Assembly: GCA_031277225.1 (NCBI GenBank)
Contig: JAITMQ010000060.1
Location: 1 to 47,944 of the forward strand
Direction of reading: 5' to 3'
DNA from: Clostridiales bacterium
GTDB lineage: Bacteria; Bacillota; Clostridia; Lachnospirales; WRAX01
Length of the DNA: 47,944 bases
Of the stretch, positions 1 to 47,944 are shown piece by piece. Position 1 is the first letter of the stretch. Each line of letters begins with the position of its first letter. A program made the position numbers and the translations under genes. The notes beneath the pieces are model-generated. The model made no database searches, was not told where the DNA came from, and saw only the letters and a program-made list of their open reading frames with translations.

Positions 1-331
1 CAACGGCGATTCCGTTATCTAAATCGGATTCATCATCAAATAATAGAGCATATCCCCCATCACGCTCAAAAACCAACCCCGTAGGCTTTAATAATTCAAG
101 AAAATCCTCATCTTTATACGAAATGAGCAAGTTCTTAATTTCATCTTCTATCGCAGATTTATTAGCTTTGAATGATTCATAATCGGCATGTTGGCTACTT
201 GTAATTAAGTCCGTTTCCCTGTGCGAATTGGCACAGACATATATTGTGTATTGTTTTCCGCAGAAAGCAATCACGTCATTGGTGTACCAACCGTTATCAA
301 AATTCACATCAGCAAAAATTTTATCAAACAT
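1..331 (-). CDS. hypothetical protein, partial (runs off left edge)
   Basis: Manual reading of the minus strand from ATG at 329-331 gives MFDKIFADVNFDNGWYTNDVIAFCGKQYTIYVCANSHRETDLITSSQHADYESFKANKSAIEDEIKNLLISYKDEDFLELLKPTGLVFERDGGYALLFDDESDLDNGIAV with no stop to position 1. Resembles the DUF6985-type small proteins, not verified. Confidence 0.6.
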   Translation of the reverse strand, partial: MFDKIFADVNFDNGWYTNDVIAFCGKQYTIYVCANSHRETDLITSSQHADYESFKANKSAIEDEIKNLLISYKDEDFLELLKPTGLVFERDGGYALLFDDESDLDNGIAV

Positions 332-375
332 CGCTAATTCCCCTTTATTTTGAAACGCCGCCATTGTGGCTTGTT

Positions 376-452
376 TAGAAGTCAGAGGTCAGAGGTCAGA
401 GGTCAGAAAAAATCTGACATCTGCTCTTTTCTGACTTCTGACCTCTGACCTT
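376..452. repeat. heptanucleotide (GTCAGAG)n array facing its inverse complement (hairpin)
   Basis: agaagtcagaggtcagaggtcagaggtcag ... ctgacttctgacctctgacctt. Confidence 0.9.
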
Positions 453-470
453 CGGTATTCTACATGTTAG

Positions 471-514
471 CCGACTTTCAGTCGGAATCTTTAGCCGGTT
501 TCAACCGGCATTAA
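471..514. repeat. partial copy of composite 'gccggtt...aaccggc' palindromic element
   Basis: gccgactttcagtcggaatctttagccggtttcaaccggcatt, matching half of the elements at 7078, 24451 and 30998. Confidence 0.8.
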
Positions 515-2079
515 CCCTCCGCCACTTTCTTAACAACAAGCAATTTCTGCCCCGCCGCAAGAGCGGCCGTCGGCTCAATGTCATTTATAGCCGCCAATTC
601 TTCCAAATCGGCATTATAGCGTTTTGCCACAGACCACAGACTGTCCGCCTGCTGCGCCACCAAAATCACCATTGACGGCAAATTGTCCAAATCTTCGGTG
701 TTAAGCGGGTTAAATTCAATGTCTTGAATCAATTGCGCGGGTCTTAGCTCTCGAATCAGGGTGTCAAAGCTTAGGGTAAAGCGCAGCTCCACCTCGCGGC
801 CGGACAGCATATTAAAGCTGATTTGGTCGATATTATGCGTAATTGCGGCCTCCATTCCAAGGCGCGCGCCCTTGGTTTCAATAACCTGCCTAAAGGGCAG
901 ATGGGCGCGATAATTGTGCACGGGGGCTTCGTCCGAATTTGCGACATAGAGGATATTCGCCTCTACAATGCCTTCGACAATGACCTTGTCTTCAATAACC
1001 CGCCTGTCCTCAAGATGCACAAGTCCGCCAACCTGCAAAACCTGCAAAATCTCGGGCGCGCCCGAAAGTGTAACAATTTCCTTGGCGCTAAATTGATTCC
1101 TATTGCGGCAAATAAGGCTCAAATAGTCCAGACTTTGGGTTTTAATATCCAAATTTTGGTCAATGCAATAGGCATCTTCCAAAACCGAAAACTCCCTATT
1201 TTCCGAAATTTGCACATCGGCGGCAATAACCACTTCTATGGACAAAATGCGGTCTTCGCCGTCTGCATCCGGCCCAATTTCAATCAAATGGTCGGCAAGC
1301 GAAAGTCTGACATCGGAAAACACGCCTTCCCGCGCGGCCTCTACATCCAAAGAGCCCGAAAACGGCAGTTCAAAATCCGCAAAATCAATAATGGATTCGC
1401 TGTCAAAGCCCTTATACAGCGGGGTTATGAGCAAGTCGCCGCTTATGTCCACCCTGCCCGCCGCCATGGTAATTTCCCTGCTGACAATATTTATATTTGC
1501 CTGCAACAATTCCCGAATTGCGGGCTTGGCCGACGGCAAAACAATCTCGTCCCTAATGGTAAATTGTTCCACTTGCTTGCTAACCATATTATTCATGGTC
1601 AAAAACGCCATTTTCTGCTGGCTTTCGGGCAAATCGCTTATAGACCGCACGGCCTCAAAATTTTGGTTATCAAGCGCTTGCGCCTGAATATCAACGACCA
1701 CCCTATAGTTTAATTTGCGGTCGTTTACAATATGATGTTCGATATTTTCCAAATTTGCGTCCAAATTAAGCCACATATGAGGGGCAACACCCTCCATATT
1801 CAAAAAGTCGTCAATATTATTGCGCGCCGAAATGCTGTGCACCGAAATTTCTCCGCCGACATTTGCCAAATAAAGCGCATCCACAACCAATTGCCCGGAG
1901 AAACTAATTCGCCCCATATTAGCATTTGCTTTATTTATTGCCACACGCGCCGTAACTTTAAGCACCGAGGCAATATCCGGCTTAACATCGGGCACAATAA
2001 TGTCCCCCTCCAAAAGCATCTGGCTTCTCTCTCGCCCTATATGCCGATTCAACAAAATATTCTCCCGAACAAGCTCCAT
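511..2079 (-). CDS. SPOCS (DUF3794) domain and C-terminal LysM protein, SipL-like spore coat morphogenesis protein
   Basis: 522 aa; MELVRENILLNRHIGRERSQMLLEGDIIVPDVKPDI... SPOCS-type repeats and terminal LysM (QQADSLWSVAKRYNADLEELAAINDI...GQKLLVV). Confidence 0.85.
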   Translation of the reverse strand: MELVRENILLNRHIGRERSQMLLEGDIIVPDVKPDIASVLKVTARVAINKANANMGRISFSGQLVVDALYLANVGGEISVHSISARNNIDDFLNMEGVAPHMWLNLDANLENIEHHIVNDRKLNYRVVVDIQAQALDNQNFEAVRSISDLPESQQKMAFLTMNNMVSKQVEQFTIRDEIVLPSAKPAIRELLQANINIVSREITMAAGRVDISGDLLITPLYKGFDSESIIDFADFELPFSGSLDVEAAREGVFSDVRLSLADHLIEIGPDADGEDRILSIEVVIAADVQISENREFSVLEDAYCIDQNLDIKTQSLDYLSLICRNRNQFSAKEIVTLSGAPEILQVLQVGGLVHLEDRRVIEDKVIVEGIVEANILYVANSDEAPVHNYRAHLPFRQVIETKGARLGMEAAITHNIDQISFNMLSGREVELRFTLSFDTLIRELRPAQLIQDIEFNPLNTEDLDNLPSMVILVAQQADSLWSVAKRYNADLEELAAINDIEPTAALAAGQKLLVVKKVAEG

Positions 2080-2150
2080 AATAACCCTCCTAAAAATTCA
2101 AAAATTGCATTATGTTAATTATATAAGCTTGTAATTCTTTTTAGAACAAA

Positions 2151-2212
2151 AAGAGGTCAGAGGTCAGAGGTCAGATTTTTCTGACCTCTGACCTCTGACT
2201 TCTGACTTCTTA
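2151..2212. repeat. heptanucleotide hairpin (GAGGTCA)n / (TGACCTC)n, ~22-bp stem, 6-nt loop
   Basis: aggtcagaggtcagaggtcag attttt ctgacctctgacctctgacttctgacttct. Confidence 0.9.
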
Positions 2213-2218
2213 GAAGGA

Positions 2219-2289
2219 AGGTGCCACCCGGAGTTGAACCGGGGGTCATGGAGTTGCAGTCCACTGCCTTACCACTTGGCTATGGCACC
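2219..2289 (-). tRNA. tRNA-Cys (GCA)
   Basis: reverse complement GGTGCCATAGCCAAGTGGTAAGGCAGTGGACTGCAACTCCATGACCCCCGGTTCAACTCCGGGTGGCACCT; cloverleaf arms, T-loop GGTTCAACTCC, anticodon GCA. Confidence 0.93.
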
Positions 2290-2297
2290 GACTTACA

Positions 2298-2367
2298 AAT
2301 GAATAAGGAATAATGAATAATGAATAATTACTAAAAACTATCCATTATTCATTATTCCTTATTCATT
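2298..2367. repeat. 25-bp perfect inverted repeat built of GAATAAT heptamers, between the two tRNA genes
   Basis: AATGAATAAGGAATAATGAATAATG (2298-2322) and CATTATTCATTATTCCTTATTCATT (2343-2367). Confidence 0.95.
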
Positions 2368-2381
2368 ATTAATTGCTTTTC

Positions 2382-2453
2382 TGACCCGTAAGGGATTCGA
2401 ACCCTTGTTACTGCCGTGAAAGGGCAGTGTCTTAACCCCTTGACCAACGGGCC
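2382..2453 (-). tRNA. tRNA-Glu (TTC)
   Basis: reverse complement GGCCCGTTGGTCAAGGGGTTAAGACACTGCCCTTTCACGGCAGTAACAAGGGTTCGAATCCCTTACGGGTCA; anticodon loop CTTTCAC. Confidence 0.93.
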
Positions 2454-2549
2454 TTATTGCGTAAATTGCGGAAATTGCGCAACACAAGATATTATATGCG
2501 ATATTTTTTACTTTGTCAAGACTTTTTTTAAATTTTTTTAAAATTTCTC

Positions 2550-2578
2550 TTGGAAAAATTAAAAAAAAGTGTTACAAT
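2550..2578 (+). promoter_or_regulatory. putative sigma-A promoter for asp23-fakA
   Basis: TTGGAA -17 nt- TACAAT. Confidence 0.55.
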
Positions 2579-2629
2579 AGTAAATTAGAGGTTAGAAGTT
2601 AGAAATTAGAAATGGAAAGAGGGAGAGGC

Positions 2630-2986
2630 ATGGCTTATAAGATTCGGAATGAATTTGGCGTTATTGGAATTGAGAGTGAGGTGGTTGCGCGGATTGCGGG
2701 CATGGCGGCCATGGGTTGTTATGGCGTGGTTGGCATGGCGGCAAAATCCGTGCGCGACGGAATTGTCCATCTCTTGCGAATGGAAAATTTAACCAAGGGC
2801 TTAAGGCTTTCGCCTGTCGGCAATTCATTGAATATTGAATTGCATATTATTGCGGAATATGGCACAAATATTATCGCCATATGTGAGTCCCTTATGAGTA
2901 CCGTTAAATATAAGGTCGAGTTGGCCTGCGGCCTCAATATCGGGCAAGTGGATGTTTTTGTGGAGGGACTGAGGGTAAATGGCTAA
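2630..2986 (+). CDS. Asp23/Gls24 family envelope stress protein (YloU-like)
   Basis: MAYKIRNEFGVIGIESEVVARIAGMAAMGCYGVVGMA...; RBS gggagagg before ATG 2630; followed by a yloV homolog. Confidence 0.85.
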   Translation: MAYKIRNEFGVIGIESEVVARIAGMAAMGCYGVVGMAAKSVRDGIVHLLRMENLTKGLRLSPVGNSLNIELHIIAEYGTNIIAICESLMSTVKYKVELACGLNIGQVDVFVEGLRVNG

Positions 2987-4637
2987 ATTAAAGAAAATTG
3001 ACGGAGCTTTGCTTCGCAAAATGATTATTTGCGGAACAAATAATTTGGTGGCAAATAAAGAGAGGGTAAATTCGCTTAATGTCTTTCCCGTGCCGGATGG
3101 GGATACGGGGACAAATATGTCCTTGACGGCGATTGCGGCGGCCAAAGAGGTGGCAAAGCTTGACACCGACGATATTTTCGCCATAAGCAAGGCCGCCGCC
3201 AGCGGCGCGCTTCGGGGCGGCCGCGGCAATTCGGGCGTAATTTTTTCGCAATTTTTTAGGGGCTTTTCGCGGGCCTTAGAGGGGCTTAGAAGCGTTGGCA
3301 CGCGCGAAATTGCCGACGCTTTTGCAAATGCCTCTAAAACGGCTTATAAGGCCGTTATGCGCCCGCAAGAGGGCACAATTTTGACGGTTGGCCGCCATAT
3401 GGCCGAGGTTGCGCAGAAATATGCCTATGCAACCGACGATATTCGCGCATTTGCCAAGCAAATTATAAGCGAAGGACATGCCATGCTTAAACGCACGCCC
3501 GAAATGCTGCCTGTTTTAAAGCAGGCGGGGGTTGTGGATTCGGGCGGCGACGGGCTTATGTGCTTTTTAGTCGGCGCAATGGACGGCGTGGACGCAATTG
3601 ACCCGCAAATTGTCGAAGATGCCGGCCCAAGCAGTCATGCCCAAGCCGAGGCTGATTTTTCCGCCATTGCGGGCATGTCGCATGAAGAGATTACATTTGG
3701 GTATTGCACGGAATTCTTTATCAATGTAGAGGGCTTTTCGGAAGAAGCCGAGGACGAATTTAAGGCCTATTTGGAAACCATGGGCGATTCTGTTGCCATG
3801 GTCGCCGACGACGAAATTGTAAAGGTTCATGTGCATACGGACAATCCCGGGGCGGTTATGGAGCGCGCCATGCAAATTGGGCCGCTTTCTGCAATTAAAA
3901 TTGACAATATGCGGATGCAACATGCCGAGGCCGGCGGCTTGCATAGCCAGAGCGAAGCTCCGCGCAAGCCAATGGGCGTTGTTGCAATAAGTTCCGGCAC
4001 GGGCTTTAAAGAAATTTTTATGGATTTGGGCGCGGACTATGTGATTGAAGGCGGCCAGACCATGAATCCCTCCGCCGAGGACATAGCTCGCGGTGTACAA
4101 AAAGTTAATGCCGACAATATTATTATTTTGCCGAATAATAAAAATATTATTTTGGCGGCAAGCCAGGCGGCGGAGCTTTGCGAGGGGCAAAATGTAGTGG
4201 TGGTCGCCTCTAAAACCATGCCGCAGGGCATTTCCGCCCTTATGAATTATCTGCCCGAAGACGATGCCGAGGATGCCTTTGCGAATAATGTCGCGCAAAT
4301 GGAGGAGGCCTTGACCGCCGTGGCGACGGGTCAAATTACCGTTGCGATTCGGGATACCGAGTTGGACGGACACAATGTGCGCGAAGGCGACTATATCGGC
4401 ATTTTGGACGGCAAAATTGTTTGCACCCACGCCGATATAAAGGTTGCGGCTGTTGAGCTGATTGACATTATGATGGCGGACGGATATGATATTTTCACGG
4501 TTTATCCGGGCGCGGAAGCTAGTGCGGAGCACAGCGCAATTATTGAGGCGCATTTGGCCGAAAATTATGCCGATTGCGAGGCAACAGCGGCCTTTGGCGG
4601 ACAGGCCGTCTATAATTTCATTTTTTCGGCGGAATAG
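2979..4637 (+). CDS. fakA: DAK2/YloV family protein, fatty acid kinase FakA-like
   Basis: 552 aa; NSLNVFPVPDGDTGTNMSLT, ARGNSGVIFSQ-like (GGRGNSGVIFSQFFRG), VVDSGGDGL, EGDYIGILDGKIV. Confidence 0.88.
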   Translation: MAKLKKIDGALLRKMIICGTNNLVANKERVNSLNVFPVPDGDTGTNMSLTAIAAAKEVAKLDTDDIFAISKAAASGALRGGRGNSGVIFSQFFRGFSRALEGLRSVGTREIADAFANASKTAYKAVMRPQEGTILTVGRHMAEVAQKYAYATDDIRAFAKQIISEGHAMLKRTPEMLPVLKQAGVVDSGGDGLMCFLVGAMDGVDAIDPQIVEDAGPSSHAQAEADFSAIAGMSHEEITFGYCTEFFINVEGFSEEAEDEFKAYLETMGDSVAMVADDEIVKVHVHTDNPGAVMERAMQIGPLSAIKIDNMRMQHAEAGGLHSQSEAPRKPMGVVAISSGTGFKEIFMDLGADYVIEGGQTMNPSAEDIARGVQKVNADNIIILPNNKNIILAASQAAELCEGQNVVVVASKTMPQGISALMNYLPEDDAEDAFANNVAQMEEALTAVATGQITVAIRDTELDGHNVREGDYIGILDGKIVCTHADIKVAAVELIDIMMADGYDIFTVYPGAEASAEHSAIIEAHLAENYADCEATAAFGGQAVYNFIFSAE

Positions 4638-4679
4638 CCGCGCGTCATTCCCGCGAAAGCGGGAATCCCCCGTTGGTGA

Positions 4680-6728
4680 ATGATTATGCTATTAACAGAC
4701 AGTATAGAAAAATTAAAAAATGTAGGCAGCGCGCGCCGCACAGCACTTGCTCAAATCGGCGTTCACACCGTCGCAGACCTGCTTGAATACTCCCCCCGCG
4801 AATATGTAGACCGCAGCATAATCTCGCAAATTGCACAGCTTCACGAGGGGCAGCTGGCCACGATTTTGGCGTGGCGGCAGGGGGCGGCGCAGTCCACGCA
4901 GGGGCGCGGAAAAACCATAACCCGCGTAAATTTTAGCGACGGCACGGGGCAAATTGGCATTACATGGTTTAATCAGCCCTATATGGCCGCAAATTTTAAG
5001 GACGGCCTGAAATACTTTATTTCGGGGCGGGTTGTGCGCGGCCTTTCGGGGCGGCTTACTCTCGAAACCCCCGAATATGAGGCGCAAAATGCGCAAGGCC
5101 TGTCGGCGGGCCGAATTGTGCCGATTTATAGGCTTACAAGCGGCCTAACCCAGAAAATGCTGCGAGGGCTGATTAAGCAGGCCTTGGACGGCACAAAAGG
5201 CCAAATTGCGGACTTTTTGCCGGAAAATCTTCGGATTGCAAATGGATTGTGCAGAAGGGATTTCGCCATTGAGAATATCCATTTTCCGGCCTGTGGCGAG
5301 AGTTTTTACACCGCGCGTAAGCGGCTGGTTTTTGACGAATTATTCCTGCTACAGGCTTCGCTAATGGCCGCCAAGGGGCAACTTCGGCATGAAACCAAAC
5401 CCTTCGCAAACATGGACATTGCGCCGATTTTAGCCGCCCTGCCCTATGAACTGACCGCCGACCAAGCCAAGGTTGTAGCCGAAATCATGAACGACATTTC
5501 GAGTGGCTTTGCGCTAAATCGCCTGCTTCAAGGGGATGTGGGCAGCGGCAAAACCGCCGTGGCCATGATAATTTGCTATCTTACGGCCAAAAACGGCGCG
5601 CAAGCCGCGCTTATGGCCCCCACGGAAACGCTGGCGGTTCAGCATTTTGCGTCATTTAAGGAATTGTTTGACGGGCTTGGAATTCGCGTGGGGCTATTGG
5701 TTGGTTCGCTTAAAGCCGGGGAAAAGCCGGAGATTAAGGCAAAACTTGCTGACGGCGAAGTCGACATTGTAATCGGCACGCACGCCCTAATCCAAGAAAA
5801 TGTCGAATTTAAGCGGCTTGGACTGGTTATCACCGACGAACAACATCGCTTTGGCGTGCGCCAGCGCGCAAAACTCGGCGCAAAGGGCGGCGCGCCGCAT
5901 ATCCTTGTTATGACGGCCACGCCGATTCCGCGCTCGCTGGCCATGGTGCTCTATGGCGATATGGATATTTCTGCCATTCGCAACCTTCCGCCCGGCCGCC
6001 AAAAAATCGACACCTATACCGTTGGCAAATCCTACCATCCGCGGATTTTCGCCTTTATTCGTAAGGAGATTGAGGCGGGGAGGCAGGCCTATATCATCTG
6101 TCCTTTAATTGAATCCGGGGAGTCAGAGGTCAGAGGTCAGAGGTCAGAAATCAGTGAAGTCGTGAAATTCGCGGAACAGCTTAAGAGCGGGGTTTTTGCG
6201 GACTTAAGCCTTGGGGTTCTGCATGGGCGACTAAGGTCGGAGGAGAAGAATGAGATTATGGGGGCGTTTGCGCGGAATGAAGTGCAGGTTTTGGTTGCTA
6301 CGACGGTTATCGAAGTGGGTATAAATGTGCCGAATGCCACGGTGATTTTAATTGAAAATGCCGAGCGTTTCGGGCTTTCACAGCTTCATCAGCTGCGCGG
6401 GCGCGTTGGGCGCGGGGCGCATAAATCCTATTGCATTTTGATTACGGATTTCAAAAACGAGATTACGGCCAAGCGAATGAAGGCCATGACAAGCACAAAT
6501 GACGGCTTTGAGCTGTCCGAGTTGGATTTGGAATTGCGCGGGCCGGGCGAATTTTTCGGCACGGCGCAACATGGGCTGCCTAAGCTTATGCTGGCGAATC
6601 TTTATCGGGATTTGGATATTTTAGAACTGGCGCGAAATGCCGCGCTTGGCATGGGGCGGGTGCAATTTCCGCCTCTAAAAGCCAGAATTGACCAGTTGTT
6701 GGGGAAAATGCAGCAAATCGCGCTATGA
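4680..6728 (+). CDS. recG: ATP-dependent DNA helicase RecG
   Basis: 682 aa; LLQGDVGSGKTAVA, DEQHRFGVRQR, MTATPIPRSLA, VLHGRLRSEEKNEIM, ATTVIEVGINVPNAT, QLHQLRGRVGRG. Confidence 0.95.
   Translation: MIMLLTDSIEKLKNVGSARRTALAQIGVHTVADLLEYSPREYVDRSIISQIAQLHEGQLATILAWRQGAAQSTQGRGKTITRVNFSDGTGQIGITWFNQPYMAANFKDGLKYFISGRVVRGLSGRLTLETPEYEAQNAQGLSAGRIVPIYRLTSGLTQKMLRGLIKQALDGTKGQIADFLPENLRIANGLCRRDFAIENIHFPACGESFYTARKRLVFDELFLLQASLMAAKGQLRHETKPFANMDIAPILAALPYELTADQAKVVAEIMNDISSGFALNRLLQGDVGSGKTAVAMIICYLTAKNGAQAALMAPTETLAVQHFASFKELFDGLGIRVGLLVGSLKAGEKPEIKAKLADGEVDIVIGTHALIQENVEFKRLGLVITDEQHRFGVRQRAKLGAKGGAPHILVMTATPIPRSLAMVLYGDMDISAIRNLPPGRQKIDTYTVGKSYHPRIFAFIRKEIEAGRQAYIICPLIESGESEVRGQRSEISEVVKFAEQLKSGVFADLSLGVLHGRLRSEEKNEIMGAFARNEVQVLVATTVIEVGINVPNATVILIENAERFGLSQLHQLRGRVGRGAHKSYCILITDFKNEITAKRMKAMTSTNDGFELSELDLELRGPGEFFGTAQHGLPKLMLANLYRDLDILELARNAALGMGRVQFPPLKARIDQLLGKMQQIAL
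6122..6149 (+). repeat. 4 x GTCAGAG heptamer array embedded in frame in recG
   Basis: gtcagag gtcagag gtcagag gtcagaa; encodes SEVRGQRSE. Confidence 0.92.
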
Positions 6729-6735
6729 AGCGGAA

Positions 6736-6775
6736 ATGCCGGTTAAAAACCGGCTAAAGTAACGGTTGGAAACCG
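6736..6775. repeat. truncated composite palindromic element
   Basis: atgccggttaaaaaccggctaaagtaacggttggaaaccg identical to 7078-7117. Confidence 0.85.
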
Positions 6776-6986
6776 TCCCTAAAGGGTCGGACAGACTTCA
6801 GGACAGTGCGCGGTGCTACGCACTAGCTCCATAGCCAGAGCGAAGCTCTGCGCCACTTTGTCTTCACTCCGGCCGTTCCTAAAGGGTCGGAATGTGGAAT
6901 GCGGAATAATACCAAGCCGCAACCTATCCAGCAGCAATAAGCTTGTCTTTTTGCCGCAATACTTCGGCAAAAAAAGCTTATGTGCC

Positions 6987-7070
6987 CTCGGCATGGGGCG
7001 GGTGCAATTTCCGCCATTGAGGGAAAGAATTAATCAATTGCTTGGAAAAATGCAGCAAATTGCGCTATGA
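6987..7070 (+). pseudogene. duplicated, diverged 3' tail of recG
   Basis: cggcatggggcgggtgcaatttccgcc...atgcagcaaattgcgctatga encodes LGMGRVQFPPLRERINQLLGKMQQIAL*, against recG LGMGRVQFPPLKARIDQLLGKMQQIAL*. Confidence 0.85.
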
Positions 7071-7077
7071 AGCGGAA

Positions 7078-7155
7078 ATGCCGGTTAAAAACCGGCTAAA
7101 GTAACGGTTGGAAACCGACTTCCAGTCGGAATCTTCAGCCGGTTTCAACCGGCAT
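7078..7155. repeat. composite palindromic element (~78 bp) just upstream of rsmD
   Basis: atgccggttaaaaaccggctaaagtaacggttggaaaccgacttccagtcggaatcttcagccggtttcaaccggcat. Confidence 0.9.
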
Positions 7156-7181
7156 TACCGCTTAGACATCGGGAGAACATT

Positions 7182-7724
7182 ATGAGAGTAATTTCAGGAA
7201 AAGCAAAAGGCATGGGGCTGTTTTCGCCGCAGGGCAATTCAATCCGCCCCACTTCGGACTATGTCAAAGAAAGCCTTTTTAATTTAATTGGCCACGACAT
7301 CTATAATGCCGAATTTTTAGACCTTTTCGCAGGCTCGGGCGGCGTGGGAATAGAGGCCTTAAGCCGCGGTGCCGCCTCCGCCACCTTTATCGACATTTCC
7401 CAAAAGTCCATACATCTAATCCGCCGCAATCTTCAAAAAACAAGGCTTTTTGAAAATGCCGTGCTATTGAAAGGCGAATTGCCAAATACCCTAAAAAAGC
7501 TGGACGGCCAAAAATTCGACATAATATTTCTGGACCCGCCGTATTTTAGAGATTTTGCGGCAAAAATGCTGGATTCCATTCTAAAGCTTGACATTTTGCA
7601 CGAAGACGGCTATATAGCCCTTGAGGCCGGCGAATTTGACGAAATCCCGCCGCATCCCTCGCTGAAAATCTTTAAAGAGCGCGTCTATAGCAGCACAAAA
7701 TTGGTATTTATGGAGGTATTATGA
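7182..7724 (+). CDS. rsmD: 16S rRNA (guanine(966)-N(2))-methyltransferase RsmD
   Basis: [10 protein letters not shown]..., [43 protein letters not shown]. Confidence 0.92.
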
Positions 7725-8200
7725 CAGCAGTCTATCCCGGCAGTTTTGACCCGGTTACCTACGGGCATTTGGACATAATTCGGCGCGCCGCCAAAATCAC
7801 GGACAGGCTTATAGTGGCTGTGGCAAGCAATTCCGCCAAAAAGCCCATGTTTAGCGTGGATGAGCGTCTTGAAATGATGCGCGCCGTCTGCGCAGGCATC
7901 CCCGGCGTGGAAGTTGCGTCATTTTCCGGCCTTTTGGTCGAATTTGCGAAAAAAAGCGGGGCTGTGGCCATAATTCGCGGCCTGCGCGCCCTAACCGATT
8001 TTGAATACGAATTTCAAATGGCTCTGGCCAATCGCATGTTGGATGAAAATATTGAAACTTTATTTATTTCAACAAATGTGCAATATTCGTTTATTTCTTC
8101 GTCCTTGGTGAAGGAAATCGCGCTTTTGGGCGGAGATGCCGCGTCTATGACGCCAAAAATCGTTTTCAATAATATCTTGCAAAAAATTAGTGGTTTGTGA
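7721..8200 (+). CDS. coaD: pantetheine-phosphate adenylyltransferase
   Basis: [58 protein letters not shown]. Confidence 0.95.
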
Positions 8201-8206
8201 TATAAT
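8177..8206 (+). promoter_or_regulatory. putative sigma-A promoter for 8239 CDS
   Basis: TTGCAA -18 nt- TATAAT. Confidence 0.45.
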
Positions 8207-8238
8207 GTTTGGAAGGGTAAAAAAGGGGAGGCACAAAG

Positions 8239-8790
8239 ATGGAACTTATTAATTCACAAATTGATAAAATCGAAGATTTGCTGGCGAAGCTGGACGAGGT
8301 GATTGACAACGCGCGTTCTGTACCTTTTTCTGCGAAGATAAGCATTGAAAAAGAGGCCTTGTACAGCGTGATTGACGACATAAGGGGCACGGTTTACGAT
8401 ATGCGCAAGGGCCTGCCGTCGGAAATTAATCAGGCAAGGCGTGTGCTGCATGACAGGGATAATCACCTTAGCGACGCACGCTCTAAAGCCGAAATGATTA
8501 TAAAGGCGGCGGAATCCGAGGCGCATAGGATTCTTAACGAGCATGACTTGGTTGTCCATGCCAAAAAAATGGCGGCGCAAATTGAAGAAGAGGCCAAGGC
8601 CAACGAGCGGGAATATATGGTTCATGCCGCCGAATATGCCGTGGATATTTTAGACCAAATGGACAAACTAATGCAAAACACCTTGAATGAGCAACTTAAG
8701 CGCGCAAATGATATTGAAAATTTCTATAGCGGTGTTTTGGCGGATATTCAAGATAATCGGAGTTCTGTCAAAAATCAAATTAGCAAGTAG
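8239..8790 (+). CDS. coiled-coil protein, ATPase/DivIVA-like, function unknown
   Basis: 183 aa; heptad-rich helical sequence (AEMIIKAAESEAHRILNEHD..., AAQIEEEAKANEREYM); RBS ggggagg. Confidence 0.6.
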   Translation: MELINSQIDKIEDLLAKLDEVIDNARSVPFSAKISIEKEALYSVIDDIRGTVYDMRKGLPSEINQARRVLHDRDNHLSDARSKAEMIIKAAESEAHRILNEHDLVVHAKKMAAQIEEEAKANEREYMVHAAEYAVDILDQMDKLMQNTLNEQLKRANDIENFYSGVLADIQDNRSSVKNQISK

Positions 8791-8798
8791 GAGAGCTT

Positions 8799-10502
8799 AT
8801 GGACTTTAAGTTAGAAGTTGCAAAACTTATCGCTAATGCAGCGACTTTGGATTTGGAAACTATAGCCGAGGCTATAGAAATTCCCCCAAATCCCGATTTA
8901 GGCGATTTCGCCTTCCCCTGCTTTAGGCTGGCAAAAACCCTGCGCAAAGCTCCGCCCATTATCGCGCAGGAAATTAAGCAAAACATCGAAATGCCCGATT
9001 TTTTAGCGTCCGTGGAAATTGCGGGCGCTTATATTAACTTCTTTGTTAAGCGCGATTTTTACGCCGAGGAAGTCCTGCGCAAAATTTTTGAACAGGGCGC
9101 AAATTTCGGTCGGCAGAACTTGGGCAATGGCGGCTGCGTAGTAATTGACTATTCCCATCCAAATATGGCAAAACCCTTCCATGTCGGGCATCTGCGCTCC
9201 ACCGTCATAGGCCACGCCCTCTACAATATTTTCAATTTTTTGGGCTATCGTTCGTTTTCAATAAATTATTTGGGCGATTGGGGAACGCAATTCGGCAAGG
9301 TTATCGCCGCCTATGAAAATTGGGGCAGTAAGGAAGAAGTGGACGCGGGCGGCATTGCAGAGCTTAATCGCCTCTATGTCAAATTTCATGTGGAAGTCGA
9401 GGCGGACAAGACCTTGGACGAACAGGCGCGCGCCTGGCATATGAAAATGGAGCAGGGCGACGAATATGCCCTGGCATTGTGGCATTGGTTCAAAGAAATA
9501 AGCATGAAAGAATATGCCGCCATTTACAGGCTTTTTGATATTGATTTTGATTCTTACCAAGGTGAGAGTTTTTATAATGACAAAATGTCGCCGGTTGTGG
9601 AGCGGCTTCGCGAAAGCGGCCTGCTTACAGAAAGCGACGGCGCGATGATTGTTGAGCTTGAGGAGCATAAAATGCCGCCCTGCCTAATTTTGCGAAGCGA
9701 CGGCGGCACGCTTTACGCCACGCGCGACATAACGTCGGTTTTGCACCGTAAAGAGGCCTATAATTTCGTTAAGGCCCTCTATGTAACCTCGCATGAACAA
9801 ATCCTGCATTTTGCGCAGGTTTTTAAGGTGATAGAGCTTATGGGGCATGATTTTGAGCTTATGCATGTGCCTTTTGGTTATATGAATTTGCCGGGCGGCA
9901 AAATGTCCACTCGCAAGGGAAATGTGCTGTTGATGCAGGATTTGCTGGACCAGACTATTGACAAAATTAAGGGCATTATAGAGGAGAAAAACCCGGATTT
10001 AAAGGATAAAGAGGTTGTGGCGCAACAGGTTGGAATCGGTGCGGTAATTTTTAATGACCTCTATAACAGCCGCATTAAGGATGTGGAATTTTCGTGGGAG
10101 CGAATGTTGTCCTTTGAGGGGGAAACGGGGCCATATGTGCAATATACCCATGCGCGCTGTTGTTCTGTTTTGAATAAGGCCGTAGGGGCGACCGCCCTCG
10201 GTCGCCCGTTCGCCGACGCGAATCTTGGCCTGTTGACAGACGCGGCGGAATTTGAGCTGATTAAGATTCTGAACGGCTTCCCCGAAAAAATCGCCGAAGC
10301 CGCCGAAAAATATGAGCCTTTTATTATCTCGCGCTTCGTGATGCAACTCGCCCAGGCTTTTAATAAATTCTACCGCGACAACCCCATCCTGCGCGCCGAA
10401 GAAGAACTAAAAAAAGCCCGCCTACACCTAACCCATTGCACAAAAACCGTAATCGCAGCAGCCCTAAACCTACTAGGCATCAAAGCCCCGCAAGAAATGT
10501 AG
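8799..10502 (+). CDS. argS: arginyl-tRNA synthetase
   Basis: 567 aa; DYSHPNMAKPFHVGHLRSTVIG, YLGDWGTQFGK, KMSTRKGNV, EFSWERMLSFEGETGPYVQYTHAR. Confidence 0.95.
   Translation: MDFKLEVAKLIANAATLDLETIAEAIEIPPNPDLGDFAFPCFRLAKTLRKAPPIIAQEIKQNIEMPDFLASVEIAGAYINFFVKRDFYAEEVLRKIFEQGANFGRQNLGNGGCVVIDYSHPNMAKPFHVGHLRSTVIGHALYNIFNFLGYRSFSINYLGDWGTQFGKVIAAYENWGSKEEVDAGGIAELNRLYVKFHVEVEADKTLDEQARAWHMKMEQGDEYALALWHWFKEISMKEYAAIYRLFDIDFDSYQGESFYNDKMSPVVERLRESGLLTESDGAMIVELEEHKMPPCLILRSDGGTLYATRDITSVLHRKEAYNFVKALYVTSHEQILHFAQVFKVIELMGHDFELMHVPFGYMNLPGGKMSTRKGNVLLMQDLLDQTIDKIKGIIEEKNPDLKDKEVVAQQVGIGAVIFNDLYNSRIKDVEFSWERMLSFEGETGPYVQYTHARCCSVLNKAVGATALGRPFADANLGLLTDAAEFELIKILNGFPEKIAEAAEKYEPFIISRFVMQLAQAFNKFYRDNPILRAEEELKKARLHLTHCTKTVIAAALNLLGIKAPQEM
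10182..10207 (+). repeat. GTAGGGGCGACCGCCCTCGGTCGCCC palindromic repeat embedded in argS
   Basis: 26-nt sequence also present in noncoding DNA at 34573-34598 (same strand) and, with the internal loop inverted, at 11029-11054 and 34864-34889 (opposite strand). Confidence 0.9.
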
Positions 10503-10528
10503 ACCCAAACAACCAATAAAACACCAAA

Positions 10529-10561
10529 ACCCCCACAAGCGGATGCCTGCGGGGGTTTTTC
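10529..10561. terminator. rho-independent terminator of argS
   Basis: cccccacaagcggatgcctgcgggggttttt. Confidence 0.75.
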
Positions 10562-10775
10562 GGCTGGCCGTCATTGCGGGCTTGACCCGCAATCCCCCGT
10601 TTGTTCATCCACGGCTGAAGCTGTGGATGAAATGATGAATGTTAAATGATGAATGATGAATGAAAACCCCGAAACCTCACGCTTTTGAACTTGATTCATC
10701 ATTCATCATTCATAATTCATAATTCCGACCCGAAGGGTCGGACAAGTGGGGGATTCCCGCTTTCGCGGGAATGAC

Positions 10776-10872
10776 GTTTTTCGTGCTTTTCGTGCTTTTC
10801 GTGCTTTTCGTGCTTTTCGTGCTTTTCGTGGTTAAAAGGATTGAGCCACGAAAGGCACGAAAGGCACGAAAA
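10776..10872. repeat. nonamer (CGTGCTTTT)n hairpin
   Basis: ttcgtgcttttcgtgcttttcgtgcttttcgtgcttttcgtgcttttcgtgg ttaaaaggattgag ccacgaaaggcacgaaaggcacgaaaa. Confidence 0.9.
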
Positions 10873-11192
10873 CGCCATTCGTACAAGCCGTCATTGCGGG
10901 AATGACGGGGTTTGTTGCCGCGTCCGTTGGAATACAGGCGGCCTAAAGGCCGCGATGCCGCTTCGCGGCCGGGCGCAGAGCTGCGCTCTGGCTTTGTTAT
11001 GAGAGCCTGCGCGAAGCGCCGCGCCAGAGGGCGACCGAGGGCGGTCGCCCCTACGGTCGCCCTAAAGGCCGCAGGGTCATTCCCGGCTTGGCCGGGAATC
11101 TCCGGAATTGGCAGGGGATTCCCGCTTTCGCGGGAATGGCGGAAACTTCCGGCGGGGGATTTGGCTTGCGACTAACGTCATCCGCGCTTGGT

Positions 11193-11272
11193 CCTTTTCG
11201 TGGCTTTCGTGCGTTTCGTGCTTTTCGTGGTTAAAAAGATTGAACCACGAAAAGCACGAAAGCCCACGAAAA
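11193..11272. repeat. nonamer hairpin copy
   Basis: cttttcgtggctttcgtgcgtttcgtgcttttcgtggttaaaaagattgaaccacgaaaagcacgaaagcccacgaaaa. Confidence 0.88.
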
Positions 11273-11801
11273 CACCACTCGTACAAACCGTCATTGCGGG
11301 AATGATGGGGTTTGTTGCCGCGTCCGTTGGAATACGGGCGGCCTAAAGGCCGCAGGGTCATTCCCGGCTTGATGGAGAATCCCCCGTTTGTTCATCCACG
11401 GCTGAAGTCGTGGATGAAATGATGAATGAAGAATGATGAATGAAGAATGAAGAATGAAGACCCCGAAACCTCACGCTTTTGGACTTAATTCATCATTCAT
11501 AATTTATCATTTATAATTCCGACCCGAAGGGTCGGACAAGCGGGGGATTCCCGCTTTCGCGGGAATGACGGGGGGTATTGGAGCATCCGTTGGAATACGG
11601 GCGGCCCAAAGGCCGCAGGGTCATTCCCGGCTTGTTGCGGAATCCCCCCGTTTGTTCATCCGCAGCTGAAATGATGAATGATGAATGAAAACCCCGAAAC
11701 CTCATGCTTTTGAACTTAATTCATCATTCATAATTCATAATTCATAATTCCGACCCGAAGGGTCGGACAAGTCGGGGGATTCCCGCTTTCGCGGGAATGA
11801 C

Positions 11802-11875
11802 GTTTTTCGTGCCTTTCGTGCTTTTCGTGGTTAAAAAGATTGAACCACGAAAGGCACGAAAAACACGAAAAACGA
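11802..11875. repeat. nonamer hairpin copy
   Basis: gtttttcgtgcctttcgtgcttttcgtggttaaaaagattgaaccacgaaaggcacgaaaaacacgaaaaac. Confidence 0.88.
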
Positions 11876-11879
11876 AAAT

Positions 11880-11911
11880 CCCCCACAAGCGGATGCCTGC
11901 GGGGGTTTTTC
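11880..11911. terminator. second copy of the argS terminator sequence
   Basis: 30 nt ccccacaagcggatgcctgcgggggttttt identical to 10531-10560. Confidence 0.7.
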
Positions 11912-11962
11912 TAGTTTCTAGTTTCTAGTTTCTAATGTCTAATTTCTAATGTCTAGTTAATT
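11912..11962. repeat. (CTAGTTT/CTAATTT)n heptamer array
   Basis: tagtttctagtttctagtttctaatgtctaatttctaatgtctagttaattctag. Confidence 0.85.
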
Positions 11963-12264
11963 CTAGTATAACTATGCGTGCCGTCTATCCATCTTAGTGT
12001 TATGGTATTTCCGGAGATGGAATAGCCTACGCGTCCGTTATCGTGGGCGCCGGAAAATATTATATAATTGCCCGATGTTCTCCAAGTGAAGGCGCTTTCC
12101 CAGCTTCTGCCGCTTCCGTCGGCATTAAATGTGATTGTCCAGCCCGGGTCTATAGTCCAAGCCCATGTGCCAACCAAAGCCTCATCCCGCGAATTACAAC
12201 CCGTCATAACAAAAACGGCAGAAACCATAGTAAGCACAAGCAAAACCGCTAAAAATCTTCTCAT
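11953..12264 (-). CDS. small lipoprotein, lipocalin-like (DUF5640-type)
   Basis: MRRFLAVLLVLTMVSAVFVMTGCNSRDEALVGTWAW...; lipobox VMTGC; GTWxW...ITFNADGSG pattern. Confidence 0.75.
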   Translation of the reverse strand: MRRFLAVLLVLTMVSAVFVMTGCNSRDEALVGTWAWTIDPGWTITFNADGSGRSWESAFTWRTSGNYIIFSGAHDNGRVGYSISGNTITLRWIDGTHSYTRIN

Positions 12265-12297
12265 AAAAGCCCTCCTCTAATTTCTAATCTCTAATTT

Positions 12298-12675
12298 CTA
12301 ATTTCTAGTATAAAAGTATATAAGCCCCGGCTCATCTAAAGACGAAATCGTCATGCTATTCCCGCTTATATTCACCGTCCAATTCTCCCTTGTGGCAAAA
12401 CCCGCATCGATGGCAAAGCCGCGGGTTATGTCAATGACCAGATGGTTGCCGTTGATTGTCCAGTCAAAATGTTCGGGCGCGCCGCCTAAAAAGCCGCTAA
12501 ACCAGTCCCTATTGCCCGTGCCGTTGCTGTTAAAGGTTATGGGCGTGCTTGGCGGGATATTTGGGCAGTCGTTCCAAATCCACGTGCCGACGATTTCATG
12601 GTCGTCATTGCCGCAGGCCGCAAAAATCACCAGGCCCAAAATTAGCAGCAAAATAGGTAAAACAAATTTCCTCAT
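12298..12675 (-). CDS. small lipoprotein, paralog of 11953-12264
   Basis: MRKFVLPILLLILGLVIFAACGNDDHEIVGTWIWND...ITFNSNGTG...; lipobox IFAAC. Confidence 0.75.
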   Translation of the reverse strand: MRKFVLPILLLILGLVIFAACGNDDHEIVGTWIWNDCPNIPPSTPITFNSNGTGNRDWFSGFLGGAPEHFDWTINGNHLVIDITRGFAIDAGFATRENWTVNISGNSMTISSLDEPGLIYFYTRN

Positions 12676-12790
12676 ACGAATCTCTCCTTTATTATGTAGT
12701 AGATATATAAAAAACCCTTACGGAATATTCTGGCATAAAAAACGCTTCATGTCAATACCTCATATGTGCACAAAACACCACAAGTGGCAT

Positions 12791-12819
12791 TTGCAAATGG
12801 CTTGTACTTATGGTATAAT
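12791..12819 (+). promoter_or_regulatory. putative sigma-A promoter of the XRE-TPR regulator
   Basis: TTGCAA -17 nt- TATAAT; nested in caagtggcatttgcaaatggcttg imperfect palindrome. Confidence 0.6.
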
Positions 12820-12839
12820 AATAATTTTGGAGGTGAATT

Positions 12840-13793
12840 ATGGCGAAATATAATGTTGGAAGCCTTATTCGGAGGCTGCGCAAGCAGAGGGGCTTGACGC
12901 AGGAGGAATTGGCCTATCCTATTATTGACAGGGCGAATTTGTCGCGCATTGAAAGCGGAAAGACCATGCCGAGCAAAAAGACGACCGAGATGTTGTTTGA
13001 AAGGCTTGGATACAATCCCGACGAGCTTACGAGTTTTTATTTGGATGACGAAATGTCGGCCACGCAAAAAATTGTTGATGAAATTGACAAGCGGCTTAAG
13101 CTGCTTGTGGAGGACGAGGCGAATCCGCTGATTAACGAAGTTGATGAACTAATTGCACAGTTGGAGCGGAATAAAAAGCATATGCAGACCGACCTTAATG
13201 TGCAGCATATCTTGATTTCTAAGGCGGCGAATGCGCTTAACAAGAAGGAGAGCACGGAGAAGGTGCGCGAAATGCTGGTTGAGGCCTTGAAAATCACCAT
13301 TCCCGAATATAGCACGAAATATATCGAGGACTATTTTCTGTCGAAGCAAGACCATAGGGTTTTGAATATGATGGCGGTTATATATCGCGGCGAGGGCGAT
13401 GTTGACAAGGCTTTGGACATATGGTATCGCCTTAAGCGCAATTATGAAAAGCATTGCATTTGCAAAGTTGAAATGGGGCGCAAATATCCTTCTTTGGCTT
13501 TGAATTTGGCAAGCACCTTGTATAAGGCCCAAAGGCGCGAAGAAGCGATTGAAATTTGCGACAAGGGCATTGAATCGTGCAAAGACACCGACTTTTTCAG
13601 GCATTTGCCCGTGATTATTTATGTCAAGGCCATGTGCCTTTATGAATTGGGCCAAAAAGAGGAGAGCATAAAACTCTTGCGGCAGGCCTATCACATGTCG
13701 GAGGCTATGGGGATTGAGGATGCGGTTGATGTTGTTATGGACTTTATTCGGCAGGTCGAGCTTGCGGAGGGAATCGAAATTGGGGGATTGTAG
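12840..13793 (+). CDS. XRE-family HTH regulator with C-terminal TPR-like repeats (RNPP/Rgg-like)
   Basis: 317 aa; IRRLRKQRGLTQEELAYPIIDRANLSRIESGKTMPSKKTTEMLFERLG HTH then helical TPR-type region. Confidence 0.8.
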   Translation: MAKYNVGSLIRRLRKQRGLTQEELAYPIIDRANLSRIESGKTMPSKKTTEMLFERLGYNPDELTSFYLDDEMSATQKIVDEIDKRLKLLVEDEANPLINEVDELIAQLERNKKHMQTDLNVQHILISKAANALNKKESTEKVREMLVEALKITIPEYSTKYIEDYFLSKQDHRVLNMMAVIYRGEGDVDKALDIWYRLKRNYEKHCICKVEMGRKYPSLALNLASTLYKAQRREEAIEICDKGIESCKDTDFFRHLPVIIYVKAMCLYELGQKEESIKLLRQAYHMSEAMGIEDAVDVVMDFIRQVELAEGIEIGGL

Positions 13794-13893
13794 AATCCTG
13801 CGGGGATGACGTAATGCCCGCATGTTTTATTTGATTTTATTTGTTGGGAATGTTATACTGTAGTGTAGGGTGCATATGTAGGGGTGGTGGGTG

Positions 13894-14229
13894 ATGACAA
13901 GGGAATTTATTATGACAGAGATTTTTGACGAACAATGGGTTAAGATGGGATTAAATGACGATGATTTGCAGCTTTTGCAGAATTATTTATTGGAAAATCC
14001 CGGTTGCGGTGATATTATTGTTGGCACGGGAGGATTGGTAAAGTTAAGATGGAAACTGCCAAATAAGGGCAAAAGCGGCGGTATTCGTGTGCTGTATGTA
14101 GATTTTGTGCGGCAGGAGAAGACTATTTTGGTAAATTGTTACAGCAAAAAGCAACGGGATAATATCTCCATTAGAGAAAGGTCTATGTATAAAGAGCTTA
14201 TCAAAGAAATTGGAAAGGGGCTGAGATAA
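13894..14229 (+). CDS. RelE/HigB-family type II toxin
   Basis: TEIFDEQWVKMGLNDDDLQLLQNYLLENPGCGDIIVGTGGLVKLRWKLPNKGKSGGIRVLYVDFVRQEKTILVNCYSKKQRDNIS. Confidence 0.82.
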   Translation: MTREFIMTEIFDEQWVKMGLNDDDLQLLQNYLLENPGCGDIIVGTGGLVKLRWKLPNKGKSGGIRVLYVDFVRQEKTILVNCYSKKQRDNISIRERSMYKELIKEIGKGLR

Positions 14230-14396
14230 TGAGCGTTCACGAAAACACTTTAAAGGGATTGACGCAGGCCTTGGAGTATATAAGGGGCGACAAAACTAAG
14301 GGGCGGTCGGAGATTGTGGTTATTAGAGATGAAGAAGCCGTTGACACGAAACATATCAATGAATTATATACAGGGAGTGTGGAGATTGCCAAATGA
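14229..14396 (+). CDS. HigA-like antitoxin N-terminal remnant (55 aa, no HTH)
   Basis: Manual translation MSVHENTLKGLTQALEYIRGDKTKGRSEIVVIRDEEAVDTKHINELYTGSVEIAK*; overlaps toxin stop (ATAATGAG) and next gene start. Confidence 0.65.
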   Translation: MSVHENTLKGLTQALEYIRGDKTKGRSEIVVIRDEEAVDTKHINELYTGSVEIAK

Positions 14397-17272
14397 AGAA
14401 TTATAAAATGACAGAAACCAGAGAAATGGCGCATTTGGGGGCTTTGGGGTGTTTGTATGAGCATATTTCCGGCGCGCGCGTGTTGTATCTTAAAAGCGAG
14501 GACACGAATAAGGTGTTTTCGATTACATTTTTAACGCCGCCCACAGACGACACGGGGCTGGCGCATATTATGGAGCATTGCGTGTTGTCGGGCAGCCGCA
14601 AATATCCGCTTAAAGACCCGTTTATGCAGCTTGCGGGCGGCTCGCTTTACACTTTTTTGAATGCCTATACCTATCCGGACAAGACGATTTATCCGGTTGC
14701 GTCCGTCAATGATGTAGACTTCCTTAATTTGATGGATGTCTATTGCGACGCGGTGTTTTTCCCCATGGTCTACGAAAGGCGACATTCTTTTTCGCAAGAG
14801 GGCTGGCATTATCAGCTGGACGAGGCGGAGGGCGAATTAAAATACAACGGCGTTGTTTACAACGAAATGAAGGGCGCATATTCCGACCCATATCGGATTT
14901 TATATAATGTTTCGGACAAGGCCTTGTTTCCCGACACGGTGTATGGCTTTGAGTCCGGCGGCAATCCCGAGGCCATAACCGACATTGATTACGAAAGTTT
15001 TATTGAATTCCATAAAAATCACTACTGCCCCGAAAACGCGCTGATTTTTCTATATGGGGATATGGACATAGAATATTGCCTAAAAAAGCTTGACGAGGAA
15101 TATCTCTCAAAATTCGAGAAGAAAGGCCTGCGCCACGAAATTGCGCCGCAGCCGCCTTTTGGCGCGCCCGTTTTTGCAAGCGGCGAATATTCCGTCGCCG
15201 AGGAAAAGGACTTGGAGCAGAATTATATGGCCGCCACCTATGTTTTTTCGCATGAAATGCCGCCTATGGACATTACGGGCATGAAGGTGTTAAACTATGT
15301 GCTGGCAATGACTCCTGCCTCGCCGCTCTATAAAATTATGGTTGAGGCGAATATTGGCGAGGATATTTCCGGGCATTTTTCGCGGGATTCGCTTCATCCG
15401 AGTTGGGGAATTTCCATGCGCAATGGGCGGCTTTCGCCCGAAGAGCTCAAGGATTTTATGGACAAGGCTCTTAAGCAAATTGCGGACGAGGGTCTAAATT
15501 CCGAATTTGTTACGGCCTGTCTGAATTTTTTGGAATTTCAGGCAAAAGAGGAGGATTTTGGGCCAAATACCCCAAAGGGGCTGGTCTATAATTTGCGCGC
15601 CATGTCCTCTTGGCTTTATGACCTGTCGCCGTGGGATGCGCTTTCCGGGGTAATTCACCTTGAACAAATCCGCGAGGCCTGCGCCGAAGGCGGCTATCTT
15701 GAGGGGCTTATTCGCGAGCATATTTTGGAAAATAATCATCGGGCATATGCCATAATCAAGCCCGTGCTAAATCTCGACGAGGAGCGGGAGGAAGCGACGC
15801 GGAAGAAGCTGGCGAGCATTAAGGCGGAGCTTAGCGCAGAGGAAAAAGAGGCGATAATCGCCTATTGCAAGGAGCTAAAGGTCTATCAAGAAACGCCCGA
15901 CCCGCCGGAGCTACTCGCGCTCATCCCTCGGCTTTCCGTTTCGGACATCAAAAAAGAAATTGAGCGAATACCGCTTGAAATTAAGGACGAAACCGGCGCA
16001 CGACTTTTACACGCCCCGCTGGAAACTAATGACATTATCTATAGCACAATGATTTTCGATATGTCGGCCCTGCCGCAAAAATTTTTGCCGCTGGCGAATA
16101 TTCTACAATATATGCTGTCCAAAGTCGCGACAAAGAATCACGACACATTAAGCCTTACGCAAGAAATCAAGGGCTATTTGGGCGGCCTCGGCTTTTCAAC
16201 CGACATAATCACAAGGTCTATTGAAGACTTCATTCCCGCCGCCCTCGTTTCCGTCAAATTTTTAAGCCAAAACACCGCCAAAATGTTTGAAATTGTGGCG
16301 GAAATTTTGTTGGATTCGCTTTTTGACGACAAAAGCCAGGTTAAGAATTATTTGCTGGAGATGAAAGCGGCCATGGAGGACAGATTTTTGACGGGCGGTT
16401 CGTCAATTGCGCTTATGCGCTCCATGACCTATTTTTCGCCCGCCGCAAGCTATCAAGACGCGATTGGTGGTTTGGGCTTCTATGACTTTTTGCGGGAGCT
16501 TTGCGAAAATTATGACAATCGCTTCGACAGCCTAAAAACCGATTTGCGCGAAGTGGCCGGCATGATTTATAACAAAAACCATGTGCAATATAATATAGTT
16601 GCGAACGAAGGGCTTTACAAAAAATTCGTGGCAGAACTTAAGGGCTTCCATGCGGGACTGCCGGGCGAGCAACTGCCCAAGGCCGCGCCACCTGCCATCA
16701 TAGATGGCGGCAACGAAGGGCTGGCGACCGCCTCAAAGGTGCAATATTGCGCGCTTTCAGCGAATTTCTTTAATGATGGCTTTGGTTATTCGGGCGGGCT
16801 GAAAGTGCTTGGAAATGTTTTGGACAATTATCTCTATGAGGAAATTCGCGCAAAGGGCGGGGCCTATGGCTGTGGCTCAAATTTCAGCCATAAGGGAATC
16901 ATGTATTTTTATTCCTATCGCGACCCGGAGCTTGTCGCCACTTATGACGTGTTTAAGGCGGCGGCGGAATATATTCGCAATTTAGATTTGTCGGAAAAAG
17001 AAATTGAAAAATATATACTCGGAACGATTAGGGCGCTGGATAAGCCCGCGACGAATTCGCATAAAGGGCTTAGCGCGGCAAGTAATTATATCCAGGGCTG
17101 GGAGGACGATATGCGCCAAAAAGAGCGGGATGAGGTTCTGGCAGCGAATTTGGAAAGCCTGCGGGCTTTTGCGGACTTAATCGAGCAGTCCACCGCGCAA
17201 AACTATATTTGCGCAGTTGGCGCGGCCGCGGCCTTAGATAGCGGAGGTTTTAGTATTGTGCGTAGGGTTTAG
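14393..17272 (+). CDS. M16C family (presequence protease-like) zinc metallopeptidase
   Basis: 959 aa; GLAHIMEHCVLSGSRKYPLKDPFMQLAGGSLYTFLNAYTYPDKTIYPVAS (HxxEH: HIMEH). Confidence 0.92.
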   Translation: MKNYKMTETREMAHLGALGCLYEHISGARVLYLKSEDTNKVFSITFLTPPTDDTGLAHIMEHCVLSGSRKYPLKDPFMQLAGGSLYTFLNAYTYPDKTIYPVASVNDVDFLNLMDVYCDAVFFPMVYERRHSFSQEGWHYQLDEAEGELKYNGVVYNEMKGAYSDPYRILYNVSDKALFPDTVYGFESGGNPEAITDIDYESFIEFHKNHYCPENALIFLYGDMDIEYCLKKLDEEYLSKFEKKGLRHEIAPQPPFGAPVFASGEYSVAEEKDLEQNYMAATYVFSHEMPPMDITGMKVLNYVLAMTPASPLYKIMVEANIGEDISGHFSRDSLHPSWGISMRNGRLSPEELKDFMDKALKQIADEGLNSEFVTACLNFLEFQAKEEDFGPNTPKGLVYNLRAMSSWLYDLSPWDALSGVIHLEQIREACAEGGYLEGLIREHILENNHRAYAIIKPVLNLDEEREEATRKKLASIKAELSAEEKEAIIAYCKELKVYQETPDPPELLALIPRLSVSDIKKEIERIPLEIKDETGARLLHAPLETNDIIYSTMIFDMSALPQKFLPLANILQYMLSKVATKNHDTLSLTQEIKGYLGGLGFSTDIITRSIEDFIPAALVSVKFLSQNTAKMFEIVAEILLDSLFDDKSQVKNYLLEMKAAMEDRFLTGGSSIALMRSMTYFSPAASYQDAIGGLGFYDFLRELCENYDNRFDSLKTDLREVAGMIYNKNHVQYNIVANEGLYKKFVAELKGFHAGLPGEQLPKAAPPAIIDGGNEGLATASKVQYCALSANFFNDGFGYSGGLKVLGNVLDNYLYEEIRAKGGAYGCGSNFSHKGIMYFYSYRDPELVATYDVFKAAAEYIRNLDLSEKEIEKYILGTIRALDKPATNSHKGLSAASNYIQGWEDDMRQKERDEVLAANLESLRAFADLIEQSTAQNYICAVGAAAALDSGGFSIVRRV

Positions 17273-17284
17273 GCCGCCGCCCCC

Positions 17285-17463
17285 CGCCGCAGGGCGGGCT
17301 AAAGCCCGCCCTGCGGCCCGGGCGCGCGCGGCAACTCCCACCCACCCACCCCGTTGCCGCGCGCACCCGGACCAACCCGCCGATAGTCCGGCTCGGGGAT
17401 GGGGCGGGCAACGGATGCTTGGATTTTCATGGGGTTTCGGGGGTGGGAATCCCCGAGCCGGAC
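17285..17463 (+). promoter_or_regulatory. multi-hairpin leader upstream of pyrimidine-nucleoside phosphorylase
   Basis: Three successive inverted repeats: cgcagggcgggctaaagcccgccctgcg; GCGCGCGGCAAC/GTTGCCGCGCGC (17323-17334/17353-17364); GTCCGGCTCGGGGAT/ATCCCCGAGCCGGAC (17386-17400/17449-17463). Confidence 0.6.
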
Positions 17464-17481
17464 GGACTTTAGGAGGATTTT

Positions 17482-18750
17482 ATGAGAATATTTGACATTA
17501 TTCGGAAAAAGAAGGACGGGGAAATTCTTAGCGCGGCGGAGATTGAATTCGCCGTTGGGGGCTTTTGCGGCGGGGTTTTTGGCGAAGGGCCAATGGCCGC
17601 GCTGCTTATGGCCATATGCCTAAATGGGCTTAATCGCGAGGAAACCTCGGCGCTCACCATGGCAATGGCAAATTCGGGCGATATTTTGGATATTTCGGAC
17701 TTGGGGCGGCCTGCTGTGGACAAACATTCCACGGGCGGCGTCGGGGATAAGCTGACCCTTACGGTCGCGCCCATGGCGGCGGCCTGCGGCCTTGCCATGG
17801 CGAAAATGTCGGGTCGCTCCCTTGGGCATACGGGCGGCACAATTGACAAGCTGGCCGCGATTCCCGGCTTTAAAACCGAGCTTTATTCCGAAACTTTTAA
17901 GGATATTTTAAGGCGCGTGGGCGTTTGCATTGCCTCACAAAGCCAAAATTTAGCTCCCGCCGACAAAAAGATTTACGCCCTGCGCGACGCTACGGCCACG
18001 GTTGACAATATTTCCCTAATTGCCGCCAGCATTATGAGCAAGAAAATTGCGGCGGGGGCGCAGTCCATTGTGCTGGATATTAAGGTTGGCAGCGGCGCTT
18101 TCATGAAAAATTTGGACGAAGCGCGGCAGCTGGCGCGGATTATGGTCGATATTGGCCGTGATTGCGGGCGCAATATGTCGGCGGTTTTGACGGCCATGGA
18201 CGCGCCTTTGGGGCGTGCTGTGGGCAATGCCGTTGAGGTTATCGAGGCCGTGGAAGTTCTGCGCGGCGGCGGGTCGGAGGATGTAAAGACGCTTAGTATA
18301 GAGCTGGTGGCGCAGATTTTGGTTTTGGCCGAAGGCCATGGCGAGAGCGAAGCGCGAGCCATGGCAGTAAACGCTCTAACAAGCGGCGCGGCTTTTGATA
18401 AATTCGCGGAAATGGTGGCCGCACAGGGTGGGGATGTTGCCTATATTCACGACACAAGCCTATTTCCGAAGCCAAAGCATATTTTGACCCTAACAGCTCC
18501 GCAATCGGGCTATGTAGATGCTTTGAACGGCCAAATTTGCGGCTTCGCCGCGCATACCTCCGGCGAGGGGATAATTTTCGAGAAAAAGACAGGCGACATA
18601 GTTGCGCGGGGCTGCGCCCTGGCTTATATTCACAGCAACGACCTCAATGCCGCCAAAGAAGCCCATGATTTGCTGCTTAAGGCCTATAAATTCAGCGAAA
18701 GCAAGCCGAAGGAGATTCCGTTAATCTACGAGATTATCAATGCGGATTAG
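17482..18750 (+). CDS. pyrimidine-nucleoside/thymidine phosphorylase
   Basis: MRIFDIIRKKKDGEILSAAEIEFAVGGF, DKHSTGGVGDKLTL, KMSGRSLGHTGGTIDKL, DIKVGSGAFM. Confidence 0.92.
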   Translation: MRIFDIIRKKKDGEILSAAEIEFAVGGFCGGVFGEGPMAALLMAICLNGLNREETSALTMAMANSGDILDISDLGRPAVDKHSTGGVGDKLTLTVAPMAAACGLAMAKMSGRSLGHTGGTIDKLAAIPGFKTELYSETFKDILRRVGVCIASQSQNLAPADKKIYALRDATATVDNISLIAASIMSKKIAAGAQSIVLDIKVGSGAFMKNLDEARQLARIMVDIGRDCGRNMSAVLTAMDAPLGRAVGNAVEVIEAVEVLRGGGSEDVKTLSIELVAQILVLAEGHGESEARAMAVNALTSGAAFDKFAEMVAAQGGDVAYIHDTSLFPKPKHILTLTAPQSGYVDALNGQICGFAAHTSGEGIIFEKKTGDIVARGCALAYIHSNDLNAAKEAHDLLLKAYKFSESKPKEIPLIYEIINAD

Positions 18751-18762
18751 CTGTTAAGCGTC

Positions 18763-18890
18763 ATTCCCGCGAAAGCGGGAATCCCCTGCCAACTTCAGGG
18801 GATTCCGCGTCAAGCGCGGAATGACGTTGCGAGGCGGGGGATTCCGGAGCCTGCCCTGCACTTGATGCGGGGTCAAGCGCGGAATGACGT
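18763..18890. repeat. dRS3-like palindromes and 'ccgcgtcaagcgcgg' repeats
   Basis: cattcccgcgaaagcgggaatcccctgccaacttcaggggattccgcgtcaagcgcggaatgacg...gatgcggggtcaagcgcggaatgacg. Confidence 0.85.
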
Positions 18891-18949
18891 TATGACACGC
18901 TCCCAACGGTTAATTCGCGTTATCAATTAAGGAGTGTTAAGGTGAAGAC

Positions 18950-19621
18950 ATGACAATTGAAAGCATTAAAAGAATGAGATTATCAACTGAAGAAAAACGG
19001 CATAATAAAATTATCGCGGAGGCGGCGCGGCTTGAGGGCATGTTGTATTTTGAGCGCAGATATGCGCAATATGCCCGGATTTGCGGCGTTGACGAAGCGG
19101 GGGCGGGGCCGCTGGCCGGGCCCGTGGCGGCCGCGGCGGTGATTATGCCGGCGGGGCTTACAATTCCCGGGATTAATGACTCGAAAAAACTTAGCGAAAA
19201 AAGGCGCAAGGACTTGCGGGGGCGCATTTTAGAGGCGGCGATTGCCTATAACATCGCCTTCATTTGCAACAACGAAATTGACGAAATTAACATACTCCAA
19301 GCGCGGCTTAAGGCCATGGCGCAAGCCGTGGCGAACCTTGACCCCCCGGCGGATTTCGCGCTGACCGACGGCAAATCCCCCGATTTGGGGATTCCCTGCG
19401 CGGGCATTGACCAAGGCGACGCAAAATCCCATTCCATAGCCTGCGCGTCAATTCTGGCCAAAGTCGCCAGAGATGAGCTTATGCTGGAATACCACGCCCT
19501 CTACCCGCAATATGGCTTTGCGCGGCATAAAGGCTATGGCACTAAGGAGCATATGGAGGCCATTCGCGCCTATGGCTTAAGTCCGATACATCGGCGGAGT
19601 TTTTGTTCATCCTTTGGATGA
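18950..19621 (+). CDS. rnhB: ribonuclease HII
   Basis: YARICGVDEAGAGPLAGPVAAAAVIM, INDSKKLSEKRR, GDAKSHSIACASILAKVARDELM, YGFARHKGYGTKEHMEAI. Confidence 0.93.
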   Translation: MTIESIKRMRLSTEEKRHNKIIAEAARLEGMLYFERRYAQYARICGVDEAGAGPLAGPVAAAAVIMPAGLTIPGINDSKKLSEKRRKDLRGRILEAAIAYNIAFICNNEIDEINILQARLKAMAQAVANLDPPADFALTDGKSPDLGIPCAGIDQGDAKSHSIACASILAKVARDELMLEYHALYPQYGFARHKGYGTKEHMEAIRAYGLSPIHRRSFCSSFG

Positions 19622-19786
19622 AATGTGGAATGTGGAATGTGGAATGTGCGCCGCCATAACGTCATGCCGGGCTTGACCCGGCATCCCCTGCCTCTGTCAT
19701 CCGTTGGATGAAATGTGGAATGTGGAATGTGGAATGTGCGCCGCCATAACGTCATGCCGGGCTTGACCCGGCATCCCCTGCTATTT
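19607..19786. repeat. two tandem copies of a 90-bp unit
   Basis: tcatcc(t/g)ttggatgaaatgtggaatgtggaatgtggaatgtgcgccgccataacgtcatgccgggcttgacccggcatcccctgc at 19607 and 19697. Confidence 0.93.
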
Positions 19787-19810
19787 GCAGCGGCTGCAAG
19801 GCACGAGGGG

Positions 19811-20160
19811 ATTCCCGCTTTCGCGGGAATGACGGAACATCTACCGGGGCTGTGTGGCGTGAACGCAGAAGCAACCGCCCGAAGCCTCAAGCCTTTAAGC
19901 CGGACAAAGGGCGGGGGATTCCCGCTTTCGCGGGAATAACGGTAAATCTTGCGGGGGGATTCCCGCTTTCGCGGGAATGACGGGTTGACATTCCGCATTC
20001 TAGCCCGCCTCCGCCTTTCGTGTATTTTCGTGTGTTTCGTGGTTAAAAAGATTAAACCACGAAAGGCACGAAAGGCACGAAAGGTTTTGGGCGGAGGAGT
20101 TGGTGGGGGATTCCCGCTTTCGCGGGAATGACATTCCACATTCCACATTCCGACCCAGGT
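19811..20160. repeat. repeat cluster: four dRS3-like palindromes, nonamer hairpin (20012-20083), cattccacattcc heptamers
   Basis: attcccgctttcgcgggaat at 19811, 19918, 19959, 20110; cctttcgtgtattttcgtgtgtttcgtggttaaaaagattaaaccacgaaaggcacgaaaggcacgaaagg. Confidence 0.88.
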
Positions 20161-20180
20161 CGGACTTTTGGGGGGATTTG

Positions 20181-21752
20181 ATGTATAATATCGAAGTGAG
20201 TGCGCCAAAGCCTAATAGCCCGCATGTGGCTGTTGCGCTTCCCGAGGTTATTATTGGGCAGGGTGAGGGCGGCGGAAAGCCGCCGCCGCAGGGCGAGGCA
20301 CAGGTTAATCCTTTGGACGCGCCGGCACTTTCGGCGAAGTTTTCGCAAGAGGTTTTGAGCTTGATTCAGACGCTTAAAGGGGATGGTTTGATGAATATGA
20401 TTGAGCCTGTGGGCATTTCGGGCGGCGGGGCAATGATGGATTTAACGCCCGCGGCGGGCGTAAATCCCGATAATTCGGGCACGAATATGCAAATGCCCGT
20501 GCAGGGCAAAATGCCGCCACAGCTGAAGAATTTGGCCGGCCTTGTTCCCGGACAGGTTTTTTCCGCCGAAATTCTGGATATTCAGCAGGGTTCGGTTACT
20601 TTGCAGATGGCGGAAGGGCCGCCGCTGACGGCGCGTTCGCTGGTTACGCCCGACGCGCGAATCGGCGATTTGGCCAGCTTTTTGGTGCGTGAAACCAAGC
20701 CCGGCCAGATTTTTCTGGAATTTTTTCGCGGCGGCGTTGGTGGCGGGGATGGCAAGGTTTCCGCGAGTATCATCCGCGAGGCCCTGTCCGCCGCCAATAT
20801 GCAGCATACCGCCGCAAATGCGGGCATTGTTGAGGATTTGGTGTTGCGTAATATGCCCATAGACCTGCAAAACCTTCAGCGCGCCGCCTTTTTCCGCTAT
20901 TCCATGCCGGGCGCGCCCTTTGAGCATATTCAATTCCTCCTACAGAATAATTTTGCGGCGACAGACCGCACGGTGCAGGTTTTTCAAGGGCTTATGAGTG
21001 GTGAGCTAACTCTTGCGGGGGAAATTGCTAAAGCTGTAACCATACTCGATAGCCCAAATTTTACAACCAACAGCCCACAGGCTGCTAGTGTTTGGGAAGG
21101 GCTTGTCAGCCAGCTTAAAGCCCACCAAGCTGTAAATGTAACCCCCGAAACGCCGCAAGGTATGCAGAATCAACAGACCCCGCTCCCCTTACCAAATCCT
21201 AACAATTTCCTGGAGGGGCTTAAGACTATTGCACAGGAAATATCTACCTTAGCCCGCGAGGGCGGCAATACCCCGCTTGCGCAGGCCGCCGAAAATATCG
21301 CCGACATTATCGACTTTTCAAGAAATATCACCGAAACCAAAATGTATTTCCAACTGCCCTTTAGCGCGGAAAATAAGCATTTGGCGGAATTGCATATCTT
21401 TAAGAAAAAGGGCGGCGGGCGCAAAAACGACGGCAAGGTGGCCACGGCCTTAATTGCGCTGGATATGGCGTTTTTGGGGCGGGTCGAAATTCTTGTTAAC
21501 AAGAATAACAAGAATGTGAACCTGCAATTTCGCGGCGATAAAGACTCGACTTTGGACGCGGTTAGCCTAAACAGCTTGGATTTGGCGAATCTCTTGAATG
21601 AGGCGGGCTATGTTCTGGCGGGGCTTAAGACTCGGAAGATTGATGAGAAATTCGATTTAACGCAGGGTGAGGAGAGGTCAGAGGTCAGAGGTCAGAGGTC
21701 AGAGGAGTATTTAGGGATTCCTAAGAGGTATTCGTTTGATGTGAGGATATGA
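20181..21752 (+). CDS. YlqG/FliK-like large protein preceding FlhB-like protein
   Basis: Long Gly/Pro/Gln-rich protein between rnhB and an FlhB C-terminal homolog, as in the B. subtilis rnhB-ylqG-ylqH order; start MYNIEVSAPKP at 20181 (the supplied ORF start at 20100 lies in repeat DNA). Confidence 0.7.
   Translation: MYNIEVSAPKPNSPHVAVALPEVIIGQGEGGGKPPPQGEAQVNPLDAPALSAKFSQEVLSLIQTLKGDGLMNMIEPVGISGGGAMMDLTPAAGVNPDNSGTNMQMPVQGKMPPQLKNLAGLVPGQVFSAEILDIQQGSVTLQMAEGPPLTARSLVTPDARIGDLASFLVRETKPGQIFLEFFRGGVGGGDGKVSASIIREALSAANMQHTAANAGIVEDLVLRNMPIDLQNLQRAAFFRYSMPGAPFEHIQFLLQNNFAATDRTVQVFQGLMSGELTLAGEIAKAVTILDSPNFTTNSPQAASVWEGLVSQLKAHQAVNVTPETPQGMQNQQTPLPLPNPNNFLEGLKTIAQEISTLAREGGNTPLAQAAENIADIIDFSRNITETKMYFQLPFSAENKHLAELHIFKKKGGGRKNDGKVATALIALDMAFLGRVEILVNKNNKNVNLQFRGDKDSTLDAVSLNSLDLANLLNEAGYVLAGLKTRKIDEKFDLTQGEERSEVRGQRSEEYLGIPKRYSFDVRI
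21674..21701 (+). repeat. 4 x GAGGTCA heptamer array embedded in the ylqG-like gene
   Basis: gaggtcagaggtcagaggtcagaggtca encoding RSEVRGQRSE. Confidence 0.92.
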
Positions 21753-21753
21753 A

Positions 21754-22053
21754 ATGAAGAAAGAAAAGGTGGATTTAAAGAAAAAGGCTGTGGCTTTGCA
21801 GTATAAGCTGGGGTTTTCTGCGCCTAAGGTTGTGGCCACGGGCAGCGGCCATTTGGCGCATAAAATTATGGAAACGGCCAAGGAGGCGGATGTTAAGCTT
21901 TATCAAGATGCCAAATTGGTTGAAGATTTAGTGCGCCTTGATTTGGGCATGGAGATTCCGCCGGAATTATATCAAGTTGTGGCGCAGATTTTGGTTTATA
22001 TTGACAATTTGGACGCTTTGGAGGCTATGCGGAGTTATGATGGAAGCCAATAA
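21754..22053 (+). CDS. FlhB C-terminal homolog (YlqH/FhlB-like, EscU/YscU family cytoplasmic domain)
   Basis: KKAVALQYKLGFSAPKVVATGSGHLAHKIMETAKEADVKLYQDAKLVEDLVRLDLGMEIPPELYQVVAQILVYI. Confidence 0.88.
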   Translation: MKKEKVDLKKKAVALQYKLGFSAPKVVATGSGHLAHKIMETAKEADVKLYQDAKLVEDLVRLDLGMEIPPELYQVVAQILVYIDNLDALEAMRSYDGSQ

Positions 22054-22399
22054 AACTAAAGGCGAATATGGCGAAAATGCGGCCGAGGGATATTTAAAGA
22101 CCAAGGGTTATAAGATTTTGGCCAGGAATTATAAGAAAGCAGGCGGCGAAATTGATATAATCGCCGCGGACGGGGAGTATATTGTATTTGTGGAGGTTAA
22201 ATATCGGCGGGGGACATCTTTTGTGGATGTGGCGGAGGCGACAAGCCGCGCGCAAACCCGCCGAATTATCAGTACTGCCAAAAAATACCTTTACGAGCAG
22301 GACAAATGGGACGCGGCCTGCCGTTTTGATATTTTGGAAGTTTTTGGGAGAGAACAGCTGGAAATAAATCATTTGGAGAATGCATTTTGGGAATCTTAG
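22037..22399 (+). CDS. YraN/UPF0102 family endonuclease-like protein
   Basis: MMEANKTKGEYGENAAEGYLKTKGYKILARNYKKAGGEIDIIAADGEYIVFVEVKYRRG. Confidence 0.9.
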   Translation: MMEANKTKGEYGENAAEGYLKTKGYKILARNYKKAGGEIDIIAADGEYIVFVEVKYRRGTSFVDVAEATSRAQTRRIISTAKKYLYEQDKWDAACRFDILEVFGREQLEINHLENAFWES

Positions 22400-23175
22400 T
22401 CAAAAATGGAATTAAATACTTTGTGTTTGAGAATTTAAGCCGCGCGGGGGTTAGACATGCCTTTTCTACGCGGGTTGGCGGGGTTTCTTCGGGGGTTTAT
22501 GCCTCTTTGAATTTGGGGCTTAAAAGCGGCGACGATATGGCCGCCCTGCGGGAAAATTACCGCCTTATTTGTGATGCTTTGGGATTTGATGTTGACGGCA
22601 TTGTTTTGAGTAGCCAGACGCATAGCACGAATATTTGCGCCTTCGGCGCGCCGGGCGGGCTAAAGCCCGCCCGGGAGGATGTTGACGGGCTTATGACGAA
22701 TGTGCCCGGCCTTGTCCTCGCTACATATTATGCCGACTGTGTGCCGCTGTTTTTTTATGACCCGCGCGCGCGGGTTGTCGCCAATTCTCATGCGGGCTGG
22801 CGGGGCTGTGCACAAAATATGGCAGGCAAAACAATTTTTGCTATGCAAAAGCAATATAATTGCCGCCCGGCCGACATTTTGGCGGGCATAGGTCCTTCAA
22901 TTTCCGTGAAAAATTTCGAGGTTGGCAAAGAAGTCGCCGACATTTTTAAAAAAGAGCTTCCCTTTTCGGACAAATTCATATATAATAGCATAAGTGTAAA
23001 TAAATATTATGTCGACTTGTGGGAAATCTGTCGCGAAAGCTTGCTTGAGGCGGGCGTGAAGCCCGAAAACATTGAAATTGCGGGACTTTGCACCTATGAA
23101 CGCGCCGATTTGTTCTACTCCCACAGACGCGACGGAATACCGAGGGGAAATATGGCGGGAATGATAAGCTTATGA
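22387..23175 (+). CDS. pgeF: peptidoglycan editing factor PgeF (YfiH, Cu-oxidase_4 family)
   Basis: RHAFSTRVGGVSSGVYASLNLGLKSGDD, SSQTHSTNI, ATYYADCVPLFFYDP, NSHAGWRGCAQNM, IAGLCTYERADLFYSHRRDG. Confidence 0.9.
   Translation: MGILVKNGIKYFVFENLSRAGVRHAFSTRVGGVSSGVYASLNLGLKSGDDMAALRENYRLICDALGFDVDGIVLSSQTHSTNICAFGAPGGLKPAREDVDGLMTNVPGLVLATYYADCVPLFFYDPRARVVANSHAGWRGCAQNMAGKTIFAMQKQYNCRPADILAGIGPSISVKNFEVGKEVADIFKKELPFSDKFIYNSISVNKYYVDLWEICRESLLEAGVKPENIEIAGLCTYERADLFYSHRRDGIPRGNMAGMISL
22651..22675 (+). repeat. CCGGGCGGGCTAAAGCCCGCCCGGG palindrome embedded in pgeF
   Basis: core gggcgggctaaagcccgccc also at 17292-17311 in noncoding DNA. Confidence 0.88.
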
Positions 23176-24443
23176 AAAAACTTATTACAGAAATCGAGCC
23201 GGGTAGCATAGCTCACGAACTGGAAATTGAAGCCGGGGACTATTTGCTTAGCCTAAATGGCGCGCCTATTTTAGACATTTTCGACTTCAGAATGGCCGAA
23301 AGGCAGGAAATCTTGGACATTCTAATCGAAAAGGCGGACGGCAGCCAGGAGCTTCTTGAGATTGAAAAAGACGAGGACGAGGAATTGGGCCTTGTTTTTG
23401 ACGGAATGATGGACGAAATGCGGCATTGCGGCAATAAATGCATTTTTTGCTTTATTGACCAAAACGCGCCCGGCCTGCGCCCAAGCCTGTATATCAAGGA
23501 CGACGACTATCGCCTGTCCTTTTTGCACGGCAATTATATAACGCTGACAAATATGACCGAAGCCGATATTGAGCGCATCCTGACCCATCGAATTTCGCCC
23601 GTGAATATCTCAATACACGCCACAGACCCCGAATTGCGCATTAAAATGATGCGAAACCCGCGCGCGGGGCGTAGTCTGGAATTTTTGGGGCGGCTGGCCG
23701 AAGGCGGAATTGTGCTTGCCATGCAGATTGTGCTTTGCAAGGGCTATAATGACGGCGAACAGCTGGACAGAACAATTGCGGATTTAAGCCGATATGCGGG
23801 CGGCGGCGCGTCTTTGAGTGTTGTTCCCGTGGGGCTGACGAAATATCGCGAGGGGCTGACGGCGCTTGAGCCGCTTGGCCGCGAGGATTGCCGTGAGGCA
23901 ATCGAGCGGGTAAAATATTGGCAGGATAGACTTTTGGGAAAGAAAGGCAGTCGCTTCGTTTTCGCGGCGGATGAATTCTATCTCAAGGCAGGCATTGGCT
24001 TGCCCGAATACGAAGAATACGAAGATTTTCCGCAAATTGATAACGGAGTAGGGATGCTGGCGGCTTTTAAGCGGGAATTTCGTGAAAGCTTGGGGGGATT
24101 CCGCGTCAAGCGCGGAATGACGAGCTTGGTTACGGGGGTGGCGGCCGCGCCGTTTCTGCGGGATTTGTTAGAGGGATTTAATGTCAAAGTGCTTGCGATT
24201 TTAAACGAATTCTACGGGGAGAATATTACCGTATCGGGATTGCTCACCGGAAGGGATATAGTTAATCAGCTTAGGGGGCAGGAATTGGGGGATTTGGTGC
24301 TGATTCCAAAGAATTGCCTGCGGGCGGGGGAAGATGTGTTTTTGGATGATATGACTTTGGGGGAGCTTCGAGAAGGGCTTGGAGTGAAGGTTTTGGCGGT
24401 TGAAGTTGACGGGCGAGAGCTTTTGGCGGCTTTGGCTATTTAG
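23172..24443 (+). CDS. DUF512 family PDZ/radical-SAM-like protein
   Basis: PDZ-like N-term, RHCGNKCIFCFIDQNAPGLRPSLYIKDDDYRLSFLHGNYITLTNM, NISIHATDPELR. Confidence 0.88.
   Translation: MKKLITEIEPGSIAHELEIEAGDYLLSLNGAPILDIFDFRMAERQEILDILIEKADGSQELLEIEKDEDEELGLVFDGMMDEMRHCGNKCIFCFIDQNAPGLRPSLYIKDDDYRLSFLHGNYITLTNMTEADIERILTHRISPVNISIHATDPELRIKMMRNPRAGRSLEFLGRLAEGGIVLAMQIVLCKGYNDGEQLDRTIADLSRYAGGGASLSVVPVGLTKYREGLTALEPLGREDCREAIERVKYWQDRLLGKKGSRFVFAADEFYLKAGIGLPEYEEYEDFPQIDNGVGMLAAFKREFRESLGGFRVKRGMTSLVTGVAAAPFLRDLLEGFNVKVLAILNEFYGENITVSGLLTGRDIVNQLRGQELGDLVLIPKNCLRAGEDVFLDDMTLGELREGLGVKVLAVEVDGRELLAALAI
24091..24123 (+). repeat. GGGGATTCCGCGTCAAGCGCGGAATGACG repeat embedded in DUF512 gene
   Basis: near-identical to noncoding copy at 18817-18845; encodes GGFRVKRGMTS. 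Confidence 0.9.
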
Positions 24444-24450
24444 CGGGAGA

Positions 24451-24536
24451 TGCCGGTTGAAACCGGCTGAAGATTCCGACTGGAAGTCGGCTTAAGCTTT
24501 CCAAGCGTTACTTTAGCCGGTTTTTAACCGGCATTC
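24451..24536. repeat. composite palindromic element upstream of der
   Basis: atgccggttgaaaccggctgaagattccgactggaagtcggcttaagctttccaagcgttactttagccggtttttaaccggcat. Confidence 0.9.
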
Positions 24537-24553
24537 ATGACAAAGGAGATACC

Positions 24554-25861
24554 ATGCAACCAATTGTAGCGATAGTAGGCCGGCCAAATGTCGGCAAATC
24601 TACTTTATTTAACAGAATAGTCGGCAGTAGGCTGTCCATAGTCGAGGACACGCCGGGCGTAACCCGCGACAGGCTTTATGCGCAGGCTTCGTGGCAACGG
24701 CACAACTTTTTGCTGGTGGATACGGGCGGTCTGGACATCCATTCGCCCGAGGACATGGTTAAGCATATTCGCAATCAGGCGCAGCTTGCCATTGAAACCG
24801 CCACGGTGGTGCTTTTTCTGGTGGACGGCAAGTCGGGTCTGACAGAAGGCGACCAAGACGCCGCCGATATTTTGCGGCGTAGCGGCAAGCCCGTTGTGCT
24901 TGTGGTGAATAAACTTGACGACATTAGACAAGAGAGTTTGGCCTATGAATTTTATGCCTTGGGACTTGGCGAGCCTCTCCCCATTTCTGCCGCGAATATG
25001 CTGGGTTTGGGCGATATGCTTGACATAATTTGCGGGCATTTCCCCGCAGACGAGGCTGAGGACGACGACGATATTATCAAAGTGGCGATTATAGGCAAGC
25101 CCAATGTGGGCAAATCCTCTATAATCAACCGCATTTTGGGCGAAGAGCGCGTCATTGTAACCCCCGTTGCGGGCACAACCCGCGATGCCGTCGACACCTT
25201 TTACGAGGCGGGCGGCCAGCGTTATATGTTCATTGACACGGCGGGAATTAGGCGCAAGAGCAAGATTAAAGAGGATATTGAGAAATATAGCCTAATTAGG
25301 GCTGTGGCGGCTGTAGAGCGTTGCGACGTGGCGATTTTGGTTATTTCCGCCGAGGAGGGCATAACCGACCAAGACACCAAAATTGCGGGCATATCCCATG
25401 AAATGGGCAAGGCGGGCATTATCGTCGTAAATAAATGGGATTTAATTGAAAAAGACAATAAGACCATGGCAAAATATGACGAAAAAATTGATGTACAGCT
25501 TAAATATATGGCATATGCGCCAAGGCTTTATATTTCGGCATTAAGCGGCCAGCGCGTTATGAATATGCTGAGGGAAATTCGGGTTGTGGCGCAAAATGCG
25601 GCCATGCGGGTGCAGACGGGTGTGTTGAACGAGGTGCTGGTAGAGGCTCTTGCCCGCAATCAGCCCCCCGCCGTAAAAGGCCAGTCGTTGAAGGTTTATT
25701 ATATGACCCAAGTGTCCGTAAAGCCGCCAACTTTCATACTTTTTGTCAATAATAGCGAACTTATGCATTTCTCATACAGACGCTATATTGAGAATCAAAT
25801 TCGTTTGAATTTTGGCTTTAAGGGCACGCCGATTCATTTTATCATAAGGAATAGGAGTTGA
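24554..25861 (+). CDS. der: ribosome biogenesis GTPase Der (EngA)
   Basis: Two G domains: GRPNVGKSTLFNRIVG...VVNKLDD and GKPNVGKSSIINRILG...VVNKWDL; C-terminal KH-like. Confidence 0.96.
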   Translation: MQPIVAIVGRPNVGKSTLFNRIVGSRLSIVEDTPGVTRDRLYAQASWQRHNFLLVDTGGLDIHSPEDMVKHIRNQAQLAIETATVVLFLVDGKSGLTEGDQDAADILRRSGKPVVLVVNKLDDIRQESLAYEFYALGLGEPLPISAANMLGLGDMLDIICGHFPADEAEDDDDIIKVAIIGKPNVGKSSIINRILGEERVIVTPVAGTTRDAVDTFYEAGGQRYMFIDTAGIRRKSKIKEDIEKYSLIRAVAAVERCDVAILVISAEEGITDQDTKIAGISHEMGKAGIIVVNKWDLIEKDNKTMAKYDEKIDVQLKYMAYAPRLYISALSGQRVMNMLREIRVVAQNAAMRVQTGVLNEVLVEALARNQPPAVKGQSLKVYYMTQVSVKPPTFILFVNNSELMHFSYRRYIENQIRLNFGFKGTPIHFIIRNRS

Positions 25862-25865
25862 TGAT

Positions 25866-26528
25866 ATGCAAGAATTGCTGTACAACCCGCCAATATGGCT
25901 TTTTGCCGCCTTTTTGGTCGCGGGCTATCCCTTTGGATGTATTCAATCGGCCTATTTCGTAGGCAGAATTTTCGGCAAAATTGATATTAGGGAGCATGGC
26001 AGCGGCAATGCGGGCACAACGAATGTCTATAGGGTTATGGGGCTTAAGCCCGGCCTTTTTGTGCTGTTTTTTGACCTGCTTAAGACGGCATTGCCGATTT
26101 TTGCGCTGAATATCGTGCTTTTTGGCCAGCCTTGGGGGCTGGAGAATCAGCAATATATTCCCGGCCTGTTGATGGGATTGGGCATTTTTATCGGTCATTG
26201 CTTCCCGTTTTTCCTGAAATTTAGGGGCGGCAAGGGCGTGGCCTGCACAATTGGTCTGCTAATTATGTTTGACCCGATAATTTTGGGCGTTGTGCTGAGC
26301 ATTTGCATTATAATAGTGCTGGCCACAAGATTTATTTCGCTGGCTTCGGTTACGGGTTTTGTGTCTTTGGGGGCTGTAACGACATTCTATTATAGGGATT
26401 ATGTGGAAATTATCGCCATAATTTGGGTTCTGTCCTTAATCGGCTTGATTCAGCATCGCAAAAATATAAAGTGGCTGATTTCCGGGGAGGAGAAACGCTT
26501 CAATTTTCGCGGCGGTAACCGGGCGTAG
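25866..26528 (+). CDS. plsY: glycerol-3-phosphate acyltransferase PlsY
   Basis: GSGNAGTTNVYRVMGLKPG, FIGHCFPFFLKFRGGKGVA, HRKNIKWLISGEEKRF. Confidence 0.94.
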   Translation: MQELLYNPPIWLFAAFLVAGYPFGCIQSAYFVGRIFGKIDIREHGSGNAGTTNVYRVMGLKPGLFVLFFDLLKTALPIFALNIVLFGQPWGLENQQYIPGLLMGLGIFIGHCFPFFLKFRGGKGVACTIGLLIMFDPIILGVVLSICIIIVLATRFISLASVTGFVSLGAVTTFYYRDYVEIIAIIWVLSLIGLIQHRKNIKWLISGEEKRFNFRGGNRA

Positions 26529-26617
26529 ATTTGGAATATTTTTCATAATTTCTGACTATATTTATCTTAGAACCATTTTCTGGAAAATTTTGGACAAGAT
26601 GATATAGGAGGGAAATT

Positions 26618-26914
26618 ATGAGTGCAAATGTAAATGTATATAGCTATCCGCTGCAAAAAAGCCGGCGCATAGCGCCGCGCCAGGCCTTGCGGCACGAGCG
26701 CAAAAGGCGGCATTTGGCGAAAGAGGATGTCAGCATCCTTGCCACTTTGGAAAAATTGCAGGGCGATTTGGCGAATATTCACCGCTCTTTGGACGCGGTT
26801 ACAGACCCCGATTTAATCGACAGCTTCATTTATGAAATGAATGCTATAAATATGCGCTATAAGTTTTATTTGCAGATGTGCAAGGACAAAGGCTTGGTTA
26901 GCGCAATGTTTTAG
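26618..26914 (+). CDS. DUF2508 (YaaL-like) protein
   Basis: VTDPDLIDSFIYEMNAINMRYKFYL; located directly before bofA as in B. subtilis. Confidence 0.75.
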   Translation: MSANVNVYSYPLQKSRRIAPRQALRHERKRRHLAKEDVSILATLEKLQGDLANIHRSLDAVTDPDLIDSFIYEMNAINMRYKFYLQMCKDKGLVSAMF

Positions 26915-26925
26915 GGGGTGGCGGC

Positions 26926-27201
26926 GTGGAATTTTTTCGGGACAATGCATTGATTTTGGCCGCCATTGCGGCCTTGGTGGTGATTGGTGTGCTTTTGGTA
27001 ACCAATCGCCTGCGCAAGCTGGGTTCGCTTGCGCTTAAGGGTGTTGTGGGGGGTGCCGCCCTTTGGGGCATAAACGGCGTTGTGGCCTTTTTGGGGCTGG
27101 GCGTGGCCCTGCCGGGCATAAACCTGCTGACAATAACAATTGCGGCCCTGCTGGGCCTGCCGGGTGTGGTTTTGATTTATGGGATTAATTTTTTGTTGTG
27201 A
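26926..27201 (+). CDS. bofA: pro-sigmaK processing inhibitor BofA family protein
   Basis: LKGVVGGAALWGINGVVAFLGLGVALPGINLLTITIAALLGLPGVVLIYGINFLL. Confidence 0.88.
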   Translation: MEFFRDNALILAAIAALVVIGVLLVTNRLRKLGSLALKGVVGGAALWGINGVVAFLGLGVALPGINLLTITIAALLGLPGVVLIYGINFLL

Positions 27202-27224
27202 TTACTAAAGAGAGGAGTGTTAGA

Positions 27225-27521
27225 ATGCAATTAAGTTCTTACAAAGCAACCTATGAAGACGGCAAGCTGGTTTTGCCGAAAGAAGCGGGAGAAGGTATTC
27301 CCAAAAACGCAGAAATTCTTATTACCGTGCTGGGCGAAACGCCCGAAGAAGTGATAAGGGCGCGAGAGGAGGCGTATAAAGAGAGGATACGCAAAACTGC
27401 AATAGAATTTTTGGACGGTGTGCGCGAAATAAGGAAAAACCTTACAGAAGAAGACCATGCCGCTATTGACGAGCTTCAAAGCGGTAAATATAAGGTACGG
27501 TTTGAGGAGAGGCTGGCATGA
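27225..27521 (+). CDS. antitoxin of VapBC-type pair (predicted)
   Basis: 98 aa, MQLSSYKATYEDGKLVLPKEAGEGIPKNAEILITVLGE; immediately upstream and overlapping the PIN toxin. Confidence 0.65.
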   Translation: MQLSSYKATYEDGKLVLPKEAGEGIPKNAEILITVLGETPEEVIRAREEAYKERIRKTAIEFLDGVREIRKNLTEEDHAAIDELQSGKYKVRFEERLA

Positions 27522-27937
27522 TGACCTATGCTTTTGATACCAATACCATTTCATATTTGCTAAGAAAAGAAGGAAGTATTGAAATGCATTACCAAGACAA
27601 AATTGCAGAAGGCCGCGGCCTCTACGCCATACCTTTTATTGTCCTTTACGAAGTCAGGCGCTGGCTGGATAATAGGCCAACCAAGCAAATACGCGAATTC
27701 ACCGTAAAGTTTGAAAAGCTATTTTCAGACGTACGCGGACTGGCCGGCATGAGTGAGGATATTTGGCTTAAAGCCTCTGAAATTTATATACAACTAAGGC
27801 AAAAGGGACAATTGATTGGCGACGCTGATATATTGATTGCGGCCTATTGTATAGTTAACGATTATACGCTGGTTACGCGCAATGAAGGCGATTTTGGCCG
27901 CATCGGCGGGCTAAAGTTCATCAATTGGTATGAGTGA
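27518..27937 (+). CDS. PIN-domain toxin, VapC family
   Basis: MTYAFDTNTISYLLRKEG...IGDADILIAAYCIVNDYTLVTRNEGDFGRIGGLKFINW. Confidence 0.88.
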   Translation: MMTYAFDTNTISYLLRKEGSIEMHYQDKIAEGRGLYAIPFIVLYEVRRWLDNRPTKQIREFTVKFEKLFSDVRGLAGMSEDIWLKASEIYIQLRQKGQLIGDADILIAAYCIVNDYTLVTRNEGDFGRIGGLKFINWYE

Positions 27938-29078
27938 GATTATGTATGAAATTTTTGTAGATATTTTGAATAAGGTTTTGGTTGAGGCGGGCTGTGTTAA
28001 GATTAATATGCCGGCCGATTTGCCGCGCCCCGCCCGCGTCGATTTATGGGGGCGCGAGCATGGCGCAATGGCCTATTTTTACATCACTTATGACGTGAAT
28101 ACCATGGATTTTCGCGACTTTCCCGCGATTTCCGAATTTATGGCCGAATGTTTGCAGACGATTACAGAGCGCATTTCCGCCCGCCATGCCGTCGCTTTTA
28201 ATATTTTTGTCGGTGATATTGACTATAATGACAATATTTACATAAATACGCCCCGCGAATTCGCGCTTATGCCGCAATATGACATGTTTTTCGGCGTAAG
28301 AGCGTCGGGCGTGGCCTATAGTCGGCTTGCGCCCGTGCATATGGACAAGGCCTTGGAAAAAATTGAGGCGGCTTTGGCGCAAATGCCGGGCTTGCGCCGT
28401 GCTACGCACGAGCTAAAAGTCCTGCCGCAGCCTAAGGGCGAAATTAAGCTAGTGCGTAGCACCGCGCATAGGCGCACCCCCGATAAAAAACCCGGAATCC
28501 CATTCTTCGCCTTCACCCTAATCGGAATTAATGTCCTAATGTTTATTTTAATGGAAATTGTAGGCAGCTCAACAGACTCCTTAACCCTCCTGCGCTTCGG
28601 CGCGGCGCATTTCGCCCTAACCTTTGGGCAAGGCGAATTTTGGCGGCTGTTCACACCCATGTTTTTGCATATAGGGCTGGTGCATTTGGTGCTTAACACG
28701 GCCTGGCTTGTTCTGGCCGGCCCGCGCACCGAGCGTGTTTTTGGACATGCTAAATTCATAGCAATCTATTTAAGTAGCGGAATTATAGGCAATGTGGCCT
28801 CTATGCTAACTTCGCCACAGGCCGTGGGCGCGGGCGCGTCGGGCGCAATTTTCGGAATTTTGGGCGCGCTGCTGGCCTATACCGTAAAAACCAAAAAGGC
28901 CGTAGAAACCTTCACAACCACCACTTTGGGCTTTTTAATCGGAATTAATATTGCCGCGGGCTTGTTTATGCCGAATCTTTTGGGCGAGGGCACAATGATT
29001 GGAAATGCGGCGCATATTGGCGGCCTGATTTCGGGCTTTATCCTTGGGGCAATCTTTGTCGGGAAAAAGCCTGCATGA
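27930..29078 (+). CDS. rhomboid family intramembrane serine protease with N-terminal extension
   Basis: FWRLFTPMFLHIGLVHLVLNTAWL, GAGASGAIFGILGAL, NAAHIGGLISGFI. Confidence 0.9.
   Translation: MSEIMYEIFVDILNKVLVEAGCVKINMPADLPRPARVDLWGREHGAMAYFYITYDVNTMDFRDFPAISEFMAECLQTITERISARHAVAFNIFVGDIDYNDNIYINTPREFALMPQYDMFFGVRASGVAYSRLAPVHMDKALEKIEAALAQMPGLRRATHELKVLPQPKGEIKLVRSTAHRRTPDKKPGIPFFAFTLIGINVLMFILMEIVGSSTDSLTLLRFGAAHFALTFGQGEFWRLFTPMFLHIGLVHLVLNTAWLVLAGPRTERVFGHAKFIAIYLSSGIIGNVASMLTSPQAVGAGASGAIFGILGALLAYTVKTKKAVETFTTTTLGFLIGINIAAGLFMPNLLGEGTMIGNAAHIGGLISGFILGAIFVGKKPA
28396..28468. repeat. inverted pair of 'gtgctacgcac' repeats inside rhomboid gene
   Basis: gccgtgctacgcacgagct (28396) and agctagtgcgtagcaccgcgca (28447); noncoding relative gcgcggtgctacgcactagct at 6809-6829. 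Confidence 0.8.
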
Positions 29079-29111
29079 AAATCCGAACATAGTCCACACT
29101 AAAACAAAAAG

Positions 29112-29825
29112 GTGGACTATATTTTGACAACACTAATAGCATTAGGCTTGTCCCCCGCGCTGATTTGCCTATTCTACATCTATATTCGGGACAAATATGA
29201 AAAAGAGCCGCTGCGACTGCTTGCCCTGGGCGTTTTTGCGGGGCTGCTTATAGCCATGCCCATAATGCGAACGGCGGGCTTTGTGGCGGCATTTATGCCG
29301 CCCGTGGGACAAATTGGCGAGGCCATCTTCATCTCCTTCGCCGTGGCGGGCTTCGTTGAAGAGGGCTTTAAATTTGCCGCCCTCTACTTTCTAATTTGGC
29401 GCGACAGAAATCTTAACGAAAAAATGGACGGAATAGTCTATGCCGTCTTCATCTCGCTGGGCTTCGCCGCCGTCGAGAATGTACTCTATGTCCTGCATCC
29501 AACCATGGGCGGCATGGGCACGGCGCTTGGCCGCGCAATAATCTCCGTGCCCGCGCACGGCATTTTTGGCGTAATCATGGGCTATTACTTCGCCATGGCC
29601 AAATTTGAGCCCGGCAATCGTAAAAAATTCATCCTCTGCGCCTTCCTAATCCCATTGGCTGTCCACGGCATCTACAACAGCCTACTACTCTCCGGCCAAA
29701 CCCTACTTCTGGTTGTTTTTGCGCCATTTCTGGCCTTTATGTGGATAGACGGCCATAAGAAAATTCGCGCACATTTGGCGGCTTCGCCTTTTAAGTCGGG
29801 GGGATTCCCGCTTTCGCGGGAATGA
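29112..29825 (+). CDS. PrsW-type membrane protease (CPBP-like)
   Basis: YIRDKYEKEPLRLL, FAVAGFVEEGFKF, DGIVYAVFISLGFAAVENVLYVL, ISVPAHGIFGVIMGYYF; C-terminus KSGGFPLSRE* from repeat DNA. Confidence 0.88.
   Translation: MDYILTTLIALGLSPALICLFYIYIRDKYEKEPLRLLALGVFAGLLIAMPIMRTAGFVAAFMPPVGQIGEAIFISFAVAGFVEEGFKFAALYFLIWRDRNLNEKMDGIVYAVFISLGFAAVENVLYVLHPTMGGMGTALGRAIISVPAHGIFGVIMGYYFAMAKFEPGNRKKFILCAFLIPLAVHGIYNSLLLSGQTLLLVVFAPFLAFMWIDGHKKIRAHLAASPFKSGGFPLSRE
29804..29823. repeat. dRS3-like palindrome forming the 3' end of PrsW-type CDS
   Basis: attcccgctttcgcgggaat. Confidence 0.9.
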
Positions 29826-29852
29826 CGGTTTGAAATATAAATAAAAAAAGAC

Positions 29853-29881
29853 TTGAAAAATTTTCAAATACAGGTTATAAT
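29853..29881 (+). promoter_or_regulatory. putative sigma-A promoter of NUDIX gene
   Basis: TTGAAA -17 nt- TATAAT. Confidence 0.6.
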
Positions 29882-29921
29882 ATAGTAACGGGTCAATCTT
29901 CCCGTAACATACCATAAAAGG

Positions 29922-30413
29922 ATGACGATTATGGCAGAAACTGTAAGTTGTGGGGGTGTGGTGATTCACAAGGGCAAAGTTTTGCTTTTGTATAAAAGTC
30001 ATGGAAAAAAATATATTGGCTGGGTATTGCCCAAAGGCACGGTGGAGGAAAAAGAAAACCTGCGCCAGGCCGCGCTTCGCGAGGTAAAAGAAGAAACCAA
30101 GGTTATTGCGAAAATTTTAAAATATCTTGGCAAAACTTCCTATACTTTTAAGGGCTGGGACAAAGAATTGCAGCAGGCGTCGGACGATGTGGTTAATAAA
30201 ACCGTGCATTGGTATCTCATGTCTGCGCCTTCGCATTATTGCCGCCCCCAATATGAAGAAAATTTCGCCGATGCCGGATTTTACAAAAAACATGAAGCTT
30301 TTCACCTGTTAAAATTTAACGATGAAAAGCAAATAATCCTCAAGGCTTATGACGAGTATGACATTTTGCGACGACGCATAGAAAACAGCAAGCTGGCGCG
30401 CAAAACAACATAA
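29922..30413 (+). CDS. NUDIX hydrolase
   Basis: GWVLPKGTVEEKENLRQAALREVKEETKVIAKIL. Confidence 0.92.
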   Translation: MTIMAETVSCGGVVIHKGKVLLLYKSHGKKYIGWVLPKGTVEEKENLRQAALREVKEETKVIAKILKYLGKTSYTFKGWDKELQQASDDVVNKTVHWYLMSAPSHYCRPQYEENFADAGFYKKHEAFHLLKFNDEKQIILKAYDEYDILRRRIENSKLARKTT

Positions 30414-30457
30414 AACCACACAAACCCCAGATAATCAAAGAAAAGAGAGGTGCTAAC

Positions 30458-30721
30458 ATGTCAATGAAAAAATTCAAGAAAAGCCTGCACAACATTCCCA
30501 TGTTAAAGGCCAAAAAGAAAAGCTGCTGGAAAAATCCGGTGTTTTTAAGCCTTTTTATCCTTGGTGCGGCTGTGCTAATCGCCGTGATTATTGTCGGCTT
30601 GGTTAAATGGTCAAAAAGAGATGAAGACATTCTTGACGAAGACTGGCTGTTAGAAGACGATGACGACGACATCCTCTTCTTCCCAAGCGATGACAATTTT
30701 GAAATTGATGAGGATGAATAA
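30458..30721 (+). CDS. single-pass membrane protein, basic N-terminus and acidic C-tail, unknown function
   Basis: KKFKKSLHN...KKKSCWKNPVFLSLFILGAAVLIAVIIVGLVKW...DEDILDEDWLLEDDDDDILFF; RBS gagaggtg. Confidence 0.65.
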   Translation: MSMKKFKKSLHNIPMLKAKKKSCWKNPVFLSLFILGAAVLIAVIIVGLVKWSKRDEDILDEDWLLEDDDDDILFFPSDDNFEIDEDE

Positions 30722-30761
30722 TACCTTGTCCGGCCATCTGCGGATAAAGCCGCTGATAAAT

Positions 30762-30797
30762 AAAAACCCACAGGTCTGCCTGTGGGTTTTTTATTTT
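30762..30797 (+). terminator. rho-independent terminator
   Basis: aaaacccacaggtctgcctgtgggttttttatttttt. Confidence 0.85.
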
Positions 30798-30824
30798 TTC
30801 CCGCGAACAACACCGTCATTCCCG

Positions 30825-30910
30825 CGAAGGCTTGTCCGACCCTGCGGGGCGGAATTATGAATTACGAATTACGAATTACGAATTACGTTCAAAAGCTTGA
30901 GGTTTTGGGT
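30825..30910. repeat. inverted fragment of the 10.6-11.8 kb island unit
   Basis: gcttgtccgaccctgcggggcggaattatgaattacgaattacgaattacgaattacgttcaaaagcttgaggttttggg: reverse complement resembles 'accccgaaacctcacgcttttgaactt...cataattccgacccgaagggtcggacaag'. Confidence 0.8.
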
Positions 30911-30924
30911 TTTTTATTTTTTCC

Positions 30925-30952
30925 TTGCAAAATTTTTTAAAGGTTGTATAAT
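30925..30952 (+). promoter_or_regulatory. putative sigma-A promoter upstream of pseudouridine synthase
   Basis: TTGCAA -16 nt- TATAAT. Confidence 0.55.
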
Positions 30953-30997
30953 AGGTATAGATGTTGTTTGGAATCGGGAGTTTGTGCCGACAAGTGA

Positions 30998-31083
30998 TGC
31001 CGGTTAAAACCGGCTAAAGATTCCGACTGAAAGTCGGCTGAAGCTTTCAAGCGTTACTTTAGCCGGCCTTCAGCCGGCACCCC
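30998..31083. repeat. composite palindromic element in presumptive 5' UTR of the pseudouridine synthase
   Basis: atgccggttaaaaccggctaaagattccgactgaaagtcggctgaagctttcaagcgttactttagccggccttcagccggca. Confidence 0.9.
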
Positions 31084-31098
31084 CATGGAGGATGAAAC

Positions 31099-31818
31099 AT
31101 GCGGTTAGATAAATTGATTGCGAATTGCGGTTTTGGCAGCCGCAAAGAGGCGAAGGCCCTCTGCAAAAAGGGCTTGGTTACGGTTGACGGCGTGGTTGTC
31201 AGGCGTTCAGAAGCGCATATAGACCCCGAATGTAACAGGGTCTGCGTTGGCGAGCATGTCATTGAATACGAGAAATACAGCTATTTAATGATGAATAAGC
31301 CCGCCGGGGTCATAAGCGCCACTTTTGATGAAGAACACCAAACCGTGGTTGATTTGCTGGAAGAGCGTTATATTTACGCCAATGTCTTCCCCGTGGGCAG
31401 GCTGGATTTGGACACAACGGGGCTGCTTATCCTATCGAATGACGGCGGCTTCGCTCATAGGGCATTGTCGCCCAAAAAGAAGGTGGCCAAAATTTACCAT
31501 GCGCGGGTGGACAAGCCTATAACCGATAGCGAAATTAAAGCCTTTGGCGAGGGCGTAACTTTAGACGACGGCTATAAGTGCCTGCCCGCAAAGCTAGAAG
31601 CCCCCGAAGATTTTGACGACTTCGCAAAAGTGGAGATTTACGAAGGGAAATATCACCAGGTTAAACGAATGTTCGCGGCCTTGGGCATTAGGGTCATCTC
31701 GCTTAAGCGCGTCGAATTCGCGGGGCTTACCTTAGACGAGGGCTTAGCCCCCGGCGACTATCGCCGCCTAAATGAGGACGAGCTTAAAATCATTAGTAAT
31801 CTACTTTCAAAGGACTAA
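31099..31818 (+). CDS. RsuA/RluB-family pseudouridine synthase
   Basis: MRLDKLIANCGFGSRKEAKALCKKGLVTVDGVVV (S4), NKPAGVISATFDEEHQTVVDLL, FPVGRLDLDTTGLLILSNDG, KYHQVKRMFAALG. Confidence 0.92.
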   Translation: MRLDKLIANCGFGSRKEAKALCKKGLVTVDGVVVRRSEAHIDPECNRVCVGEHVIEYEKYSYLMMNKPAGVISATFDEEHQTVVDLLEERYIYANVFPVGRLDLDTTGLLILSNDGGFAHRALSPKKKVAKIYHARVDKPITDSEIKAFGEGVTLDDGYKCLPAKLEAPEDFDDFAKVEIYEGKYHQVKRMFAALGIRVISLKRVEFAGLTLDEGLAPGDYRRLNEDELKIISNLLSKD

Positions 31819-31861
31819 ACCTTAGCATATATTGAGTATAACAGCATAGAGGGAGAGAATT

Positions 31862-32932
31862 ATGGATAAAAAAGTTGTTGCGGTGTTATTTGGCGGAAAA
31901 AGCAGCGAGCACGAGGTTTCTAAGATGTCCGCCGCCACGATTATGGCGGCCATGGACGAGGACAAATATTTTGTGCTTCCCATTTATATCACAAAGGAGG
32001 GGCGCTGGTATCTTTATGACGGCCCGCGCGAAAATATCAGCAATATTTCCGACACATTTTGGGACAGATTTGCAACGCCCGCAATTTTAAGCCCCGACAC
32101 ATCTCATGGCGGCCTAATGCGCCTTATTGGCGACAAATTTAAGCTTATGCCCGTGGATGTGGTTTTTCCGGTTTTGCATGGCAAAAACGGCGAAGACGGC
32201 ACGATTCAAGGGCTTTTTGAGCTGGCGGGAATTGCATATGTGGGCAATGGGGTGTTGGCGAGTGCCGTGGCCATGGATAAGGCATTCACGAATATGGTGG
32301 CCGAAAAAATCGGCATAAAGATACCCGATTATAGGTATTTTTATAAGAGGGAGCTGGACGAGGACATCGATGCCGTGGCGAAGACAATCCGCTATAAAAT
32401 CGGCTATCCCTGCTTTGTTAAGCCCGCAAACACGGGCTCAAGCGTTGGAATTTCCATGGCAAGCAATAAAAAACAGCTTATTGCCGCGCTTTTGGAGGCC
32501 GCTAAATATGACAATAAAATAGTCGTAGAAAAGCGCGCCGCAGGGCGAGAGCTGGAATGTTCCGTGCTTGGCAATGACGACCCATTGACAAGTGGCGCGG
32601 GCGAAATTACCTATGAGAGGGAATTTTATTGCTATGAGGCGAAGTATAAATGCACGGGCTCACAAACCCATACTGCGCCGGAATTGCCCGACGAAATTGT
32701 TGCGCAGGTTAAGGAAATTTCGCTGAAAATTTACAAGGCATTGGGCTGTCGCGGCCTTGCGCGGGTGGATTTTTTCTTGACAAATGACGGAGAGGTGCTG
32801 TTTAACGAAATCAACACCCTGCCCGGCTTTACAAATATTTCCATGTATCCGCTGCTGCTAAAAGAAGCGGGAATCGAAATTGAAGAATTGGTTGATAAAC
32901 TTATAGAACTTGCTTTGGAGGGAAGCCAATAA
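31862..32932 (+). CDS. ddl: D-alanine--D-alanine ligase
   Basis: VLFGGKSSEHEVSKMSA, FPVLHGKNGEDGTIQGLFELAGIAYVGNGVLASAVAMDK, RVDFFLTNDGEVLFNEINTLPGFTNISMYP. Confidence 0.95.
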   Translation: MDKKVVAVLFGGKSSEHEVSKMSAATIMAAMDEDKYFVLPIYITKEGRWYLYDGPRENISNISDTFWDRFATPAILSPDTSHGGLMRLIGDKFKLMPVDVVFPVLHGKNGEDGTIQGLFELAGIAYVGNGVLASAVAMDKAFTNMVAEKIGIKIPDYRYFYKRELDEDIDAVAKTIRYKIGYPCFVKPANTGSSVGISMASNKKQLIAALLEAAKYDNKIVVEKRAAGRELECSVLGNDDPLTSGAGEITYEREFYCYEAKYKCTGSQTHTAPELPDEIVAQVKEISLKIYKALGCRGLARVDFFLTNDGEVLFNEINTLPGFTNISMYPLLLKEAGIEIEELVDKLIELALEGSQ

Positions 32933-33709
32933 ATGCAGCATAGGATAGGAATTTTTGATTCGGGCGTGGGGGGCTTGACGGTGGTCAAAGAAATTTTGGC
33001 CGCCGCCCCGCCCTGCCGCGAGATTGTTTATTTTGGCGACTGTCTGCGTGTGCCCTATGGAGAAAAATCTTCGGAAGAGCTGATTGAAATTTCTCGTGAG
33101 ATTATCGGCTTTTTGCTGAGCAAAAATGTCGGAAGCATAATAGTCGCCTGCGGTACAATCAGCTCCAAAATTTTTGACAGGGTTAAGGCCATGATTCCGG
33201 CGGGGATTGGCCTGTTCGGAATGATTGAACCCGGAGTAAGCGGCGTTTTGCAAACCACAAAAACGGGCAAAATCGGCATAATTGCCACCGAAGGTTCGGT
33301 TAAGGCGCAGACCTTTGAAAATGCCGTTCGTAAGGCTCTGCCGGGCGCGGAAATTACGGCAATTGCCTGTCCGTCCTTTCCGGAAATTGTGGAGGCCGGG
33401 TTAATCGATTCGCCCGAGGCCGACCGCGCCGCGGCGCGCTATCTTGCGCCGCTGGCCAATAAAAATATCGACACCCTGCTGCTGGCCTGTACGCATTATC
33501 CCCTGCTTGAAAACAGCATAAAAAAAGCCCTGCCGCCCAATGTCGCCCTGGTTGACCCCGCGAAATTCCTTGTGCAAAACCTGCCCGCCGCCCCAACAAA
33601 CAATAATCCCCAACACCAATTCTACATAAGCGGCAAAAAACAAAAATTCGACCAAATAACCCAAACCATCCTAAACCTAAACCCCAATAGCAAAATAACC
33701 CGGCCATAG
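32933..33709 (+). CDS. murI: glutamate racemase
   Basis: RIGIFDSGVGGLTVVKEILA, YFGDCLRVPYGEKS, VACGTISS, LLLACTHYPLLENSI. Confidence 0.94.
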   Translation: MQHRIGIFDSGVGGLTVVKEILAAAPPCREIVYFGDCLRVPYGEKSSEELIEISREIIGFLLSKNVGSIIVACGTISSKIFDRVKAMIPAGIGLFGMIEPGVSGVLQTTKTGKIGIIATEGSVKAQTFENAVRKALPGAEITAIACPSFPEIVEAGLIDSPEADRAAARYLAPLANKNIDTLLLACTHYPLLENSIKKALPPNVALVDPAKFLVQNLPAAPTNNNPQHQFYISGKKQKFDQITQTILNLNPNSKITRP

Positions 33710-33737
33710 CCCCTGTCATTGCGACCTACACACCGCC

Positions 33738-33932
33738 ATTCCCTTGATAAGCGGGAATCCCCTCGTGCTTTGCAGGTGCTGCAAATGGCAGGGGATTTCG
33801 CGTCAAGCCCGCAATGACGGCTTGTACGAATGGCGTTTTCGTGGGCTTTCGTGCCTTTCGTGGTTCAATCTTTTTAACCACGAACGGCACGAAACACACG
33901 AAAAACGTCATTCCCGCGAAAGCGGGAATCCC
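33738..33932. repeat. ~195-bp composite repeat, left copy
   Basis: cattcccttgataagcgggaatcccct...gcaggtgctgcaaatggcaggggatttcgcgtcaagcccgcaatgacgg...ttcgtggttcaatctttttaaccacga...cgtcattcccgcgaaagcgggaat. Confidence 0.92.
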
Positions 33933-34071
33933 CCACAGCACAAGGGATTCCGCGTCAAGCGCGGAAATTGCGCGCGCTGTGCAAAATTCGGGCGGCCGCC
34001 TAAAATGCGCCACGCCGCGCTTAATCTGCTCCCTTTTGCAATCCACACCAAAACCGCCGAGGAGAAATATT

Positions 34072-34551
34072 ATGAGCATTAAAAGACCTGCTGAACTTAA
34101 TATTACACCAATAGTCAGCACTATAGCAATTGTAATTTTGTGTATCATTGCTATAGGGACTATTATCCACATTAGGAGCTATAGGCCATTAAGCGGCACT
34201 TACGAGCTTTTTCTTGGCGCCGGTGGCTATGGTTGGTTTAAGGTCTTTGATGGGGATATGGTTAGGGCATATCGAAGGAGCGAATTTGAAGCTCCCGGGC
34301 ATATCGAATTTTTCAGTACCGGTCATTTAATTCATAGGGTCGGCAGGGAAGTGTATACCTTCAGCAATGAGGACACGCAATCCCTAATCACAATTACTCG
34401 TTTTGGCGATAGAATCGCTGTGGCGCGTAGTGATTGGTATGATTCCTTTCCGGAAAATACAACACGAATAGATTGGTTCTATTGGCAATCAAATTCGACA
34501 GAATCGCCAACTCGTAGTTATATGCGCTACAGACAAAATCTTTCAAACTAA
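34072..34551 (+). CDS. hypothetical membrane-anchored protein (orphan cassette)
   Basis: 159 aa, N-terminal TM (ITPIVSTIAIVILCIIAIGTIIHI); RBS gaggag before ATG 34072; flanked by direct repeats. Confidence 0.65.
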   Translation: MSIKRPAELNITPIVSTIAIVILCIIAIGTIIHIRSYRPLSGTYELFLGAGGYGWFKVFDGDMVRAYRRSEFEAPGHIEFFSTGHLIHRVGREVYTFSNEDTQSLITITRFGDRIAVARSDWYDSFPENTTRIDWFYWQSNSTESPTRSYMRYRQNLSN

Positions 34552-34610
34552 ATGGTTGAACGTTATTCCCGCGTAGGGGCGACCGCCCTCGGTCGCCCGC
34601 GCCCAACCCG

Positions 34611-34804
34611 TCATTCCCTTGATAAGCGGGAATCCCCTGCCATTTGCAGGTGCTGCAAATGGCAGGGGATTTCGCGTCAAGCCCGCAATGACGGTCTGTA
34701 CGATGGCATTTTCGTGTTTTTCGTGCCTTTCGTGGTTCAATCTTTTTAACCACGAAAGGCACGAAAAGCACGAAAAACGTCATTCCCGCGAAAGCGGGAA
34801 TGAC
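34611..34804. repeat. ~195-bp composite repeat, right copy (direct orientation to 33738-33932)
   Basis: tcattcccttgataagcgggaatcccctgccatttgcaggtgctgcaaatggcaggggatttcgcgtcaagcccgcaatgacgg... Confidence 0.92.
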
Positions 34805-34936
34805 GGATTGACCCGGAGATTTCCGCTTGCCAAGGTAATCACGAAAAAAATCGGCGTATAAATGGGCGACCGAGGGCGGTCGCCCCTACGCAGACTGAAG
34901 ACAAAGTCGCCCCCGCCCTCGCAAAATACATCGGCT

Positions 34937-35542
34937 TTAAATAATCTCCCCAATTCTATACCAATGCCCAAACCATAACAATGGGTCTAAGTCTTTGACA
35001 TTTAGGCTTAAAAGCCAGTTAAAATAGGCATCGCCCGCCTGCCATGCGCGGTTTTCTTCCGTGCTATGATGCGCAATTCCCACAAGGTTTTTGGCAAGCT
35101 GCCGGGAAAGTATTTCTGCGAAAAAAATATTATATTCGCCCAATTTATGGGTCTGAATGACCTTACATTCCGTGGCAAACGGACTCACATCCAATATCGG
35201 CACTTTTGCCTTTTCGCCCCATGTATAGCCATATTGCAGCCCATTATTATTTGCGTCGCCGTCTCCCGCGCAAATATCGTTAAGAAAGCCCTTCATTGCT
35301 CCCGTGCCGAAGTTTAGGCTAAATTCTCCTGTCCGAAAAATATTATCCAGCGTCGGCTTCACATAGGTGCTGAAAATAATACTTTTAGGCGGCCCCGGAT
35401 TAAAACTAACCCATGAATGTCCACAAAGATGCGGCGTGCCGTCTTCATTACATGTGCCAATAGCACTAATAAAATCCGGACAAAACTGCCCCGGCATAAT
35501 CGGAATAACCTGTTTCTCAATCTTTCTCAACTTACTCTCCAT
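34937..35542 (-). CDS. flavin reductase family protein (FMN-binding split barrel)
   Basis: FISAIGTCNEDGTPHLCGHSWVSFNPGPPKSIIFSTYVKPTLDNIFRTGEFSLNF. Confidence 0.8.
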   Translation of the reverse strand: MESKLRKIEKQVIPIMPGQFCPDFISAIGTCNEDGTPHLCGHSWVSFNPGPPKSIIFSTYVKPTLDNIFRTGEFSLNFGTGAMKGFLNDICAGDGDANNNGLQYGYTWGEKAKVPILDVSPFATECKVIQTHKLGEYNIFFAEILSRQLAKNLVGIAHHSTEENRAWQAGDAYFNWLLSLNVKDLDPLLWFGHWYRIGEII

Positions 35543-35580
35543 ATTTCATTCCCTCCTGTATGGTTTTTTATGCAAGTAGA

Positions 35581-35614
35581 GAAACCCCGCAAGCACAACG
35601 CTTGCAGGGTTTCT
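35581..35614. terminator. rho-independent terminator downstream of giant SLH gene
   Basis: gaaaccccgcaagcacaacgcttgcagggtttct. Confidence 0.75.
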
Positions 35615-35633
35615 AGTATCTAATTTCTAATTT

Positions 35634-38600
35634 CTAGTTCCTAGAATCCAGCTCCCACCGCTCATCGCTCTCATAAACCCAACGCTCATGCGTTATGGCG
35701 GCCTTCATCAATTCATAGAATGCCCAATGACTGCGATTAAGGTCATTAAACAGCTGTCTGCGGTCTAAATATGCGTCTATGCGCTCCGAATTCGGAATTC
35801 TGCCCGTATAGTGGTTAATCAGCGCCACAGTCTGCGCGCGGGTTATATTGCCGTCGGGGTCAAATTCATATTCCGGGCCAAAACCTTCAAGATAGTAGAC
35901 AAACCATCCGCGGTCGAAGGCGCGGGCGATATATACAGCCCCCCAATGCCCGGCATCCACGGCAAAGGGATTTGCAAAATCGAATCTGTCAAGTTCCAGA
36001 ATCCTTGTAGCCATGGCCGCAAATTCGGCATTTGTGATAAAGTCGTTGGGGCGGAAGCTTCCGTCGGGGAAGCCCTGCAATTGCCCCCTGTCGGCAAAAT
36101 AGCTGATTGCGGTGAAATACCAGCTGTCTGCGGCTATGTCGCTAAATCTGCTTGCTCCAAATGCGGGCATTGCAGCCTCTGACGAAACCGCCAAATTAAA
36201 CAGCATTTGAACCATTTCGGCGCGCGTAAGCAGGCCGTCGGGACGAACCGTTCCATCCTCATAACCGCGAATATAACGCCTCCAAACATAATGCTCGGCC
36301 TCGACTTCAGGCTGTGGCAGCGGTTCGGGTCTTGTTGGTGGTGTAGGTGGGGGTGTAAATGGTGGTGGTGGCAACCAACCGCCGCCGCCTCCGCCGCCGC
36401 CGCCGCCGCCGTTTCCGCCGCCCTGCACTCGTGTTACATTAAATTCGACTAAATGGTCTTGCAGGTCATCTTCGTCTTGATACCAAATGATAACCAATGT
36501 CCTGTGTCCGGGGGCATAGGAGTGAGTGTAGTCATTATTGTCGGTCAGCCATCCATCTTCATTAAAGTACACATGATACTGGCCAAATGGCAGGTTTTCA
36601 ATCGTCCGCGTGCGCACAGGGGTCGCCTCGCCATCCACGCGATATTCAATCACTATATTGCGCGTAATTTGACGGAAAGTAGCACGGGCATGGAATTCAT
36701 TTGCCATAGCGTTTGCGCTTAAGCCCGCCGCCCCTATATCAAGCAGCAGACGCTGGGCACGGAAAACATAAGAATCGGGTTCGTACAGGGCAAATCCGAA
36801 GGTATCATCCGCCGTCAAAAGAGGCACTCCCTCCTCACGCTCCAGCTCAAATATATTAAATACAGAACCCCAAGGCATGTCGCCATAAGGCAGCTCTATA
36901 TTGCGCAAAAACTCTCCGTCTTCACTCTCAAGCCTTATGTCTAAAAATACTTCCAAAGGCGGAAGATTGTAAATCACATCAATTATCAATCTTCCGTCGA
37001 CAATTGATAATTTGGGCGTAAAGCCGCCGACTGCATAATGCATCATCAATTCGGTAATAATCGCCTCTACTGCCGGGTGATTATTTAGAATATCGCTCAA
37101 TTGGCCTTCATCGGCATTACTCAAAATCTCTTGAATATCGTAAATGTCGGCCGCCTCAAGGATTCCTCGAATCAAGGTACGGGTTGCGCGGCTTATAATT
37201 TCGCCTATATCGGTATTAGCATCCTGCAATATCGCCAAGATTACAGCAATAACAGCCGGGTCTATGGTTGTAGCGTCAACATCGGCTATAATTTCCGGCT
37301 CATAGACTACAACATCTTCTTCGGCCACTTCATCGTCTGCGCCCTTATCGTCCTCATCTGCGCCCTTCTCTTCCTCGACCTTTTCATCATCTTCGTCTTT
37401 CTCGTCTTCTTCTTTTTCTTCGCCTTCGTCTTCCTCTTTTTCTTCTTCCGGAAGCGGCGGCGTTAAGTATTCAAGATATTGCTGCGGCGGCGGCGTTAAG
37501 TTAAAGCCCATGTCGGTAAGGATGTCATACAGTTCAGCCACAACAAGGTCGTTGTAGGGAAGCAGGTCAATAAGAATTGCGCGCGCTGTTTCGGGCATTG
37601 CGTTTTGCAATATATTCTGACTTGCGGGAATCACTTCGTTGCTCATCAAAACGCCTTGGAAACCTTGAGCCGCTTCATCTAAAAGACCCACAATATTACT
37701 GCCCAAGAACCACTCTTCGTCTTGAGGTTCGCCGTATCTATCGGGCGGAGTGGCCACATGCCTTATAATAATGGCTTCATTATTAATCGGAAGCGGCGCA
37801 TATTCAATTATAATTTCAATTCCTGCCCTGTCTGCAACGCCCGGTATATTTGCGGCATTTGCCACGCCCAATCTAATATATCCGGAGGGGATATTCGCTT
37901 CGGCGGCCCAGCCATCCAAGATGGCCTCATTCCACCTTATTTCCCTGCCTTTAGAGCCGCTTTCAATATGCTCTGCAAGTGTCCTGCCTTCTCCCCTAAC
38001 CACATGACGAACCGTAATATCAATATCTTCAACGGCTTTATTATAAGGGATTTGCAATACATTGAGGCCGGGTTGAACTATAAACGATATGCGGCTATAG
38101 CCGTCCATTCGCAGTTCGCCAATTATTTGCGACCGGTCATCCGCGTCCACAACACGGGCATCCCAACCGTTAAAGCCGGACGCATCGTGAACAAGCCTTC
38201 CGGGGAATCTCTCTAATGACCTGCGGATGGTGTAGTGATAATATTCACCCTGCACGACATTTTCAACCCATAGGCCGCTTATTACGGTGGCGTGGTCGTT
38301 ATATTCCACAAATTCAATCCAAACGACAGACTGATCGTCCGGCATAGGCTCGAAATAGAAGCGCACTATAAGGCTTTGGCTTATATTTGCCACGGAGAAA
38401 ACGGGCAATGCGCTTGAACCCCAGTCGCCTAAATTAAGTATGTCTGCGGGTTCGCCCGCAAATTCGGCGACGCGCCTAGTCAATCTATAACCAACAGGGG
38501 GCGTTTCGGCCCATATATTAAAGGTGCGGCCGACATGTTCGGTAAATGCGTCAACTTGTGTTGTGCTGACGATATTTCCGTTTTCGTCGAGGATTACGGT

Positions 38601-41600
38601 GTATACGCTTATATTCACAACATGCTCGCCGACGCGTAGGGGGGTGTAGTAGAAGGTTACGGTTTCGTTATCATCCATATCATGCCATTGGTAGAAGAAA
38701 TTGCTACCTGCGGCCAGCATGAATCCCGGTATATGGGGCGCGAAGACATGGCCTGATGTGCCTCTTAGTATGGGGATATTGCTTATAAAGCCGCTTGGCG
38801 CGGGGATTTCCACGTCGTTTTCGGCATCCCACAAGGTTATGTTGATATTTACGAATCTTGCCGGGTCTCTTTCAAAATGGAAATTGACCACAGCGGGGGC
38901 GGTTACGGTTACTTGGCTTACGTTTCCGACAAGCATAAAGCCCACGCCGGACAAATCGGGCGCATTTACCGTAACTTGAGTGCCGGAGAGTGCCGTTATA
39001 ACCTGTCTGCCGATAAGGAGCGCGCCATGATACATATTCACGACAACATCATCATCCGTGGTGGGTTGCATATCGAAGACCACCACTTGGTTTGGAGCAT
39101 GAATCAGCACCCTTCTCGGCGTTTCACCGAGTGCGATATAGTCGTTATGCATGGGCGCGTCAATTGCGCGCACTTCGCCCAGACGGACATTAGCGATAGT
39201 GTCCGTAACAACAATAGCATTGCCTGCGGCCGTGCTTCTGCCCTCGACTGTAACTGTCGTGGTTAGCTTCACATAGTCGAAATAAACCCTATGTGTTGCG
39301 GGATTATTCGGGTCAAAATTATGGTTGGGAATGGAGCTTGGCCCTTCGTGCCTAAAATGGCTTGCGGCAAGGCTTGGGGCGGTTATGGTTTGCGGCACGT
39401 CCTCGGTGAAGATTATGCTGCGCTCCATTAGGATTTGGTCAATGCCTTGAACTTCCCTTAGAACCACGGTTACAATACCCTGTCCCGGAAGCGGTTCGGG
39501 GCGCGGCGCGTAGACGAATGTCAACACATCGTTACTGCCTACGGAAGCTATTCGCCCGTATAGATAATCATCATTGGCATTGCCGTACACCCGCACAAAA
39601 TCATATCCGGGAACAACGGGCGCGCGATAGGAGAAGGGATGCCCCGCTTGCGCCGCCACATTGAATTCCAAAATTTGGTTGCCGTCGACATCTTCTGCCC
39701 TAATCCGAACAGTTGCGGGGGCTCTGTCATAAGAGAATGTATGCGTGTATGAAGCATCCGGGTTTGCGCCTATATTCAATGTAAAGGGATTCGCTTGAGG
39801 CGGCGTTGTGGGCGACAGAACGAATCCAAGCAAGGGCATGGCGTGGACTTCAAAAACGCTGTTAAGTGGCCGCCTGACCGTAAAGCTATACAATTCTAAA
39901 TTGCTTAGACGGTCAACGCCTCTTATGGTTACTGCTGCGGTGAATTGGTCGATAACCTCCTCAATCGGGCGATATACGAAGTTTATCTCGATATTTTCCG
40001 TAAGACGCGCGGGCGCATGAACGCCCGTTTCACCCGGAGCAAGCACAAATCCGTGTATATGCGGGGCATAGACCCTTATAAGGCTGCCTACTTGGGCATC
40101 AAAGACCGTAGGAGCTGCCACGGGCGCGCCGCCGCCGTATCTAAGGTGGTTTATCGTAACCGTAACCGTTTGCATTGTATAATCAAAGGTTACGGTCGCA
40201 TTTTGCTGCACATTAGTTAAGCTTCTCGACGCGGGACTGGGATTCATCCAGCCCGTAATTACGGGGGCTGTTATGGTTATGTCCGCGCCATAATCCACGA
40301 CTAGCGTAAAGGACTGTATTATATGACCGGTGTTAGCGACATCGCGCGCGGTTACGGTTACCGCAAGCGAATCGCCCATATAGGTATAGTTGAAGTTGAC
40401 ATCTTGATTCGCTTCCATAACCCATACCGCAAGCGGGCTTTGGCTGTCCAAGATAAATCGCTCAAGTTCGGGAATTTCGCCCGTTGTAGGCGCGTTAATC
40501 ATGGCTATATCGCCGAGGCGGTGGCCGGCGCTTGGAATTGCATTGCCGATTTGCGCGCCGTCTTCGGAATCTATGGCCACTCTATTCACGGATACAAGCA
40601 CTCGCTCAAATTCGAAGGTTACCCTTGTAAGCCCGTCAAGATGTGTAAGGTCTACATTCTGCGTTGGGGCGCTTACTAGGGTATAGAATGGCGCAAGATT
40701 AGGCGCATTGACTACATTGTTGCCGGGAACGCCCGGAATTGCGGCGGTGCGGATAACTCTACCGGAATCTCGGTCTACAGCAACGACTTCAATTGCACCT
40801 TGGTGAGGCACATATACAAATCTAAGATAACGCTCGGCTTCAGCTCCCGGCACGGCCTCAAAGCCGCGCAGAAGGGGCTGCCCCGCCGCCAAATGGAATC
40901 CGGGGATATGGGGCGCGTTAAATGTAAATGGCTCGCCTATTACGGCGGGAATGTAAATGGGATATGGGGCTATGGGCGTGCCGTCGACAAGCTCGGCGTG
41001 AATCATAACGCCCTCGTGCATATGCAGGCTTTCATATCTAAATATGAATGTATCCCCGCTGCCAACATCACGCGTAAGAGGCGTAGGCGTAATTAGCCTA
41101 AAGCCCGGCAGGTTTACGGCATGTGCCGTAAAATACGTATTGCGCGGATGTCTAAAGCTCTGCTCGTATAGCGTTGCGTTATTTGCGTCATTAACGCCGC
41201 GAACAATTACATCCACGAGGTGTTGGTCGATAATATATTCGATTGGGACATAGTAGAAGGTTACGGCTTCGTCTGCATCCATATTGTCGAAAGCGTAGAA
41301 CATATTGCTACTTTCCGCCAGAACATATCCCGGCACATGCGGCGCGAAAACATAGCCCGAAGTGCCAATCAACACGGGAATCTCATATATAAACCCTTGT
41401 GGCGGGCTGATTGCCTCGTCATTTTCGGTATTCCACAAGGTTATGTTGATGCTTACGAATCTATCCGGGTCTGTTTCATAATAGAAATTGACCTCGTACG
41501 GGGCGGTTACGGTTACTTGGCTTTCGCTTCCGACAAGCCTAAAGCCCGCGCCCGCCAAATCGGGCGCGCTTACCGTTACGGTCGTGCCGGCCGGGGCGGT

Positions 41601-44600
41601 TATAATCTGACTGCCGATACGGCGCGCGCCATAGAGCATGTTAACAACAACATCATCGGGCGCGGTTGGCTCAAGATAGAAGGGTATGACTTGGTCTGCG
41701 GTGCTTACCCAAACATTTCTTGATATTTCGCCAATCACGGTAAAGCCGTCAACCGCAGGGGCGGAAACCGGAATCACTTCGCCCAGGCGTGTATCGGGGA
41801 TGGCTCTTTCATAAATCACGTCATTGCCTGCGGCTGTGTTTCTGCCCTCGACCGTAACTGTTGTGGTATTCTTCACATAGTCGAAAAATACCCTATGCGT
41901 TGCGGGATTATCCGGGTCAAAATAGTGGTCGGGAATGGAGCTTGGCCCTTCATGCCTAAAATGGCTTGCGCTTAGGTCGGGGGCGGTTATGGTTTGTGAT
42001 ACGCCCACGGTGAAGATTATGCTGCGTTCCATAAGGATTTGCAGACCTTCCCTAAGAACCACGGTTACAACACCTTGCCCCGCAGGAGGGGTTGGGCGCG
42101 CGCGATAGACGAATGTCAAACTTTCGCCATGCCTAACTTCTTCTATGCGGCCATAGAGATAGTCGGGGTCGGTATTGCCTTGAACCCGCACAAAATCAAA
42201 TCCGGGGACAACGGGCGCGCGATATGCAAAGGCATGACCCTCTCGCGCCGCCACATTAAATTGGGCAAGTATTCTGCCGCTGCCTTCCTCTACAGCTTGA
42301 ATTTGAACCGTGGTGGGTTCGGGGTTGTAGCGGAAGGTGCGGGTTATGTCTTCTTCTCTTATATCTAAATCGAAATAATCATCGCCGTATACGGTAAACC
42401 CAAGCAAAGCCATGGCATATACCCTAAACTCGCTGTTAATAGGCCTGCTGAACGTGTAGCGGTATAGCTCCAAAGTGCTTACGCGGTCAACGCCGATTAT
42501 GGTTATGTCTACGGTGTAGCGGTCTATAATCTCCGAAATTGGGCGGTATACGAAGTCTATAACCTGGTCTTCCCTAATGCGGCCGAATGTCCTAAAGCTT
42601 TGCTCGCCGTCGCCAAGCACAATCACATGTCCGTCAATATGCGGAGCGTCTACCCTTATTGTGCTGCCATATTGGACGGGAATGGTTCTTGCGCTTGCCA
42701 CGGTTGTGTCGTTGTCGCCGTATCTAAGGTGGTTTACGGTTATATTCACCATACGCATTGTATACTCGAAGAATACGGGCGTATTGCCTTGTATGTTTGG
42801 TACTTCTCTCGCAGTTTCGGTGGTTTCCCAGCCCTCTATTGTGGGAGGGGCAACGTATACTGTTGAGTTGAGCGCAACGGGGAAGGTAAAGGTTTGGATT
42901 ACCTGGTTAATATTACCGACAGCGTGAGCTATTACGGTTATCGCCGCATCACCCAAAGGCATATAGTCGAAATTGACAACCTGATTCGGAGTTTGCACCC
43001 ATACCGCAACGGGGCTTTGACTCCAAAGGATGTAGTCTTCAAGCTCGTTTATGTTGGTCTGCGTGGGTGCGCTAATCATGGCTATATCGCCTAGACGGTG
43101 AATAGCTGTTGTGGGCGATGGGTCGCCGATTGGCACATGGTCATCCCTATATCTCGCAATTCTATTGACGGCCACCGTAACCCGCTCAAATTCAAAGGTT
43201 GCCCTTACAATATTATCCGAAGGTTCAATGGTTACGGTCTGCGTTGCGTCGCCTATTAAGTTGTAATAGGGCGCAACAAGGCTTTCGGGCGCATGGACTG
43301 TATTATTACCAACCACGCCCGCAATTGCGGATGTGCGGATAATTCTACCAGTTCCTTCTTCTACTGCAATAACTTCAATAGCACCCGGCTGACGCTCGTA
43401 TATAAAGGTAAGATAACGCGCGTCTGCGTCTTCCGGCACAGAATCAAAGCCTTGAATGAGATATTCACCTTCCGCCAAATGGAATCCGGGGATATGGGGC
43501 GCGTTAAATGTAAAGGGCTGGCCTATTACGGCGGGAATCCAAATGGGGGAGGCTACATTGTTGCCGCTGGCATCCACGGTATAAATCCTTACGCCATTCT
43601 GAATGTGCAGGCTTTGATATTCAAAGATGAATTCGCGGCCGATGCCCACATTATAGGTATATGGCGAGCTGGTAATAAGCTGGAAGCCCGGCAGGAGTAC
43701 GGCATGTGCCGTAAATTCCGTATCCCGCAAATGCCTAAAGCTCTGCTCATAAAGGGTTGCGCGCCCTGCGCTTAAATTAACCCCACGAACCGTAACATCT
43801 ACAAGATTACGGTTTATCACATCTTCAAGCGATTCGAATACAAATGTTATGCTTGTGGTATTAGCTCCGCCTTCCGCCGGGAGACCCACGCGCCGCACGG
43901 CTTCCTGGCCTTGCGCCAGAACCCATCCCACGATATTGGGGGCGGTTATATAGCGATGCTCGCCTTGAAGCAGGTTGAAAGCGATTTCAAAGTTCGGGGG
44001 CGCCGGCAGAACATTGCCGTCGGAATCCTCCAGATGGACGGTTATGGGGACATTAATACGGGTATATTCGAATACTACATTATCCACCGCGCCCGTAAGG
44101 GGGACAGTAATCCGGCGGTAGTCCGGCGTGCTATGCAAATGCCATCCCATACGCTCCGGCGCATTAATGGTTATAGTTTCGCCACGACGCGCGCGAATTG
44201 TGAAGCTGTCGATTAATTCGTTATTGGGATATTCGCGCAATTCCACGACAATATCCACATGACGGTAGGGGTCGGGGTCGACTATAAAGAAGAAGGTAAC
44301 CACATTGTCCGTTTCCCCAATCATAATCGGCATTTCCGTCATTACGGGAATAAATCCTTCCAATGCGGGAAGGTTGCGAATCGCATCTACACTAATTAGG
44401 GCAAATTCGCCGCCGCGATGCGACCCATAATTTTCTACAGTCGCAAGCAACTCGCCTGTTCCGGCAAGCACAGCCCGAACGGTTACATCCCGAAGCACCC
44501 TATCGAAATACACATTCAAAACCGCAGGAGTATCGTCATATGTGAAAGTTTGTTGGCCAACGGACTGCCCGGCTGATAAAGTGTAATACCATCTACCAGG

Positions 44601-47600
44601 AAGCAATTGGTCAAAGATAACCGTATAATCATCGCCATAGGCAATATTGCGGCTAATGGTTCGAATTGTGCGACCCGTGCCATATTCAACAGCATGAACC
44701 GTCAAATTCCCAACAGACCGCACATAATGGAATGTAAGCGAATTATCATATTCCGCCGAAGGCACGATACTTTCACCATCGGGCGAATATACCCAAACAA
44801 ATCCCGGAATGGCGGGCGGCGGAACGGGGAGCTCGCGCCCTTCAACAGCAGGAATCATCATTGGGAAGCCGGGAATCTGCAGGAAGCTGCCAATATTCTC
44901 CGGATCCGGTTCGCCGATAACTTCGCCCTGCTCGTTAACCTCAAATGCGTTAATTTGCACGACTGTGTTCAAATCGCGATAGACGAAGGTTATTTGGATA
45001 TTCTCAACGCCGACATCAATCACAATCCCGTCGCCTTCCCTCAGCACATAATCCACAGGCTCGCCCGCGGCATCCACGACTATCCAGTCAATACGATAAA
45101 GCACGCTAGACAAATTCGTGAAGGGAATAAGCACTTCGGGCGTGTTTGCGTTAAGGTGGCGAATGTGGTGATAGAGATAGGGCGGGTCGTCGTTGTAAAC
45201 AAGCACGCCATATTCAAAATGGCCAATAACGCCGCGCACGCTGACTTCTATCGTCAATTCGTATATGAATTCAACGCGTTGTGTTTTGTCCGGGGCAACC
45301 ATAAAGGTCAGTTCTGCGGGGCTAGCCTCGCGATTAAGCGAGGGCTGGGGATCGAAGGGATGGGGATCTACTTCATTCCCATCTTCATCAATATGAATTA
45401 TGCGAAAGTCAACCAATCGATAATCCGGCCCAATATAGGCTTGGGCGGTTGCCCGCGTGTTTGCCGGGGCATAGATAATATCACCCATGGCGAACAGCTT
45501 ATAGTCATATTCGCCGTCAATAGGATCGCCATCGTCATCAAATGCGGGCATGGGCAGAACGTGGTGCACCTCAATTTCCCTTTGGGCGGGGATTATTATC
45601 CAGAAGACATAATCATCTGCCGAATTCCATGTGGCCAGGTTTATGGTTCTGAAATTGGGCTGTGGCGGATCGGTTAAATCCAGCATATAGCCCTCGCCAA
45701 AGGCGGAAAGGTCGGGAAGGTTTACCCTAAAGTTTTCTGCGCCGACTGTCCCTGCGGGAAGATTCCTCAGCATTTCAGTATAGTAGTGGTTGTTGTCGCT
45801 ACGGGCATCTACATATAGGCGTATCTCTACATCTACGGTAGAGGGCAGGGCGAAGTCCCGACGGACATTTTGGTTGACCACGGTAATTTCGTCATAAGCC
45901 GCGCCAAAACGCCCGGAGGCTGTCGCCCTTACGTCATGCTGCCCTGCGGGAATGTCGATTATAACATATGCGCCGAGGTCGTCCGTCATGGCGCTAACGC
46001 GATAGGGCCTGTCAACATAGCCAAAGCCATGCGTGTAAGCAACGGCAACAGTCGCGCCGCCCACGGGCTGGCCGCCGACATAGGATGTAACATTTCCAAG
46101 CAGCAGAAGCGGCTGCGGGTCGTCGTGGTTTTCAAGGGCATTAAGGAAGAAGTCATGCCTAAGCGTTCTGCCGACTTCAAGGTCTAAATCCACGGCGGCG
46201 GTGCTAAAGCCGGGTGCCTCTGCTATAAAAATCATATTCAAAATATTGCTCTGCGCAAATATCGCGTTAATTTCAGCCGAGGATACAATTATAAAATAAT
46301 ATCCGCCGATTACGGTATCGCTGACGAGGTCTTCGGGGTCTACATCCTCATGGCTATTCCCGCCCGGCTGCAATTTTGACGGCGGCCAGACTGTCGCGGT
46401 CAATAAAGGCACATCATCTTCCGGGTCGCGTTCGTCATACACGCGCCCCCAAAGCAGGGCTTGGAAGCCGCCGGAGGAAAGTGCTACATATACAGGAGGT
46501 TCCAACTCGTCCGGAGATGGATGTGGCAAATCGAAATAGTCAAACACTATATCAAAGCCATCCAGCTGCACGAAATAATCAAAGCGAATTGGGTCGGTGC
46601 CATTTCTAAGTTCGTCCAAAAGGCCACGAGAGAGATGGAATACGGCCTCGATAATGTCGTTATTATCGATATTTGGGCGCGTTCTCCCCTCAAGCACACC
46701 TCTGCCATCGGGCAGAATCAGCAGGACTTCTGCATTTGGCAAAAGATTTTGAGGCGCGTTGCTCTCGCTTTCGTCATGAACGCGAACGCGGACGGTTGTG
46801 CCGTCAAAATTAATCATGCCGATATTGCGCTCCCTATGGTCTTGGTTTTCGTACACACGCATTTCGCCTGTATATATGCTGAAATAATCGTGCGTTGCCC
46901 TCACCAAAAGGTCATGATTGCGCGCAACAGGCCCGATTACGAAAAAGCCTTGGCTGTCGGTGGTGGCTTGGACTGTTTGCGCTATATGGGTTGTCGCAGG
47001 GGGGCGAGGAGTTGGCGTGTAATGCGGATAATGCGTTAATTGCACGGTTGCGCCCGCAATTCCGGGCTGCTGCGGATGCTCATAGTCAAAAACCCGACCC
47101 CAAACAATAGCATAAGCTTCTACTTCAATCAATCTCAAATAGAAATCGAGCTGTGCTGTGCGGTAGGTTTCGTTAAGCACGGCGGGCCCGTCTTCGGAAA
47201 TGGCGGAATTAAAGCCGTCGGGCGGGTCGGATACAAAAAGGTTGTGCGTTCCAAATGGCACATTGTGGAAAAAGTAGAATCCGCGCTCATCCGTTTCGGC
47301 TGTTCTGCCCAGCCCGGGCAAGGAAACCTCTGTGCCGGGAAGCCTTTCGTTTGGATTTGCAAAGCATTGGCAATATACAAAGCCAAAGATTGTGCCGTGG
47401 CCGGGATCGGGCGGCGGCAAGGCGACAACATACAAGAATACCATGGCCACATTGTGGTGATAGGAACCTGCGTCAATTGGGCGATATTCTACGGGTATAA
47501 GGATATAGGGGTCTGTTTGACCCGGCAAAACTACTACTACATCGCCTTCCAACGGGGAATTACTTGGCATTCGCCACATCCCGTCATCCCCAAAATCAAG

Positions 47601-47944
47601 GGGTGTATCGCCTTCGCCCGTGCGCAAGACTAAATATGCGTCGTCTATGGTTATGCCGGAGTCATCCGGCGTTGTTATTTGTAGAGAGGCAAGCAATAGA
47701 TATTCGGGGTCTCCCGCTTCGATTGGGGTCAACAAAATATCCGCATTTCCGCCGGTTGGCCCAACCCATGTCGGGCTTACCGTGGATAAGGCGGGCGCAA
47801 AGCCCCTACTGCTGGCCACAACCCTAAAATATCCGCGCTGGCTGGGCGTGTAAAAATAGCCATGCTCATTGGGTTGCAGGGTTGCGGTTAATGCGCCGTC
47901 CATATTGTAAATCATTACATGAGTGCCGTCATGAAGATAGGAAA
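35634..47944 (-). CDS. giant SLH-domain surface protein with MucBP-like and carboxypeptidase-regulatory-like repeats; 5' end outside window
   Basis: Frame open from stop at 35634 to window edge (upstream codons of ORF read SYLHDGTHV, no start or stop); C-terminal SLH (YVWRRYIRGYEDGTVRPDGLLTRAEMVQMLF, AISYFADRGQLQGFPDGSFRPNDFITNAEFAAMATR), repeated 'APHIPGFxLA...VTFxY' MucBP-like modules, N-proximal 'GRVYD...GATV...TDSQGFF' modules. Confidence 0.93.
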   Translation of the reverse strand, partial: SYLHDGTHVMIYNMDGALTATLQPNEHGYFYTPSQRGYFRVVASSRGFAPALSTVSPTWVGPTGGNADILLTPIEAGDPEYLLLASLQITTPDDSGITIDDAYLVLRTGEGDTPLDFGDDGMWRMPSNSPLEGDVVVVLPGQTDPYILIPVEYRPIDAGSYHHNVAMVFLYVVALPPPDPGHGTIFGFVYCQCFANPNERLPGTEVSLPGLGRTAETDERGFYFFHNVPFGTHNLFVSDPPDGFNSAISEDGPAVLNETYRTAQLDFYLRLIEVEAYAIVWGRVFDYEHPQQPGIAGATVQLTHYPHYTPTPRPPATTHIAQTVQATTDSQGFFVIGPVARNHDLLVRATHDYFSIYTGEMRVYENQDHRERNIGMINFDGTTVRVRVHDESESNAPQNLLPNAEVLLILPDGRGVLEGRTRPNIDNNDIIEAVFHLSRGLLDELRNGTDPIRFDYFVQLDGFDIVFDYFDLPHPSPDELEPPVYVALSSGGFQALLWGRVYDERDPEDDVPLLTATVWPPSKLQPGGNSHEDVDPEDLVSDTVIGGYYFIIVSSAEINAIFAQSNILNMIFIAEAPGFSTAAVDLDLEVGRTLRHDFFLNALENHDDPQPLLLLGNVTSYVGGQPVGGATVAVAYTHGFGYVDRPYRVSAMTDDLGAYVIIDIPAGQHDVRATASGRFGAAYDEITVVNQNVRRDFALPSTVDVEIRLYVDARSDNNHYYTEMLRNLPAGTVGAENFRVNLPDLSAFGEGYMLDLTDPPQPNFRTINLATWNSADDYVFWIIIPAQREIEVHHVLPMPAFDDDGDPIDGEYDYKLFAMGDIIYAPANTRATAQAYIGPDYRLVDFRIIHIDEDGNEVDPHPFDPQPSLNREASPAELTFMVAPDKTQRVEFIYELTIEVSVRGVIGHFEYGVLVYNDDPPYLYHHIRHLNANTPEVLIPFTNLSSVLYRIDWIVVDAAGEPVDYVLREGDGIVIDVGVENIQITFVYRDLNTVVQINAFEVNEQGEVIGEPDPENIGSFLQIPGFPMMIPAVEGRELPVPPPAIPGFVWVYSPDGESIVPSAEYDNSLTFHYVRSVGNLTVHAVEYGTGRTIRTISRNIAYGDDYTVIFDQLLPGRWYYTLSAGQSVGQQTFTYDDTPAVLNVYFDRVLRDVTVRAVLAGTGELLATVENYGSHRGGEFALISVDAIRNLPALEGFIPVMTEMPIMIGETDNVVTFFFIVDPDPYRHVDIVVELREYPNNELIDSFTIRARRGETITINAPERMGWHLHSTPDYRRITVPLTGAVDNVVFEYTRINVPITVHLEDSDGNVLPAPPNFEIAFNLLQGEHRYITAPNIVGWVLAQGQEAVRRVGLPAEGGANTTSITFVFESLEDVINRNLVDVTVRGVNLSAGRATLYEQSFRHLRDTEFTAHAVLLPGFQLITSSPYTYNVGIGREFIFEYQSLHIQNGVRIYTVDASGNNVASPIWIPAVIGQPFTFNAPHIPGFHLAEGEYLIQGFDSVPEDADARYLTFIYERQPGAIEVIAVEEGTGRIIRTSAIAGVVGNNTVHAPESLVAPYYNLIGDATQTVTIEPSDNIVRATFEFERVTVAVNRIARYRDDHVPIGDPSPTTAIHRLGDIAMISAPTQTNINELEDYILWSQSPVAVWVQTPNQVVNFDYMPLGDAAITVIAHAVGNINQVIQTFTFPVALNSTVYVAPPTIEGWETTETAREVPNIQGNTPVFFEYTMRMVNITVNHLRYGDNDTTVASARTIPVQYGSTIRVDAPHIDGHVIVLGDGEQSFRTFGRIREDQVIDFVYRPISEIIDRYTVDITIIGVDRVSTLELYRYTFSRPINSEFRVYAMALLGFTVYGDDYFDLDIREEDITRTFRYNPEPTTVQIQAVEEGSGRILAQFNVAAREGHAFAYRAPVVPGFDFVRVQGNTDPDYLYGRIEEVRHGESLTFVYRARPTPPAGQGVVTVVLREGLQILMERSIIFTVGVSQTITAPDLSASHFRHEGPSSIPDHYFDPDNPATHRVFFDYVKNTTTVTVEGRNTAAGNDVIYERAIPDTRLGEVIPVSAPAVDGFTVIGEISRNVWVSTADQVIPFYLEPTAPDDVVVNMLYGARRIGSQIITAPAGTTVTVSAPDLAGAGFRLVGSESQVTVTAPYEVNFYYETDPDRFVSINITLWNTENDEAISPPQGFIYEIPVLIGTSGYVFAPHVPGYVLAESSNMFYAFDNMDADEAVTFYYVPIEYIIDQHLVDVIVRGVNDANNATLYEQSFRHPRNTYFTAHAVNLPGFRLITPTPLTRDVGSGDTFIFRYESLHMHEGVMIHAELVDGTPIAPYPIYIPAVIGEPFTFNAPHIPGFHLAAGQPLLRGFEAVPGAEAERYLRFVYVPHQGAIEVVAVDRDSGRVIRTAAIPGVPGNNVVNAPNLAPFYTLVSAPTQNVDLTHLDGLTRVTFEFERVLVSVNRVAIDSEDGAQIGNAIPSAGHRLGDIAMINAPTTGEIPELERFILDSQSPLAVWVMEANQDVNFNYTYMGDSLAVTVTARDVANTGHIIQSFTLVVDYGADITITAPVITGWMNPSPASRSLTNVQQNATVTFDYTMQTVTVTINHLRYGGGAPVAAPTVFDAQVGSLIRVYAPHIHGFVLAPGETGVHAPARLTENIEINFVYRPIEEVIDQFTAAVTIRGVDRLSNLELYSFTVRRPLNSVFEVHAMPLLGFVLSPTTPPQANPFTLNIGANPDASYTHTFSYDRAPATVRIRAEDVDGNQILEFNVAAQAGHPFSYRAPVVPGYDFVRVYGNANDDYLYGRIASVGSNDVLTFVYAPRPEPLPGQGIVTVVLREVQGIDQILMERSIIFTEDVPQTITAPSLAASHFRHEGPSSIPNHNFDPNNPATHRVYFDYVKLTTTVTVEGRSTAAGNAIVVTDTIANVRLGEVRAIDAPMHNDYIALGETPRRVLIHAPNQVVVFDMQPTTDDDVVVNMYHGALLIGRQVITALSGTQVTVNAPDLSGVGFMLVGNVSQVTVTAPAVVNFHFERDPARFVNINITLWDAENDVEIPAPSGFISNIPILRGTSGHVFAPHIPGFMLAAGSNFFYQWHDMDDNETVTFYYTPLRVGEHVVNISVYTVILDENGNIVSTTQVDAFTEHVGRTFNIWAETPPVGYRLTRRVAEFAGEPADILNLGDWGSSALPVFSVANISQSLIVRFYFEPMPDDQSVVWIEFVEYNDHATVISGLWVENVVQGEYYHYTIRRSLERFPGRLVHDASGFNGWDARVVDADDRSQIIGELRMDGYSRISFIVQPGLNVLQIPYNKAVEDIDITVRHVVRGEGRTLAEHIESGSKGREIRWNEAILDGWAAEANIPSGYIRLGVANAANIPGVADRAGIEIIIEYAPLPINNEAIIIRHVATPPDRYGEPQDEEWFLGSNIVGLLDEAAQGFQGVLMSNEVIPASQNILQNAMPETARAILIDLLPYNDLVVAELYDILTDMGFNLTPPPQQYLEYLTPPLPEEEKEEDEGEEKEEDEKDEDDEKVEEEKGADEDDKGADDEVAEEDVVVYEPEIIADVDATTIDPAVIAVILAILQDANTDIGEIISRATRTLIRGILEAADIYDIQEILSNADEGQLSDILNNHPAVEAIITELMMHYAVGGFTPKLSIVDGRLIIDVIYNLPPLEVFLDIRLESEDGEFLRNIELPYGDMPWGSVFNIFELEREEGVPLLTADDTFGFALYEPDSYVFRAQRLLLDIGAAGLSANAMANEFHARATFRQITRNIVIEYRVDGEATPVRTRTIENLPFGQYHVYFNEDGWLTDNNDYTHSYAPGHRTLVIIWYQDEDDLQDHLVEFNVTRVQGGGNGGGGGGGGGGGWLPPPPFTPPPTPPTRPEPLPQPEVEAEHYVWRRYIRGYEDGTVRPDGLLTRAEMVQMLFNLAVSSEAAMPAFGASRFSDIAADSWYFTAISYFADRGQLQGFPDGSFRPNDFITNAEFAAMATRILELDRFDFANPFAVDAGHWGAVYIARAFDRGWFVYYLEGFGPEYEFDPDGNITRAQTVALINHYTGRIPNSERIDAYLDRRQLFNDLNRSHWAFYELMKAAITHERWVYESDERWELDSRN
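36363..36421 (-). repeat. poly-Gly codon tract followed by Pro-rich linker before SLH domains
   Basis: ccgccgccgcctccgccgccgccgccgccgccgtttccgccgcc; GGGNGGGGGGGGGGGWLPPPPFTPPPTPPTRPEP. Confidence 0.9.
38859..44060 (-). repeat. two tandem ~2.6 kb (about 865 aa) super-repeats in the giant surface gene, plus start of a third
   Basis: e.g. aaatggaatccggggatatggggcgcgttaaatgtaaa at 40891 and 43477 (offset 2586); gggaatggagcttggccctt at 39327 and 41931 (offset 2604). Confidence 0.9.

Follow-up and report, generated by a model that had tools for sequence, protein, structure and literature searches.

The tandem heptanucleotide arrays of the window, the 47,944-nucleotide stretch analysed here and a whole contig (C30) of a draft genome (2.16 Mb, 177 contigs, about 95% complete), are interpreted with moderate confidence as scattered copies of a few short, dispersed and mostly intergenic repeat families, with inherited periods and local diversification. 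Three kinds of element would make up these families: a bounded NN-YYAGA array, a composite with GAAT-NNN arms, and a nonamer hairpin of CACGAAA-NN units. Every array named by the first-pass annotation was found in place, as was the 25-bp perfect stem at 2298–2367. The features of the window are as follows; arrays are given with their strand, hairpins and composite copies without one.

377–451: GTCAGAG-family hairpin, with an array at 377–407 facing an inverse array at 429–451
2152–2210: GTCAGAG-family hairpin with a 4-nt loop, between a SipL/SPOCS-LysM gene and tRNA-Cys
2298–2374: GAATAAT-family hairpin with the 25-bp perfect stem, between tRNA-Cys and tRNA-Glu
2585–2613, plus strand: YTAGA-family array (GGTTAGAAGTTAGAAATTAGA), directly upstream of an Asp23 gene
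6122–6148, plus strand: GTCAGAG array within recG, in a length-variable linker of the protein
10631–10725: composite GAAT element copy, arms AATGATG and ATTCATC+ATTCATA around the conserved loop
10778–10872: nonamer hairpin, six CACGAAANN units in one arm and three in the other, with a conserved GGTTAAA..TTNAACC loop
11196–11277: nonamer (CACGAAANN) hairpin
11418–11518: composite GAAT element copy, left arm GAATGAA/GAATGAT, right arm ATTCATC/ATTTATA
11670–11750: composite GAAT element copy, right arm ATTCATA
11805–11873: nonamer (CACGAAANN) hairpin
11908–11955, minus strand: YTAGA-family array (CTAGAAA and ATTAGAC units)
12276–12307, minus strand: YTAGA-family array (AATTAGA units)
19619–19738, plus strand: two GAATGTG arrays within a 90-bp tandem duplication
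20016–20084: nonamer (CACGAAANN) hairpin
20131–20151, minus strand: GAATGTG array, reading ACATTCC on the plus strand
21673–21705, plus strand: GTCAGAG array near the 3' end of a 550-aa ORF
30852–30887, plus strand: GAATTAC array within a composite GAAT element copy
33828–33913: nonamer (CACGAAANN) hairpin
34709–34776: nonamer (CACGAAANN) hairpin
35609–35644, minus strand: YTAGA-family array overlapping the stop codon of a 4093-aa ORF

The loop of the hairpin at 377–451 was found again elsewhere in the genome (stretches L036 and L046). The 4093-aa ORF occupies 35634–47915 on the minus strand, with its stop codon in a CTAGTTT array; its C-terminal end has a weak match to the surface-protein models NF033190 and NF033921, possibly via SLH-like repeats.

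Exact runs were counted as those with at least 14 matching positions, a criterion applied alike to period 7 and to the other periods. The window holds 12 exact period-7 runs, against none in ten third-order Markov simulations; three runs have period 9 and two period 14, and periods 4–6, 8 and 10–13 have none. A genome sample of 544.6 kb (the window plus 40 further stretches) gave 44 exact runs at period 7 and 18 at period 9, with none at periods 4, 5 and 8. Arrays occur about once per 6 kb of this sample. Roughly half of the contigs behind the 40 stretches had been picked for holding GTCAGAG arrays, which somewhat inflates densities but affects comparisons between periods much less. The excess of 7-mers over other lengths proposed by the first-pass annotation is thus borne out, with 7 strongly preferred over 5, 6 and 8 (44 runs against none at 5 and 8); its statement that the period is 7 each time applies to the arrays it named, but period 9 is enriched as well, in the CACGAAANN hairpins. 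The pairing of arrays with inverse arrays, also pointed out there, is real: 31 of the 88 period-7 arrays detected by a tolerant search have an inverse copy, 11 nt or longer, no more than 60 nt away, compared with 25 of 1,760 random control stretches (1.4%).

Hairpin arrays make up about one-third of the total, the remaining two-thirds or so being solitary. Fold z-scores relative to shuffled sequence were −7.3 for 376–452, −9.6 for 2151–2212 and −10.6 for 2298–2367, and the lengths of all period-7 arrays pooled peak at 30–36 bp. The arrays are predominantly intergenic, with 19 overlaps with ORFs of at least 150 aa among 92 arrays (some counted twice); over a dozen lie within long ORFs, in both orientations. 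No consistent gene context of the arrays was seen. At Rfam gathering scores, the window yielded matches to two tRNAs and nothing else, leaving the arrays without a structured-RNA family.

Related families, defined after inspection of the data, take in about 80 of the 88 arrays: NN-YYAGA (GGTCAGA, AATTAGA, AACTAGA) and GAAT-NNN (GAATAAT, GAATGAT, GAATTAC, GAATGTG). By content, 34 arrays are YCAGA, 33 GAAT, 13 YTAGA, three CAGT (TAACTGA) and five others. Between nearest neighbours, the 19 distinct units differ by 1.0 substitution on average, allowing for rotation and strand, whereas random units of the same composition give 1.47 ± 0.14; none of 300 random sets had a distance as low. Within the GGTCAGA family (111 units), the final A, G and A are conserved at 100, 100 and 99%, compared with 65 and 87% for the first two positions, a conservation likewise noticed post hoc. 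The G of AGA is invariant although the other two Gs are often replaced by A, and plain mutation bias does not explain this. A contiguous core plus spacer was considered as a rule for all heptamer arrays and rejected: a span test for a contiguous block of variable positions over all arrays was null both in this genome and in other phyla, a clear core being confined here to the YYAGA family and the AGA-type contrast being weaker in other phyla. TAACTGA forms a minor family of three 4-unit arrays, and the pattern CAGT(NNNCAGT)n was seen as n = 4 only, three times. The tetranucleotide CAGT/ACTG is 4.5-fold below expectation in the 544.6-kb sample (935 versus 4,247), yet the TAACTGA arrays contain it; GACT/AGTC is 2.2-fold below expectation.

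Arrays of the NN-YYAGA family end in register, as AGA(NNYYAGA)n with mostly n = 2–4, reach up to about 31 bp and lie between unrelated flanks, sometimes within genes. Among 26 exact GGTCAGA arrays, 19 end directly after AGA, five after one extra G and two after GG, a few of these ends reflecting a variant next unit. A fixed end with chance extension would give 75, 19 and 5%, in agreement with these counts, whereas a random register does not fit (P about 6e-15, arrays treated as independent). The pattern AGA(NNYYAGA)n occurs 40 times at n = 1, which is background level, and then 17, 20, 17, 3 and 2 times at n = 2, 3, 4, 5 and 6; control patterns of the same shape gave 0–2 at each n of 2 or more. 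Only six pairs among 45 arrays share a flanking 13-mer, and these are mostly hairpin loops or arrays of the same locus. A register, ends and a size cut-off common to the arrays are predicted by the dispersal of a bounded element and not by slippage at random sites. Assembly collapse may have caused the size limit in this draft assembly, but another genome's assembly contains arrays of up to 180 bp, and the heptanucleotide repeats of Xanthomonas also have mostly four units (PMC4692102).

The composite GAAT element is defined by a conserved loop, AAGTTCAAARGCTTGAGRTTTCGG, with 14 dispersed matches in the genome; most of these lie among the same set of modules, arranged in constant order. The arm slot beside the loop is variously filled by GAATTAT, GAATTAC, GAATGAT or GAATGTG in the contexts printed, some of which repeat, and a single copy may carry different words in its arms, as in contig C152 (left GAATGTG, right GAATGTT). 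This is direct evidence that different GAAT heptamers derive from one ancestral element through local mutation and homogenisation. The loop of the nonamer hairpin has 22 dispersed matches, mostly with two or three CACGAAA units per arm, and six in one arm of the copy at 10778. Dense clusters of composite repeats in fixed order occupy 10540–11900 of the window and 330–1030 of stretch L069 (C152); their palindromes include GTCATTCCCGC-NNNN-GCGGGAATGAC, GACCCGAAGGGTCGG and CATCCACGGCTGAAGCCGTGGATGA.

The first-pass annotation had described the base sequences of the arrays as unrelated and had argued for a generating mechanism rather than the spread of one element. For this genome the first does not hold and the second is not supported: the units lie closer together than random ones and most are variants of two or three families, chiefly YYAGA and GAAT. 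The YYAGA arrays are alike in register, ends and size, and in the GAAT family arrays do derive from a single ancestral sequence, with heptamers exchanged within one slot, an outcome that the first-pass annotation had itself named as refuting its view.

Among relatives, the GTCAGAG array is rare: of 58 searched, a set in which no other genome of the genus appeared, two had it, this genome itself and a member of its family; in a sample of 292 genomes from the class, this one alone carried it. Samples of 63–100 kb from four same-family genomes contained 0–1 period-7 arrays each. More widely, the exact 27-bp (GTCAGAG)n array turns up in public genome contigs of many phyla, in 117 stretches or more, among them Verrucomicrobia, Planctomycetes, Chloroflexi, Acidobacteria, Bacteroidota, Desulfobacterales, Elusimicrobia, Marinobacter, Thalassolituus, Streptomyces, a cyanobacterium and other Firmicutes; it occurred in 5 of 116 members of a phylum sample centred on one Verrucomicrobia genome. 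The reversed word gave zero wherever tested (the class sample of 292, the Verrucomicrobia phylum sample of 116 and the genome itself), and no flanking 13-mer was common to the foreign loci and this genome. Identical arrays in unrelated phyla, together with near absence from the sampled same-family genomes, form a constraint that simple slippage does not predict. At 80 foreign GTCAGAG loci there were 69 further period-7 arrays, highly diverse in word, compared with 4, 14 and 5 arrays of period 6, 8 and 9, and one Verrucomicrobiales genome had 14 against 1, 2 and 2, with arrays of up to 180 bp. A word-independent preference for 7 outside this genome is therefore real; the sequence-independent 7-bp period proposed by the first-pass annotation is upheld across phyla but not within this genome, with its few related families. 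On one Anaerolineae contig, a block of GTCAGAG, GACATTG and TTACGCA arrays occurs twice in the same order (L120, 2392–2508 and 6783–6912). A 38-nt array used as query matched nothing among plasmids and phages, although the low-complexity filter may mask such queries.

Reverse transcriptase and RAYT genes had been put forward as possible companions of the arrays, and neither co-occurs in the way expected of a driver. No reverse transcriptase (PF00078) match was found in this approximately 95% complete assembly, although a retron, diversity-generating retroelement or group II intron as the driver would require one. The single Y1_Tnp gene of the genome (C39) is IS200/IS605-like (NF033573, 97 bits) and is flanked not by heptamers but by CCGGTTN(n)AACCGG palindromes (L067, 1456–1970). 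Y1_Tnp (PF01797) has a match in 41 of 49 array-positive genomes and none in the other eight, which include genomes of 9.2 and 9.4 Mb; a RAYT is accordingly not supported as the driver. The CCGGTTN(n)AACCGG palindromes are dispersed, with 20 pattern matches on both strands of the 544.6-kb sample, and also occur at 7070–7163 of the window, with a related form at 453–520; they are likely an IS200-derived or REPIN-like family. Beside the palindrome at 7070, downstream of recG, a second copy of the last 29 RecG residues lies at 6981–7067 (86% identical at the protein level). Loss of MutS as a cause was likewise rejected, mutS1 being present above cut-off. The mutS1 model is matched in two parts within one 819-aa frame (C117, 2873–5110), and some 40 model positions between these parts are missing.

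Heptanucleotide repeats have been recorded in several bacteria, among them GGGAATC in Xanthomonas, where the majority of repeats have four units, inverted pairs occur and repeats vary between species, and GGGGA(T/C)T in Nostoc (PMC4692102), as well as TAACTGA in Beggiatoaceae, cyanobacteria and Bacteroidetes (PMC4679880). The STRR of cyanobacteria belong to the same kind. The present arrays resemble such heptanucleotide LSSR/STRR repeats in being tandem 7-bp units beyond chance, mostly intergenic, with variable positions in the unit and some inverted pairs. They differ in having several unit families in one genome, one-third hairpins, in-register ends, word swapping in a composite element and nonamer hairpins. 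The Beggiatoaceae heptamer TAACTGA itself recurs here, but in a Clostridia-like genome and with no link to start codons noticed. Like REPIN/RAYT systems and IS200/IS605-derived palindromic repeats, this genome has dispersed short palindromic intergenic repeats and one Y1 transposase gene with flanking palindromes that are dispersed; unlike there, the transposase is not flanked by the heptamer arrays, which also lack the CCGGTT-AACCGG palindrome. Rickettsia palindromic elements are short repeats that insert in frame within genes, and their likeness to the arrays is a lead only.

In the preferred reading, the 7-bp (or 9-bp) period would have been inherited from the ancestor of each family. In each copy, point mutation and replication slippage would make one variant unit locally uniform, such that neighbouring copies display 'different' heptamers, and the inverse arms would either stem from template switching at the fork or have been part of the original element; slippage and template switching would then be the source of diversity, and the bare array would be mobile. 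Several observations count against dispersed families. Alignment of recG homologues showed no more than a length-variable linker at the array site, no target-site duplication or empty site was demonstrated, and no mobilising gene linked to the arrays was found; the core was noticed post hoc, the contiguous-block test was null and other phyla show a weaker core contrast. Moreover, period 7 is also preferred in other phyla, with many other words, and inheritance of the period alone does not account for this. That preference is what a slippage bias of the polymerase would produce: if the enzyme contacts about 7 nt, as suggested by Mrazek et al. (2007, as cited in PMC4679880 and PMC4692102), 7-nt duplications would preferentially form and expand whatever their sequence, and each array would have originated independently at its site. 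Period 7 does dominate with diverse words in several phyla, with arrays of up to 180 bp in the Verrucomicrobiales genome, and most bacterial genomes have heptanucleotides as their commonest class of long repeat according to the same study as cited there. Such a bias probably contributes across bacteria. As the origin of the present arrays it is possible but rather doubtful, given units that are few and related, array ends in register, unit counts that show no decay from n = 2 and then drop sharply after 4, sampled same-family relatives with 0–1 arrays each, and the additional enrichment of period 9.

Fixed ends and a narrow size at unrelated flanks could also reflect a dedicated, unrecognised enzyme that writes or inserts mobile core-spacer arrays (ending at the core, of near-fixed size, up to about 31 bp) across phyla, the recurring words such as GTCAGAG and TAACTGA being its substrate or template specificity. 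The exact (GTCAGAG)n arrays that share no flanking DNA with this genome, the zero counts of the reversed word, and the equal size of TAACTGA arrays (four units) where CAGT is avoided 4.5-fold are all in keeping with this. Even so, it is an unlikely explanation: no candidate gene was found, no reverse transcriptase was detected in the genome, Y1_Tnp is absent from 8 of 49 array-positive genomes, and the 180-bp arrays elsewhere do not fit a fixed package. Least probable, and by our estimate very much so, is that the arrays are selected sites, whether for binding of a regulator or as mRNA 3' hairpins acting as terminators or stabilisers. Their mostly intergenic position, stable hairpins and conserved AGA core would suit such a role, as would the placement of the Beggiatoaceae TAACTGA arrays just upstream of start codons (PMC4679880), but more than a dozen arrays are inside long ORFs in either orientation, about two-thirds are not hairpins, and no gene context common to them was seen.

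The general heptanucleotide phenomenon has been known since 2007 and is not known to have an established mechanism. To this the present analysis adds the bounded in-register ends, the size cut-off, the swapping of words in one element, the hairpin rate, the lineage restriction (1 of 292 sampled genomes of the class) and the identical (GTCAGAG)n in many phyla. With an array about every 6 kb in the sample, this genome is a good test case for heptamer repeats, and its in-register ends, cut-off near four units, AGA core and word swapping, together with the identical arrays in unrelated phyla, are testable constraints that are not predicted by simple slippage.
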